From Vanrija pseudolonga (lineage: Eukaryota > Basidiomycota > Tremellomycetes > Trichosporonales > Trichosporonaceae): 64,000 bases of DNA. Under the pieces are notes generated by a model. The model did no database searches. It saw only the letters and a program-made list of their open reading frames with translations, and was not told where the DNA came from. The stretch spans positions 1,798,001-1,862,000 of the forward strand of contig NC_085852.1 in assembly GCF_020906515.1 (NCBI RefSeq), read 5' to 3'. Both the position numbers and the translations under genes were made by a program. Shown piece by piece: positions 1 through 64,000 of this stretch; position 1 is the stretch's first letter; the number at the start of each line of letters is the position of its first letter.

Positions 1-1282
1 GACGATGCATGGTGCACCGCAGCGCCTGTGTAGTCGCCGAACCCCGAGCGAGTGCTGCTCGTGTGCTCGTGTGCACGCAATGCCAGCCAGCAAGCATACA
101 TAGGCCCGCCTAACGCCGCCCTGATTCCGACGATAACGCTGGAACCTGGAACTGCGCGAGTGGGGCGGTGGGAACGCAAGTCTGAAAGAGGTGGCGGGGT
201 GGGCTGTGGTGGTGGGTGTGTCGTCGGGTGTCTCTTGGCCAACGATGCCGGGCAGGTGCCGCTGCAAACTCTCTCTCGGGTCCGTGGCGTCGTCTGTCTA
301 TTGACAAAGTCTCTCAGTTGCCGTTGCCGCTCTGCGGGGGCCGGTGGGCTCTGGGCCGGAATAATCGCTGCTGGCTATAGGCTGCGGCTGCAGCTGCATG
401 CCCGGTCTCGGCAGGGACGGCGGTTATCTCTGGCTCTGGGTGCATTGTGCTGATTTGCTGGCCGGCGTTGTAGTGGGGTGAGGGGAGGGGGGTATGCAGC
501 AGTTCATTGGGAATGCAGGCGGGGAGGAGGGTGCAAGGGTCACGCGGGGGCTTTTGGTGCAGGCGTGCGTGCAGGCAGGCAGAGTGACCGTTAACGGGAG
601 TATTTCCGAGTCGTCACTAATAACGGTTTAGTTATGGCAGCAATGGCGTTATTTGTGCAGCAGAGAAGGAGAGACGACCGCTACGGTGACGGTGGGTGGG
701 TGCACAGCGGCGGCCACAGCCACAGCCACACAACCCCCCCCTCACATTCCTCGGTTTTCCCCCCTCCAACTGTTGCAACTCTGCACACATTTGTTGTTGC
801 TCTTATTCATCTTCAGCAGCAGCGACAGCAGCGACAGCCACGTCCTCGACATCCCTGTCGATATCCCAAAAAGCCGCAATCTGTGGCCCGTTCGCCCGCC
901 CACCCACTCCCCCCCCCCTCGCCGTGCATTGGAAAACAATCCCACCTTGAACCCTTTTCAATCTGGCTTCCCTTAGAAAGGACAATTCGTCTCCGTCGTG
1001 ACTGTCACTTGCCTGACTGCCTGCCCATAGCCGGGACCGCACACCTCTGTCCCAACTTGATGCTCTTGTCGTCGTCAACTTGAATCACCTTGCTACACCC
1101 ACAAAAAGCATTGCTTCTTCGCCCATTGCACATTGATTCTCGCGCTCTAGGACTCGCTCTCTTCTTTCCCCCCCGGGCCCCTTCCTCCGCACCCTTCTTC
1201 CCTCCCGACCTCCTCGCCCTCAACTCTTTCACTCCCTCCAACTCTTCTCTTCCCCCCACCCACCATCGCACAAACAAACAAA
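1..1282. other. Intergenic / HEN1 upstream region
   Basis: No convincing gene. Open frames here lack conserved sequence and look like G+C-rich shadows. The pyrimidine-rich stretch from about 1150 to 1270 directly before the HEN1 start codon fits a promoter or 5' leader. I see no repeat or RNA gene. Confidence 0.5.
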
Positions 1283-3019
1283 ATGGCTGCAGCGACCGCA
1301 GTACTCGACAATGGAGGCGTCCAGCTCGCAGACAAGGCAGCCGCCGCTGCCCATCACCCGGCTCACGGCCACCCCGCATCGCCACCAACGCTCTCGCCTT
1401 CGGCTCTGCCGACTAACGCCCCCGCCCCAGAGGTGTCCATGGTCGAGGCTAGTGACTTTACCGGTGTCACCTTTACTCCCGAGTAAGTGCCGCCTCGCTT
1501 CCAACACAGTCCACCCCGCTAACCACCCGCGTGACAGGCTCTGGATTCAACGACGAACCTGGGCCCTTGACGCCCTCCGCACCGAGGGTGCTCGCTCCAT
1601 CCTCGATTTTGGCTGCGGACCAGGATCTCTGCTGCAGACGGCCGTCATTCCTCCCTCTACGGTTCCTGAAAAGCCCATCATCGGTAGCAACGGCGAAATC
1701 CCAGACGGCATTTCGCTTTACACGCAGGTGAGTACGAGCACTTTCGCCGGCGGCCACACTCGAGCCCGACAGCGGGGCAGTGGGCGCCTGACAGTGGGGG
1801 CCCGGGGCTGGATCACGGGCCTACCGCTGGAGCCACACCAACTGGCAAACCGCACTCCGCCCTGAGGGGCGTCCTGTCCCGGACCCCCGTCCGCTGTCCA
1901 CAACGATGGCTGGCTATGGTTGGCTACCGGTCCCGTCCCATCCAACGTTGACTGGCTAGTTGCATGCTGACCCTCCGCCCCACAGCGCCTCGCCGCAGTC
2001 GATGTCAGTGCAGAGGTCATGACCACGGCCATGTCACAACTCGAGCCCCCGGGCCCCAACGCCTCCGGCCTCCTCGCACCCCCACGATGGGCACCAATGA
2101 GCACCGAGCTCTGGCTCGGAAGCATCGAGCACTACAACAGCCGCCTCGAAGGCTACGAGTCGATTGTGGCGCTCGAGGTTATTGAGCACCTGGAGCCAAA
2201 CCTCCTGTCTCGCTTCGGCGTCGTCACGCTGGGCACCTACCGCCCTCGTCTCCTCCTCCTCACCACTCCTGTAAGCAAGCACGCGACCGCACGCAACGTG
2301 CGTTACCCCTGGCAGGCGCTAACGCTCTCTTCTAGAATTTCGACTTCAACGCAAAGTTCCCCAGCAGCCACAGCCACCACGACGAGGAAAACTGTGACAG
2401 GCGCGGCTTTGTCGACCCGACCGGCCGTACTGACCGAGTCTTCCGTCACTCGGACCACAAGTGTGAGATGACTGGAGACGAGTTCCGTCACTGGGCTCTG
2501 AGTGCCGCCGACGACTGGGGCTACGATGTGGAGATTGGCGGAGTCGGCATCTCGTCCAAGCCATCATACTACCCTGCCAAGGACGGCGAGGAGCCTCAGC
2601 CAATCTACGCGACCCACACGGCCATCTTCCGTCGCACCACTGGTATCCCGATGAGATCCCCGCGTTCGGTCCGCACCGTTGAGCTGCCCTTCATGATTGG
2701 CGTCAACGAGGCCGCCCACCCCCACAGACTGGTCGGCAAGTGGTACCACCCCGTCACAGGAGTCTGCCAGCCTGGCGCACCACAGCCACCAGCATCCGTC
2801 CGCGAGGCCGTCGGCAAGGTGTTTGACGCCGTCGGCATCCAGCAGCTGAGCCTGGACGAGCTTTGGGCCTACCCTGAGGTATCAGGTGGAAGCGCCGGCT
2901 CGAAGCGTCATCTGGTTTCCGCCCTCGGCGGATGGGGAAACTGCCCTCCGATCCCAGGATCAAACACTCAGTTTACTGTCGTTGTCGACCACAACGGCCT
3001 GGCCATCAAGCGCAACTAG
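1283..3019 (+). CDS. HEN1: HEN1-type small-RNA 3'-terminal 2'-O-methyltransferase
   Basis: Exons 1283-1482, 1538-1727, 1986-2270 and 2336-3019 give 452 aa. The family methylates the 2'-OH of the last nucleotide of small RNAs and protects them from tailing and decay. SAM motif I is seen as LDFGCGPG (about residues 89-96). The Hen1-specific metal site is complete: E194-V-I-E197-H198 plus H266 in FRHSDHK. Junctions are in phase (GA|G, then phase 0 twice), with donors GTAAGT, GTGAGT and GTAAGC; intron 2 is unusually long for this window (258 nt). There are no dsRNA-binding or La-like domains, unlike plant HEN1, so it resembles the short animal/bacterial form. It points to a working small-RNA pathway, which is inference. 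The start is the first ATG in frame and sits in the context aaaATGG. Confidence 0.9.
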
Positions 3020-3728
3020 GCGCGGGGCGAGCAGCAGCAAGCACAAGGTTTTCTTTATCATGGCGTGTACATCCCAGGAGGCGCACAGGGCATAGTGTAA
3101 CAAGACGAGAGAGAGCGCAGGGTACGGCACAACGTACGCCTAGTAGACGATTTGGCCCTCATGTAACGTTCAACAAGTCATGCATTCAGGTCTCACGAGC
3201 GGAGCCAGCGGTCGGTGGGTGGAGCCAGCGTCGTGTGTGTACATATCGTCACTACGACCTGGAACGCGGCCTGCAGAGTGGCTTGACGGCGTGTCGTAAA
3301 GCCGAGGTTGTGTAACCTGCCAACCATTAACCGTTTGGTGATCGGTGACCGGGCCGAGACCATTGTGCCAAGCGGCTGACGCACTGCCCACCGCCCACTG
3401 CCAATTGTCCTGATATCCGCCCATCGCCGATCAAACACGTCCATGCTGTAGGCGATCGGTAGTGATGGCGGCTACAGTGGATGCACCGCCCGAGGAAGAC
3501 GGTTACGAGCCCGACGTGGACGTGTGGCCCCAGACACATGCAGCCAATGTGGGCCGAAGAGGCCGATGTGTCGCCCTGGCGGCTACGTGGCAAAGAGTGG
3601 GTTCAGCGAGGTGAGCGGATAGGGCGCGGAAGCCAGCACTGCTGGCCTGCTGGTAACGATGCACATGCATACAATGTATTGCTAATGAAAATGGGGATAG
3701 TCAAGCCGAGGCGCCGCAGCGCGCGCGG
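3020..3728. other. Intergenic between convergent HEN1 and DUG2
   Basis: Holds the two 3' ends. No conserved reading frame found. GGAGCCAGCG occurs twice (near 3200 and 3221). No RNA gene recognised. Confidence 0.5.
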
Positions 3729-6517
3729 CTAGATTGTAGCCAGCCTGGTGAGGTACGTCTCAAACACCTTCTTGCCGTTCCGGAGGTTGAGGAGCCGCAT
3801 GCGCTCGTTGGCGAGATGGCCGGCGTCCGAGCTCTGTCCGAGAGGGAGGTGGACGCACGGGGCGCCAAACTCGCGCTCGAGCCACGACATGGTGGGCACT
3901 GTGCCGCCCTCGCGGATCTTGAGGGGGTGTACCCCCCATACGTCGTGCACAGCAGCCTCGAGCTCCTTGAAGTATGGCGAGTCGAGGGACGCGAGCCACC
4001 AGCTTGCGGCGTGCGTGACGCTCACCTCGAGCTGGTTGGGCGAGTTGAGTGCCGCAAACGTGTCGTGGCAGAAGCTCCTGAGGCCCTCGATGATCACGTC
4101 CAGCTCCTGGTCGGGCACGATACGCATCGTCACGTCGGCCGACACGCGCGACGGGATGACCGTCTTGTTTGCACCGCCCGACGCGGTGATGTTGGCGATG
4201 GAGAAGGACGGCTGGCGCCAGACACGCATGAGGTCGTCAACCTGCCGGTTGGACGCCTTGGCCACTTCGTCGAGCAGCTGCAGCTCCTCCTTGGTCTTGC
4301 GCCGCACCGAGTCGTAAAACTTTGGCAGCTTGATGCCTTCCGCGTCGGCAATGCTGCCCAGTACGCGGACGAGGTCAAACATTGGCTCAGCGACAGCGCC
4401 GCCCTCGACACCGTTGTGGGCGTCATCGCCGGCGCTAGACACGGAAATGTTGGTGTACACCACACCTCTCATGCCATACACGACACAGGGGTCCTCCTCG
4501 TTGATCCATGTCGAGTTGGAGAGCAGCACGACGTCGACGTGGCCGATGAGGTCCTGAGGGGTCAGTTTGCTACAGGCGTGTGCAACTCACCTTGTGACGT
4601 CGGACAGCGGGCACAAAGCCCCTGCTTCCAGCCTCCTCCTCACCCTCGATGAGCATGACGACATCCACATCGAGTTCACGACGCTGACGCAATGTGGCAG
4701 CGGCGCACGCGATAGCCATGATCGGACCCTTGTTATCGGTGACGCCACGACCGTAGAGGTACCCATTCTTGCCAATCATCTCCCACGGGTTTGCTTCCCA
4801 GTCCTTTTCGCTTGCTGGCTGGACGTCGTAGTGTCCGTAGAACAGAACACGCTTTCGAGGTTTGCCAGTCTCTCGGCCTGCAAACGTTGCCAGCACAAGC
4901 GGGTTCCGACCAGGGTCGCCGGGCAGGATATCCGACTGGGCGCCGAGCTGGCCCAGAATCTTCTTGAGAAGGTGGGCTCCAAGGCGGCACGACTCGCGGT
5001 GCTCGTCATCACTGACCGTCGGCACAGCAACGAGCTTGGACAGCGCGTACAGCATGACGTCGGCGCCACCCTCAATGTCGACATCGATGTCCGTGTCGTG
5101 GCTGGGCTTGACGGGGTCCGAAATGTTCCAGATCTTGACGCCAGAGTCGTTGCCCGCAGTGATGTACTCCCAGCCCTTTCGCTGGCCGGGGACGATCGTC
5201 GACGCGAGGACCATGTCCGAGTGAGCCTTGAACACTGCGGTGCAGTCAAACTTGTCGTCTATGCGGAGCACACGACCGTCCGCAGCGCCAGCATAGAGGT
5301 CACACTGGAGGACGGTCATGGTCATGACGTCCGCCTCGTGTGCCTCAATTCTCCGGATTCGCGCGCCGGTCTCGAGGTCCCACACGTCGATCTCGCCTCC
5401 TTGCAATCCGGCGAAAAGAAGTGAGTCGCGGAAGGCCAGGGACAGTACAGCGCCAGATAGTCCGCTAAACTCGCGCACCAGATGAAGTCCGCCTCCTGGG
5501 GCACACTCCCAAATCTTGACGTCGCTGTCGCCGCTTCCGCTCGCTAGCCATTTTGAGCCATCAGGCCGTGGGATGACGGTGAGGGCGTACACGTAGCCGT
5601 AATGGGCATAGAACAGGGTCGTGTCGCCGTCGATTTCATACTCGATAACGGTGGGCGAGACCGCACCGTTGAGTCGTCCAGCAACAGCGGCCGCGGACAC
5701 GCCGTTTCTGCCCGGCGTACCGACAGGATGGCAGCCAGGGGTATGCGGCGTCGACGTGCCACTCTTGACGTCGGCAGGTGGCTTGTCGAAGAACGAGTGT
5801 GGCTTGTAACGCCCCGTCCGTTGGCCTGGCGTGCTGGCCGCCACAGATGGCGAGTCCTTCTCGAGTTGCAAGATCGAAGAGGCAGGTGAGTCGACAGTAG
5901 CGAGAACCGCAGCCGACGCCACGACAGCTGCGCCGCCGGCCGTAGAAGACGACGCGACGCCGACAACACGAGGCGGGTTTGCAAAGTTGATCCACTCTAT
6001 TGTTGTGTTCTGGGCACCGAAATAGAGTGTACCACCTTCCCGGTCGTCCCATGCCAGCGAGTAGATGTCGCCCGACGTATCGTCGCACGGGTGGATAATG
6101 TACAGCGGCTCAAAGGTCGAGGTGCACCAGATCTGGGGGCTGTCAGTACCACTCCGCGAGTCACATCCCCGTCGTACGTACCCGAACGTCACCAGCGCTG
6201 CTAGTGGACACGAGCCATCCCTTCTCCTTGACTATCAGGAGCGCCAGAACACTTCCAGCGTGCCCGATGAGGCGGAACAGCGGCTGAAAGTTTGTTCTGG
6301 AGAAGACGGTGATCTCATTGTCGCGGCTCTGGCAGCCGGCGTAGACGTGGTCGTCATCGGCCGCAAGACTCAGAACACGGCCGTGGCCGACGTTCAAGAG
6401 GTGAGAGAGGGTCGGGGTGGTGCCAATCCGCTGTCTTGTCAGGGAGTCTGTTGGGACGTGCCCATTGGCGTCGGCGCCGTTGGCCGGCGGGAGTGCGTAG
6501 GGGCCAAGGTTGACCAT
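3729..6517 (-). CDS. DUG2: DUG2-like WD40 / M20 metallopeptidase subunit of the glutathione-degrading complex
   Basis: Exons 6517-6182, 6132-4591 and 4553-3729 give 900 aa (yeast Dug2 is about 878). The N-terminal half is a WD40 propeller (for example SGSGDSDVKIWE and AGNDSGVKIWN). The C-terminal half is a peptidase M20 domain with HYDVQPA, GVTDNKGP and EGEEEAGS carrying the expected zinc ligands and general base. In yeast Dug2 works with Dug3 in the gamma-glutamyl-transfer step of cytosolic glutathione breakdown. Both introns (49 and 37 nt) are phase 0. The start is uncertain: ATG 6517 is the nearest in frame, but an upstream exon 7384-7102 (donor GTGCGT) would join in phase to an acceptor before 6447 and give 971 aa. 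Confidence 0.88.
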
Positions 6518-7101
6518 TAGCGGGGGTGGCGAGGGTGAGGGTGGTTTGGGTGTGGGGGGAAGAATGAACCGTTGAATCGGTGTCGAGGGAGTTGTAGTTG
6601 GCGACGAAGTGGTCGGGTCCCAGCCAGGACAGAAGCGACACCGGCACCGACGTTTTGATAGCAACGAGAGCGAGTAGGGCGTCGTGTCGAGTCGAAGGGC
6701 AACAGGCGCGACCGGTAGTTGAATTAGCATGTCGGAATGGCGTATGGCGGCGAGTCGAGCACACCATGCGCGCCAGCAGGCATGATAAAGGACGACGACC
6801 GAGATGGAAAGGATGAAGACGCGTGTGTTTGAGAATGGGGTGGGGGCAGGCGTTAGCACAGACTCGTCTCAAAGGATCATCAGGAGGGCAGCAGTGGTCG
6901 CACACACACACACGGGGCAAGCGAGGCGGGCAGTAGCATGACCGGGAGGGGCTGGTCCAGCGAGCGAGCCAGCCTCCTTCTGCTCTGGGTATCGCTCGCG
7001 AGGGCTGCCTGCCTACGCATACTCCACGCGTCCTCGTGACGATGCAGCGACGACGACGACGTCACGGGCCGTGACGCTCAGCACCCGACCACCTAACGCA
7101 C

Positions 7102-7384
7102 CTTTACGCATGATTTCAAGAATGGCATTGTGGTCGACTGACCCGTGAGCCTTGAGCTTGCCGGCCTGGGCGGGGGCGTCATGGCGGGCAGCAGCGGGTC
7201 GGCGCGGATGCCTCGCGTGCTCCTCGCCCTCTGCACCTGTCGCATTGGGAGCGAATAAGCGCGACGGCGTAGACGCCCTGTGATGCTGGTGCTGGTGCTG
7301 CTGCTCGTCACCGCGTTCCCCTGACGACCCCCCAGTGTTGTTGTGGAGCCGTTGGACGTTGAACGCTGGGACCGATGGCGACAT
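7102..7384 (-). CDS. Possible alternative 5' exon of DUG2
   Basis: A minus-strand open frame starting with ATG in a good context (cacaATGtc) and ending at AAAG|GTGCGT, phase 1. An acceptor at ...cccaacag before 6447 restores exactly the WD40 frame of DUG2 (G+AC, Asp). The encoded segment is His/Gln-rich and not recognisable. The implied intron of about 650 nt would be long here, so it may equally be an unrelated frame. Confidence 0.3.
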
Positions 7385-8014
7385 TGTGCGCGATGTTTGC
7401 GATCGTCAGAGTTGTCGGTCGCGTCGAGCGGAATCTGGCGCCGTCCGCCTGCTCGTGTGGGGGCGGGGCGCGCGCGCTGCTTGCAATGCTCTGCTTCTAG
7501 AAGGAGGTGCAGTGCAAGGTGGGCGGCGCGTGCGAGTGCTTGCCTGCTTTGTCTTTGGCGGCGAGACGTTGAGAGTCGAGGAGTAGATGGAATATGTGTG
7601 TGACGTTTTGTAATGTGCTGTTTCGGGACGATACTAGTCGTGGTTAGTCGATTTCGGGTTGAAAGAACCAGGATATTAACGGGCCAGGACAGAGAGACGA
7701 GCGACGTGATTGCTGACATTCAACGAGCCACGACGAATAAGAGATCTACGACTTGACTCGGTCGGCTACATCAGAGTCCCTCTGCCCTGACTTGTCGACT
7801 GCAACTCTTCCGAATAATCCAGAGTAATCACGCCTACACTGACTGCTTGGCTTCACGAATGCCCTCGTCCTTGGCACAATCTCTTATAACACAATCTCGT
7901 GCACGTTCAATGCAAGGTGGTGACTACTCGACTACATGTACAGTGGCATCTCCCGGCTACTCACACGACCAAATTAGTTTCGTTGGCGTCTTTCCTGCCT
8001 GTGGTCGGCTACGG
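7385..8014. other. Intergenic downstream of the Sgt1-like gene
   Basis: No supported gene on either strand. A minus-strand frame to 7719 has no recognisable sequence. May contain the DUG2 promoter if the upstream exon is real. Confidence 0.4.
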
Positions 8015-8798
8015 CTAGTACTTGCGCGCCTCCATGCCATCAGGGGGACGCACGGGGACCGCGCCTGGCGAGGCGTCAGCTCGCGTTCGGGTTCGGGTTC
8101 GAGCCTCACACACTCACCAGTCCCCACCTGCGACCAGTCGGTCGACAGGCTCGTGCCTCCGCTCTCGGTATAGCTCTTGATCATTGCCTTGCGCGTGTCG
8201 GGGTCGGCGTTGGCGTAGATGCCTGCAAAGAGCTTCTGGAGAGCCGCGTCGCCTCCGGCGTTCGGGTCCTTGTCCCCTCCTTCCTTGTCATCGTCATCGT
8301 CGTCGACAAACTTGTCCCAGTTCTTCCGCGCAGGCTTTGGTGCAGGCGCCGATGGGGCAGGCGGTGCCGAGATGCTGGCCGGCGCTACTGACCCGGTGCC
8401 AACGACGTCGGTCCAGCCTCCTGGCTCGTCCTTTGTGAGCTTGAGCTCGATCTGGCGGGTCAGCTTTGTAGCAATTGAGCACCCACCTTGGTGCCGAGCA
8501 CGCGCTCCGAGCACTCGCCGGGCACGATCGAGCCGACGAGCGGGCCGAGCTCGAACCGCTTGCCCGCGTCCTCGCCGTTGAGAGGTGGGAGGACCACCTC
8601 GACGCGGTTGGTGAAGTAGTGTACCTTGACCTGCTCGCGTGCTGGCGACGCGCCGTAGCCCTTGATGTACAGGCTGACTGTGAGGTCGACGGGGGACTGG
8701 TAGAAGTCGTACCTGGCGTGTGTGTGAGCTATGTTGGGAACTAGCGGATCGCTTAGCATAGCTCACCGAGGCAAGGGGATGTCTTGGGGCCTTGTCAT
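8015..8798 (-). CDS. SGT1: Sgt1-like co-chaperone (CS + SGS domains, no TPR)
   Basis: Exons 8798-8767, 8712-8487, 8451-8118 and 8064-8015 give 213 aa. The CS domain begins RYDFYQSP and has VKVHYFTNRVEVVLPP. The SGS segment follows with KNWDKFVDDD, ALQKLFAGIYANAD and KSYTESGGTSLSTDW and ends PPDGMEARKY, the typical SGS finish. The family bridges Hsp90 to client complexes (SCF and kinetochore assembly in yeast). The N-terminal TPR domain of yeast and plant Sgt1 is missing: only about ten residues precede CS and the start codon is well defined. Intron 2 is 35 nt. The gene is divergent from CCT3. Confidence 0.88.
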
Positions 8799-9372
8799 GG
8801 CTACTGGGTACTCTCTCTGTAGTGTCTAGTTCCGAGTACCGAGTACGCGATCCCAACAGTTGAGAGATCGTTGTTGCCGTCGTTGTTGCCGTCGTCATCA
8901 CTGGTCGTCGCTCCCATGTTCCAGCCAGCGTCAACAGCCTTCCTCCACCTTCTCGGAGCTTTGACATCCGTGCGACTCTGAGCCACGTGTAAAATTACAT
9001 AATCCTTTTGCCACGCGACTTGGTTCGACGGGACCAAATTCTCTGACACACGCGTCTGTCGTGGAGGAGATGGATTGTCAGAGATTGTTCGAAGACACTG
9101 AGAGAGAGCGACACACGGCCGCGACACGAACAGCAACAACACTCTCATCACTTTCCTCGCCACGTCCAATCTACATCGACGCGGCAACACTATAAACCTC
9201 AAAAGCGACTCGTCGTAGAGCTCAACATCCCGCAGCTGTAAACCTCGCCGCGGCCTTTCCAGCTCTCTTAGCGTGAAATCGCCTCTCGTCGACAACTTCG
9301 ACCAGACAGACGCCTCCTTCCCTCCCCTTCTTTTCTTACCCACCACCTACCACACACCACAACTCGCCCAAC
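8799..9372. promoter_or_regulatory. Divergent promoter region SGT1 / CCT3
   Basis: 574 bp between divergent starts. TATAAA at 9191-9196 lies about 180 bp before the CCT3 ATG. A pyrimidine-rich tract (9325-9372) precedes the CCT3 start. Apart from this I see no motif array. Confidence 0.4.
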
Positions 9373-11273
9373 ATGGCTATGCCTGGAGGAATGCCCATGG
9401 TGGTCATGAGTGAGTGCGCGCTAGAGCTGCACTTGATACGCGACGCGCCGAGCTAGATCTGACTGCCAGACACTGGGCCCGAGCGCCAGCAGGGCCGCAA
9501 GGCTCAGACGGCCAACATTGTCGCTGCCAAGGTGGGTAGCTAGCAGCAGAACGTTCTAACCCATGCAGACTGTCGCCGATGTCATCAGGACATGTCTCGG
9601 CCCCAAGGCCATGCTCAAGATGGTCCTCGACCCCATGGGCGGTATCCTGTGAGCTATCATCCTGTTTACCCCGAGTATAGCTCACACCACAGGCTTACCA
9701 ACGACGGCCACGCCATTCTCCGTGAGATCGACGTTGCCCACCCCGCCGCCAAGTCGATGATCGAGCTCTCGAGGACGCAGGACGAGGAGGTCGGTGACGG
9801 CACTACCTCTGTCATCATCCTTGGTGGGTTGCGAAAGCCCTCACCATGTGCTAACCCTCAGCCGGTGAGATCCTTGCCTACTCGCTCCCTCTCCTTGAGC
9901 GTCACATCCACCCCGTTGTCATTATCCGCGCGTTCAAGGCCGCGCTCGACGATGCCCTTTCCACCATCCAGAAGATCTCGATCCCCGTCGACATCTCGTC
10001 TGAAAAGGACATGCTTTCGCTGATCAAGACTTCGATCGGCACCAAGTTTGTCTCGCGCTGGTCGGACCTCATGTGCCGCCTCGCTCTCGACGCCGTCCGC
10101 ACCGTCGCCGTCACTGCCGAGGCTGAGAACGGTCTCGTTGGCTCCAGCTCCGAGGACGGTGGCGCCGCGTTCAACATCAAGACTGTTGACATCAAGCGCT
10201 ACGCCCGTGTTGAGAAGGTTCCCGGTGGTGAGATTGAGGACTCGCGCGTCCTCAAGGGTGTCATGGTCAACAAGGACGTCACCCACCCCAAGATGCGCAG
10301 GAGGATTGAGAACCCCCGTATCATCCTCCTCGACTGCCCTCTCGAGTACAAGAAGGGCGAGTCGCAGACCAACATTGAGATTTCCAAGGAGGCCGACTGG
10401 AACCGTGTCCTTCAGATCGAGGAGGAGCAGATCAAGTCAATGTGTGACAAGATTATCGAGTTCAAGCCTGACATCGTGTTCACCGAGAAGGGCGTTTCCG
10501 ACCTCGCTCAGCACTACCTCCTCAAGGCCGACCCGCCTATTACCGCCATCCGCCGTGTGAGGAAATCGGACAACAACCGTATCGCCCGTGCCGTTGGCGC
10601 TACCATTGTCAACCGTGTCGACGACCTCCGCGACTCGGATGTCGGTACCGGTGCCGGCATCTTCTACGTCGAGAAGCTTGGTGACGAGTACTTCTCGTTC
10701 ATCGACGAGTGCAAGTCGCCCAAGGCGTGCACCATCCTTCTCCGCGGTCCCTCCAAGGACATCCTCAACGAGATTGACCGCAACCTTGCCGACGCCATGT
10801 CGGTTGCCCGTAACGTTGTCTTCAACCCCATCCTTGCCCCCGGAGGTGGTGCTACCGAGATGGCCATCTCGGTCGCCCTGTCCGAGCGGGCAAAGTCGCT
10901 CCCCGGTGTCGCTGGTGCTCCCTACAAGGCGATCGCCGACGCGCTCGAGGTCATTCCCCGCACGCTTGTCCAGAACTGCGGTGGCAACGCCATCCGCACG
11001 CTCACCGAGCTCCGTGCGCTGCACTCGGAGGGCAAGAACTACTATGGTGTCGACGGCGACACTGGCAAGGTTGTGGACATGCGCGAGTACGGCCTGCTCG
11101 AGTCTGCAAGTGTCAAGATCCAGACGCTCAAGACGGCCATTGAGTCTGCTACCCTGCTGCTCCGTGTCGACGACATTGTGTCTGCCAGGCGACCTGACGA
11201 GCACGCCGGTGGTGTCCAGACCATGGGCGAGGGCCAGGCCGAGGACCTCCAGCCTGACGGCGTGCAGATGTAA
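9373..11273 (+). CDS. CCT3: T-complex chaperonin CCT/TRiC gamma subunit
   Basis: Exons 9373-9409, 9470-9531, 9569-9648, 9693-9823 and 9862-11273 give 573 aa. It belongs to the group II chaperonin that folds actin, tubulin and WD40 proteins in the cytosol. Seen: the ATP-site motifs [35 protein letters not shown] and, near the end, [10 protein letters not shown] before [14 protein letters not shown]. The subunit resembles CCT gamma by its MPMVVMN start and [10 protein letters not shown]. Four introns of 60, 37, 44 and 38 nt crowd the first quarter and the rest is one exon, a common fungal pattern. It is a few residues longer than human CCT3 at both ends. Confidence 0.95.
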
Positions 11274-11555
11274 AGAGCATAGTATAGCCACATCTATTTT
11301 ACGGGGAGGATAGTAGTAGTCATTGCATGCACACTGTCATGATAGAGCAGAAAGAAAGAGTTGTTGGGGAAGTGGCGTCGAGCGCCACGTGTAGAACTAC
11401 CGAGTGATTCAGTGACGGCATCGGTCAGAGAGGTCGATCGATGATCACATCGGATCACTCACTCGCGCACCCAACACCGAACACCCACTTGACAACCACT
11501 AAACACAAACGCAGCAGCACATCACACTGCACAACGGCACGCCCAACCATCGCAC

Positions 11556-14500
11556 ATGGGAGCCGACGTGCGTGATCGAGACCGCGGCGAGCGCGACAAG
11601 CGCGGCGTGCCCGACCCGTCGCTCCTCTTCCCACCCAGGAGCGACGAGCACCCGTTGTCGCCGTCGAGTTCGAGCAACACGCCATACTTTACACGGCGGC
11701 TCTCGTCCGCGTCGTTAAAGGCCGCGCCGTCGGCTCCGTCCGCATCCAACGATCCCCCGAGCCGGCGGCACGCGTCGACCATCAGCTCTGGCTCGCCCGC
11801 GCCCGCGGCGCCAGGGCCGGCGCCTACGCCGTCCGCGCTGAGCCTCTCAACCCCGTCACCAACCTCGACGCCGCGCCAGCGCCGCGCGCAACCAGGCGCC
11901 GTAGCGACCCCGCTCGACGCCGACCTGCTCGGCATTGGCCCATCGCGCCGCCGGCCAGCACTGGGGCGCGCGGCGTCCCGCTCGCCCGCGACGTCGGCCA
12001 TCTTCGCCGAGGAGGAGACGCCGCGCAAGCCGCGCGCTGCTGAGGCGCGTGACAGCCCGGCGCGGGAGAGCCCGGCCCCCGAGACGCCAGGCGACTGGGC
12101 ACAGTACCTCGACTCCCTCGACCGCGACGAGCTCGCCCTCCTCGACACGCGGTGGGAGGACATGACGGACGGCGAAATCGCGGCGTTCTTGGAGCCGTAC
12201 CACCCTGCTGGCTCGTCGGTGACGAGTGCGCCGCCGCGCGCCGGCGGGAAGAAGGGGAACGGGGACGTCGAGCCGCTTTTCCCGCCGTCGCCGCCGGGCG
12301 GGGTCGTTCATGACCTTGAACACCCGCTGCGCGTGCTCAGCCGCGCGGTGCGCGAGCTGCGCGAGGCCGTGACGCGCTTGGAGGAGGATAATAAGCGGCT
12401 GAGGCTGGACGCCGCGGCTCGGAGGGCCTCGGACGTGTCGCTTGTCACAACACCAGTGCGATCACATGTGGACCAGGTTAGTGAAGGGGAAGGTCGCGCT
12501 GATGGGACAGACGCTGCACGATGGCCTCGCCGACGCGTTATCGACAAGCCTCACGTCGCCGATCAAGCGGGCAGGCCTGGTGTTGGAGGAGGCTCCGCGG
12601 TCGTCCGTGTCCCCGACGCCGTCGATCGTGAGCGTCACGCCGAGCCTATCCCGCGCCAAGTCGCCCGCGCCGTCGCACACGTCTGCGCGGTCCGTCGCGT
12701 CTATCCCCGAGCGGCCGCGCTCGTCGTCCGCTTCCGCAAGCGGGTCCTACGGACACGGAGGGCACAAGCGTAACTCTGGCTGGGGCAGCATCTGGGGATG
12801 GGGGAAGAAGCCCGGGCGCAAGGGGAGCATCGCGTCGCTCAGTGGGTCCATCACGCCGAGTGTGGCTGTCGTCGAGGAGGACAGCGACGACGAGTGGCGG
12901 CGCGGTGATGGCGGGAGCACGCCGAGCTTCCGGGCGATCTTTCTGGCAACGGTGAGTGGGTAACTCGCGCAGCGGCTGACAACAGCGTATTCTCACGCCT
13001 GATCCTTCGTCTCTGTTGGTTGACTCGGCACGCATCAACACGTCGTCGTCGATTGCGCGGCTCGCGCACACGCTGGTTAGCAACGCGCGCGACGGGGACG
13101 TGGTGCCGCGCGACCCGCCGACGGCGAAGCGGGAGCGTGCGCGGAGCCGCGCCGCGAGCGTTACGAGCCAGCAGGCTGCGGCTGCGGCTGCCGTCGAGCC
13201 GGCCACAGCGTCAGCAATGGCGACGTCGCTCGGCTCGGCGAGCGCGATCGAGAGACGCGACCCGAGCGGGGCAGGATACTCTGACCAGGCGATCGCGGCG
13301 ACCGTTGCTGTGGGCCGCACGCTGTTATCCCGCGGCAAGGCGGCAATCTCGGGCAAGATCGACGAGCCGATGGCGCGCCCGGCGTTAGTCAACCGCGCGA
13401 CGTCGAGACCGTTCCCCACGACAGCGATGGCCCCGGCGCTCCAGTCGCCTGGGGAGCCCGGGTTCCCGCTGCACACGGACACGCCGCCGCCGAGCGTTGA
13501 GCTCGGCACCATCGTACCGGATGAGGCCAGGCCGCCGACCGTGCTCTTGTCGCGACAGAACCTCGCCAGCTTCTTCCAGTCGTCCCGCGTTGGCGCGCCG
13601 AAGCTCGCCACGGCGACGCGGTTTACAAGCGACCAGCCTCCGCTGACAGACCGCTATGGTTTTATTTGTGAGCTGAAACGCGGAGGGCGTCAGCTGACTT
13701 GCAGATGACATCCAACACGCGAGCATGCTCAAGGACGCGAGCAGAGCCGGCACGCCGGCACCCATCTCGCTCACCGGACATGTGCCGGAGCTGACCGAGC
13801 TGCCGTCGTCGCGGTCGTCTACGCCTGCTGGTCGGTCGACAACACCCGCACCACCCGCCAACGCAGCGAGGCTTCCTGCCACGCGCACAAATTCGACGTC
13901 CACAAAGGCGTCATCGACGGCATCGCTCAAACCCCCGGCTGTTCGTTCCGACTCGGCTTCGTCGCACTCGCGCGAGAGCACGCCTGGGTCGCCAATCAGC
14001 CACACGCCCGAGACCACACCGAATGGGACCCCTAGGAAGCGCACCACTGCCCTTCAGCGGTCCCTCGCCCCTGCACCGTCCAAGCCGACGTCTGCAAAGG
14101 ACCAGACCACCGTGTCGGTACGCGGTGCGTCGAGCTTACAGACCGGCGTGTCGGCGTCGGCACTGTCTCACCCCGCCACGCCGCTGGCCGAGCCCAGTGC
14201 ATCTCGCCTCACGGTATCGTCGCTGCTCGACCAGCTGACCGACATCCATGACAAGCAGCAAAAGGCACGCACGACGGAATGGGACGCGTTCTTGCGCAAG
14301 AAGACTCGCGCAAGAATCAGACCCTCGTCTGTTGCTGGGTCTGAGCGGCGCGGAAATGGCGTCCAGGACGTGGGTGTCGGCGCGGCTTTGGCTGCCGTCG
14401 TCAACATGGGTGGCGGGGCGGGCGGCAAGACGGGCCAGGAAGAGTACCGCGCGTTCCTGCGCCTCGTGCGCAGAGGTATTCCCATCCCGTACCGTGCCGA

Positions 14501-15321
14501 CGTCTGGGCCGAGTGCTCGGGCGCGAGGGACCTGCTTGTTCCCGGAGAATATGCCGAAATCCTCGCAGTGCACAAGGACGATAAGAGCCCCGTGATCGCC
14601 GAGATTGAGAAGGACGTGGGGCGCACGTTCCCCGGCAACGTCTTCTTTGGCGGCGACGGGCCAGGCGTAGCCAAGCTCCGCCGCGTGCTCACCGCATACT
14701 CGTGGCACAACCCCGCTGTGGGATAGTGAGTCTAGCGTTGTGTTCGCTGCGCTAACATCCAGCTGTCAAGGCATGAACATGCTCGCGGCGACTCTGCTGC
14801 TCACGCACACGGACGAGGAGCAGGCGTTCTGGGTGCTCCACTGCATCATTGAGCGACTCCTCCCGCAGGACTACTACACGCCGACGCTGCTGGGCTCACG
14901 GGCGGACCAGCGTGCGCTGGCAGACTTGGTCGCACAACATGTACCCCGCGTCGCTGTGCACCTCGACAAGCTGCAGGTCGACCTGGCTTCGGTGACGTTT
15001 GGCTGGTTCCTGTCCCTGTTCACCGACTGCCTGCCGGTTGAGACGCTCTTCCGGGTGTGGGACGTGTTCTTTGTCGAGGGGCATGACGTGCTGTTCCGCG
15101 TCGCGATCGCCATTCTCAAGATCAACGAGACGGACCTGCTGGCGTGCGACAGCGTCGGCGACCTGTTCACTTTTATCTCCGGCATGACGAGCAGGCTGTG
15201 GGGCGCCGACAAGCTCATTGCATTACAGCACAGCTACAAGAGCGTCATTCGGCATGCGGACATTCAGGCGTTGTACGACAAGGCAGTAGTGGGGCTGCAG
15301 CGCGAGCTGGGCGAGGACTAG
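11556..15321 (+). CDS. TBC-domain Rab GTPase-activating protein
   Basis: Exons 11556-12476, 12511-12951, 12986-13667, 13705-14725 and 14763-15321 give 1207 aa. The long N-terminus is Ser/Pro/Ala-rich and looks disordered, with one short coiled coil (LRVLSRAVRELREAVTRLEE). A fungal-type patch DRYGFIYDIQ is formed across an exon junction. The TBC domain fills the C-terminal third: RADVWAECSG (motif A), EIEKDVGRTFP with the arginine finger (motif B) and GYCQGMN with the glutamine finger (motif C). Such proteins switch off Rab GTPases in membrane traffic; the target Rab cannot be told. All four introns are 34-37 nt. Confidence 0.9.
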
Positions 15322-15570
15322 GGTGGGGAGCGAGGTGGGGGAGGCCGAAGCCGACTCGACACAGCCGGCGCGTAGCACGAGAAGACGGACTTTGACACTA
15401 CATCTACTACACACGTAGCATACCCAGCATTCACTGTATATTCTGTATGTTCATGACTCGTTGGAATTGCGCGGCGGGGTTGGGCGAGCCCGCAAGCCGG
15501 GTGTGGTGGGTCGCTGCTAGGGCGCGAAGATGGCTCGATACGAACCCCCCTCCACTTGGCCCACTCTCAT

Positions 15571-15657
15571 TTTCCCATTTTGATTCTTTCCCATTTTGTT
15601 GACAGTCTTTCCCATTACGCCGAGTGTCTTTCCCATTAACGCGCATTCTTTCCCATT
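15571..15657 (+). repeat. Five phased copies of TTTCCCATT
   Basis: Direct copies start at 15571, 15587, 15608, 15629 and 15649, so the last four are 20-21 bp apart, about two helix turns; the last four read CTTTCCCATT. The spacers differ in sequence, so this is not a simple tandem repeat. It resembles a multi-site protein-binding array. It lies about 490-570 bp upstream of the D-serine dehydratase ATG and 250 bp past the TBC gene. Confidence 0.7.
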
Positions 15658-15750
15658 TACATCGGCGCGCGCTCGGCGCCGGGCCCATGCCATATGCTGT
15701 GCGCGCGATGTGACTGGTGGCTGCACGATGGCGGGATACAGGCATCCGAT

Positions 15751-15823
15751 ATCTCCAAGCCGCTCACTGATGGCATCTCCAAGACTGGCCGAAATCTCCA
15801 AGACTGGGCTCCATTCTTGGAGA
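15751..15823. repeat. ATCTCCAAG direct repeats with one inverted copy
   Basis: ATCTCCAAG occurs at 15751, 15775 and 15794; the last two continue ACTGG. An inverted CTTGGAG follows at about 15816. Possible second binding-site cluster upstream of the D-serine dehydratase gene. Confidence 0.55.
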
Positions 15824-16070
15824 CACTGCGCGCAGCGCTCTCCAACACGCCCAGCGTCTTTCCATCTCGCAGACGACGACGAACAGCGCCGGCCGTCGCA
15901 CCCAATCGCCAGCATGCATCCCGCGACGACAATATCCCATCTGATCCTTGCTGATACGCGGCGTTGCAAACCCCGCCACCGGCAGAGCGCGACTCAGCCG
16001 ACCCACTCAACCCACTCCCCCACCCGCTCCCCCACCCTGCTGGGCAGCGGCAATCCCCCACGGCGAAGCG

Positions 16071-16077
16071 TATATAA
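16071..16077 (+). promoter_or_regulatory. TATA box of D-serine dehydratase gene
   Basis: TATATAA, 63 bp before the ATG at 16140. The same spacing (about 60-75 bp) recurs at other metabolic genes in this window. Confidence 0.65.
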
Positions 16078-16139
16078 CCCGCCCATGACCTTCTCGATGT
16101 CTCCCCATCACAGCACAAACGAGACGACACGCACACACA

Positions 16140-17904
16140 ATGCCCGCGCCCACGACACAGACCTTCACACCAAGCCTCATCCCGTACGCGGACAAGCGCG
16201 CCCTCGTCGACGAGTTCGTCGGGCGCAAGCTCTCTTCCCTGCGCACGCCGGCGCTCATCGTCGACCGTAAGGGGTTCGCGGCGAACTGCGACTTCGTCAC
16301 GGGCGAGATCAAGGCCAAGGGGCTCGGCTTTAGGGCGCATATCAAGAGTGAGTTTGTGCCAGCGAGCACGCGCAGCGTGTGAGCGGGCCGTGGTCGGTCG
16401 TGAAGAGCTTGGATGATGGAGGAGGGGGAGGGAGGATGGGCCCCCATACAGGGTGGAGGGCAAAGTGGGGGAGGTGGTGTCCACCGGCACTCGCGGCGCA
16501 CACGCCGAACGATGAGCCGTAATCTCCCCCTCCTTCGCGCCGTCTCTGGCCTCTGCATGCCCATCACTACTCCCTCTATGTGATTCGGACATAGCCCGCG
16601 CGCCCCCAAGACCCCCGCTCACACCCACCACAGCGCACAAAACCGCCGAGGGCGTCCGCCTCCAGGTTGCGCCCGGCGTGTCCGCCCTCGTGACCTCCAC
16701 GCTGCCCGAGGTCTGGGGCGTGCTCGAGAGCGGGCTCGTGTCCGAGGGCAAGGTGACTGATGTGAGTGGTCTGGCGATATGCGAGAGGCGGGTTGGGGTG
16801 GGTGGTGGGCGGCGGGCGAGTTACCGCCCGCCCGCGTTTCGCGAGTCGCGACGCGTCGCCTTGTGGCGTAGCCATGCTGTGGCTGCCCTCCCCCTCCACT
16901 GCCTCGCGCTCACTGTGCTCACGCTCGCACCGCTGACGCACCCAGATTCTCTACTCCCTCCCCGTGTCCGAGGACCGCCTCGAGGACCTGACCGACGCGC
17001 AAGAGAAGGCGGGCGACGGCGCCGCCATCCGCGTCATGGTCGACCACGCCGAGCAGGTCGAGGCCCTCGCGCGCGGGCACGCGGCCCTCAACCGCCGACG
17101 CAAGTGGAGCGTGTTCGTGAAGGTCGACGGCGGTGCCCACCGCGCCGGTGCTCCTCCCCGCTCGGCACAGATGAAGGACCTCGTCGAGGCGCTCATCAAG
17201 GCCAGCGACTCGGTCGAGGTGTTTGGCTTCTACTCCCGTGAGTGCAGCTGGTGGTCCCCTGAACACGCAGCTGACGTCCAGACTTTGGCAACTCGTACAA
17301 GTCGACCAACCTCAACGAGGCGGGCAAGTACTACGCCGGCGAGATTGACTGCGTGAACGACGCGGCAAAGTACGCGCGCGAGCTGGGCCTCAAGGGCGAG
17401 TGGACGCTCAGCGTAGGCGCGACGCCTACCGCGCACGCCGCTGCGCTCGGCGCCGCGACCGAGGGCGGGCTGGCGGGAACGCTCGAGGTGCACGCCGGGT
17501 GCTACTGCCTCAACGACCTGCAGCAGAGCGCGACGGGCCTGGTGAAGGACCAGCGGACGACGGCGCTGACGGTGCTGGGCACCGTCGTGTCCAAGTACGC
17601 CGACCGCGGCGAGGGCATGTGCGATATCGGCGCGCTGGCCGTCAGCAAGGACCAGGGCCCGATCCCCGGCCACGGCGGCGTCGTCACCCCCGGCCTTGAG
17701 GGCTGGAGCCTCGGGCGTATCTCCCAAGAGCACGGCACGCTGGTAAAGATCGACGCCGGCGCACGCGAGCTGCAGATTGGCGAGCGCCTGCGCGTCGTGC
17801 CCCAGCACGCATGCCTCGCCTGCGCAAACTTCCCATGGTTCTACGTTGTGGACGGAGACGGAGACACGGTAGTCGACGTGTGGGTCCCGTGGCGCGCGTG
17901 GTAG
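16140..17904 (+). CDS. DSD1: D-serine dehydratase (PLP- and zinc-dependent, DSD1 family)
   Basis: Exons 16140-16347, 16634-16761, 16946-17237 and 17282-17904 give 416 aa (yeast Dsd1 428). The enzyme converts D-serine to pyruvate and ammonia; related D-threonine aldolases share the fold. The PLP-lysine motif HIKTHKT (K69) is split by intron 1 and is restored by splicing (A+CG gives Thr). The zinc-site region PQHACLACANFPW and the C-terminal DVWVPWRAW are typical of DSD1. FYSHFGNSY is also rebuilt across a junction. Intron 1 is long (286 nt) and intron 2 is 184 nt, unlike most here. A TATA box and two repeat arrays precede it. A D-amino-acid oxidase lies 6 kb away. Confidence 0.9.
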
Positions 17905-18113
17905 GGTGTAGAATAGAGGGTTGATGTAATGTGTGCTTCTCGGCGTGTGGCACTTTGCTTCTGACATCGGTTTCAATGCAATCCTACAACCCTTCATATG
18001 TCCCAGAGCTGACGCCACCGACCCTGTGGTAGGCAACATCCCAGCCCTCGATCCGATCCTCGCCATCATCACGCTCATGGCAGCCGCCTGCGTCGCCACG
18101 ACACTTGCGCTTC
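17905..18113. other. Short convergent spacer
   Basis: 209 bp between the 3' ends of DSD1 (+) and the dehydrogenase (-). A 64-codon frame crosses it but has no recognisable features. Confidence 0.5.
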
Positions 18114-19152
18114 TTAGAGCGAAGTGAACCCGCCGTCCACGATCCACGTCGCGCCGTTGACAAACGATGCCTCGGTGCTGGAGAGGAAGACGGCTACGTC
18201 GGCAATCTCCTCGGCCGAGCCGGCGCGCCCGGCGGGCGTCTTGGCCGGCTGCGTCTGCGCCTCGAGGACGGAAGCGACGTGCGCGTTGTTGGTCATCTGG
18301 GCCGTGTGAGCGGGCTGACTCGGCTGCCACACGCTGCCGCCACTTACCGGCGTGTCGATCCACCCGGGCGCGATGTTGTTGCTGCAGCACCTGTCAACCA
18401 CGTCCTTGCCAACCCCCCTCCACCCAACTCACGTCCGGATCCCGTGCCCCGCATGCTCGACAGCCGCGGCCTTGGCCAGCCCAACCACGGCGTGCTTGCT
18501 CGCCACGTACGCCGGCACGCCGGGGACGGCAACGGTGCCAAGGATGCTCGCGAGGTTGATGATGGAGCCGCGCTGCTGCCGCTTGGGATCGGTCGAGTCG
18601 CTGCTGTGTGAGCTATGCGAGCAGTGGCTGCCTCGCGTTCGTCGACCTACCTGGCCAGCGGGTCCTGCTTGAGCATCTGCGCCGACTGCTCGCGGACGCA
18701 GAGGAACACGCCGGTGATGTTGACGCCCATGACGCGGTTCCACTGGGTGTGAGCTCCTTGCCCTTCGCGCCACTCACGTCCTCTGTCGACGTCTCGACGA
18801 GCGCGCCGAGGGCGGCCGTGCCAGCCGAGTTGACGCAGTAGTCGATGCGCCCGAACGCGGTGACGGCCTCGGCAATGGCGTCCTTCACCTCGGCTTCCTT
18901 GCTCACGTCGGCCTGGACGACGAGCACCTGCGCGCCGCCGGACTGCAGCTCGGCCTCGAGCGTCTTGAGGCCGGCGGGCGCGAAGTCGACCAGCACCAAG
19001 CGGCTCACCCCCTTGGCTGCGAAGGCGCGCGCGGTGGCCGCGCCGATCTGGCGTCAGCGGTGCAACAGGACCGAAGGACGCACGCCCGAGCCGGCGCCAG
19101 TGATGAGGGCCACGCCGGTGAGGCCGGACGAGGAGGCGGTGTTGGTGACCAT
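18114..19152 (-). CDS. Short-chain dehydrogenase/reductase (SDR)
   Basis: Six exons, 19152-19084, 19047-18778, 18742-18651, 18600-18433, 18381-18348 and 18296-18114, give 271 aa, a usual SDR length. Rossmann motif TGAGSG|IG is split by intron 1. Also seen: VNSAGTAALG (NNAG-like), S-x12-Y-x3-K as INLASILGT...YVASK, and APGWIDTP. C-terminal ATWIVDGGFTSL fits the family. An alternative acceptor for exon 5 nine bases upstream keeps the frame (adds Cys-Cys-Ser); I chose the one giving TNNIAPGW. The substrate cannot be told. TATA at 19224-19229. Confidence 0.88.
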
Positions 19153-19223
19153 TGTTATTGATGAGCTGCTGCAGGGAGTCGTGCTGCTGGGGACAATAGC
19201 AGCTGCTGTTTGAACGACGCCTC

Positions 19224-19229
19224 TTTATA
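19224..19229 (-). promoter_or_regulatory. TATA box of SDR gene
   Basis: TATAAA on the minus strand about 72 bp before the ATG at 19152. Confidence 0.6.
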
Positions 19230-20160
19230 GCGAACGGCTCACACGCCCACACGCCGACTGCGCCGACTGCGCCCCCACAGTTGTAACAGCGATGACAGTT
19301 ACCGCGCGGTTATTCACCACCCGGCGGCCTGATGCACACGCTCTTGTGCACTCGCGCACTTCGCTTCAGCGCGCGCGACATCTTAGACGACGTCACGTGG
19401 ACATTAGACTGCCGAGGCGGGCGCCGTTGTACCATACCAGGAACATGGCTCGGTTCTTGATCTCGCGTACAAGGTCTGCCGAGCGGGAGGTTAAGGTTAA
19501 CTGCGAGGGGCGGCGTGAGCATGAAGGAAGTGTTGTCGAAGTGAGTGGGGGCGGGTTTGAGTGAGGAGAAGGAGGTTGGGTGTGGGGCAACTTCAATTCG
19601 GCTGCGGTGAATGAGTGAGATGAGCGGTCGGGACGAGAGACCGGCTGGGTAACAGGAGGAGCATCACACTGCGCCAGCCCCATGTCGTCTTGAGCCAGGA
19701 GGCCCTGAACTGTGTATGCAGGTCGCGCGCAAGAGACGATATCCATATTTATACCGACGCGATGTGTGGCCTCGAGCCCTTCTTGGCTGGTGACAACTGG
19801 CGACGCGGCAGTGATGACGTCGAATCTCGGGATAAGCCGATAACATGTCCCACCATGGGCCATCTCTCACCACCATGGACTGGACAGCACGCCAACCAAC
19901 ACAATCCCAGGATCAAGCTGTAATCCCGGCCCTGCGACGCGACACGACGTGCTGCGCGCTGCGTACGACACGTCCATGACTTGGCAATCGCACAACTCGC
20001 CCACGGACGGGATGGACGGACGCGTCGCGCCGCGTTCACTGCCAATCACACCATCCCGCACCATTGCTCGGTCGACATGCTGATGATGACCAAGCCCGGC
20101 GCGGTCAACCCGCCATGTCAATGGGGCGCGGTGGTGTGATGGGTAGGTAGTTGGGAGAGG
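19230..20160. other. Divergent intergenic region SDR / GST
   Basis: No supported gene. A CACGTG palindrome at 19394-19399 joined to a CGTCA half-site (CGTCACGTG) is the only clear motif. Short open frames on both strands are not conserved-looking. Confidence 0.45.
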
Positions 20161-20166
20161 TATAAG
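20161..20166 (+). promoter_or_regulatory. TATA-like element of GST gene
   Basis: TATAAG preceded by GG, 74 bp before the chosen GST ATG. It argues against the earlier in-frame ATG at 20190, only about 30 bp downstream. Confidence 0.5.
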
Positions 20167-20234
20167 TGCGAGCTCTGTGCGAAGAGTGCATGCAACAACC
20201 CACCAGCACCTCCGTTGCCCACTACACCCTCGCC

Positions 20235-20867
20235 ATGACCATCGCACCCGTCACCATCTGGGGCCGCCCGCCCTCGACCAACGTCAAGAAGGCCGTCTGG
20301 GCCGCCGAGGAGCTTGGCGTGGCGTACAACTTTGAGCTGTCGTCGGGCATCCACGGACGCAACGATGAGATCCGCGCCGCGGGCAACCCGAACGGGCTGG
20401 TGCCTACGCTCGTCGACGGCGACTTTGTGCTGTGGGAGTCGAACGCGATCGTCCGCTACCTCGGGCACAAGTACGGCGCGGGCACCGCCTTCTTCCCCGA
20501 CTCGCCCGAGGCGCGCGCATCCGCCGACAAGTGGCTCGACTGGAACGCGACCTTCCTCAAGGCTGTCTGGGACGCGTTCTACCTCAACGTCCGCGCAAAG
20601 GACAAGTACGACGCCGAGAAGGTCAAGGCGTCCGCCGAGGCCGTCGCCAAGGTCATCACCGAGGTCGTCGAGCCCACCCTCAAGAAGCAAAAGTACCTCT
20701 CTGGCGACGAGTTCGGCTTTGGCGACATTGCGCTCGGCGCCGCTGCGTACCTCTGGTTCGGCGGCGTCCCCGAGTCTGAGCGCATCGCGCTCCCCGTCTT
20801 CGACGAGTGGTACGCCCGCATCTCGGTCCGCCCGGCCTTCAAGAAGGCCGTCGCTGTCCCCTGGTAG
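20235..20867 (+). CDS. Glutathione S-transferase
   Basis: Intronless, 210 aa. Thioredoxin-like N-terminal domain VTIWGRPPSTNVKKAVWA with the Ser-containing loop expected at the active site, then GLVPTLVDGDF and ESNAIVRYLGHKY (glutathione gamma-Glu site). The helical C-terminal domain has GDEFGFGDIALGAAAY, the usual N-capping/hydrophobic staple region. It conjugates or reduces electrophiles with glutathione in the cytosol. Start chosen at CGCCATGACC, which fits the domain start and TATA distance; ATG 20190 would add 15 residues. Confidence 0.88.
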   Translation: MTIAPVTIWGRPPSTNVKKAVWAAEELGVAYNFELSSGIHGRNDEIRAAGNPNGLVPTLVDGDFVLWESNAIVRYLGHKYGAGTAFFPDSPEARASADKWLDWNATFLKAVWDAFYLNVRAKDKYDAEKVKASAEAVAKVITEVVEPTLKKQKYLSGDEFGFGDIALGAAAYLWFGGVPESERIALPVFDEWYARISVRPAFKKAVAVPW

Positions 20868-20970
20868 ACTGCACGACAAGACAATATTCATTGCATAGAG
20901 AGAGGGGTATGAAGCAGTAATTTACTATGGCACTGCCTCACTTTACTAATAGGGAGGGCAGCTTGAACCC

Positions 20971-23293
20971 CTACCTCGCAGAGGCATGAGGGATGGCGAG
21001 GGTCTGCATCCACGCGGGCAACTTGGTCATCTTAAGGTCCATGACCATCTCCATGGCCGTGACGGCGTGTCCCATGTTATGGTCTTCAGTCGTGGTGGGC
21101 CCGAAGCACTGCCCGTCGCCGGGGAAGAGCTGGGTCATCCACCCCGTGGCGGCAGGGAAGTGGCCGTCGTCGCGCGTCCAGCGCTTGAAGTGTTGCATGG
21201 CTGCCGCACCGCACGGGTCAGGTCCGGGGGCAGGCGGGCGTGTGATGGCGTCCCCAGTCCACAGGGGCGGGCCGTCGTATGTAGGCAGCGTCGCCGTGGC
21301 AAATATCCCGGTGGGGAATAGGGGCGGGAGGGTGGTGGCTACTGGGGTCGGGGCGGGCGCGACTGGCTCAGCGGGCTGGGACGAGGTGTCGGTGGGTTCA
21401 GCATAGTAGTCGGTCACGGCGATAGTGGCATCTGCGGGTGCATCCCAGGGAGACGGCGTGTCTGACGACCATGACGGGGAAGGCTCTTCGGGTGGGGATG
21501 AAGTGTCAGGCCACGGGTCGTAGGTGGCAGTATCGGGGGCTGGTGCTTCGGAGACCGAGACTGGTGTGTCCGGGACCGGTGAGTCGGGTGGCACAGTTGG
21601 TGAATCTGGAGCGGAAGTGGCTGGGTCCTCAGGAGGAGCCACAGAGTCTGAAGTGTCATCACGGGATGACAAGGTGGACAGGTGAGGCGAATCAGACGCG
21701 ACCGGCGCGTCGGGTGAAGGAGGTGTCGACGCGCCCAGCGCGAAGAAGGAGAACTTGGGACGGGACAAGGCGGCCAGCGCGTGGTTATGGAGGAATGAAG
21801 CTTCCTGAGCATCATCGAGGAGCGGGGACACGGCCGGCGCGTCTTCATCGGACGAATGAGCGGTTGCTGGAGACACCGATGATGTCGATTCTTCAGCGTT
21901 TGTGGCACTGGCGTGGGTTTCAGCAGCTGCGGCCGTGAGCGGTGGTTCAGGATCGCCAACGTACGCTGCTGCATCGGCCTCGGCGCGAGCGTGGACACCG
22001 GCGGCGTTGGGCGCTGGCGTGGCGGTAGGCGCCGCAGCGAGGTCAGAGATGGCGTGCACCGGTCCGCCGTGGTACGGCGGCCTGCTGAACCTCGCACCGG
22101 GCGTCGGTGCCGGCGTGGCCACAGCCCCGCGGCGCCGCATCGGGGGGATCGTCTCGCCCGGCGCAAAGGTGTGCGTGTTCATCCACTGGATGTACGCGTT
22201 CAGCAGCTCGGGGTCGCAGCTCGGGGTCGCAGCTCACGTCGCCGTTCTGCCCCAGGCCCCAGTTACACAGCCCCGTGCCGGTGTAGTCGTAGTGCACGAT
22301 CCCGTCGACCGTGTACTCGGCCGGCTGGTCGCGCCAGGGCACGGGGCGCACCCACGGGTCGGCGACGGCGGGCGGCTCAGTCGGCGCGGCGGTCGCGGCG
22401 GTCGGCGTGGGGTCGACCCAGACCCAGTTGCCCGAGTCGTCCTGCACCCAATCGCGCTTGGCCACGACGGCGGTGGGCATGCCGCGCCACTTGAGGCTCA
22501 CGGTCGTGCCCTCCCCCCAGCCGGGCGGCGCGAGGATCAGCGTCGTCGGCGTCGGCGCCGGGGGCTGCTGCTGGAATGGCCACCTGAGCGCGCTCATCCA
22601 CTGGCGGATGGCGTCCGCGGCACCGGGAACGCCCTGCTGGCTGAGGTCGGCGGTGCTCGCGTCGCCAAGCCACGCGGTGGGCGTCGGTGCGTCGTAGCTC
22701 GGGTCGGTGGCGCCCGGGTCCGTCCAGTCTGAGGGAGCAGCATCCCACGACGACGGGTCAGACGGGGTATCGGCACTCGGGTCCCACGCGGCATCGGTCG
22801 GCGTGGGGTCCTGGCGGCGCCAGGCCGCGTCCGTAGCGGCGGGAGTGTAGTAGTCGGTGACGGAGCCGTAGTCTGTGCCGTCGCTCGGCGCGGCGTCGTC
22901 GGCGCTGTAGTCTGTGTTGTCGCCGGCACCAGCGTCGCTGGTATCGTACCCCGGGTCAGCGTTGAACGACGCCGCATTAGGGTCGCCCGACACGCCCGTC
23001 GCGCCCGGCGCCGCCGGGCCAGTCTGGTACCCGCCGTCGCCCACGACGACGACATCGGCGCCGTACACGACGTCGACGACCATCGCGCCCGTGGAAGGGT
23101 CGTACGTCTCGCTCCAGCTGGTGGGGAGGTTGTCGGTCCCGTCGGGGTTCTTGGGCCACCCGCCCTCGGGCGTCGGCGGGAGGGCGGACGGCTGCGGCAC
23201 GTCCGGCTGGTACCACGAGCCGTAGCCCAGTGGCGCTGCGTGCGCGCAGAGGAGGAGGGGGAGGAGGGAGATGAGCGTTGGGAGGGGGAGCAT
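20971..23293 (-). CDS. Secreted Ser/Pro/Thr/Asp-rich protein of unknown function
   Basis: Exons 23293-22238 and 22185-20971 give 756 aa. A clear signal peptide (MLPLPTLISLLPLLLCAHA, cut after Ala-His-Ala) sends it to the secretory path. Long acidic/Pro/Ser stretches surround two more ordered parts: one with PPGWGEGTTVSLKWRG and YTVDGIVHYDYTGTG, and the C-terminal WTRDDGHFPAATGWM and GQCFGPTTTEDHNM. Probable wall or extracellular protein. The 52-nt intron (GTGAGC...CATCCAG) contains a 13-bp tandem duplication; without one copy the intron would be a stop-free 39 nt. No family recognised. TTAAGTAC lies 54 bp upstream. Confidence 0.7.
22205..22230. repeat. 13-bp tandem duplication within intron
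   Basis: AGCTCGGGGTCGC occurs twice head to tail at 22205-22217 and 22218-22230, inside the only intron of the secreted-protein gene. Confidence 0.9.
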
Positions 23294-23346
23294 TGTATTG
23301 CTGCTGCGAGTGGTGAGATGGAGGGAGGTGCGGGCGGAATGTGAGC

Positions 23347-23354
23347 TTTAAGTA
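23347..23354. promoter_or_regulatory. TTAAGTAC core-promoter-like element (secreted-protein gene)
   Basis: TTAAGTAC, 54 bp before the ATG at 23293. The identical octamer sits 55 bp before the ATG of the neighbouring oxidase gene (24958-24965). Both genes lack a standard TATAAA. Confidence 0.5.
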
Positions 23355-23698
23355 CCTCTCGGCCCCGCTGTCGGACAATGCGCGCCGGCGGCGAGGACCG
23401 CAGGTCTGGGGACGCTGAAACGGCATCGCGGTGTCGTGATTCCCCAGCAACAGCATTGTGCTGGCGTCGTCGTCGAAACAGCTGTCGCTGCCTGCGTCGC
23501 AACTCCTCCATAAGGCATTGTGTCGAGATGTCGAAACCACCGACGTCGTAAAACTCGTACTGCCACATTGTTGTTCGCCACAATGGCGGCAGTGGCAGGC
23601 ACCATCGTGCCCATTGTCACCCCGCCTTCCTTGACCCGCCCGGCCCGAACGCACAATAATGCATACACTGTCGTCGTCATAAGCCCGGCACCGCACGA

Positions 23699-24903
23699 CT
23701 ACAGCCGCGCACTCCCCGCCGCCCACAGCGCCACAGCGTCCTCTGCACAGCCCCAGCAGCTCTGCCACCCCGCGCCCCCATGGCCATAGTTGTAGACCAC
23801 GCGCATGCCGGCCGCCGAGCCGAGCGCGACGCGGGCCCCGCCGTCGCGGCTCGGCCGGAAGCCGACCGCGTGCCGGACAACAATGGAACGGAGGGCGGCC
23901 ACCTGCTCCCCCTCGCCCCAAGTACGTGCGTACGGCGGCGCAATGTCGGGGCAGATCTGGAGCGCGCGCTGGAGGATGTCCTCTGCGGTCTCTTCGCGCG
24001 GGTACGGCGTCCAGTCGCGCTTCTCCATCGTCCCACCGAGCACGACTTCGCCGGTACACCGTGGAATGACGTACGTGCGTGTACCGCCCTCGCCGCCGCC
24101 CAGCGCGCCCACCTGGCGAGTGTACCCGCTCCGCATCCACGGCGCGCGCACGACGACGACCTGGCCCCGGGTAGGGAAGAGCGCGGCGGCCTCGGACGGC
24201 GACACGAGGTGACGCGCACCGAGGCCTGCACAGAGGAATACGGACGATGGTGGGTTGCCGTACAGTGCCAGCAGGCCCGGGTCGGTGCGCAGCGCGACGA
24301 GCGAGGGCACATGCGCGCGGTGCAGCTTCGCGCCGAGCGCACGCACGCGGGCTTCCAGCGAGGCGAGGTACAGTGCCGGCGCGATGGTCAAGCTCGTGAA
24401 GGACACCATGTGCGAGATGTCGGCACACTGCGCGGTGGCTGGGTCGAGCATGCGGAACTGGGGTCGGTCAGACGTGCCCCTCGTCGTCGATGTCACTCAC
24501 GTCGGGGTGTTCTTCATAAATCGCCAGATGAGCCGTCGCGCCCTCCCACATCTCAGTCTGCGTGAGGACCATGAGGCCGGATGTCTCGCCGACACGCTTC
24601 CACTCGTCGTACAGAACGTTGAAAGCTGCGCCGTCAGCCCCACCTGTTGGCTTCGCCCCAAGCCGACCCACTGCGCATGTCCCACCGGCGCTGGCGCGCG
24701 TCCCCGTCGTCCGCAAAGCTGAGGTGGTGCGCCCCGGCGATCGTGCTGGCGTAGTTGGCGTCCAGGGTGTCGGAGGGGAAGTGGTCCGCGAGGATATGGA
24801 CGTCCAAGCTCGGGTCCGCCTCGAGCAGGCGCACGGCGGTCGTGAGCCCGATCACGCCGGCGCCGAGGACGATCACTGGGCCGTTGGTGCGGGTGGGGGC
24901 CAT
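23699..24903 (-). CDS. D-amino-acid oxidase (FAD, DAO family)
   Basis: Exons 24903-24672, 24625-24501 and 24457-23699 give 371 aa. Flavin-binding start [18 protein letters not shown]. Family motifs GAHHLSF, RRWDMR|TFNVL (joined by splicing), [12 protein letters not shown] and the C-terminal [21 protein letters not shown] are all present. The enzyme deaminates D-amino acids oxidatively, giving keto acid, ammonia and H2O2, usually in peroxisomes; the C-terminus GSARL resembles a weak PTS1 (ARL). D-aspartate oxidase specificity cannot be excluded by eye. The promoter carries three 20-bp-spaced repeats, two GATA sites and a CRE. Confidence 0.9.
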
Positions 24904-24957
24904 GGTGGTGATGTGTTGTTGTTGGAAGGAAAGATGGGTCACGGCCGGGCGCGCTTC

Positions 24958-24965
24958 TTAAGTAC
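24958..24965. promoter_or_regulatory. TTAAGTAC core-promoter-like element (oxidase gene)
   Basis: TTAAGTAC, 55 bp before the ATG at 24903, matching in sequence and distance the element of the next gene downstream (23347-23354). Confidence 0.5.
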
Positions 24966-25015
24966 TCGTCGCTCGAGCGCCCGAGTGCACGCCCTCTCGC
25001 CGATGCTTGCTCGAG

Positions 25016-25101
25016 TTATCGGCGATGTTGACAAGCGAGCGGCGATGTCGCGCGAGAAACGGCGATGTGGTCAAGATTATCGCCAACCGCAAGTGACGTC
25101 A
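25016..25101. promoter_or_regulatory. Oxidase upstream array: 3x CGGCGATGT, two GATA sites, CRE
   Basis: CGGCGATGT at 25020, 25040 and 25060, an exact 20-bp pitch, with a degenerate copy near 24998. TTATC (GATA-factor core on the other strand) at 25016-25020 and 25077-25081, both followed by G, bracket the array. A perfect TGACGTCA lies at 25094-25101. It sits 110-200 bp upstream of the D-amino-acid oxidase ATG and behind the VPS36 3' end, so the oxidase is the likely target; GATA factors commonly govern nitrogen-source genes in fungi. Confidence 0.65.
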
Positions 25102-25222
25102 GGCACGACGGCACGAATACTTATCCGACGCCAATGCGGGTCGACACCTGCGCTTTGCCAGCATCTAACCCGCGCCCCACCCATGCATATGCGTCTATAC
25201 AACCAAGATGATCTACGCTGCT

Positions 25223-27090
25223 CTACGCTGCCGCCGCCTGTCCCAGCGGCCAGCTCCCGATGATATCGCGGTACCACTTTGTCCCGCCCTCGCCTGGCCC
25301 TGCCTGGTCGTCGCGCACGATGCCGATGCCGCTCACGGGCGGCCTGGAGGCGATGTTGTCGACCAGCTCGGTCGCGAGGCCGATCGGCAGCCCTTCGACG
25401 GCGGCAATGTCGATGATGCTCAGGCCAACTTCGGCGCCGTCGGCTTGCGGGCTCATGCGCTCCACCAGCCGCGCGAGGAGCACTGGCGGTGCGTACAGCG
25501 GCGTATAGAGCACTGTCAGGCCCGACGGCAGCGCGAGCGACCGGATCGAAGGGCTCGTATGCGCCGGCAGGAAAGGGAGCACCTGTACCAGCGTCACGGG
25601 CGGGAGGAGCGCCACGCCTCTGGCGCGCATCCAAAGACCCCATACCGTGTCGAGAGCGATGACGCCCTGCCCCGACTGGAGCATGAGCCCGTTCTTGTCG
25701 TTGGCCGTCCGTGGCGCCCCGCGACTCCGCCCAGTCAGGATACCGCCGAGCTCGCGCGCCAGGCCCTCGAGGTACGCGCGCTCGTCGCGCACCATGTCCT
25801 GCGTGAGTGCAGGCGCGCGCAGACCGAGCTGCACGAGCGACGAGCGGACCAGGGTTGCCTCTTCGTCTGACGCCGCGCCCGCCCCAGCGGCAGACAGCTT
25901 GGCGTTGAGGTTCTGCGCAAGCCGCACCATCTCGCCCGCGCGAACCATTAGCACCTCGAGGTCCTTGAAGGCGTCCTGCATCCCCTCGTCGTGTGCGCGC
26001 GCGTCGAGCGAAATCGCCCTCATGATGGCGTCTGGGGTCAGCTACGTCAACCGCCGCTCAGCTCACCGATTCCGGCGCCACCCTGCTTGTCCCCATTCTC
26101 GTCGCTGCTCGTCTGCCGCCGTGGAGGGCCAGCAGCCACCCGCTCCCACACCTTGTCAGACAGGACGCCCTTGAGGCGGCGGTATGCCTCCTTTACGCCA
26201 TCCTTGCGAAAGCTCAAGCGCACGACGTCGTGTTTCTCCGGCCCCGGCGGCGGTAGCTTGACCTCGGGCTTGTCCACCTTATCCGTCTTGTCCTTGTCGC
26301 TCTTCCTACTCGGCTTCGGCAGCCCCGTACCACAGATCTCGCACGTCGAAAGCCACTTGTGGTTTAGGAACGTGCAGGCGGGGCACGCGATCTGGTCGCT
26401 CTCCGGTTCTGGCGGCGGCGGCGTAGGCGCGGGCTCGGCTGGCGACGCGGGCGTCGGAGCCGTAGCAACACTCGCCGGCGTTGCCGAGCGCGTCACGGGC
26501 GGGGTCATGCTCCGGCTAGTGGCATATGCGACGCCGCATAGCTGGCACTTGGTCGCTGGTGGGGGCGTCTTCGACGGGCCCGGCGGGAGCGGATTGGGGA
26601 ACCCGCACACGCCGCAGGTCCACGAGCTCGCGGCGGGCACTGGCGCTGCCGCCGGCGCGGGCGATGGCAACGAGCTCGTGCTCGAGCTCGAGAGGCTAGC
26701 GCGGGACGGCTCTGGAACGGGAGAACGGCCGAGGAAGAGCGTGATCTTGGGCGAGGAGCGCATGAAGCCCGTGTAGAACTCGGTCTGGCGCATGGCGCTG
26801 AGCGGCGCCTCGAGCGCGCGCGGCTTGGAGCCGCTGCCATCGGGCACGAGGATGAGGCGGTGTGTCGTGATGTGTACCGTGAGCGTCTCATACTGGGGCA
26901 CCTTGTTGTTGCTGCTCGTGTCAGCTCGACCCAAACAGAGCACCACCCACCCCTCGTACAGCCCCACACCGTCCCAGCCCCCGATCCACGCCTCCCCCTC
27001 GGCGAGCACCTCGGGCACGCCGGCGCCGCGCGGCAGCTCAAAGGTCGACCAGTAGTCGGCGTTCAGGCCCGCAGGGATGGCTGGAGCCAT
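25223..27090 (-). CDS. VPS36: ESCRT-II subunit VPS36
   Basis: Exons 27090-26067 and 26031-25223 give 610 aa. The N-terminal GLUE/PH-like domain (GVGLYEGWVVL, LTVHITTHRLILVPDG) is interrupted by two Npl4-type zinc fingers: WTCGVCGFPNP...CQLCG and IACPACTFLN...CEICG. The C-terminal EAP30 winged-helix part contains IMRAISLDARAHDEGM, GVIALDTVWGLWMRARG and GLSIIDIAAVEGLP. It sorts ubiquitylated cargo into multivesicular bodies on endosomes. The inserted NZF fingers are like yeast Vps36. The single intron is 35 nt and joins in phase (G+AC). Confidence 0.92.
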
Positions 27091-27660
27091 TGCGCGTGGG
27101 GCGATTGTTGTTGTGTCGTGTGCAAGTCGTGTTGTCGATGGCGATGTGGATGTCGGCGGAGATCTGGCTCATGACGTCGGGCCGCGTGAGTGGTGGTGAC
27201 ATTTGGTTCCGTTCGGCGTCGGCGTCGGCTCGGTGTCGGCTGGTCTGCGCGCCAGAGACCATTGGTGCGGACTGCATAGAGATGGAGAGGACAGTACGGA
27301 GATATGGCCATTGACTTGCGTGCTACATGCCAAAGCTGCCGGCCAAGCCGGGCGAACGCGCACGCACCCACAGTGCGCTCGACTACGCCGGTGGCTTCTG
27401 CCTGCCATCATCGCCAAGACTGCCGCGACGCCATGCGCCACGCCTCGCACAGCAGCGATACAACTATTAGCACAAACCAGTGCGGCCCAGGTGGCATGAG
27501 GAGTCAGCGAGCCACCACGGCAGCAAGGTAAGTGAGCCGAGCCGCCGCCACCACCTCCTCTCCGACCCTCGCCACCTCCCTCCGTCCGCTGCTGACTTAA
27601 AACCAGCGATGCATCACCAGCCTCAACATTCACACTTGATTTTTCACTCTGGCACAGAAT
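27091..27660. other. Intergenic, VPS36 promoter side
   Basis: 570 bp with no supported gene; minus-strand VPS36 promoter and the 3' flank of the ATPase inhibitor gene. No motif array seen. Confidence 0.45.
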
Positions 27661-28394
27661 TTACTTCTGCTCCTTGGAGGCCTGGAGGAGGTTGTCGGTG
27701 TGCTTGTCGACCTCGGCCTGGGCAGCCTTGAGCTTCTCGCGAGCGGCCTTGAGGAGCTCCTCCTCGCGCTTGCGGATGTACTGGTTCTCCTGGGCCTGCT
27801 CACGCTCGCTGGGTGGTGTTAGTGGGCTGAGTCGGTCGGAATGGGGCTTGGGCTAGTGCTGGGGCTCCCGCTTCGGCGGCGGCGTCGCCTTCCTTTACGC
27901 CCCGCGCCCTTCACCAGCCCCATCGCGTCATATCCACTCACCCGAAGCCCTTGGACGAGGCAGTGGCGCCGGCCGAGCGGACGTCGGGGAGGGGCGAGTA
28001 GAAGCGGACGGCGGCAGGCTGTTGCATAGGCAATGTGTGGGATGGAGGAGCGCAGATGCCGGCGATGCGGTGATGACGTCGAGTGGGCGAAGGGGAAATG
28101 CGCCGGCATGAGAATCGCAGGTTAAGCGGGGGAAAGACACGGTCAGCATGGTGTGCGAAGGCTCGGTGCGATCGGCGCAGAGCAAGAGGGCAAGTCCGAG
28201 CCAGCATCAGAGCAGTGAAGCAGTGGCAGGCGGTGCCACCGCGGCATGAGGAAGACACAATGTGGTGCGCGATGCACATCGCTCCTCATTGCCCAGGCTC
28301 GGACGCTGGCCCGGCTTGCGGCGTCGCTCCCTTTGAGACTCACGGCGGCGCGGAGGGCCTGAACGCGGGTGGCGGCGAAGCGGACGAGGGACAT
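27661..28394 (-). CDS. INH1: Mitochondrial F1F0-ATPase inhibitor (IF1/Inh1-like)
   Basis: Exons 28394-28344, 28018-27942 and 27808-27661 give 91 aa. Exons 1-2 encode an Arg/Ala-rich mitochondrial presequence (MSLVRFAATRVQALRAA...). Exon 3 gives the inhibitory helix with ENQYIRKREEELL and a C-terminal coiled coil rich in Lys/Glu/Ala. IF1 proteins block ATP hydrolysis by the synthase when matrix pH falls. The protein is assembled only by splicing: no exon is long enough alone. Intron 1 is long (325 nt); intron 2 is 133 nt. Confidence 0.85.
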
Positions 28395-28660
28395 TGTGAG
28401 AAGTGGTTGTGGGGTTGTTGTTGTTTGGTGGAAAGTGAGAGAAAGCGAGTTCAAGAGTTGCGAGGTGCACAGGGGGTGGGAGGGAGCATCGTCGTGATCC
28501 AACCAGGAGTCGCCGTCATTGACACTGCACGGCGGCGGGAGGATCCGGCGGCCTGGTAGACGGAATCAAATATACACCGATGACGTAATACACTTCCACC
28601 CCTCAGATCTCCCTATGACTTCTATGGTGGCGGAATGAGGCGTCCTGTCTGTGCATCATC

Positions 28661-30929
28661 TCAAGCCCCGACCGACTCCATCGTCTGGCAACAGTTAGCA
28701 ATGCAACATACGCCCCGACTTACGAATGGGCTTGCCACAGCTCCGTCAAGGATCGTCAACTCGTCCGCTCTGAATCCTAGCAGAGGGACAATCCACAACC
28801 TCACAGGCACCAGCAGCATGATGATCACAGGGAACCCTACAGCGGCGATCGTCTGCGTGATGGCGAATGTGGCGCCAAAACCAATGAGCTCGATCAACGT
28901 GAACAGTGCAATTCGCGACTTGCGGACCTTGTTGAGCGGGTCTGACGGTGAGCAGGCCTGTGGGTCGCGAATGAGGTACAGCATCTTCTGCGTCACGCCC
29001 GAGGTCAGGAGGGCGTCCGTCCCCATGTACCACTGATCCGTCAGCTTTCGAGCTCCAGGGCGTAGACTTACGAAAAGACCGGCCATGACACCCTTCGGGA
29101 TAAGCCCAAGAACGTGCTCAAACGGCTTGGTCATGAGGACAAGGCAGAGACACCCTTGGGCGAGGTTGGATACTCGCTGTTCGACAACTGCCACAGGCAC
29201 CTCCTCCTCGTGGTGGTGGTCGTGGTGGTCATCAAGCACACTATGACGGCGGTGTCTCAAGCCGCGGGATCCCACACTCAGTCTCGACACACGACGGGCC
29301 AAGCTCGACTCAGAAAGACCTCGAGATCGGCTCGGCCCAACAGCCCGACCATCCTCCAGGTCGGAGAGGGCGTGTTCGTCGGCATCTACATCTTTGCCCT
29401 CATATCCCATGACGACAAGCGACGCGGTATGCAGCGGTGCTTGAGGGATGAGGCCATTGGGCGCAGGCACACCCAGTAGGCCCGCAATAAAGGTAGTGAT
29501 TCCCAATAGGAAGAAATCCCAATGGAACGCCGCCGGTTTGCGCAGTGGGAACTCGGACCCTTGTGCAATAAGAGACTGGGGTCAGACCGTGTTCGTCAGA
29601 CCACAACTTACCGAGACATTGGCGTCAAAGTAAAAGAGGATAAAAAGGATGATGCCGAACGGGAGCGCCATGCCAACGTATTTGCCATCTAGCTGCCAGA
29701 AGCGGACCAGCCACTGTCGGCCGTTGGCAGGTTGGAAGGAGGCGTTTGTGGTAGGCAGAGTCATTGTCGCCTCGTTGACGTAGGGGTTGAATCGACCCCA
29801 GTATGCAAGGCCTGTGGCAGCAACAATAGTGATCGGCATGCCGTAGTCGGAACAAAAGCGGCGAAAGTGTTTGTTGATGTAACCTGACTGCGCGAGGGCA
29901 TTGAAGTAGTGTGGCACGGCGAGTGTAACGAGCGCCAGGCTGAAGAGTTGTTAACAGGTAGCCCACCAAATACAACGCACATCAATCCTAGGAATGCTGC
30001 AGGAGTCGAAGACTGGTGGAACTGCCTGGTCACAGTCTGGATGCCGTACTGGACGTAGACAGCGGCAACGTAGAAGCCAAAGGTATCGCAGGAAAACCGT
30101 GTGACGAACTTGAGGCCTTTGACCACTACGAGCTCAGCGACAATCCACGGTCAAACTCACCATTCATGGCTGCCGCCACCCAGTGCAGGATAGCACCCCA
30201 CAAGTACACCCATCCCATGAAGTGGAGATAGTTGAAGTCATCACGCCCCTCGAAAATGTCAAAGATGGTCTTATTGAAGACTGTGATGGGGCCAGTTACG
30301 CCAGAGATGAGGAGTGGTTGGCCACCGAGAACTGAGGCTACGAATGCTGCCATGAACTGGCGAGGGGTCAGCTGACGTGGGTGGCACCTCACCCACCGAT
30401 GAGAGAAGGACTTCTTGCACGCCGTACTGCTTCGTATTCTCTATCAAGTCTAGGGAGAAGGCCAACCCGGGGAGGACCTGAGACTTAGTAGGTGAATACA
30501 CAGGCAGCTACCCACGTTAGCAAAGAAGATGAACTGATATGGTCAGCTAGTCCAAGCGGAACTGCTCACCCATGTGGAGGGGATGACACGGTAGTTCCAG
30601 GCGTCTGTCCAGTCCGAGGCATACCACGGTATTCTAGCCCGAATATCGCGAATAATGCCAGAGAACGGCACCCAGGTGGATACCTTGGTCCGGCGACGTC
30701 CTCCATGTGATTCCCGTGGCTCGAGGGAAGGCGCTACGCTCGGCTCGTATCCCTTCCTCTGGGCCTCTTCTCTTGCGTCTTCGTTGGCCATGCTGTTGCT
30801 CTCCTCAGTGGTATGAATGAAGGTCGATGGGTCTTCTACCTCTCGAGATTTTATCGACCTCACACCAGAAGCCGATAATCGACGCCTCTGCGAGCCCGTC
30901 GGCGATGTCGAAGGACGCCGACGAGTCAT
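28661..30929 (-). CDS. BOR1: Bor1-like anion (borate/bicarbonate) transporter, SLC4 family
   Basis: Nine exons (30929-30570, 30533-30516, 30477-30397, 30356-30161, 30125-29981, 29939-29612, 29575-29072, 29032-28724, 28684-28661) give 654 aa. SLC4 hallmarks: FIFFAN|VLPGLAFSL, GQPLLISGVTGPITVFN, VTRFSCDTFGFYVA, DFFLLGITTFIAGLLGVPAPNGLIPQ (two pieces) and PKGVMAGLF. Polytopic plasma-membrane exporter; a hydrophilic His/Asp loop sits after GYEGKD. Exon 2 is an 18-nt microexon and exon 9 only 24 nt (ends TMESVGA). Introns are 36-45 nt throughout. The N-terminal 80 residues are Ser/Arg-rich and cytosolic. Confidence 0.9.
30516..30533 (-). other. 18-nt microexon of BOR1-like gene
   Basis: TTCATCTTCTTTGCTAAC, flanked by ...CATATCAG and GTGGGT. 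It encodes FIFFAN, the start of a conserved SLC4 membrane segment that continues VLPGLAF in the next exon. Confidence 0.75.
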
Positions 30930-31562
30930 TGTCTTACTTTCGGATCCGAGCGGAGGGCCGCCCGCTCGATGGAGGTGTGATCGAAGTGGTCGCCAAGTTG
31001 ACCAACCAAGCTCACTTTTGCGAGACGGAGCGGTAGGTTGTCTTTCTAGGCCGTTTATCCTTCCTGGGAGAATGCGATCACAGCTTAAGTTGAAGATGTT
31101 GTGCTAAGGCTGATGATATTGTTGTTGCAAGATGTTGCTCCAATCTGGCCGAGGAAGTTGGACCTGGAGGAGTGGAGGCGTTGAACTTGGGGGTGATAAA
31201 TAAGCAATGCCACAATGCGTAAAATGCTCCCGTTTTAATGCCATTGTGCTGCCAATCCACGCACTCGTTTTTCCGTTGCTCACACAATCCACCTCCAACT
31301 CCGCCGTCGACTATCACGCCGTCGCGACCTCGCCGCCGCCGCTGCCGCCGCTGCCTCCACTCGGCAAGTCCACCCCCCCTCGACATCGACTGGCCGTAAA
31401 CAAAAACAAACATACCCCGGCCCCATCACTAGAGTCTCCTCTATCGAGGTTTGACCTCCCTTCTCACATCACCGCCCCGGCCCCACCCACCCCAGGGCCA
31501 ATCGCCGGGGCACCCCACCATTTAATACCCCCTCTCCTCTCTTTCGGCCCACACCCACTGCC
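30930..31562. other. Divergent intergenic region BOR1-like / bromodomain gene
   Basis: 633 bp without a supported gene. Pyrimidine-rich from about 31320 to the bromodomain ATG. No clear TATA box. Confidence 0.45.
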
Positions 31563-34477
31563 ATGCCACCCATCAAGCTCAAGCTATCCCTCGGCGGCCT
31601 GACCCCCTCGGCACCGGCGACCCCTGCGACCCCAATCATCAAGATTAAGGGCAAGAACAAGGTGGCAAACGGACATGGCGAGCCATCCACTCCAGGCGTG
31701 CTCGACTCGCCTTCCCCCGCCCCCATTGCGACTCCAAAGATAAAACTCAAGAACAAGCCAAAGAAGTCATCGGGCTTGTCGTCGAGACATGTCTCTGTGG
31801 GCGCAGGAGACGAGGAGGATGGGCTGGCCAACGGGTCAAAACCTGGCCCGTCGACGATTCGCTTGACACTGCCCAGGCCGCCCTCAGCAGCGCCTTCCCC
31901 ATCCCCCATCGCGACCTCGCCCGCCGCGACACCAGCCGCCACACCACTAACGATGACACCTGCCACACCAGCGCCCACAACACCAGTGCCCGAGCGGATA
32001 CCAAAGAAACGTGGACGTCCACCAAAGATCCGCCCCACCGCCATCCCTCCGCATGTTGTAACACCACAGGCAGTCCGTTCACCGACGGCTTCGGCGGGGG
32101 CTTCGGCCGCGAGTACGCCGCCGTCGACTGCGGAGTTCTTTAACATCAAGGCTGAGCCAGTCGACTATGATGAGGCGGACCCCCTGTCGCTGCCTATCTC
32201 GCCCGCTGCTGGAGCAATCACGCCCCTCGACGAGAGCAGCATGTCAACACCTGGGGCTTGGGAAGGCAACTCTGAGTTCACGACGTACAACCCACGGGTG
32301 GTCAAGTGGAAGCGCGTCAAGCGGCCATTCAAAGAGCTCGCCAACAAGGCGCTCCACGAGATGCGGCGCAAGGACGTGGTGAGTCTGCTGCGATGAATTT
32401 GAGGGTGTAGCTGACCAGACAGTACGGCTTCTTCCTCGAGCCGGTCAACCTAGAAGACTACCCCGACTATCTTGAGGTAGTCGGCGGGGCAGACAAAATG
32501 ATGGACCTGCAGACGATGCAGACCAAAGTAGACGAGAACGAATATCGCTCGATGGACGAGCTCGAGGCCGACTTCAAGACCATGATCGACGCGGCCCTAA
32601 AGTTTAATCTGCCTGGGACAGCACCATACCGCGAGGCCAACAAGGTGCAGGTGCACGGCCAAAAGCACATCGACCGCGCGAAGCCGCTTGTTCTCACCCC
32701 GTCACCGTCGCCGGAACGAGAGCCAGAGCCGCAACGACAGTCTGTCATCCCCGACTCTGAAGTCGGCACACCAGCCCCAATCTACCTAGGCAAGCCACAG
32801 AAGGATGTGCCTCCGAAGAACATTATTCCCGACGCCATGCTGGCGTTCCCACCAAATTCGCTTCAGGCTCAGGCAATTGGATGGAACTTGACTGGTGGCC
32901 GTATCGTTCGGCCCAAGCGAATGGTCCGCGGGCGTGAAAAGTTCTTTGGCAAATGGCGAGAGTACAGCAACGATGGTAGCCGTGACCTCGCCGAGATGGA
33001 CGACCCCCAGGAGCACCTCGACATCTTTCGCCAGCTTCGAGGCGACGAATGGCGGACAGTCACGGACTGGCCTACCATGCTGGATGGAAACCAGGGCAAA
33101 GCTTGGTGGGACTGGGAGGGCCCAGGTGGCGCCACCGGCCAGCCGCCACTTCCCAACACTGAGCGTCTAAAGCCGGAGCCACTGAAGACACGCGAGCTTG
33201 GAACATTCGACTTTGGCGTGTATCCTGACATTGAGCGTGAGCTCAGCAGTCTGCAAACTGCCAAGGATTCGCAGCCCTACGACCCAGAGGACGACGAGCT
33301 CGACGTCTTGGTGGACCAACTTCGGTCAGACGCTCCTCCACCAGTCAAGGTGCCGCCAAACTGGCCTGCGCAGTCATTTGTGAATGCCTACGACCGGCCC
33401 TCGGCAACGCACTGGCTGTACAATATGTCGCTAGGCGGTGTCCGAGGGGAAGCCTACAACAACAGTGTTCAAAAGTTCCTGGACGGTGCGATCGGAAGTG
33501 CAAGGGCGAACGGTGCGAAGGCGACCGACGAGACTGCGTCCATCCTGCAAGAATATGTGGCGAACAAGTGGCGCGGCGGTGTGCTCCAGTCGGACACCTC
33601 GCGTCTAGCCAACGATACAGTAGGAGCACTTGTCAATGCAGCGGCCAAGACGGAGGCCGGTGCTGGCAACGACGAGCCTCCTTCCCGACCCGAGCTTGCC
33701 CCCGAGGCAGTCCTCAAGAATGCTCACGACGCATACGCTCGTATCGCATTGCGTTCCCTCACATCGGCAGCGAACCCCCTCGACATCCAGCCCCTCCTCC
33801 GCGAGCCCTCCGACTTCTTATACTTAGGCGTCGGCGGCAAGTCTGGTGTCAATGACGCGGTCGCATGGGTCGGAAGCGAGATCAACCGTGTTAGCGGTGT
33901 TCGAACCGAAGCAAAAATGGCGACTGGAGCCGTCAAGGGTGATGAGGGCGACGTGGAGATGGTCGAGGCGGGGACGTCGACACCAGCACCCGCTGAGCCC
34001 GCAGCGCCTTTCGCCAACGGCGATGTGGCACACGCCGGTCTCAAGCGGCGCAACAGCGACTCAGAGCCCAATGACAATGACGCTAAGCGGCGCAAGTTGG
34101 AGGAGGGCGTGGCGTTGGAAACTGCGTCCAAAACGGCTGAGCCGGCTGTTGAAGCCGCCGCTGAGCCTGCAGCCGATGTCGCACCAACCCCGTCAGTTAC
34201 CTTGCCCACCACTTCAAACGCGACTACACCTGCGCCGATGACTCCAGCATCAGCGCCCGCTGCAGCGCCCCAACCAGCCTCGACCGAGACCGCAACCGTC
34301 ACCGCCCCCGCGCCCCCACCAGACGAGACTGAAAATGGCCTCCGACAACTCCGGCTCGAGCTCGTCGCCTTATCCAAGTTCTATCCTCTGGCATCCCTCA
34401 AAAAGATGAGCAAGGAGGACGCTGAACGCCTCCTGCCTCCCAACGTACGCAACCTCATGACACGGCCGGAAAAATAG
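31563..34477 (+). CDS. Bromodomain protein of BRD7/BRD9 type with AT-hook
   Basis: Exons 31563-32378 and 32423-34477 give 956 aa. N-terminus Pro/Thr/Ala-rich with a KKRGRPPK AT-hook (about residue 144). The bromodomain follows from about residue 255 across the junction: YGFFLEPV, YPDYLEVV, DLQTMQTKV and FNLPGT, the last matching the N-x-P-x-T acetyl-lysine pocket of BRD7/9. The C-terminal NGLRQLRLELVALSKFYPL and Ala/Pro linker are typical of chromatin subunits. BRD7/9 proteins belong to SWI/SNF-type remodellers, so a role there is inferred. The intron is 44 nt, phase 0. Confidence 0.82.
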
Positions 34478-34625
34478 GCCACTGTGCATAATTTCCCACA
34501 TCGCATACTAGTCTTCATGTACATGCATTATCTCATTGAGCTGGGCAGTGGGCACGTTGTGCGCGTGATCGACGCATCGGGTCGATCTTGATGAACAATC
34601 TTGTGAACATTGAGTCCGAGGGGGC

Positions 34626-35502
34626 TTAGAGGTGGCCGGGGCGCGACGCGATGATGTAGAACGCGTAAATGACGCCTGGGTAAGCGTCTCCAGGGGGCAC
34701 ACGCACCAGGGATCCAGCAGAGGATCCAGAGCTGGCGTCGTCAGTGGGCGAGTGAACAAAGCACGCACAATGATGTCGAGGAAGACTTCAAAGCCGCACC
34801 CGACGCGGAGGGCGCTGGGTCAGTCAGCTAGCCTGTAACACGATTATCGGCTTACACCGCAAGCGGGGGAATAAAGAAGGCGAGCACGTAGAGCCAGATG
34901 TCAGCGACAGGGTTGGGGCTCGCTAAAGAGCTCGAGGTCAGCTCGGTCGTCGTGCTCCACTCGTCCATGGAGAGAGACGGAGACGGACACGGAGGCGGCG
35001 AGTGTGCCGTGGCGCCGCGCTGGGCCGGGCTCGGCGTGGGGCGGTTCTCGCGCTCTTGGGCCGGCTCGTTGTTGCCGTTGTAAGGAGGCTTGGTGTCCAT
35101 TTCGATAAAGGTCGAGGTCGAGTTGGAGGGCATGGAGGGTAGCGGGCGGGTAGATATATGGTGGGAGGCGCGTAGCGGCGGGCGCGTGGGGCGTGGGGGT
35201 GTCGGCGGAGGCGGTGAGGTCGGGGTGTATTTCTGGTCGCTGGTGCCGCTGGTCTCGCCGGTCGGCCCTTTCGCAAAGCCGGGCTGCACGGGGGGCGGAG
35301 CGTCCGACACCGGCGGCGATGGCGTGTCGGCCTGGCGCCGAGGGGACACGCGCCGCGACCGCCACAGCCGCACGGGGATGGGCGCGAACGACAGGTCGGG
35401 CGAAGAGAGCCGCCACTCGACCGTGTGCGACGTGCGTGCCGTCGCGAAGCTCGCTGCACTGCTGCTGTCTGGCGTGTCGGGGCGAGAAGAGGGATCGGGC
35501 AT
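34626..35502 (-). CDS. Pmp3-like membrane proteolipid with long N-terminal extension
   Basis: Exons 35502-34856, 34814-34769, 34731-34707 and 34675-34626 give 255 aa. The last 55 residues form a Pmp3/UPF0057 domain with two membrane segments: DIWLYVLAFFIPPLAV, then GCGFEVFLDII, then WIPGVIYAFYIIASRPGHL. Ordinary Pmp3 proteins are only 50-60 aa and tune membrane potential and cation tolerance. Here about 200 residues of Ser/Pro/Thr-rich, probably disordered sequence precede it. The membrane domain is spread over four exons, three of them 46, 25 and 50 nt; all phases fit. Without these exons it would look truncated at PPLAV. Confidence 0.8.
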
Positions 35503-35855
35503 GCTGCGCTGAGCGTGAGAGTTGAGAGAGGGGGAAGAAGGGTGCCGATGCTGGTTGCCTGGGAATTTGAGTGTCCAGCTACCACGCCAAGGCAGTATGA
35601 CGCTTGTGTATCTTGCTGCGTGTGTGTGTATATGTTCTGCGCCGCGTTCTGCGACGAAGGAGACGACGAGACACAATCATGACGCTTGCCGCCACACTCG
35701 ACTCAGTCTCACTGCACTGTTCAGTGGCAAATACCCCCGCCTTACACCACGTGGTGAGATTTTGAAACTTCAGCAGAATCAGTGAACCACCTCCACCTTT
35801 GGCTTTTGGCTGCAGTACTGGCCAACACACTCTGCACCTCACCCACCACCACACC
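35503..35855. other. Divergent intergenic region
   Basis: 353 bp between the Pmp3-like gene (-) and the acidic nuclear protein gene (+). No gene or repeat seen. Confidence 0.45.
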
Positions 35856-37095
35856 ATGGCCAAGAAGCGCACAAGTCTGCCGAGCGCGGCGGCGCCAGCA
35901 GGCAAGAAGACGACGTTTGGCGACGACGACAGCAGGGACGACGGCTTTGTGCTGCCGACGAGGACGGCGCAGCCGGTAGTCGACGACGATGCCGAGTCCG
36001 ACTCGGACGACGATGACGACGACGCGCCCGAGGCTGTCGGGATGAGCTCTGGGCGCGAGGCCGAGCGGCGGCGAGAGGCTGCGGCCGCTGAGTGAGTAGA
36101 ACCTCTCGCGTGTAGCGCAGGCTAACGGACACCAAGGGAGCGCGAGGCGGCACGCGCCGCGGCCAAGGCGCGGTCCGCGAAGATTGCGGCTGCGAAGGGC
36201 GCTGCCAAGCGGGAAAAGCGCAAGCTCGAGTCGGACGAGGAAGCGAGCGACGAGGACGAGGATGAGGAGGCTAAGCGTCTGAGGAGAAGGATGGAGGCTG
36301 CGATGGAGGCTGGATCGGGCGATTCCGAAGACGAGGACGACGACGACGATGAGGACGCCGAGTCGTTCCACACCGACGATGACGAGGACGACTCGGACGA
36401 CGGCGCGGGATCCGACGACTCGGAGACGCTCAAGGAGGGTCCCCTGACCGCCGCGGACCGCAAGCTGCGCGCGAGGATGGACGCGATGATGGCCGCGATG
36501 GAGGCGCGCGCATTGGGCGATGCGGCGCCGGCGGCCAAGGCGAAGGCGGAGGCTGCGAAGCAGCCCAAGTCGGCGCTGAAGAAGGCTGCGCCGGTGCCCG
36601 CTGCGCCCGTGGCCGACGACGATGACGACGACACCACGTACGACCTCACGCCCGGCATGCCCCGCGCGCTGCCTGCGTCGCTGCTCGCTGCGGCCGAGGC
36701 GGAAACCGCCGCTGCGGCCGAGTCGCGCGCGCTCGCCGCCCGCGCGCGCGGCGAGGAGAGGGCCGAGTCCAAGCAGGGCCAGCGGAGGCGCAAGAAGCGG
36801 CGTACCGAGCCGACGTCGAAGGCTATCGAGTGAGTGCAGCTGCCATCGTCGCGAGGGACCAGCTCACACACCCAGCCCCAAAACCACGCTCCACCTCCTC
36901 CCGCCCGTGCTTACCTCTACGTCGGGGCTGCCACCCGTCGTTGCTCCGGGCCAGGCCGTGGCCTCATCCGCCAAGAGCATCAAGACGTTCTACAAGCGCG
37001 CGATGAAGGACAGCGGCAAGTTGCCTGGCCGCGGTCTGCTTGACGGGCGCCAGGCCCGCCCCGCGCCCAAGAACAAGGCAAAGACAAAGGCATAG
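35856..37095 (+). CDS. Acidic/basic low-complexity nuclear-type protein
   Basis: Exons 35856-36091, 36137-36829 and 36876-37095 give 382 aa. Begins with basic MAKKRTSLP, then Asp/Glu runs alternating with Lys/Arg/Ala-rich helices, a bipartite basic patch (GQRRRKKRRTEP) and a conserved-looking tail with IKTFYKRAMKDSGKLPGRG. This pattern is common in nucleolar ribosome-biogenesis factors (for example Utp16/Bud21-like), but I cannot assign a family. Junctions are in phase (GA|G and GA|C). The 46-nt introns have clear branch sites (GCTAAC in intron 1). Confidence 0.7.
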
Positions 37096-37138
37096 ATAGA
37101 TTAACCATGTACATCGTACGCACGCACGCGCGCACACT

Positions 37139-39309
37139 CTACCAAATACCCAGGAACGACCCCACGCTCCACGCAATCGTCACGCACCCAACTGGCAGGA
37201 TGCCGACGTACACCACCATGTCCTGCCACAGCCGGCGGCCGAGGCGGCGCTTCTGCAGCTGCCGCTCCTTGCGCGCGAGGAGCACGTCGGAGGCGGGGTC
37301 CTGCAAGCTGTCGGTGCGCGTGTGCCCCGCGCGTGGTGCGCCGCGGGCAGGCGACGGGTTCTCGCTCGCCGCTGGTGTCGCTGCTGCGGCCGCAGCCGCT
37401 GCCTGCGCCGCGGCACGGTTGGGGAAGATGATGGCGAGCGGGGAGCGGACGTGGAACGTGATGATGAAGAAGACGGCTGGGGGGTGTTAGATGCGGTAAC
37501 GCTCCAGTACTTACAAGGTAGCAACCAGCCCACGGCCAGTGTTGCCATGACACCAGAGATCTGGATCTTGTCGGCAACGACGCCGCCGATGCACGCAAAG
37601 ACGACCACTAGAACCCACAGACCGAGGCCGACCCAACGACCAGCCTTGTACCGCTCTGCGCGGTCGACCTCGAGGGCCGACAGAACCGTGTCGCGGCCGC
37701 GGAGGAGCCAGAGGTTGACGGACCCGAGCACAATCGCGCACATGAGCGCACGGGCAAAGTTGACCCAGCCGTCGTCGTCTGGCAGCTGCTGGAAAACGGT
37801 CGGCGCCGCGGGGAGCAGATAGTATGGCACGAGGGCAAGCGGAAGGGCCAGCACCACAAGGATAACGGTTGTCGCCAACACTGGCACGATAAACTTCTGG
37901 CGCTTGGCACGTGCTAGCGTGCCGTGGATCGGGAGTGTGAGAAGGTGCGGCGTGAAGAAGACTGCGATGGTAGTGAGGCCCGAGCCCGCATTGCCGGCCG
38001 AGAGACCGCGCAGGCCACGGCGCAGAAGGGTGGCGCTCGAGACAGTCTCGCTCGCAGCATGAGTCACTGCGTGAGTCACCGCGTGCGTCATGTGCTTGGC
38101 AGCGTCGCCCACGAACGACGTGCTGTTGGCGTGTCCGCCAGCCTCCTCGTTGGCGTCGTGAATCTCGGACGTTCTGCCAATCGCGATGAACGTGACGACT
38201 GGGAGGAGGGTGACGAGGATGATTGGCATGATGCGGAGGGAACGCAGCGCGCGCGACGGCGCAATGGCGGGAAGCAGCGCCATGCTCGCGACAATCGTCC
38301 AGAGAATACGCGACTGCAGCACGCCTTCGGGGAGGTATGTCGCGGCGATGGGCCTGATGAGAGGGAACAGCGCTGGGGGTGGGTTAGCCACGCCAGCCAA
38401 GTACTCTCTAACCCGACTCACTCTCGAGCCACCCGATCGTCGTGCCAATCACCGACACGAGCACAAATGCTCGCCCAATGCCGAGGCCATACTTGCCAAA
38501 GCGTTCGCCGACGCACTTGGCGAACACCTCCTCAAAGCTCCACACCTTGAGGTACCATGCGAGATAGACGATGACAATGTGTGCGCACAGGCTGAGCGCA
38601 GCGAGCACGCAGAAGACGGGCACGAAGAGCGCGACGCCGGCCGGCAGAAAGTCGTACGGCACCGCAGCGAGCGCGGGGAACAGCGCGAGTGGGTGGGCGA
38701 GGATCAATGGCGGAATGAGCTGCGCGCGCGTCAGCCGTGCCTCTCCCGCAGCCGCAGTCCACGCACCTCAAACAAGCCTTTGTCGCCGTCGCCGGGCTCC
38801 TGCTCCCACTTGCGTCTTCTGCGTCCACCGCGGACCAGCGGCTGAGCGGGGTCGATCTCCTCGCCGCTGACCTCTTCCTCCTCGTCGTACTCGTCAAACT
38901 CAAAGTCGAACGCGTCCGAGAAGCTGCTCAGGGATGCCGACTTGCCCGGCGATTCCGAGTCCGAGCCCGACTCGCGGAGCTCGGCTTCCAGCTCGTCGAG
39001 GTCCAAGTCGGAGCCTTTGTCGTCGAGGTCGTCGTCATTGTCGCCCTCCTCGGCGGTGGCAAACGAGTCGGCAATGCTCGCGCGCCCGCCGCTGATGCTC
39101 CGCCCGCGCGTGAGCGTGATGGTGCTCGGTCCCACGCCGCGGTCGTCCTCTGCCGGGTGGGAGAGCGACAGGCGCGAGGAGCCCACGTCACTGGGGCGCG
39201 CTCGGGCCGACAGCGGGCCCGGCGACGCCGCTCGCGAGTGGCTCCGCGAATGCGAGGCCGACGACACGCGTAGTGGTGGTGGCGGGGACGAGCGCTGCGA
39301 GCTTGCCAT
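37139..39309 (-). CDS. Polytopic transporter, probably amino-acid type (AAAP/SLC38-like)
   Basis: Exons 39309-38767, 38719-38422, 38372-37515 and 37476-37139 give 678 aa. A 180-residue Ser-rich and acidic cytosolic N-terminus is followed by about ten hydrophobic segments, including LIPPLILAHPLALFPALA, FVPVFCVLAALSLCAHIVIV, YGLGIGRAFVLVSVIGTTIG and VFFIITFHVRSPLAIIF, then a basic tail. The arrangement and the sequence Y-L-K-V-W-S-F-E-E-V resemble fungal vacuolar amino-acid transporters (Avt type), but the assignment is by eye. Introns of 38-49 nt, all in phase. Confidence 0.65.
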
Positions 39310-39859
39310 CGGGGTACTGGCGGCGGTGGCCCTGGGTGTTCGAGTGTTCCAAGTTGATAATTCAGGGGAGGGGGAGGTGAGGAGGGTGGATGGGCAATGT
39401 AGAAACTGAAACGGGCCCGCGCCGTAAGTTGAGGGTCAGGCGCGTCGACAATGTGTGGGGCAGGTGTTGTTGTCGACGGGGGTGACGAGGGTTGGGAGAG
39501 GGAGTGGTCGACGGCGGCGAGAAGATGAGAAAGTCGAGAGCGACGCAAGTCGACGATTGGCCCACTTGACTTGGCGCGCGCACCGCACCGCAGGCAGGAA
39601 CAGACACACAATTCAACAACACTGGCTCACTCGCCGCCGCCGTGGCCCACCCACCCACGACGCGCTCAACGCGGCCCCCGACAACCAAAGTCGCGTGGAT
39701 TTGAATCCGCCCCGCGCGGCGGCCATTATCGACGCCTCCACCGCCAATGTCCTCCTCGCTCGACCACACCGAAGCAATCTCATCCGCCACGACCCCCACG
39801 ACGCTCCCATCACATCAACAACGGCGACAACAGCGCACATTGTGCACAACCCAAGAACA
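39310..39859. other. Divergent intergenic region, transporter / CDC43
   Basis: 550 bp, no supported gene. A B-box-like GATTCAAATCC on the minus strand (about 39695-39707) has no pairing tRNA stems. Confidence 0.45.
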
Positions 39860-41025
39860 ATGGCCCAAACAACATTCAAACGAAACGCGCACGCGTCCTT
39901 CTTCACCCTCTGCCTCCGCGCCCTGCCTGCGCGGGCACAGGACTATGATTCGAACCGGTAAGCTTGTGTTTGCGACGTCGCTCACTCGCCCAGCGTGACC
40001 ATCGCCTTCTTCTGCCTCAGTGGCCTCGCGCTCATCGGCAAGCTCAACCCCTCTGACGAGGAGCGGGACGCGTGGATCGAGTGGCTGTGGTCGTTGCAGG
40101 CTCGTGCGTTGCCTCGTGGCTCGGCCCCGTACCCGCACCCGCAATCGCTAACATCACAGCGGACGGAGGGTTCAGAGGGAGCACCGGCGAGCCCGCGGGC
40201 ACACCAGGTAACCTGCCATCGACGTACACTGCCCTTGCGTCGCTCGCGCTGCTGCGCGCGCCGCTCGACAGGCTCGACCGGCCAGGCTTGCACGCCTTCC
40301 TCGCCGCCTGCCAGGCACCGGACGGCAGCTTCTCCCCCACGCCCGACACGCTCGGCCTGTTCCAGAACGACGTGCGCATGGCGTACACTGCGAGCTTGGC
40401 AGCCAAGGTCGCCGGAGGGACGCCGTCGTTCGATGTGCCCGCGGCGATCGAGTTTGTGCGCCGTTGCGAGACGTGGGAGGGGGGTTATGCTGGCCGGCCG
40501 GGCATCGAGTCGCATGGTGGGTGTGAGGAAGTCTAGGAGTAGCTAACCCACCAGGAGGTACAAACTACTGTGCTCTTGCGGCCCTATCGCTCCTCGGTGC
40601 GCTCGACAAGGCCGACGTGGCAGGATCGTCGCGCTGGCTCATGCAGCGCCAGATCGGCGGATTCCAGGGACGGCCAGGAAAGCTCGAGGACGTGTGCTAT
40701 TCGTTCTGGTGTGGCGGGGCGTTGGCAGTGAGTGCGGGATGGAGTACTACGAGCAATCCTGACCACGTACCAGACTCTCGGCCTCGCGTCCCTCGTCAAC
40801 GAGGAGCCCAACGCCCAGTTCCTCCTCGACTCGCAGTCACCGATCGGCGGGTTCGGCAAAGAGCCAGATGTGCACCCCGACCCATTCCACTCGTACCTCG
40901 CCATCGCGGCGCTGTCGCTCACGAGTGCGCGGGAGAAGCTGGAGCTGGAGGAGATTGACCCGGTTTATAATATGCCGCTGTGGGCAAGGGACTGGCTGTT
41001 GGCAGCCGCAGAGGCAGCGGCATAG
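39860..41025 (+). CDS. CDC43: Geranylgeranyltransferase type I beta subunit
   Basis: Exons 39860-39957, 39994-40103, 40160-40516, 40555-40727 and 40774-41025 give 329 aa. The family attaches geranylgeranyl to CaaL proteins such as Rho/Cdc42 together with the alpha subunit Ram2. Prenyltransferase repeats are visible: DGGFRGS, APDGSFSPT, WEGGYAGRPG, GGFQGRPGKLEDVCYSFW and GGFGKEPDVHPDPFHSYL. These supply the zinc ligands Asp and Cys (EDVCYSFW) and His (FHSYL). ESHG|GTNYCALAAL is rebuilt by splicing. Introns are 36, 56, 38 and 46 nt. Confidence 0.92.
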
Positions 41026-41145
41026 GGCTGCCGCCATGTGTGAGGGACTAAACCCGGGAATACGTTTGGGGCCAGCAGCTGGGCTGCTCTGTAGAAGTCG
41101 TCATATACATAGCATGGTACGGGCATGTGCCTTTTGGGTGTGCAA

Positions 41146-42459
41146 CTACAGCCTCGAATTGAGCCCCTTGCTCCCGTCCTGCTCAGTCTTGTTGTAAATA
41201 TCGTTATACTTGCCGAGCGCGGCCGTCTCGAGCTGGCGCTCGTCTTGGCCGTCAAACCGGCGGGGGTCAAACGCCTTCCTCAAGTGCGCATCGACGCCGC
41301 CCGCCGGCTTCTTGCCCAGCGCCTCGAGGATCTGGTCGGCGAGCACGCCCGTGACGCCACCAGCGGACGTGACCCACACGCCGACGGAGCACCACAGCCC
41401 CTGTGTGGGGCCGGCCACATCCAGCGCACCGGAGAGCGGGAGCGCGTCAGGCGTGACGGTGAACAACCCGTTGAAGGCGTACGGCACGCTGCCCGCCGCG
41501 ACGGGGTGCACGTCCTCTCTGCTGGGGGTACGGTAGCTCCTGAAGGTCGCCGCCGTGCGCGGGGGCAGCAGCCCGAGCGCGCGGTTGAACGCCGGCGCGA
41601 TCCGGCTCTCCCAGTCGCCATAAGCGCTGTCGAGGGCGCCGACGCGCTGGAGCGCATAGTGCACCGTCTCGTGGTCGTAGCTTCCGACGCCGTCGCGCTG
41701 GCCGTGGTCCCGCGCGTAGACGTGCGCTGCTGGCCACCGAATGAAGGGCTGGGCAATGGGGCGCGGGGATCGCTTCGTGCTGTACCCGTACGGGTGGGCG
41801 ACGGAGACCGCGGTCGCCTTGAGGCTCGGGACGAGCTGGCCGCCCCAGACCCCCGTCGCGACGACGACATGTGCGGCGGTAAACGACCCCTGGCACGAGT
41901 CGACGCGGTAGCCTGTTGCCGTTTTAACGATGCCGCTCACGTCGCCGTCGAGGAGCGTTGCGCCCGCCGCCTTGGCCGTGTCCTGGCCGTACTTGGCGAT
42001 CGCTTTCGCGTTGGCCGTACCGTCGGAGGGGAAGTAGACGGCGGCGAGGGCGCGCTCGTCGAGAAAAGTGGGCGCGAGGGCGCGCGCCTCGGCGCCAGAC
42101 AGCAGTTCGTGGGGCAGGCCAGCGGCCTCGGCGAGCGCCGCGCGCGCCTTGAGCGCGTCGACGGCGTGGATATCGGCCGTGATGTCCGGTTCGGGCGCGG
42201 CGATGGCGACCTCCATCCCGCCGACGGTGTTGAAGCCGCCCGGAATAGAAGAGTACAGCTTGACGCTGCGGCGCGCGACCTCGCTCAGCGCGCCGACCGT
42301 GTTCACCTGCCCCACGAAGCCGGGCGCATGGCCCGTCGAGCCGGGCAGCGCGGCCACATCGCGGTCGACGAGGAGGAGGCGCGTGTGCGGGGCGAGCTTG
42401 GCGGCCAGGAGCGACCCGACGATGCCGGCGCCGACGATGACGATGTCGTAGTCTGACAT
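41146..42459 (-). CDS. FAD-dependent oxidoreductase (DAO superfamily; dimethylglycine/sarcosine dehydrogenase-like)
   Basis: One exon, 437 aa. N-terminal FAD fold DYDIVIVGAGIVGSLLAAKLA, then GSTGHAPGFVGQVN, a motif also seen at the start of dimethylglycine dehydrogenase-like proteins, VVVATGVWGG and the C-terminal GLWCSVGVWVTSAGGVTGVLAD. The folate/aminomethyltransferase half of dimethylglycine dehydrogenase is absent. Substrate unknown, probably an N-methyl amino acid or amine. It lacks introns in a region where most genes have them. The start (MSDYD) directly precedes the FAD fold. An inverted pair of GATA sites lies about 250 bp upstream. Confidence 0.8.
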   Translation of the reverse strand: MSDYDIVIVGAGIVGSLLAAKLAPHTRLLLVDRDVAALPGSTGHAPGFVGQVNTVGALSEVARRSVKLYSSIPGGFNTVGGMEVAIAAPEPDITADIHAVDALKARAALAEAAGLPHELLSGAEARALAPTFLDERALAAVYFPSDGTANAKAIAKYGQDTAKAAGATLLDGDVSGIVKTATGYRVDSCQGSFTAAHVVVATGVWGGQLVPSLKATAVSVAHPYGYSTKRSPRPIAQPFIRWPAAHVYARDHGQRDGVGSYDHETVHYALQRVGALDSAYGDWESRIAPAFNRALGLLPPRTAATFRSYRTPSREDVHPVAAGSVPYAFNGLFTVTPDALPLSGALDVAGPTQGLWCSVGVWVTSAGGVTGVLADQILEALGKKPAGGVDAHLRKAFDPRRFDGQDERQLETAALGKYNDIYNKTEQDGSKGLNSRL

Positions 42460-42706
42460 TGTTGGTGGGTAGTGAGTGGGATGGGATGGCGACGCCAATG
42501 CCTATGCCGCTGGAAGGTTATCCTGCTCTCGTCGTGAGCGAGCACACCTCGAGTCGAGCGTCGCGTGCCGGTCGTCTGACGGTGCGTCGTGGAGTGTTCG
42601 GCGGAACAAGTCGAGTTGTCGTCGGATGGCTGCGGGCGAGCCGACCTGTTCAGGCGGGTATGCAAAACCCGGCCCGATGCCAAGCCCCCTTGCCCTGTGA
42701 TGGCAG

Positions 42707-42721
42707 TTATCGGGCTGATAA
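42707..42721. promoter_or_regulatory. Inverted GATA-site pair
   Basis: TTATCG at 42707-42712 and TGATAA at 42716-42721 face each other with three bases between. They lie about 250 bp upstream of the FAD oxidoreductase ATG, suggesting nitrogen control (inference). Confidence 0.45.
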
Positions 42722-43125
42722 TTATTCCATTGGGACTGCCGCGATTCCAGAACACGGATAAGGTTGGGCACAAGAGGGCACGCAGCGCGTCTGGACCGTC
42801 AGAGGGAGGTGGTAGCCTGCATTCACCCCATATTCTGATGGCACAACGACGCAGGCCGCGCGTCCAGGCCCGCTACCAGCACTGCCACTGCCACAATGAG
42901 CTGCGCCGGGCGTCCTTCCCCTCCCCCCTTCTCCCCTCCTCGTCCCATCGGACACTGCGCTCAGTCAGCGGCTGCATCGCAAGCCTACGAGCTACGCTGC
43001 GCTGAGCCGCACGACGCCGCACCGCTCGCTTGCTGTCTTTATTCTCCGCAGCGACGTCTCGACGCCGTCGCGCCCAGCCAGCCAGCCAGCTTACCAGCCT
43101 CGGGCAGGCCACACCCGAAGGTCAC

Positions 43126-43133
43126 TGACGTCA
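43126..43133. promoter_or_regulatory. CRE palindrome TGACGTCA
   Basis: Perfect ATF/CREB-type palindrome 120 bp before the ATG of the proline-rich protein gene. A second perfect copy in the window lies upstream of the D-amino-acid oxidase. Confidence 0.5.
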
Positions 43134-43252
43134 CCACCAAAGCACACTTTGCTATTTGTGTCGCGACGCCGACGCGGCGAAGACCCAAAACGCATCGAGC
43201 GTGATTGTCACTTTGGCCCCTCTCCTCCCATCACACGCATCACTCAACCACC

Positions 43253-44848
43253 ATGGACAAGTCTCCGCTCGTACACGCCCCGCCGCCCCCGCCACCAGCA
43301 TATGCATCGTACCCCGAGGGCACCCAGCCCGGGGTTCACGCAGTGCCCCCGCCGCTGCCCCCGCACCCGCCCGCGCACACCATCGAAGTCGGCGGCAGCG
43401 GCGGCCCAGACGCCCCGCCGCCGCACGTAGAGTACGCGCAGCACAACCTGCCGCCCCCGCCCCCGCCCAGGCGCGATACCTCCGGCACGGACCTGCGCAA
43501 CCTCCCCCCACCGCCGGCGTTCCCGAACAACCCACCCCCGCCGCTCCCCACCCACCCGACGACGAGCCGCAAGATCTCGCCCTCGACCGCGCCGCGCCGC
43601 CTCCCCCCCGCGTTCAACCCGTCCGAGGCGTCGTCCAACAATGTCTCCCTCTCGGAGCTGTCGCTCAGCGCGCAGCCGTTCTCAGACGACAACGCGCCAG
43701 ACGAGTTCATCCGCGACCCGCACAAGCTGATCGCGTACCTCGTCCCCCTGCCCCCTCCGGGCAACTTCAACGCCGACACCAAGCCCCCGCCGCTCCGCTT
43801 CCTGACCTACACCCCGCCGCCGCCACCGCTCGTCAAGACCCCCGACGAGGATGCCGGCAAGGTCCACAAGGTCCTGCACAAGGCGCAGTACAAGTGGCAG
43901 GAGGAGGTGCGCGAGGCGCACGAGACCAACGCCAAGGTCACGTCGTGGAAGGGCTTCAAGTCGCGCCTGACCAAGGCTATCGACTGGGGCATGAGCAAGA
44001 CGACGAGCGCGGATCTCGACTTTGTGAACCGTATCCCTAGTGACGGCGACAAGGTCCACCACAAGCCGGCGAACACGAGCACGAATTCGAGCACGAACTC
44101 GACCACGACAAAGGCCGCCGACGGCAGCAGCGACGACCCCCAGCGCCTGTCGACCGACTCGCACCACGTCTTCCACGACGACGGCGTGCACGAGGAGGAG
44201 ACGACAAAGGCCACAGTCAAGCTGGACGAACTGGTTCTCATTTACCCTATTACCATGGACAAGACGGAGAAGGAGATCCGCGAGGAGTTTATCAACTCGC
44301 TCATGCGGACCAAGACCAAGGCGCAGCGCGACGCCGTCATCGCGACGGGTCTCCTGCCGGTGTCGGTCGCGGTGGACACGCTTCTCATGTTCGTCGGCTG
44401 GGTCTTTGGCGGCCTGTTTGAAGTCGACGCGGTGTGGGCGGCCAACTCGCTGCGCGGCGCCAAGACCGCGCGGTCCGTCACCAAGCGCCTCGCCAGCTCA
44501 ACCAAGAGCGGCAGCGTGCACGACTCGGACGAGCACATCCAGCTGCGCTTTGTCGCGTCGGCGCGCGCCGAGCCGCTCCAGAACTACCTGCTGGGCCAGT
44601 GCCTGAAGAAGGACGTCGGCATGTTCTCCCGCCCGCGCGGCGTCGCCATCCCCACCGGCTCGGACGTGCTCACCGCCATCGGGTGGCACAACTCTGGCGT
44701 GTACCAGAAGACCAACTGGGAGGACGAGGCGTGGGAGCGCGAGCAGGTCGAAGAGGACCTCGAAAAGACGTTCAAGAAGGCCGCGAGCGCGTGGGACAAG
44801 TGGCTCATGCTGTACGAAAAGAACCCCGAGAAGGCGCTCAAGAAGTAG
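43253..44848 (+). CDS. Proline-rich conserved fungal-type protein of unknown function
   Basis: One exon, 531 aa. The first 190 residues are very Pro-rich (runs of PPPPPP), a likely SH3/WW ligand. The rest looks globular: a conserved-type helical block (TEKEIREEFINSLMRTKTK, AVIATGLLPVSVAVDTLLM, WVFGGLFEVDAVWA), then LRFVASARAEPLQNYLLGQC and a C-terminal coiled helix rich in Glu/Lys. The hydrophobic LLPVSVAVDTLLMFVGWVFGG could be membrane-embedded. I recall similar proteins as uncharacterised in fungi but cannot name the family. ATG in CACCATGG context; CRE upstream. Confidence 0.75.
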   Translation: MDKSPLVHAPPPPPPAYASYPEGTQPGVHAVPPPLPPHPPAHTIEVGGSGGPDAPPPHVEYAQHNLPPPPPPRRDTSGTDLRNLPPPPAFPNNPPPPLPTHPTTSRKISPSTAPRRLPPAFNPSEASSNNVSLSELSLSAQPFSDDNAPDEFIRDPHKLIAYLVPLPPPGNFNADTKPPPLRFLTYTPPPPPLVKTPDEDAGKVHKVLHKAQYKWQEEVREAHETNAKVTSWKGFKSRLTKAIDWGMSKTTSADLDFVNRIPSDGDKVHHKPANTSTNSSTNSTTTKAADGSSDDPQRLSTDSHHVFHDDGVHEEETTKATVKLDELVLIYPITMDKTEKEIREEFINSLMRTKTKAQRDAVIATGLLPVSVAVDTLLMFVGWVFGGLFEVDAVWAANSLRGAKTARSVTKRLASSTKSGSVHDSDEHIQLRFVASARAEPLQNYLLGQCLKKDVGMFSRPRGVAIPTGSDVLTAIGWHNSGVYQKTNWEDEAWEREQVEEDLEKTFKKAASAWDKWLMLYEKNPEKALKK

Positions 44849-44936
44849 AGGTAATATAGACTTGTAATTGACGACGTCTTATGGATACACGATACGATAC
44901 ATGAGCAGGTGATGGTACTATGCACAATGCGGGGTA

Positions 44937-47096
44937 TTACTGCTTCTTCTTGCCCTTCTTCTTGTTGACGACGACGAGGTCGCCGCCTTCGCCGCCCTCC
45001 TCTCCGCCAGCCTCCTGGATCTTGAGTCCTGCCTCTAGTGTGAACATGAGGTCGCGGACAGTTTCGTTCAAGCTGTCCACCTCGGCGGCCTTGGCGTCGC
45101 GTGCGGCGCGGACGGTGGTCAGGTCGTCGCGGAGTTTGTTGACGCGCGAGTTGAGACCCTCCGACATGGCCTTCTCGCTGCCTAGCGACGTCTGCAGGCT
45201 GCGGCTGAGCTGGAGCGCCTTTTCGGCACGCTGCTCGGCCTTCTGCCGCGCATTGTCGGCCTCGACGCGCCGCGCCTCGGCGACTGCAGCCGCGTCCTCG
45301 GCCTCCTTTGTCCGCGCGGCCGCTGCCTGCAGCTTGGCGATTACGACGGCCTGCGACGCTGCCTCCTGCTCGTAGTGCTGCCGCATGGCCTCGAGCTGCG
45401 AGCTCAAGAGGTAGCTGTACTCGAGCGTGATGGATTCGATGGTCGACATCTTCTCGGCGTCACCGGATGATGGCCCGTCGTTCACTTGGCTATCGCGGCG
45501 CTCATGTCCCTGCGAATACGACGCGCGGTTCATGGCGGAGGGGGTCGACGGTGCACTGCCTGCCACGCTCGAGGGAGCCGAGTGGCTGTGGCCGGCAAGG
45601 TTCTCGAGCGACCGGTTGAGCGGCATCGTGCGGCGTGAGGAGGTGGCTGCGTGTGCCGCGAGCGAGGAAGCAGAGGGCAGCTCGACGAGTTTGCCGTCGG
45701 TTCGTGTCTGGATCAAGCGGTGAACATAGTTGTCGCCTTGGTAGTCCCACACGCGTTGCGTTTCGACCTCCATCGCCAGCATGTGTCCGCTCTCCTCCCA
45801 GTGTCGCCTTGCATGGCCCTTCGAATATCGGCCACAGCCGACCGCGCCACAGACCACGCAGATCCAGATGTTTTCTGTGCTGTCACACATGCCGCACTGG
45901 GTGAACCGCGTGATGTCTTCGCCGCGGTCACGCTGCTGCTGCCGCTTCTTGTCCTGCGCGGAAGACAGCAGCAGATGGCTGACGCGGCAGACGGGACAGC
46001 GACTATCGCCCCACTTGCGCAGGCAGTCGCAGTCAAACGTGTGGGCGCATGGCAGCGTCACGAGCCCAGTCACGGTGGAGTCGAGACGCTCCAGACAGAC
46101 GGGGCACGAAGGGAGCTCGTACAGGCCCTTGCTGTCCACGCCATGGAGCAACTTTGGCAAGGCGCGCGCACGAGAAGCGTACACGCTTGGCGGGAAGGCA
46201 GGGATGGCGACGTCCTTGGGCTCTGCACCCTCCAGCTTGTGGAGCACAAGATGGTGGATTCTGATGGGGTGGCAGGTCTCGCGCGTGTCGAGCGTCGAGA
46301 ACGCCTTGCCGGTGAAGATGATCATGAAATCGGACGCCTGCAGCGGGTCGCGGAACTTGAGAATGACGATCGAGCGATTTGGCGTCGTTGCCTCCCTGCG
46401 GGAGTTAGCACGGCGCCACTCCCACCTCCTCGTGCTAGCTCACCTAATCATCCGAACACCTTCCAAGCACGTGGCCCAGCCGCCGAGGAACTCTAGCAGG
46501 TCGGCAGGCCGCATCCAAGCCGGCACAGCGAGGATGGCGACGAGGCTTCCGTCCTCTCCTTCGGCGTGCTCACCCGCATAGTCGCCCTCGGCGGTCCCAC
46601 TGCGCGAGCTCTCGCCGTTCTGCCCCTCAAGCCTGGCGATGAGGGAAGGCGGGGGCTCGTGCTTGAAGAGGTGGACGACGCCCCGGCCAAACTGCGACAC
46701 GCCGGTCGCGGCGGTCGTATCGACAGGGTTCGGTCCGGGGATGTGCGCGAGCAGCGGCTGGCGTGAGAGCGCGTCGGGGGTCTCAGGCGGCTCTGGGGTC
46801 CGTTTGCGCGGCTTTGTGCGCGGGCTGCTGCTGCTCCCCCCCGGAGCGTCAAGCGACCCGCGCGCCCGCGACCCCGGCACGGCTCTGCTGCTCCCTCCCT
46901 GCGATGTTCTCGGCTTGTCAACCATCGCGGGCTCGTCCCACGCCTTGTCGAGGCTCTTCTCGCGCGTAAAGTCGATCCAGTCGACCTCGATCTCGCCGAG
47001 GCGCCAGTCGGTGTCTGGGGGCTGTTCGTTCTCTGGGTGGACAGCGATGACTATCGAGTACGTGTTGTAGTCGCTCTTTGTGTGAGAGTAGGTCAT
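44937..47096 (-). CDS. ETP1: BRAP2/Etp1-like RING and UBP-zinc-finger protein
   Basis: Exons 47096-46444 and 46395-44937 give 703 aa. Domain order: N-terminal BRAP2 RRM-like part (WMRPADLLEFLGGW, RSIVILKFRDPLQASDFM), RING finger CPVCLERL...CAHTFDCDCL...CPVC, ubiquitin-binding ZnF-UBP (QCGMCDSTENIWICVVCG, CGRYSKGHARRHWEESGH), then a long coiled coil and a Lys-rich end (KKKG). In humans BRAP2/IMP is a Ras-responsive E3 ligase; yeast Etp1 serves ethanol tolerance. The intron (48 nt) splits the first domain and joins AG+G. The first Met is taken as MTYSHTK; the open frame extends further upstream without recognisable sequence. Confidence 0.9.
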
Positions 47097-47466
47097 GAGG
47101 CCGTGGGCATGTCGTGGCGTGATACAAGTGATGAGAAGAGAGCGAAGGAAACAAAAGAGCACCGCAGAATGCTGGGTGGCGAATGTGTATTCCAAAGTCG
47201 ACGCGGTGTCGACGAACGTGACGTAACTCCCAGTGTGGCGGAGTTGCCTCCGCTCAACTCCAGTCGGGCCGTCTTTCGGCAACGACTGCCAGCCAAAGAC
47301 GACATCGGCGATCACGGCCCGACTGAGACGCAATGTTGACACCGACAAACCGGGCGGCGATCCTGCCGCAGTCGCCTGCATTGCGCCGCAAGACAGCAAT
47401 ACAGCGGTTATAACTCGCCATGCAGCGAGCGCCTCAGCCTCCCCCCACCCACCTCGCGCCAGCGCC
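47097..47466. other. Divergent intergenic region ETP1 / hydrolase
   Basis: 370 bp; promoter space for both genes, no further feature seen. Confidence 0.45.
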
Positions 47467-48757
47467 ATGCCCCCGACCATCTCGCCGCGCGGCAAGGCCG
47501 CCCTCGACGACGCGCTCGTTGCCGCCGTCGCTGACCCCCTCATCCCGGCACAGTTCTGGGGGGTGACCACTGCCCAGGGGCCTATCTACTTCAACTGCGG
47601 GGGCGAGCGGGTGCTACACGAGCCGGAGAAGGGCGTGGTCAACGAGGACACAAGTGAGTGGTCAACCGATCCCCGTTGACAGACCCCAGTGCTCCAGCTG
47701 TGGTCGATGACCAAGCTCGTCACGTCCGTCGCGTGCCTTCAGCTCGTGGACCGCGGTGTGCTGTCCCTCGACGACGAGGAGCTCGTGGGGGCCCACCTCC
47801 CAGAGCTGGCGGCACAGCGCATCCTCACGGGATACTCTGACGCCGGGGAGGAGCTCTGGGCCGACCGCACCGAGCCCATCACGCTGCGCCACCTCCTCAG
47901 CCACACCTCGGGCATCTCGTACCCCGAGATGCCGCCCACCATCTCCCGGTGGCAGAAGGAGCACAACCACCCGTGGTACTTTGCCCCCAATGGCGGCGTG
48001 AAGGCCTTCACCGTCCCGCTCGAGTTTGAGCCTGGCGTACGGTGGTCCTACGGGCTGGGTATCGACTGGGCCGGCTTCCTCGTCGAGCGGGTCACGGGGG
48101 TCACGCTGGGCACCTACTTCCAGGAGCACATCTTCGCTCCGCTGGGCATCACCTCGCTCACTTTCACGCCTACCCCCGAGGTTCACGAGCGGCTGATGAA
48201 GGAGACGTGGCGCGACGCTGCGGGCAACCTTATCCAAGCTGACCCCGACACCCGCCTCCTCGACCCCGCGACAATCAAGCTCGACTCTGGCGGCGCCGGG
48301 TTGCTCGGCACAGCGAAGGACTACCTCCGCTTCCTTCAGGGCGTGCTCGCATCCCAGTCCCCCGGTGGGATCATCTCCCCGGCAAGCTTCGCGCTGCTGT
48401 TCACCAACACCCTCCCAGCGGACCGCAGCGCGCGGCACTACGCCGACATGCAGGCGTTCATGGGCGAGTGGGGCACGTACGACTTCACAGCCGACCTCGG
48501 GTTCTCGGTAGCGCTGGCCGTCAACGCGAAGGACGCGAAGAGCGGCCGCAGGGCCGGCAGCGGCGCATGGGGCGGTATGGCCAAGACGGACTTCTGGATC
48601 GACCCGGCCTCAGGCATTGCGGTGGGTGCAGCCGAGTTGGCGGCGCTGACCCCAGGGATTCTGCGGCACCCAGCTCGTCGGGGGCGAGGTCAACCCCGAC
48701 CCCTTTGCGGGCGTGTATGCCGCCTTTGAGCGGCAAGTGTACGACGCGCTAGAGTAG
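47467..48757 (+). CDS. Beta-lactamase-fold serine hydrolase (esterase/transferase type)
   Basis: Exons 47467-47653, 47690-48621 and 48656-48757 give 406 aa. Class C-like motifs: the nucleophile S-x-x-K in LWSMTKLV, a YGLGIDW segment at the usual Tyr position, and HTSGISYPEM. The C-terminal FWIDPASGIA|GFCGTQL is made only by splicing the 34-nt second intron; read through, the protein would end in an unrelated Arg/Pro tail. Eukaryotic members act as esterases or acyltransferases (LovD-like) rather than antibiotic hydrolases. No signal peptide, so cytosolic. Confidence 0.85.
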
Positions 48758-48978
48758 GTCTTTGATGCAAGCAAGTGTGGCGCCAACACCAGGCATGGCT
48801 GCGAGCGGCAGCGGCGGCGGGCACTCGGCTCCGAGCCGTGGTGGGGGACGTACCATGCCCTCGCGGCCGCGCAGCGACGGCGCATGCTCCGGCATCTGCG
48901 GCAGCAGGCGGGGCGGCGGGAAGCTCAGCGCTCGGCTGCCTAGGCACGTCTGCCGTGCGACTCGACTGCATCGTCTGT

Positions 48979-49322
48979 CTACGAGTATAACGCGGCTTCG
49001 TCACTGCGGGGCACTAGTGCCCCGGACCGTCCTTGCGTCCGGGCGAAACTGCCGTCAGCACGCTCCTGCAACACACACACACTCATGTCGGCAATCTTCT
49101 GCGTCGTGCTCTTGTGCTCAGCGGGGACAGTGGCGCGGGTCTTGATATCGCGCTGCTTGTCGATCTCTTCGGCCTCGAGGCGCGCCTCGGACTTTGTCGA
49201 GTTGGGCTGGAGGGTGCAGAAGACCTGGGGCGTGAGCGGCGCGCGCCGAGCGGAGCGAGGCGTGTGAGTGGGACGGTGAAACGTACCTTCTCAGTCATGC
49301 TGCGGCGGCCGGGGTCGGGCAT
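48979..49322 (-). CDS. Small Hsp9/Hsp12-like stress protein
   Basis: Exons 49322-49287 and 49224-48979 give 93 aa. Hsp9/12-type pattern: GRRSMTEK, then LQPNSTKS, and after a charged stretch AEHKSTTQKIADM, resembling GRKxFxEK...PxSxKS...KSxTQK of Hsp12. Such small hydrophilic proteins bind membranes under stress. The charged middle (EARLEAEEIDKQ) differs from usual Hsp12. The C-terminal third after IADM is not family-like; an alternative 32-nt intron there would give a shorter tail. Intron 1 is 62 nt with donor GTACGT. TATA about 130 bp upstream, with phased repeats between. Confidence 0.55.
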
Positions 49323-49345
49323 GTTGTTGTTGGTGGTGGCTTGGA

Positions 49346-49399
49346 GGTGGTATGTGGTGGTGGCCAAGTGGCGGTATGCGGTCGCTCAGTGGCGGTATG
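49346..49399. repeat. Phased GG(C/T)GGTATG repeats
   Basis: GGTGGTATG at 49346-49354 and GGCGGTATG at 49370-49378 and 49391-49399; the last two are part of identical 12-mers AGTGGCGGTATG 21 bp apart. They lie between the TATA box and ATG of the Hsp12-like gene, so probably in its leader or core promoter. Confidence 0.5.
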
Positions 49400-49448
49400 T
49401 AGTGAGGTCGGGGGTGTAGACAACGCCTTGTCCAGCGCCATGCTGCGC

Positions 49449-49458
49449 CTTTTATGCA
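49449..49458 (-). promoter_or_regulatory. TATA-like box of Hsp12-like gene
   Basis: GCATAAAAGG on the minus strand, about 130 bp before the ATG at 49322. Confidence 0.5.
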
Positions 49459-49833
49459 TGCCTGGCACATCCCCCACCCCACCGCTACCACCTCGGCGTG
49501 GAGCGCACAGCCCACGACGACGCCGTCACTCGGCCCACGGCGATGCGTCACTCCGCCACTTTGTGCCTTGTGCCCACCGCCACGACGCCGCCACGACGTC
49601 CGTCCCGGCTGCCCGCGACGCCGTCTGGGCTCGCCGCGGCGGGTCGGCGCGGTGGGCATGTATGCTGGTGGAGCTGTGCGCCGACGTCGTTGACGTATAG
49701 GCACGGCCATGTGAGCTCGTCCACGGCTGTCATGTCGCCGCCACGCTCGTGCTGGGATTGTTGGGCAGGACTCCGGCACCCAAGGATGCTGTAGCGCCCG
49801 TAATGACCTTGCCGTTGCCTACAATCACAGCCC

Positions 49834-50900
49834 CTACTTAGCTGGCTCTTCCAGTCTGGCCCAAAACCCGCCGTTGTACATCCACTCGCAGAAGACCTTC
49901 GCCCGGCGGTTCACCTTGGGGCCATTGACATACATGTTCGACTTGTGGTAAGGACCACGACGGGGGGCGATACGATCGACCTCGCGCGCGAGGGTTGTGA
50001 ACGCTTCCCGGTCCTCTGCATGGCGAAGGATCACACCCCACATCTTGGCGGTGAGCTGTGGCGGGGTCCAGACGCTCGCGCGGAGAATGTCGTGGATCAG
50101 GTCGGTCGGCAGGTCGGCGATGCCTGTGCGCTCGCCGCGCTTGGCGAGGAGCAGGACCCGTGCCGTGACCAGAGCGCGCATGGCGGCCTTCCTGACGTCT
50201 GGGTTCGGGCAGCGGGTGTACAGAGCGTACCTGCCGAACTGCAGCTTCTTCTTCGTATCGCCAGGGTAAGTGAGGATCCAGTGACACGTCTGGTACCTCC
50301 TCATGGCCTTTTCCGCGCCTGGTGTGGCATGCCCCACCAGACAGACCTCGGCTCGCTGCATGATCTGAGGCTTGGCCATGTATCGTTCTATAGCGGATGT
50401 CGATACCTCGAGGTCGTTCAGCCGCAGCGAGGAGGAACGGGACCGGAAGGTGAGTCGGCGGACGGGTATCTCGAGCCGCTTGACAAACTGGTCGATAAAC
50501 GCCTCGGCACTGAGGAAGCGCCCTCCGCGTCGTAACACTATCTCGAGCGAGTCGATGGTGCAGCTGTTGATCACGGTCATGATGGTGTCCAGCTCGTCGT
50601 ACTGCGCGTGTAAGCAGGTTGCAGGTGGGGCCGACGCACCGAGCTGAACGTCGCTGTCCCGCAGAAGTGGGGACGGCGCGCCAAGTGCTTCACACACCAG
50701 ATCCTCTGGTAGAATGTTTTGCGCAGGGGTGCGAGTGGATTGCCCCGCTTCTTTCGTTCAGCGCGCTCGGCGGTTGTGTCCCAGTTCAGTGTTGGCGACT
50801 GGCCCTCTGCAATGATCCGGATGCGGGCTGTGGCGTCAGGAAGGTGCACGCGCGTCGCCAAGCTGGGCATACTTGACGCCTCCCATGGCAAAAGTGCCAT
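49834..50900 (-). CDS. F-box-like protein of unknown function
   Basis: Exons 50900-50640 and 50601-49834 give 342 aa. Two frames overlap here; a 38-nt intron with donor GTGCGT and acceptor GCGCAG joins them in phase 0 (TTCAGC-TCG|TACGAC). The middle reads like a leucine-rich/RNI stretch (SLEIVLRRGGRFLSAEAF, LEIPVRRLTFRSRSSSLRL), and LPTDLIHDIL near residue 240 looks F-box-like but sits C-terminal, so the assignment is weak. The upstream start is supported by a TATA box at 50964-50971. Confidence 0.6.
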
Positions 50901-51391
50901 GGCGATGGTGGTATGAGTGGCAAGGGTGTTAGGGCCATGCTACATGCGCGGGAGGTTATGTGTGTTTATAAGACTGGGGAGATGGTGTGTAGATGAGCCA
51001 GAGGCGGGGAAGTGGCACGGCGGTGCCCCCCTGCCAACAACAACAACAAAGGCACCGTGATGTCACGACGGGCTTGGCACGCCGCCAGCACCGCCCGCCA
51101 CATCGTGATCGGCGACACGCTGCATGGCCTACAGTACAATCGCGGCGGCCACTTGGTGTGGTGCTCGGCGGTCCTTCTGCGCTCGGCTAGGTGGGAGGGA
51201 GCCTTGAGCAGAAAGCAAGCACTGATATCGCAAAGGTGCGGGGCAGTCGTGTTTCGGCCTGAGCCGACAGCGGGGCCGGCAGCCGGCAAAACGAGGCATG
51301 TGACGTCGCTGGTGTCCGCAGGTAGCTAGCTATCAAGACTACCGACGGGAACCTTGCTTGCTTGTTCTTCCCACTCATCTTCACAACGACA
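50901..51391. other. Divergent intergenic region F-box-like / amidase
   Basis: 491 bp. TTTATAAG at 50964-50971 reads CTTATAAA on the minus strand, 64 bp before the F-box-like ATG. TGATGTCA (about 51060) and TGACGTCG (about 51301) are CRE-like. No gene. Confidence 0.45.
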
Positions 51392-53558
51392 ATGACAAGC
51401 ACCACCGCCGCCGCTACCACCTGGCAAGCGCGCGCCGAGACGAAGCAGGCGGCCCGCGAAGCCCTCCTGCCGGCGGACACGATCCTCCCCCCGGGCCTGG
51501 TGACGGACCAGACGACTGACGTCACGGCCATCCCGCGCACGTCGGGCCTGCTGAGCGCGCACGAGCTGGAGATCACCGAGAGCGAGACGCCGGCGATTCT
51601 GGCCAAGCTCGCCAGCGGCGAGTGGACGTCTGAGGCCGTCACGCGCGCTTTCTGCCGGCGTGCGAGCATCGCGCACCAGCTGGTATGTGGGGCTTGTGGG
51701 CCGAGCTGACGACAGACCAACTGCCTCACTGAGATCTTCTTCGACAAAGGGATCGCGCGGGCCAAGGCGCTCGACGAGGAGTTCAAGCGCACAGGCAAGG
51801 CCCGGGGGCCGTTGCAGTACGTCGAAGGAGTTATGTGAGAGCTGACGACACCCAGTGGCCTCCCCGTGTCCCTCAAGGAGCAGATCGGCGTCGCTGGCGT
51901 CGAGCGTAGCTTCGGCTTTGTCGGATTCATAGGCCGCGTAGCCGAGGTCGACTCGGCGCTGGTCGAGATCCTCCTCGCGCAGGGGGTATGTCTGCCCCCA
52001 AGCCCTCACACTCACGCCAGGCAATCCCGTACTGCGCGACCAATATCGCCCAGGGGCTCTTCTTCGGCGAGGCGGTCAACAACGTGTTCGGCGAGACGGT
52101 CAACCCGTACAACGTGGGTGGGCACCAACAGCACAGCTGACCCACGCACAGCGCAAGCTCACCCCCGGCGGAAGCTCGGGCGGCGAGGGCGCGCTCCTCG
52201 CCCTACGTGGCAGCCCGCTCGGCGTCGGCTCCGACATTGGCGGGAGCGTGCGTATTCCTGCCGGGCACTGCGGGCTGTATTCGTTGAGGCCAAGCTACCA
52301 GCGGATCCCGTACGAGGGGACGTGCAATTCGCAGGAGGGTGAGTGGTGCCGAGCGGCGCAGCGGCGAGGCGCGAGGCCGTCCGACCTTCCTCCGTCTATG
52401 TCGCCGCTGACCCACGCCCCAGGCCAGGACTCGATCCGTTCCGTCCTCGGGCCAATGTCCACCTCCCTCGGCGCAGTCAAGACCCTCTTCAAGTCCGTCC
52501 TCGACGCGCAGCCGTGGCGCCTGGACCCGCAAGTCCTCCGCCAGGGTTGGAGGGAGGAGGGCTACGCGCTCGCGGACCACGGGCACGACCAGGGGCTCGT
52601 CTTCGGCATGATGTGGGACGATGGCTCGGTGCGGCCTGCACCACCGTACGCGCGCGCCATGACGGAGGTGAAGGCTGCGCTCGAGGCGGCGGGGCACAAA
52701 GTCGTCGACTTTGTGCCTTACGAGGCGGCCGAGGGGACGGCGATCATGGTGCGTGCGGCCGTTTGCCTCGCTCACACATAGTACGAGTCGTTCGGCGGCG
52801 ACGGCATGGTGAGTACCGCTCGCTCGCTCGCTGCGCTCGCTCACCCCACGATAGCGCGACCTCTTCGACACGCTCGCGCTCTCCGGCGAGCCCCGCGTCG
52901 GCCCGCAGGCGGACCAGCCGCAGGGCACCGAGCTGACCATCACCCAGTGGTGGAGCCTGCATGCGCGCAAGGGGCGATGGCTCAAGGGCCAGCTCGACGC
53001 TTGGAATGCGACCAGCAAAACGACGGGCACGGGGCGCGCGGTCGACGCTATTATTTGCCCTGTTGCTGGTGGGCCGGCGCAGGTGTTGCGGACGCCGCAG
53101 TGAGTTGGAGCCAGCATGACGTGGCGAGGAGTGGCGCCACACTGCCACTTGCTCACTTGAGCACGCTCGCTAACGCTCGCTCACCCCCAGATACCACACC
53201 TACACCCACTGGTGCAACGTTGCCGACTTCCCCGCCGTCGCGATCCCCGTCACGCGCGTCGACCCCGCGCTCGACCCCAAAGTCGAACGCAGCGACTACC
53301 ACGGCGACATGGACAAGCACTTCTGGGAGCAGTGTAAGTGCTGAGCGAGTGTGGTTCGCTGACGCCGCCAGACGACCCCCAGGTATACGCCAACTCGCCT
53401 ATCGGGCTGCAGGTCGTCGCGCAGAAGGGCGAGGACGAGGCCGTGCTTGCGTGGGTGTGAAAGGAAGGATCCCGCTGACTTGCCCCAGGATGGCGGAAAT
53501 CGTCGACAACGCCCTCAAGGCCCACCGCGCCGCCCATGGCACCACCGACCCCAGCTAG
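51392..53558 (+). CDS. Amidase-signature hydrolase
   Basis: Eleven exons (51392-51682, 51716-51816, 51856-51985, 52021-52113, 52152-52338, 52423-52748, 52782-52808, 52855-53099, 53191-53333, 53372-53450, 53489-53558) give 563 aa, a typical length. Catalytic Lys in [10 protein letters not shown], cis-Ser in GGSSGGEGA and nucleophile Ser in GSDIGGSVR are all present. C-terminal [18 protein letters not shown] and [12 protein letters not shown] fit fungal acetamidase/fatty-acid-amide-hydrolase relatives. It hydrolyses an amide to acid and ammonia; substrate unknown. Exon 7 is a 27-nt microexon. Intron 7 contains CGCTCGCTCG repeats. Most introns are 33-55 nt. Confidence 0.9.
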
Positions 53559-53752
53559 GTTATCAATGCATGCTGCAAGCCTGCAGCGCGCCAGCACCGC
53601 CAGCACCCCCGGCGCCGGCCCTATGATACACTCCAGCCAAACTGAAAAAGTACAATGACTAGGCTTTTTTTGTCGACGCAGCAGCCCCAGCCGTTGAAGC
53701 TGGGCGTGGAGCGAGTTTCTTCTATATGGTTGAACTGATACAATTAAGTGGT

Positions 53753-55441
53753 TTAAAACTTGACGCCGAGGTCGGTGGCGAGCTCGCGGAAGACGGACAG
53801 GCGCTCGGCGGCGTATTGCTGGGGGTGTCAGTGGGGTTGCACTTGGCAGTTACACATACGAGGTAGTCAAACTCGGGCACATAGCCCTCCGTGTTGGCAA
53901 TAATGTTGTTGATCTGCTCGCCGGCCTGCACAACGCCCCAGAGACACCAGAAGGCAGAGCACGCTGGGCTCCAAAGCCGCACTTCGCGGTCGAGGCGCTC
54001 CACCTTGTCCTGCTTGATGCCCGCGGCGTCGTTGATGATTTCTTCGCCGTGGCTCAGGTCAACAGACAGATACGCGCGGTACCACGCCTCGCGCTGGGCA
54101 TCGGTCGGGTAAGGGAAGTGAGGCTTGAGCGACCAGGAAAGCGTCTCGTGGTGGTAGTTTGCGCGCCACTCGTGGAAGTGGTTGGCAATGTCGTATCCGC
54201 GGTGGTTTGGCGCCGCGTACTCAAAGTCGATGACAATGTACTTGTGATGCTCGGGGACGCCAGCTGGGAGCTCGGCATCGAGCAGGAGCAGGTTTCCGTA
54301 CTGCGTGTCGTTGTCTGTTTGTGGTCAGCGAGTTCAACGCAGCGTGCTCGGCCCGACGTACGCGCAAACACCAAGCCCTTGCCCTTGTCGGCGTGCTCGG
54401 TCACGAAACGGCGGTACGTCTCGAGCTCATCGCGGAGCTTGTGCAGGCCAAAGCTCTCGACCCAGACCTCCCACTTGCCGCCGGCCTGCGATAGCGTCGT
54501 GAGCGTCTCCTCGGCCATGGGGATCCACTCGTGAATGTTGCGCCAGACCATCGGCTCGCCGTCGCGTCCAGCCTCGTAGCCAAGCAGGTTGAGGTCCACC
54601 GAGTGCAGCTCGCGCATGCGGCGGGCAATGCTCGACGCGATCTCGGGAACGCGAAGCTCCTCGGCGCGCAGAGCACGCGAAGGGAAGAACTGCTCGACAC
54701 GGCCGTTGAGGAACGTGCCGTACACGCGCGGGCCGAGACCGTACGTCGTCGAGAGCTGGTGCAAGATACGCAGCTCCTGGTCACGGTTGATGAGCTGGCC
54801 GGACGACGGGCCGTACACGCGCAGAAGGAGCGTCGGGGGGAACTTGTCGGACGTGATCGGCGGCGGGTGGTCCGGGTCAGTGGCAGGCATGGTGGGCGTG
54901 AGGAGGGGCGACATGGAGGGGGAAGTGGGCGTCGGACGCGGGTTGAACGACACGAAGAAGACGGCGTTGGTGAGCGCGCCCGACACCTTTTGCAGGTGGA
55001 TGCGCGAGGGAGTGAGGTCGGGGTGAGTCCAGAGGGGCACATGGAGGCGGCGGAGGATCGATAAGACCTTGGTCTTGAACACTGGGTGGCGCCACTCGCT
55101 GCGGGGCGTGTCAGCTATGCCTTCCTCGCCTTCCCCGGCAACACGTACCCGGCGTCAATGGACAGATCGACATGCTTGACGCCCGCGACGCCCGATGGGT
55201 CCTCCCACGGCGTCGACGGGGCCGAGGGGGTGCCGTCAAGCCAGAACTCTGAGAGCTTTGAGAAGCTGCCGGTCGACGTCTTGCGGCGCACCAGGCCAGG
55301 CGCGGGGACTGGGGTGGACGAGTGCAAGCTGCCCGAGAGGCTGGGGATCTGCGCCGGCGATTGCGGGGGGTGGGCCGCGAGGAGGAGGGGCGAGAGCGGG
55401 GCCGTGGCGTCCAGCGGGCGGTGGTCGGGCGTCAGGACCAT
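53753..55441 (-). CDS. CKI1: Choline (ethanolamine) kinase
   Basis: Exons 55441-55149, 55098-54362, 54314-53860 and 53818-53753 give 516 aa. It phosphorylates choline for the Kennedy pathway of phosphatidylcholine synthesis. Kinase core: LLLRVYGPSSGQLINRDQEL, then FARHNDTQYGNLLLLD with the Brenner motif HNDTQYGNLL formed by splicing (C+AC gives His), and IDFEYAAPNHRGYDIANHF, the choline-kinase motif. The N-terminal 100 residues are Ser/Pro-rich with RRKTSTGS, a possible phosphorylation site as in yeast Cki1. Introns 41-50 nt. Confidence 0.93.
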
Positions 55442-56437
55442 TGTGTGACGAGGTGAAGACGAAGAGAGACCGCAAGTAGTCGTAAACAAAGATGTTTATA
55501 TTGCCCAAAAAGTAAGAGCTAGCAGGTGGCGGCGGCGGCGAGGGAGGGGGAAAGACCACAAAATGTCGCGTGACCCGTAGTTGGAGCTAACTTGTCGGGG
55601 TGGCGGCAGGGCAGGCTGGGGGGGCGGCAGTTCGGGAATAGCAATCGCAACCAAGGGGAATGCGATATGCTTTGGATCTGGCGACTGTGGCTGCGAGTGT
55701 GCGGGGGGGGCGAGAGGGGTAGTTGGGATATGGAGAGATGCACAGTCGCTGTTGCTGTTGCCGTGGCCGTGTCGTTGTAAACGTTCCCCTTGATAGCACG
55801 ATTGATCTTTATTGGTGGAGTTGTGTCCCAACTTTGTGTCTGGTCGCCGGCAACGCGTGATGCACTCTCTCTGCTCGTACCCCGGCTCCCCAGGCCGACC
55901 GCCGGATTGACGGAGACTTTCTGGGCACGCTGCCCCGAGTTCCCCGACAAAACAAAGCAACCTATGACAGCATGGGTCGGACTGGGGAATTTGCTTCCGA
56001 TGACAACCAGCGACACGCGAAAACCACACGAGTTTGCCTCCGTGTCGATCACGGAGAAACCGCGGTACTCCGGTCATGTCGGTGGTCCATCGGCGCGTTG
56101 GTGGGTCGTGTTCTCGAACCGTCGCGATTCTTTCGGGTTTGGCTGGCAGAGGACACAACAAGGTGAACATGTCGTGTATTTGACCACCACAAGTAGACGA
56201 CAACAAACGAACAACGACGACCACGGCAACGACACACTCACCACCCCACCCCCCCGCACCACCCATGGCATTGACTCTTCCACGGCATCGCGCATAGACC
56301 TCGACGTGTGCACACCTCATCTCACCACCCATCTCCTCCACCTTGCCCCGCGCCGCCCAGGCCACCACGCGTCACGCGCCTCACCCATCCACCCCCGCCT
56401 CCTCCCCCCGCCTTGCTGCCGGCGGCTCCATCAAACC
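55442..56437. other. Divergent intergenic region
   Basis: 996 bp between choline kinase (-) and the disordered protein gene (+). Open frames on both strands carry no recognisable sequence. Pyrimidine-rich leader from about 56230. No repeats or TATA noted. Confidence 0.45.
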
Positions 56438-57862
56438 ATGGCGGCACACTACCCAGCCTCGTCGCCCACATTCCCCGGCTCGCCTTCGACGGCACAGCAC
56501 CCAATGTTTGCTGCCACGCCGTCCGGCGCCCACCCACACGGGTCGCCATTCACCCCAGGCTTCCCCTCGCGCACGCCCACACCGCCGCTCTCGTCACAAC
56601 GCAAGCGCCGCGCAGGCAGCCCCCCCTCCGAAGGTCAGGCTGGCCCGTCCAACTGGGCCTCGGCGTCCGCCGCGAGCAGCCCGGGGCTGCACGACTCGAA
56701 GCGACGGAGGCCAAACCTCGCCAACGGCTTCTCGGCCATGTCCATCTCCCAGCAGGCGACACCTTCCCCATCACCTCTGCCCCGCGGACCAGTTCAGCAA
56801 AACCAAAGCGACGCAGACGACGACGAGCTGCTGGAGCCTACCTTGCCCCCCGTCGACGGTGACGTTGCTGTCGAGGTGTTGCCCGACGGGTCGCCCACGT
56901 CGTCGCGCCACGCGAGGTTGAACCGTCCACCGTGGCACCGCACAGCTTCATACTCTTCGACCTCCCCAAGCGAAGAGGACTATGATTCGGACGCGACGTT
57001 TCGCCTTCCGCACGAAAAGGCGCGTCGACGCACCGCGACGCCGATGCAGCCGAGCGAGGTCGAGCACCCCATTGAGACGATTGCCCTGCGTGGGCATTCT
57101 CGGCAGGGAAGTGCCGCCCACGGTCCGAAAGTCGAGTACTTTGACACGCCGATTAAACGTAAGAAGCGGAGCAACGAGGATGAGCCAAAGCCAAAGCGAA
57201 GAAAAGAGGGAATGGACGTTGATCTGGACCATCTCCCGCCAGAGTCGTACGGCCCAGGATGGTACGAGCCAGAGAAGGACCGAATCGTCGTCACGTCGCT
57301 CTCGAGTCCCGAGTCATCGCCCCCACCGCCCAGCCGTCGGGGGTCCTCGCCATCGCCCAAGCGTGACTCGCCGCCCAAGGAGAGCTACTACGACTACGAG
57401 ACGAACAAGCACCTGTCGCAGCCTGGCACAAGCGGCTTCACCATCTCGCCGTCGCTGCTCACCCACATTATCAACGCGCAGCGCGACCAGATTGTGGGCG
57501 GCGGGTTCCAGGACTCGCCGTCGCAGGAGCGCGGGCTCGTGCTCTACCGGCCATTGGGCATCCCAGCAGCCGAGGACGTGGTCAAGGAGTGGTCGGCTCG
57601 CGGGCGGCGTGGCAGCAGCAGCTCACGGCAGAAGCCGCCGCACCAGTTCCCCGACCCCGACGCCCACAGATTTGAGGAGGTCGATGACGACGAGGACCTC
57701 ATGTCGTCTGAGCAGCCCGTCGTCGGAGTGCCGGTCGACGATGACGCCGGTATGGACGTCGAGGGCAGTGGAGGGTTCGGATACCAGCCGTACCCACAAG
57801 CCTACCCCCAGGCTGATTCGCCCTGGGGCCATGGTGACGACGACGACATGGACATGGATTAG
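56438..57862 (+). CDS. Disordered nuclear-type protein of unknown function
   Basis: One exon, 474 aa. Ser/Pro/Thr-rich with basic clusters that look like nuclear localisation signals (SSQRKRRAGS, DSKRRRPN, PIKRKKRSNEDEPKPKRRK) and an Asp-rich end (HGDDDDMDMD). Possible short ordered pieces are ESYGPGWYEPEKDRIVVTSL, TISPSLLTHIINAQRDQI and GLVLYRPLGIPAAEDVVKEW, repeated-looking in none of its neighbours. The frame is open far upstream; this ATG is chosen for its CAAACCATGG context. No family recognised. Confidence 0.65.
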   Translation: MAAHYPASSPTFPGSPSTAQHPMFAATPSGAHPHGSPFTPGFPSRTPTPPLSSQRKRRAGSPPSEGQAGPSNWASASAASSPGLHDSKRRRPNLANGFSAMSISQQATPSPSPLPRGPVQQNQSDADDDELLEPTLPPVDGDVAVEVLPDGSPTSSRHARLNRPPWHRTASYSSTSPSEEDYDSDATFRLPHEKARRRTATPMQPSEVEHPIETIALRGHSRQGSAAHGPKVEYFDTPIKRKKRSNEDEPKPKRRKEGMDVDLDHLPPESYGPGWYEPEKDRIVVTSLSSPESSPPPPSRRGSSPSPKRDSPPKESYYDYETNKHLSQPGTSGFTISPSLLTHIINAQRDQIVGGGFQDSPSQERGLVLYRPLGIPAAEDVVKEWSARGRRGSSSSRQKPPHQFPDPDAHRFEEVDDDEDLMSSEQPVVGVPVDDDAGMDVEGSGGFGYQPYPQAYPQADSPWGHGDDDDMDMD

Positions 57863-58077
57863 GGTGGGAGGTGCATCATTGTGAACGCATTATCAGTTGT
57901 CAGCTGCATTGGCATGCATTGTTGTGACAGAGGAGTCTGGTTGTAGCCTTCAGTGACGCAACGCACAGTGTCTCAAAAGTGGAGGTCTGTTGGTCTCACC
58001 AGGGTCATCATCACCAACACTTCTGCACTCGCTCTCTCTCTCTCATCCACTCACTCACACCAGCAACACGACGCACA
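57863..58077. other. Short intergenic spacer with CT tract
   Basis: 215 bp before the first BRCT gene; a (CT)n tract at about 58031-58044 lies close upstream of the ATG. Confidence 0.5.
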
Positions 58078-60141
58078 ATGTCCAGCACGAGCCCCAGGAA
58101 GCGTGGGGACCTGGAGGACTTGACGTTCTACGTGCTACAGGTTGGCCGCCCGCCGTGGGATGCAGAGCGGGACATGCAGCTGATCCGGGTGAGTGCTGGG
58201 CGGCCGCCTTCCTCCCACACCGCTGACGCTCCAGCAACGCGGCGGCATCGTTATCGACGACCCAGGAGATGCGACGATTGTCATTATCGACACACCAGCG
58301 GCAAGGCCTGACCGCGAGACCAAGCACCGCGTGTACAAGTACGCCGAGCCCCTGGCCGATGACGCACCGGTCGACGAGTGGACCGTCGACCTGCTGGTGC
58401 GGCGGTTCGCAACCGAAGACAGTGGGACTATCGTGCTGTTATCCAAGTGGCTTCAGAAGAACAATGCGGCCTTTGGTCCGCTGTACAGTGGATACCTCGT
58501 CCGGTGGGTTGTGTGCGCTGCCGGAGCTGACAGGGAAGCGGTGTGCACGTCCCTGCCGAGTCGGAGGACGAGGAGCCCGAGCCACCCGAGCCGCCGATGC
58601 CCGATATCCCAAGCGACAACGGGAGTGATTATGAACCGGCGGAGGAGAAGGTCTCCACCCCGGCAGGCAAGGGCAAGGGCAAGCAGCGTGCCGACAGTGA
58701 CGAGGAGTACTCGCCTGCTGGCGCGCGAAAACGCACTAACGGTCGGCACAAGGCCGTCGAGTCACCCAAGGCCCGGCGCGGGCGGAGGAAGAAACAGGAC
58801 TCGAGCAGCGATATCGAGTTTGTCGGATCCAGTCAACCACAGGGCTGGAAGCGGTTCATGGTTGATACTGAAGAAGAGGACGAGCCGGTGAAGCGGGGAC
58901 CTGGGCGGCCGAGGAAGGTCGTGCCGGAGGACGGCGGCGAGGTCGCTAAGCGCGGCCCAGGACGACCAAGGAAGCCGACCTTCGCGGCGAACCCGCCCAC
59001 GCCGAGAGCGTCGATGTCGGGGGCTATCTTCGCCACTGGGCGGTACCCGCTCACGTTCTACGTCGCGCCGAGCGACAACGACCTGCTCGAGCGGCTGATT
59101 CCCTCCGCGGGCGGGGGCGACCTCGTTTCGGCGTCCGAGGCGAACATTGTCATTCTGCCGCTCGCGCAGGGCGAGGCGCCGACGACCCGCGAGCACATCA
59201 AGCTTGTGGAGAATGCCCGTGGAGGGGTGGCGCGTGTTGTGAGCGAGGACTGGGCGTGGGACTGCTTTCGCGCGCACCCGCCCACGCTGCTCGACCTCGC
59301 CGAGTACGAGGTGTCGCTGGACGGGGCGGGGTCGTCGCAGAGGAACGCGAGAGCTGTGCCCTCTTCACAAAGGTCGGCACCGTCGTCGTCCCAGCGGCAC
59401 GCATCTGCGTCGTCACAGGCCAAGCGCGCGGCCTCCAGCAGCCAGAGCACACCGGCCAAGAGGCCGCGGGCGTCGTCAACCCTGTTTGAGGAGGACCACC
59501 GGTGGGACTCGTCGCGACGGACCAACCACGAGATGGCGTACTATGAGGACGATGAGCTCGACTTTGATAGTATTCTAGAGGAACACGTCGAGCGCGTCGA
59601 GCTGCTCATCCACTACCTCCGCCGTTGGGACAAGCAGGGCGACAAGGGCGACTTTATCAAGAGCCTGGCGAAGACTGTGGGTCAGACTGGGGGTATGTGC
59701 GCTGATAACAGAACTCGGTGCGCGGGGCGATAGACATCTACTACAACAAGGGGTACCAGCACCTCATTGACCGACAAGTACCGGGGCTCATGCGCGCGGG
59801 GCGGCGGGCATCGGGCAAGGTGGTCCCGGTCACGAGTACTCCGTCCAAGGCGGCCCCAGTGGCCAGCAGCACGTCGTCCAAGGCCAAGACTACCCGGCCT
59901 CGACGCGACCCCGACGAAATCAACGTGGAGCTCATTAAGGAGGACCAGAAGGAGCGGGTCGTCGAGCTCATCAAGGCGCTACGGGAGTGGGACAAGACTG
60001 GCAGCAAGTCCCAGAAGCTGAAGGACTTGGGCAGGGAGGTGGGTTCAGGCCTGGTTTCGCCGCTGATGCCAGATTCCCGGCGCCATGACGCTATACTATG
60101 CCCACAGAGACTTGGTAGAGAGACAGGTGCCCGGGTTGTAG
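58078..60141 (+). CDS. BRCT-domain protein A with two AT-hooks and two C-terminal VPGL modules
   Basis: Exons 58078-58188, 58235-58503, 58539-59676, 59712-60038 and 60073-60141 give 637 aa. N-terminal BRCT-like region: DLTFYVLQ, GGIVIDDPGDATIVIIDTP, VLLSKWLQKN. Two AT-hooks KRGPGRPRK follow, then a central BRCT: GAIFATGRYPLTFYVA, GGGDLVSASEANIVILPL, RVVSEDWAWDCFRAHPP. By eye this is closest to the BRCT of Rap1-type telomere proteins (weak). Two copies of a novel helical module end the protein: LIHYLRRWDKQGDKG...AIDIYYNKG...DRQVPGL and LIKALREWDKTGSK...AMTLYYAHR...ERQVPGL, the second finishing at the stop. Followed 219 bp later by its paralogue. Confidence 0.78.
58893..58980 (+). other. Two AT-hook motifs in BRCT protein A
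   Basis: Two copies of KRGPGRPRK about 24 residues apart, encoded by similar but not identical DNA. AT-hooks bind the minor groove of A/T-rich DNA, so protein A is probably chromatin- or DNA-associated. Confidence 0.7.
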
Positions 60142-60360
60142 GGGACTATCCACGTATGTATCATCATTTAATGCACATCTCATGTGGCCCCAGTGTCGCG
60201 ACCGGGTGACCAGCAACCGTCCTTGGCCCGGGGTTGATTCAACTGTCGCGCCCGTTTCGCGGACAACCAAAGTGGAGGTCCAGCACACGACACACCAGTT
60301 CACCCCGCGCGACGACATCACCCAACCTTGTTGTTGTTCTTATCCACAACTTACACCAAA

Positions 60361-63300
60361 ATGTCCCGCAAAGCAGGGCTGTACGAGGACCTCAAGTTCT
60401 ACGTGCAGTCTGCACAGCGCGACGCAGTCGAGGTCGACCGAGACATCAAGCTCATCGAGGTGGGTCTCGCAAGTCTATCGTCACTGACGCGACCAGCGCA
60501 GCGAAGGCGAGGTCGTCGATACGCCGTACGACGCAGACCTGATCATTGTCGAGACGCCACTCGCACAGAAGTGGTCCGCGAAAGCCTGCTACCGGTACGA
60601 CTTCACCAACCCACACCGACACCGCAAGGGCAAGTGGACCGCCGAGCAGCTCATCTACACGTTCGGCATGGGCGAGCCGCGCAAGGGCCGCGCCGTGCTG
60701 CTGCAGGGCTGGCTGCGCAACGGGTTCACGCTCATGGGCGAGGCGCAGATCGGGCGCACGTACAGCGGGTGGCTGGTCCGGTGGGTGCGGTCGTTGAACA
60801 AGCGAGCTGACGGAAGCGGGCGTAATGTGACAGGCTTTGAGTTTGTCGTCGACGACGAGCCGAAGAAGAAGAAGGTCAAGCGGCGCGACTCTCGGCCGCG
60901 GCGCAGGAGTAGGAAGAGCAGCGATAGCGACAGTGACAGCGAGTCGGACGGCTCGGCGAGCTATCGTAGCGGGAAGAGCAGTTCGAGTGGCGGCAGCAGC
61001 AAGAGCGACTCGGAGCCAGAGCTCATCCGCGGGTCGTCGGCGAGCCGCTCGCCGTCGCCGCCTGCGCGATCACGGCGCGCGAGCCAGCTTGCGTCCGGGA
61101 GCGGGCGCGCGAGCCAGCAGGCGTCGGCGAGCCAGCCAGGCAGCCGGCCCAGGTCGCTGCACGTGTCGCCGGCCAAGGTCGCGTCGCCCGCTGCAACGCA
61201 GCCGCGCCGGCGTATCGTCGTGTCCGACGGCGAGGAGGACAAGGCGAGCTCTGAGCCGGAGGACGACGATCCTTGGTTCGAGCCGATGGACGTGGACATC
61301 GAGCTGGCGTCATCTCCCGTCCTCAAGCCGCGGGCGTCACGCAACGCCCCCTCGAGCGCGTCGCCAGTGCTCAAGCCCCGGTCGCAGCCTGTCCCTGCTT
61401 CACGCAGCGCGTCACCGGTCCTCAAACCCCGCTCGCAGCTACGCCCGCCGTCCCCCGTGGCATCGCCGGCGCCATCACAGCCCCGCAGCGGAATCTTTGC
61501 GCAGGGCAGGCGATACCCGTACACTTTCTACCTGGCCGACGGGCACAAGCTCCTCGAGACAATCATCGAGATGGAGGGCGGCGAGCTCGTCCCCCTCGAC
61601 GAGGCTCCAATCGTACTTCTTCCCCTTGGAGTCGGCGAGGCGGCCACCGACACGCACACCGTGACCTCGTCGCTGGTATCGGCACCAGCCCGCTCGCCCG
61701 CGTGCTCTCGGACGACTGGGTGTGGGACAGCGTCAAGGCGCACCCCCCGCGCCTGCTCGACCTGAACGACTACACTGTGCCCCTGCGCGCTGTAGCCAAG
61801 CGGCGCTTAAGTCCGTCGCCGTCGCCCGAGGCGCCGTTGAAGCGGGCGCGCGGCGTTGCCAGCCCGGCATCCGTGTCGTCCAGAGATACGCCCCGCGCTA
61901 CTCGCTCAAGATCCGACGTGCCGCCGACGCTGCTGTCCCGCGCTACGAGGCGTGCAGCAGCCACGGCCATGCCACCCCCGCCCGTGCCGGTGCGTACTAC
62001 GCGCTCGGCATCGCAGTCCCGCCCTGCGACGCCTGCGTCACAGCCTGAGTGTGCGCGCTCAAGATCTGTCAAGCCAGAGGTGGAGCTGCTTTCGCGCGGT
62101 GCGTCCCGCGCGCCGTCAGCCAAACCTGCCACACGCCGCGTGAAGAAACGCACGCCGACCCCGGAGCCAGAGAGCGATAGCGATAGCGACAGCGACGCCT
62201 GGATCGAGCCCGTCATCACCATTGACGACGTGGATACGGACGACGAGGACACGTTTATTCGGCTGGTGCGCAACCTGCGCAGCTGGAACGGCAAGGGCAC
62301 GAAGCAGGCGTACATTGAGGGTCTGGGCCGAAAGGTGAGAGTGTGTGGCGCGACAGAGCTGACGCGCAGGGTCTCGTTGCTGGCGCCACAGAGCTCTACT
62401 ATGACAAGTATGGCGTGCTGGTCGACAACAACGTCCCCGGGCTGAAGAGAGACAAGGGGGAGAAGGTCGACAAGGGGAAGCAGGTTGCAGGTGGCCGTCG
62501 GACCCGAGGCCAGCAGGCGGAGAGCGAGGACGAGGAGGATTTCAAGCCAAGCGCTTCACGATGGGGCAAGCCCAACGGAGGCGGCTTTTCCATCCTCGGC
62601 AACGCGTCGGCTGCGGCGCATGCACGCTGGGCAAGAGTTCGCAGCAAGGCCAACAACGACGCAGACGGCAGCGAAGAGGATGAGGAGAAACCCGATGCCA
62701 ACGACGACGCAGACGGTAGCGAGGAGGACGGGGAGAAGCTGAGCGATGACGAACCTCAGCCAAAGCGCCCCTCGGTGTCAAAATCAGCGTCACCAGTGAA
62801 GCCAGATTCCCGCGTTGCATCGAAATCGCCGGTGAAGAATGGTTCGCCTGCCAAGCCCGCGTCCCCCGACATTGCCAAGTCCAAGTCGCCAGTGAAGAGC
62901 GCATCGCCCGTGAAGAACGCGTCGCCTGCAAAGGACGACACGCCAGCGAAAAGCCGATCGCCCGACAAGAGCAGGTCCCCGGTGAAGCGCCCCTCGCCGT
63001 CGCCGTCTGCCAATGGGGACGACAACACGGACGCGGAGAGAGTGGAAGTGGAGGAGCCCCGGGAAGGCGATGAGAGAGGTGAGGAGGAGATCCTGGAGGT
63101 TGATGAGAGAGTGGAAGAGGAAGAGGAAGCGCTTCGTGAAGACGGTGCAGAGGAGGAGGATGAGCGTCGGGATGAAGCGTCCGAGGACGACGACAGGCCC
63201 CACGAGGATGAGCCACAAGTCGACGCCGAGGATGACGATGACGGTGAGCCTGATGCCGTCAACCAGCCCGAGGAGGACGAGCCTGATGTGGACGACAAGC

Positions 63301-63789
63301 CTGATGAGGTCGATCCCGATGACGAGAACAAGGCCGACGAGGGCGCAGCCGACGACGACAAGCCAGAGGAGAACGAAGCTGAAGACGCCGACGCCAACTC
63401 CGACGACGAGGTGCCCAACAACACCGACAACGCGATCGAGGTTCTGGAAACCGACACCGCCGACGATACCGACATTGAGATCACGGGAGCTGCGGCAGCC
63501 CCGGCCCCACCTGAACCCAGTGAGACTCAACCCCATGACGATGGCAGGGCTGAGCGCCAGGACAGGGGTGAACACGCAGAACGTGGTGCAGAGAAAGAAG
63601 AAGCGCAAAAGGAAGTCGTCAACGGGCAAGACGGAGCCGAAGAAGCGCAAGAAGAAGGCAAAGAAGCCGAAGCGGGAGTCGACGGTGAAGCGGGAAGTAA
63701 CAGTGAAGCGAGAGGTGACGGTGAAGCGGGAGACGACAGTCAAGGCGGAGGCAGCGACGCCGCGGCGAGTCAAGGTGGAGGGGGCATAG
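60361..63789 (+). CDS. BRCT-domain protein B, tandem paralogue, with SP(V/A)K repeats
   Basis: Exons 60361-60459, 60497-60780, 60817-62334, 62370-63519 and 63566-63789, about 1090 aa. Same plan as its neighbour: DLKFYVQS, ADLIIVETPLAQ, YSGWLVR, then an SR/Ser-rich linker, central BRCT (GIFAQGRRYPYTFYLA, APIVLLPLGVGEA, RVLSDDWVWDSVKAHPP) and one module (LVRNLRSWNGKGTK...ATELYYDK...NNVPGL). The C-terminus adds SPVK/SPAK repeats, a long acidic region and a Lys-rich tail (QRKKKRKRK, VKREVTVKRE). Reading frame changes by two bases near 61650-61660. If the last intron is retained the acidic frame runs to 63857. Intron 2 (36 nt) is stop-free but matches its paralogue's intron. Confidence 0.7.
62760..63010 (+). 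repeat. SP(V/A)K-type repeats in BRCT protein B
   Basis: About ten Ser-Pro-(Val/Ala/Asp)-Lys units (SASPVK, KSPVKNGSPAK, SRSPDKSRSPVK). Such S/T-P-x-K units resemble linker-histone tail motifs and CDK sites. The repeat is visible in protein; the DNA units differ in length and sequence. Confidence 0.65.
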
Positions 63790-63857
63790 GCATAGAGGGG
63801 GCGTCGGGAGGTCAGTCTCCAGTGAAGCCCAGTAGCAACAGTTGCGTCAACCAGTAA

Positions 63858-64000
63858 CACCCTATCCCATTTGTCTTGACGAGATACTTTATAGAAAGCA
63901 TGTAGCTGTCGAGTTGGTGGTCGTGGTGGAGATTGCCAAGAGTCCGCCACGACGCAAGAGCCACCACCGACTCCGGCCGTGTGCCTGAACTGGCCGACCT
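63858..64000. other. 3' flank at window end
   Basis: 142 bp after the last possible stop of BRCT gene B. Nothing recognised. Confidence 0.4.

Follow-up and report, generated by a model that had tools for sequence, protein, structure and literature searches.

The adjacent genes A and B are tandem duplicates and true paralogs, and belong to a BRCT family of at least six genes arranged in two clusters on one chromosome of Vanrija pseudolonga, a trichosporonalean basidiomycete. Both likely encode nuclear protein-binding scaffolds. Taken whole, with the tandem duplication, the two-cluster family and the nuclear scaffold role together, this reading is adopted tentatively, at just under an even chance. 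The window, that is, the whole 64,000-nucleotide stretch that was analyzed, corresponds to C4:1798001-1862000 and is part of a 24.9-Mb assembly. The features of both clusters are collected in Table 1.

Table 1. Positions of the family genes and of their parts (A and B in window positions; F, C, D and E in positions of contig C4)
Feature	Position	Strand	Remarks
Gene A	58078-60141	+	637 aa; exons 58078-58188, 58235-58503, 58539-59676, 59712-60038, 60073-60141
BRCT1 of A	58117-58504	+	split two codons before GG by phase-0 intron 58189-58234
DSSSDIEFVGSSQ, conserved linker motif of A	58798-58836	+	kept in V. albida
Two AT-hook-like PGRPRK motifs of A	58891-58977	+	both in P0001 and P0002
BRCT2 of A	59017-59322	+	BRCT_2 19.6 bits, under the 27.3 cut-off
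VPGL module copy 1 of A	59578-59795	+	split by phase-0 intron 59677-59711
VPGL module copy 2 of A	59940-60138	+	split by phase-0 intron 60039-60072
Gene B	60361-63789	+	frame-broken; last intron putative
Exons of B	60361-60459, 60497-60780, 60817 to break, break to 62334, 62370-63519, 63566-63789		
BRCT1 of B	60388-60781	+	split by phase-0 intron 60460-60496
BRCT2 of B	61487-61785	+	one-step frame shift between about 61648 and 61662
VPGL module of B	62242-62450	+	split by phase-0 intron 62335-62369
SPxK array of B	62778-62993	+	9 [ST]Px[KR] sites at residues 774-839
Lysine-rich tail of B	63685-63786	+	five psi-K-x-E (SUMO-consensus-like); depends on the putative last intron
F	core 2369874-2370152	-	BRCT1 and short acidic tail
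C	2370747 to about 2373026	+	BRCT1-linker-BRCT2
D	from about 2374678	+	BRCT1 and acidic tail
E	2375531-2377479	-	BRCT1-linker-BRCT2

The five-exon translation of gene A is identical in every residue to P0001 (LOC62_04G005971, V. pseudolonga), and contains two BRCT domains followed by two copies of an LRxW-YY-VPGL module. For its part, B contains two BRCT domains and a single module. The stop codon of A ends at 60141 and the ATG of B lies at 60361 on the same strand, leaving a gap of 219 bp; coordinates, gap, strand and domain order were all as the first-pass annotation had given them. The intron of B that follows BRCT1 (60781-60816) is of phase 2, as in A.

With the low-complexity filter on, BLASTP aligned the BRCT1 domains of A and B with an E value of 4e-16, the BRCT2 domains in two pieces (1e-9, extending into the linker, and 4e-10) and the modules with values of 3e-7 and 2e-6. 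Global alignments rendered Z scores of 14.7 for BRCT1 and 23.0 for BRCT2 (200 shuffles), and of 11.4 to 13.6 for the three module pairs (500 shuffles). Given these filtered E values and shuffle scores, the likeness between A and B goes beyond chance and is no low-complexity effect. In addition, all three module copies of A and B carry a phase-0 intron at one alignment position (35, 34 and 35 nt). Filtered BLASTP, shuffle scores and the common intron place agree with the proposal, made from the sequence alone, that both proteins follow one plan, and speak against two genes unrelated outside low-complexity sequence.

The two-gene model held for A, which equals the annotated protein, but not for a B open throughout, given the one-step frame shift in its BRCT2. 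Two GT-AG pairs of 30 to 130 nt end there, and neither restores the frame, each leaving the wrong remainder. One GC-AG pair, worked out by hand, would restore it, and was rejected because the protein would lose residues with counterparts in the alignment with C and E. As for the 3' end, closure at 63789 requires a putative last intron at 63520-63565, chosen over a rival acidic frame that extends to 63857 because the resulting frame closes in a regular lysine-rich tail.

The frame shift, with no GT-AG intron to fit it, speaks for B as a decaying pseudogene and for the pair as a relic of birth-and-death turnover in which only A is functional. So does the outcome of a dense word search (E≤10) in which BRCT2 and the module of B served as queries: it gave no protein, V. 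pseudolonga included, among 1569 length-limited candidates, a range outside which a mis-annotated B could fall. However, A can still be aligned well with the module and with each half of BRCT2, splice sites and frames are intact on both sides of the break, regular motif arrays follow it, and a mistake in the assembly is no less possible than a true break. Decay of B is, on balance, somewhat unlikely.

The BRCT identity of A and B was settled through their paralogs, since C and E pass Pfam cut-offs. Thus, BRCT1 of C reached 30.8 bits (cut-off, 27.3), BRCT1 of E 29.4 bits (cut-off, 21.3) and BRCT2 of C 21.5 bits (cut-off, 21.3), while BRCT2 of E, with 22.2 bits against 27.3, fell under it. Neither Pfam BRCT nor BRCT_2 rose above its cut-off in A, B, D or F, and neither D nor those domains of B that were scanned gave a BRCT match. 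With shorter segments, at E≤0.1, BRCT_2 matched three of five BRCT2 rows and one of six BRCT1 rows, and BRCT matched one and two of them, respectively. The profiles of family BRCT1 and BRCT2 aligned with a score of 24.1, the maximum in 60 column shuffles being 17.4. The W of the last helix was invariant in all six BRCT1 rows. The GG turn after helix 1 was present in all five BRCT2 rows; in BRCT1, B has EG and F has TG in its stead. BRCT2 of E has a Y where the others have the W aligned with SxDW.

The remaining members were found by searching the V. pseudolonga genome with domain queries from A and afterwards with queries from members of the second cluster, which added one gene. This cluster lies about 510 kb from A and B on the same contig (C4:2369700-2377500) and comprises four divergent BRCT paralogs, in the order F(-), C(+), D(+), E(-), as read from the genomic DNA. 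The closest BRCT1 pairs by shuffle Z were A-B (14.7), C-E (16.3) and D-F (17.8), and the weakest pair was B-D (4.7). In a tree of the six BRCT1 domains, A grouped with B (94/96) and C with E (81/83), on long branches and with none of the values at the strong-support mark; D and F did not come out as a pair. BRCT1 carries a phase-0 intron two codons before GG or its equivalent in A to E, and in F with less sure borders (read by eye). By eye, too, a phase-0 intron at this place occurs in BRCT2 of C and E, and BRCT2 of A and B are without it.

Judged at this level, likeness of sequence together with the intron place demonstrates the common ancestry of A to F. The local expansion that had been proposed for two genes was borne out and proved larger, the two clusters together holding at least six genes. 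The gene order in the second cluster suggests duplication of a pair formed by a BRCT1-only gene and a two-BRCT gene, with rearrangement. Two further candidates, at C3:3580318 (E=0.15) and C4:2395642 (E=2.35), were discarded, as no BRCT pattern was seen in them by eye. The open reading frame between C and D had no Pfam match.

The duplicated C-terminal module was seen only in A and B among the six genes; upon reading of the genomic DNA, it was seen in none of the four genes of the second cluster. One genome search per module copy of A and B found it in A and B only, with low sensitivity: queries from A miss the copy of B and vice versa, so that copies that have diverged in other genes would escape. 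Five copies (two of A, two of V. albida P0003 and one of B) have in common the consensus L...LRxW...GxK......L...GA...YY......L....VPGL. Between A and V. albida the two modules are 89% and 79% identical and BRCT2 is identical at 86 of 102 residues (84%), with linkers at 34 to 65%; P0003, as annotated, is without BRCT1.

Searches with the module agreed with the first-pass annotation in leaving it unassigned, with no Pfam match above cut-off and none to PDB sequences below E=0.2. The only sub-threshold Pfam match, to an antitoxin-type HTH (PF21716), concerned one of the five copies, with E=0.0086 and a score of 16.4 bits where the cut-off is 27, and was rejected. NCBIfam yielded one non-credible match in one of the three copies scanned, and PDB matches to a death domain and to a nucleoporin piece, at E values of 0.21 to 1 only, were taken as chance. 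Identity with a Myb/SANT or Rap1 C-terminal domain, named beforehand as what would speak against a new domain, did not emerge from the sequence searches: no Myb/SANT Pfam model matched any of the five copies, and hhalign gave a probability of 0.1% against the end of the Vanrija Rap1. One module copy is confidently predicted to be a compact four-helix domain. In the model of P0003, copy 2 showed block means of pLDDT of 91 to 94 (87 in the last block) and predicted helices at 423-438, the long one, 445-451, 459-465 and 467-473; copy 1 reached about 45 to 58 and the rest was mostly poor. A fold search with the whole P0003 model rendered no significant structure match.

Linkers and tails differ between the two proteins. 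The first-pass annotation had set AT-hooks in A against SPxK repeats in B as a divergence in chromatin contact. Both kinds of motif are present, but not in the same place, those of A lying between the BRCT domains and those of B after the module. The proposed divergence is itself weakened by V. albida P0003, in which the first AT-hook-like motif is degraded and the second absent; none was noted in B. By count, [ST]Px[KR] sites numbered 11 in B, a value reached by none of 500 shuffles, and 3 in A, reached by 50 of 500, and psi-K-x-E sites numbered 6 in B (none of 500 shuffles), five of them in the last 34 residues, and 0 in A; in both cases the shuffles ignore repeat expansion. With the psi-K-x-E pattern widened to residue A, three sites were found in the linker of C and one in that of E.

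Around DSSSDIEFVGSSQ, 15 of 17 residues (214-230) are shared with V. albida, whereas the linker as a whole shares 70 of 123. We take this motif to resemble a SUMO-interacting motif, the F at its third place being not ideal; the loose pattern for such motifs occurs 13 times in A, mostly from other causes such as BRCT strands. A SUMO-wired pair may be imagined, in which B would be a CDK-gated multi-SUMO acceptor, A would read it through its IEFV motif, and the VPGL modules would assemble a lineage-specific chromatin scaffold. Such a circuit is very unlikely; if it were true, the module would be a new oligomerization domain.

The preferred reading, that of nuclear scaffolds, is simpler in its parts. 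The BRCT domains would bind partner proteins, probably by means other than the classical phosphopeptide pocket. Regulatory sites may lie in the linkers and tails, which are long and disordered, and the VPGL module, small, helical and present twice in A but once in B, could be a docking or self-association unit. The retention of BRCT domains and modules, together with the change in linkers and tails, suggests partner specialization, which might revolve around one chromatin or DNA-maintenance process. BRCT proteins that multiply within one yeast lineage and acquire an extra module offer a compact case. If confirmed, the pair would enlarge the set of known interaction modules by one small domain, and would represent a DNA-maintenance scaffold family that diversifies through linkers and module number.

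Three protein relatives of A were recovered (P0001 of V. pseudolonga, P0003 of V. albida, and P0002), by searches that require several shared exact words and from which absence elsewhere does not follow. No description of BRCT in Trichosporon, Tremellomycetes or Vanrija was found in open-access full texts, a body that leaves most subscription journals outside, and the available passages of PMC12820176 contain no BRCT. According to passages of PMC12818731, the number of BRCT proteins differs widely from fungus to fungus.

Outside A and B, 18 frames of the window were scanned with Pfam. The 693-codon open frame directly upstream of A (55781-57859, +) had no match at E≤0.01. Other frames matched a choline kinase (54057-55154, -), a bromodomain (32411-34474, +), a TCP1 chaperonin (9855-11270, +) and an SGS domain (7960-8994, -). 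Two adjacent frames at 44940-47585 (-) contain BRAP2, RING and zf-UBP domains, presumably a BRCA1-associated protein 2 (BRAP2/Etp1-type) gene. At 4573-6231 (-), one frame has WD40 repeats and, after them, the first part of a peptidase M20 domain, an arrangement that recalls Dug2 of glutathione breakdown.

A DNA or telomere link had been proposed on the strength of Rap1/TERF2IP-type BRCT starts. In the rival reading built on it, A and B would be Rap1-derived telomere proteins with Rap1-type BRCTs, and their module would be a diverged form of Myb or of the Rap1 C-terminal domain. The x-FYV start is indeed present, and FYV-, FYL- or FYI-type starts also occur in both best-fitting non-Rap1 BRCTs. 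The genome contains a separate Rap1-like gene, at C3:4175178-4175345, with its only Myb_Rap1 match (29.5 to 33.7 bits; cut-off, 27.1), and neither A nor, where scanned, the pieces of B gave Myb_Rap1 (PF08914), with E values allowed up to 5 to 10. Rap1_C (PF11626) matched nothing in A, B, the whole genome or the controls; its silence in the latter two indicates that the model may simply not see the domain here.

Family profiles were further ranked against 15 distinct BRCT segments, namely thirteen other genome matches, four of which also entered the ranking in the frame that BRCT_2 had detected, and two Rap1 segments. Rap1 BRCT1 ranked 8th of 15 for family BRCT1 and 14th for BRCT2, and Rap1 BRCT2 10th and 11th, respectively; this ranking is soft because both Rap1 segments, unrecognized by Pfam, were picked by eye. 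Closer to Rap1 are a profile score of 18.2 between family and Rap1 BRCT1, above all 60 shuffles (maximum, 16.3), and a phase-0 intron of Rap1 BRCT1 at the family's codon place, where 11 of the 13 other genome matches read through (by eye, in a search that favors unbroken domains). The three remaining comparisons with Rap1 fell within the shuffle range. The shared intron and the one score fit common BRCT descent and are too thin for membership in Rap1. On the separate Myb_Rap1 gene and the profile ranking, Rap1 origin was dropped as the leading idea and is now highly improbable. A review of fungal duplex telomere proteins (PMC7952879), in the passages available, describes Tay1 and TRF-like proteins in basidiomycetes, and these passages do not mention such a BRCT family.

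Compared with known systems, the family shares with Rap1/TERF2IP the FYV-type start and the BRCT1 intron place, and differs from it in the missing Myb_Rap1 and the low profile rank. The highest profile fit within the genome was that of two BRCTs with TFYL/TFYI starts, the first at C4:941240 (hhalign, 92% with BRCT1 and 79% with BRCT2) and the second at C4:3104845 (43% and 62%), although 79 to 83 columns were aligned in only one comparison each, and 22 to 31 in the other. These BRCTs are Pescadillo-like and Rev1-like, respectively.

Among PDB chains, the profiles came nearest to TopBP1 (E=0.0034) and to DNA ligase IV (E=0.0085), and the two matches are weak. TopBP1 chains as the best matches of BRCT1, Rad4 BRCT3,4 as the best, insignificant, structure match of the BRCT2 model, and the CDK-like sites of B would be in concordance with phosphopeptide-reading damage mediators of the TopBP1/Rad4 type that had gained the VPGL module as a further domain for recruitment. 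Nevertheless, the E values are weak, long linkers part the BRCTs with no tandem packing, and the S/T-G that follows strand 1 in the phosphate pocket is missing, by a simple pattern, from all 11 family BRCT rows, so that phospho-reading is not favored and this type of mediator is improbable. The family thus differs from TopBP1/Rad4 and DNA ligase IV in domain layout and in that pocket motif. With BRCT_2 (PF16589) and BRCT (PF00533), for their part, A to F are homologous, BRCT1 of C and E and BRCT2 of C passing a cut-off, and family BRCT1 is distinguished from both by an extended segment that separates strand 3 from the W helix, as seen by eye.
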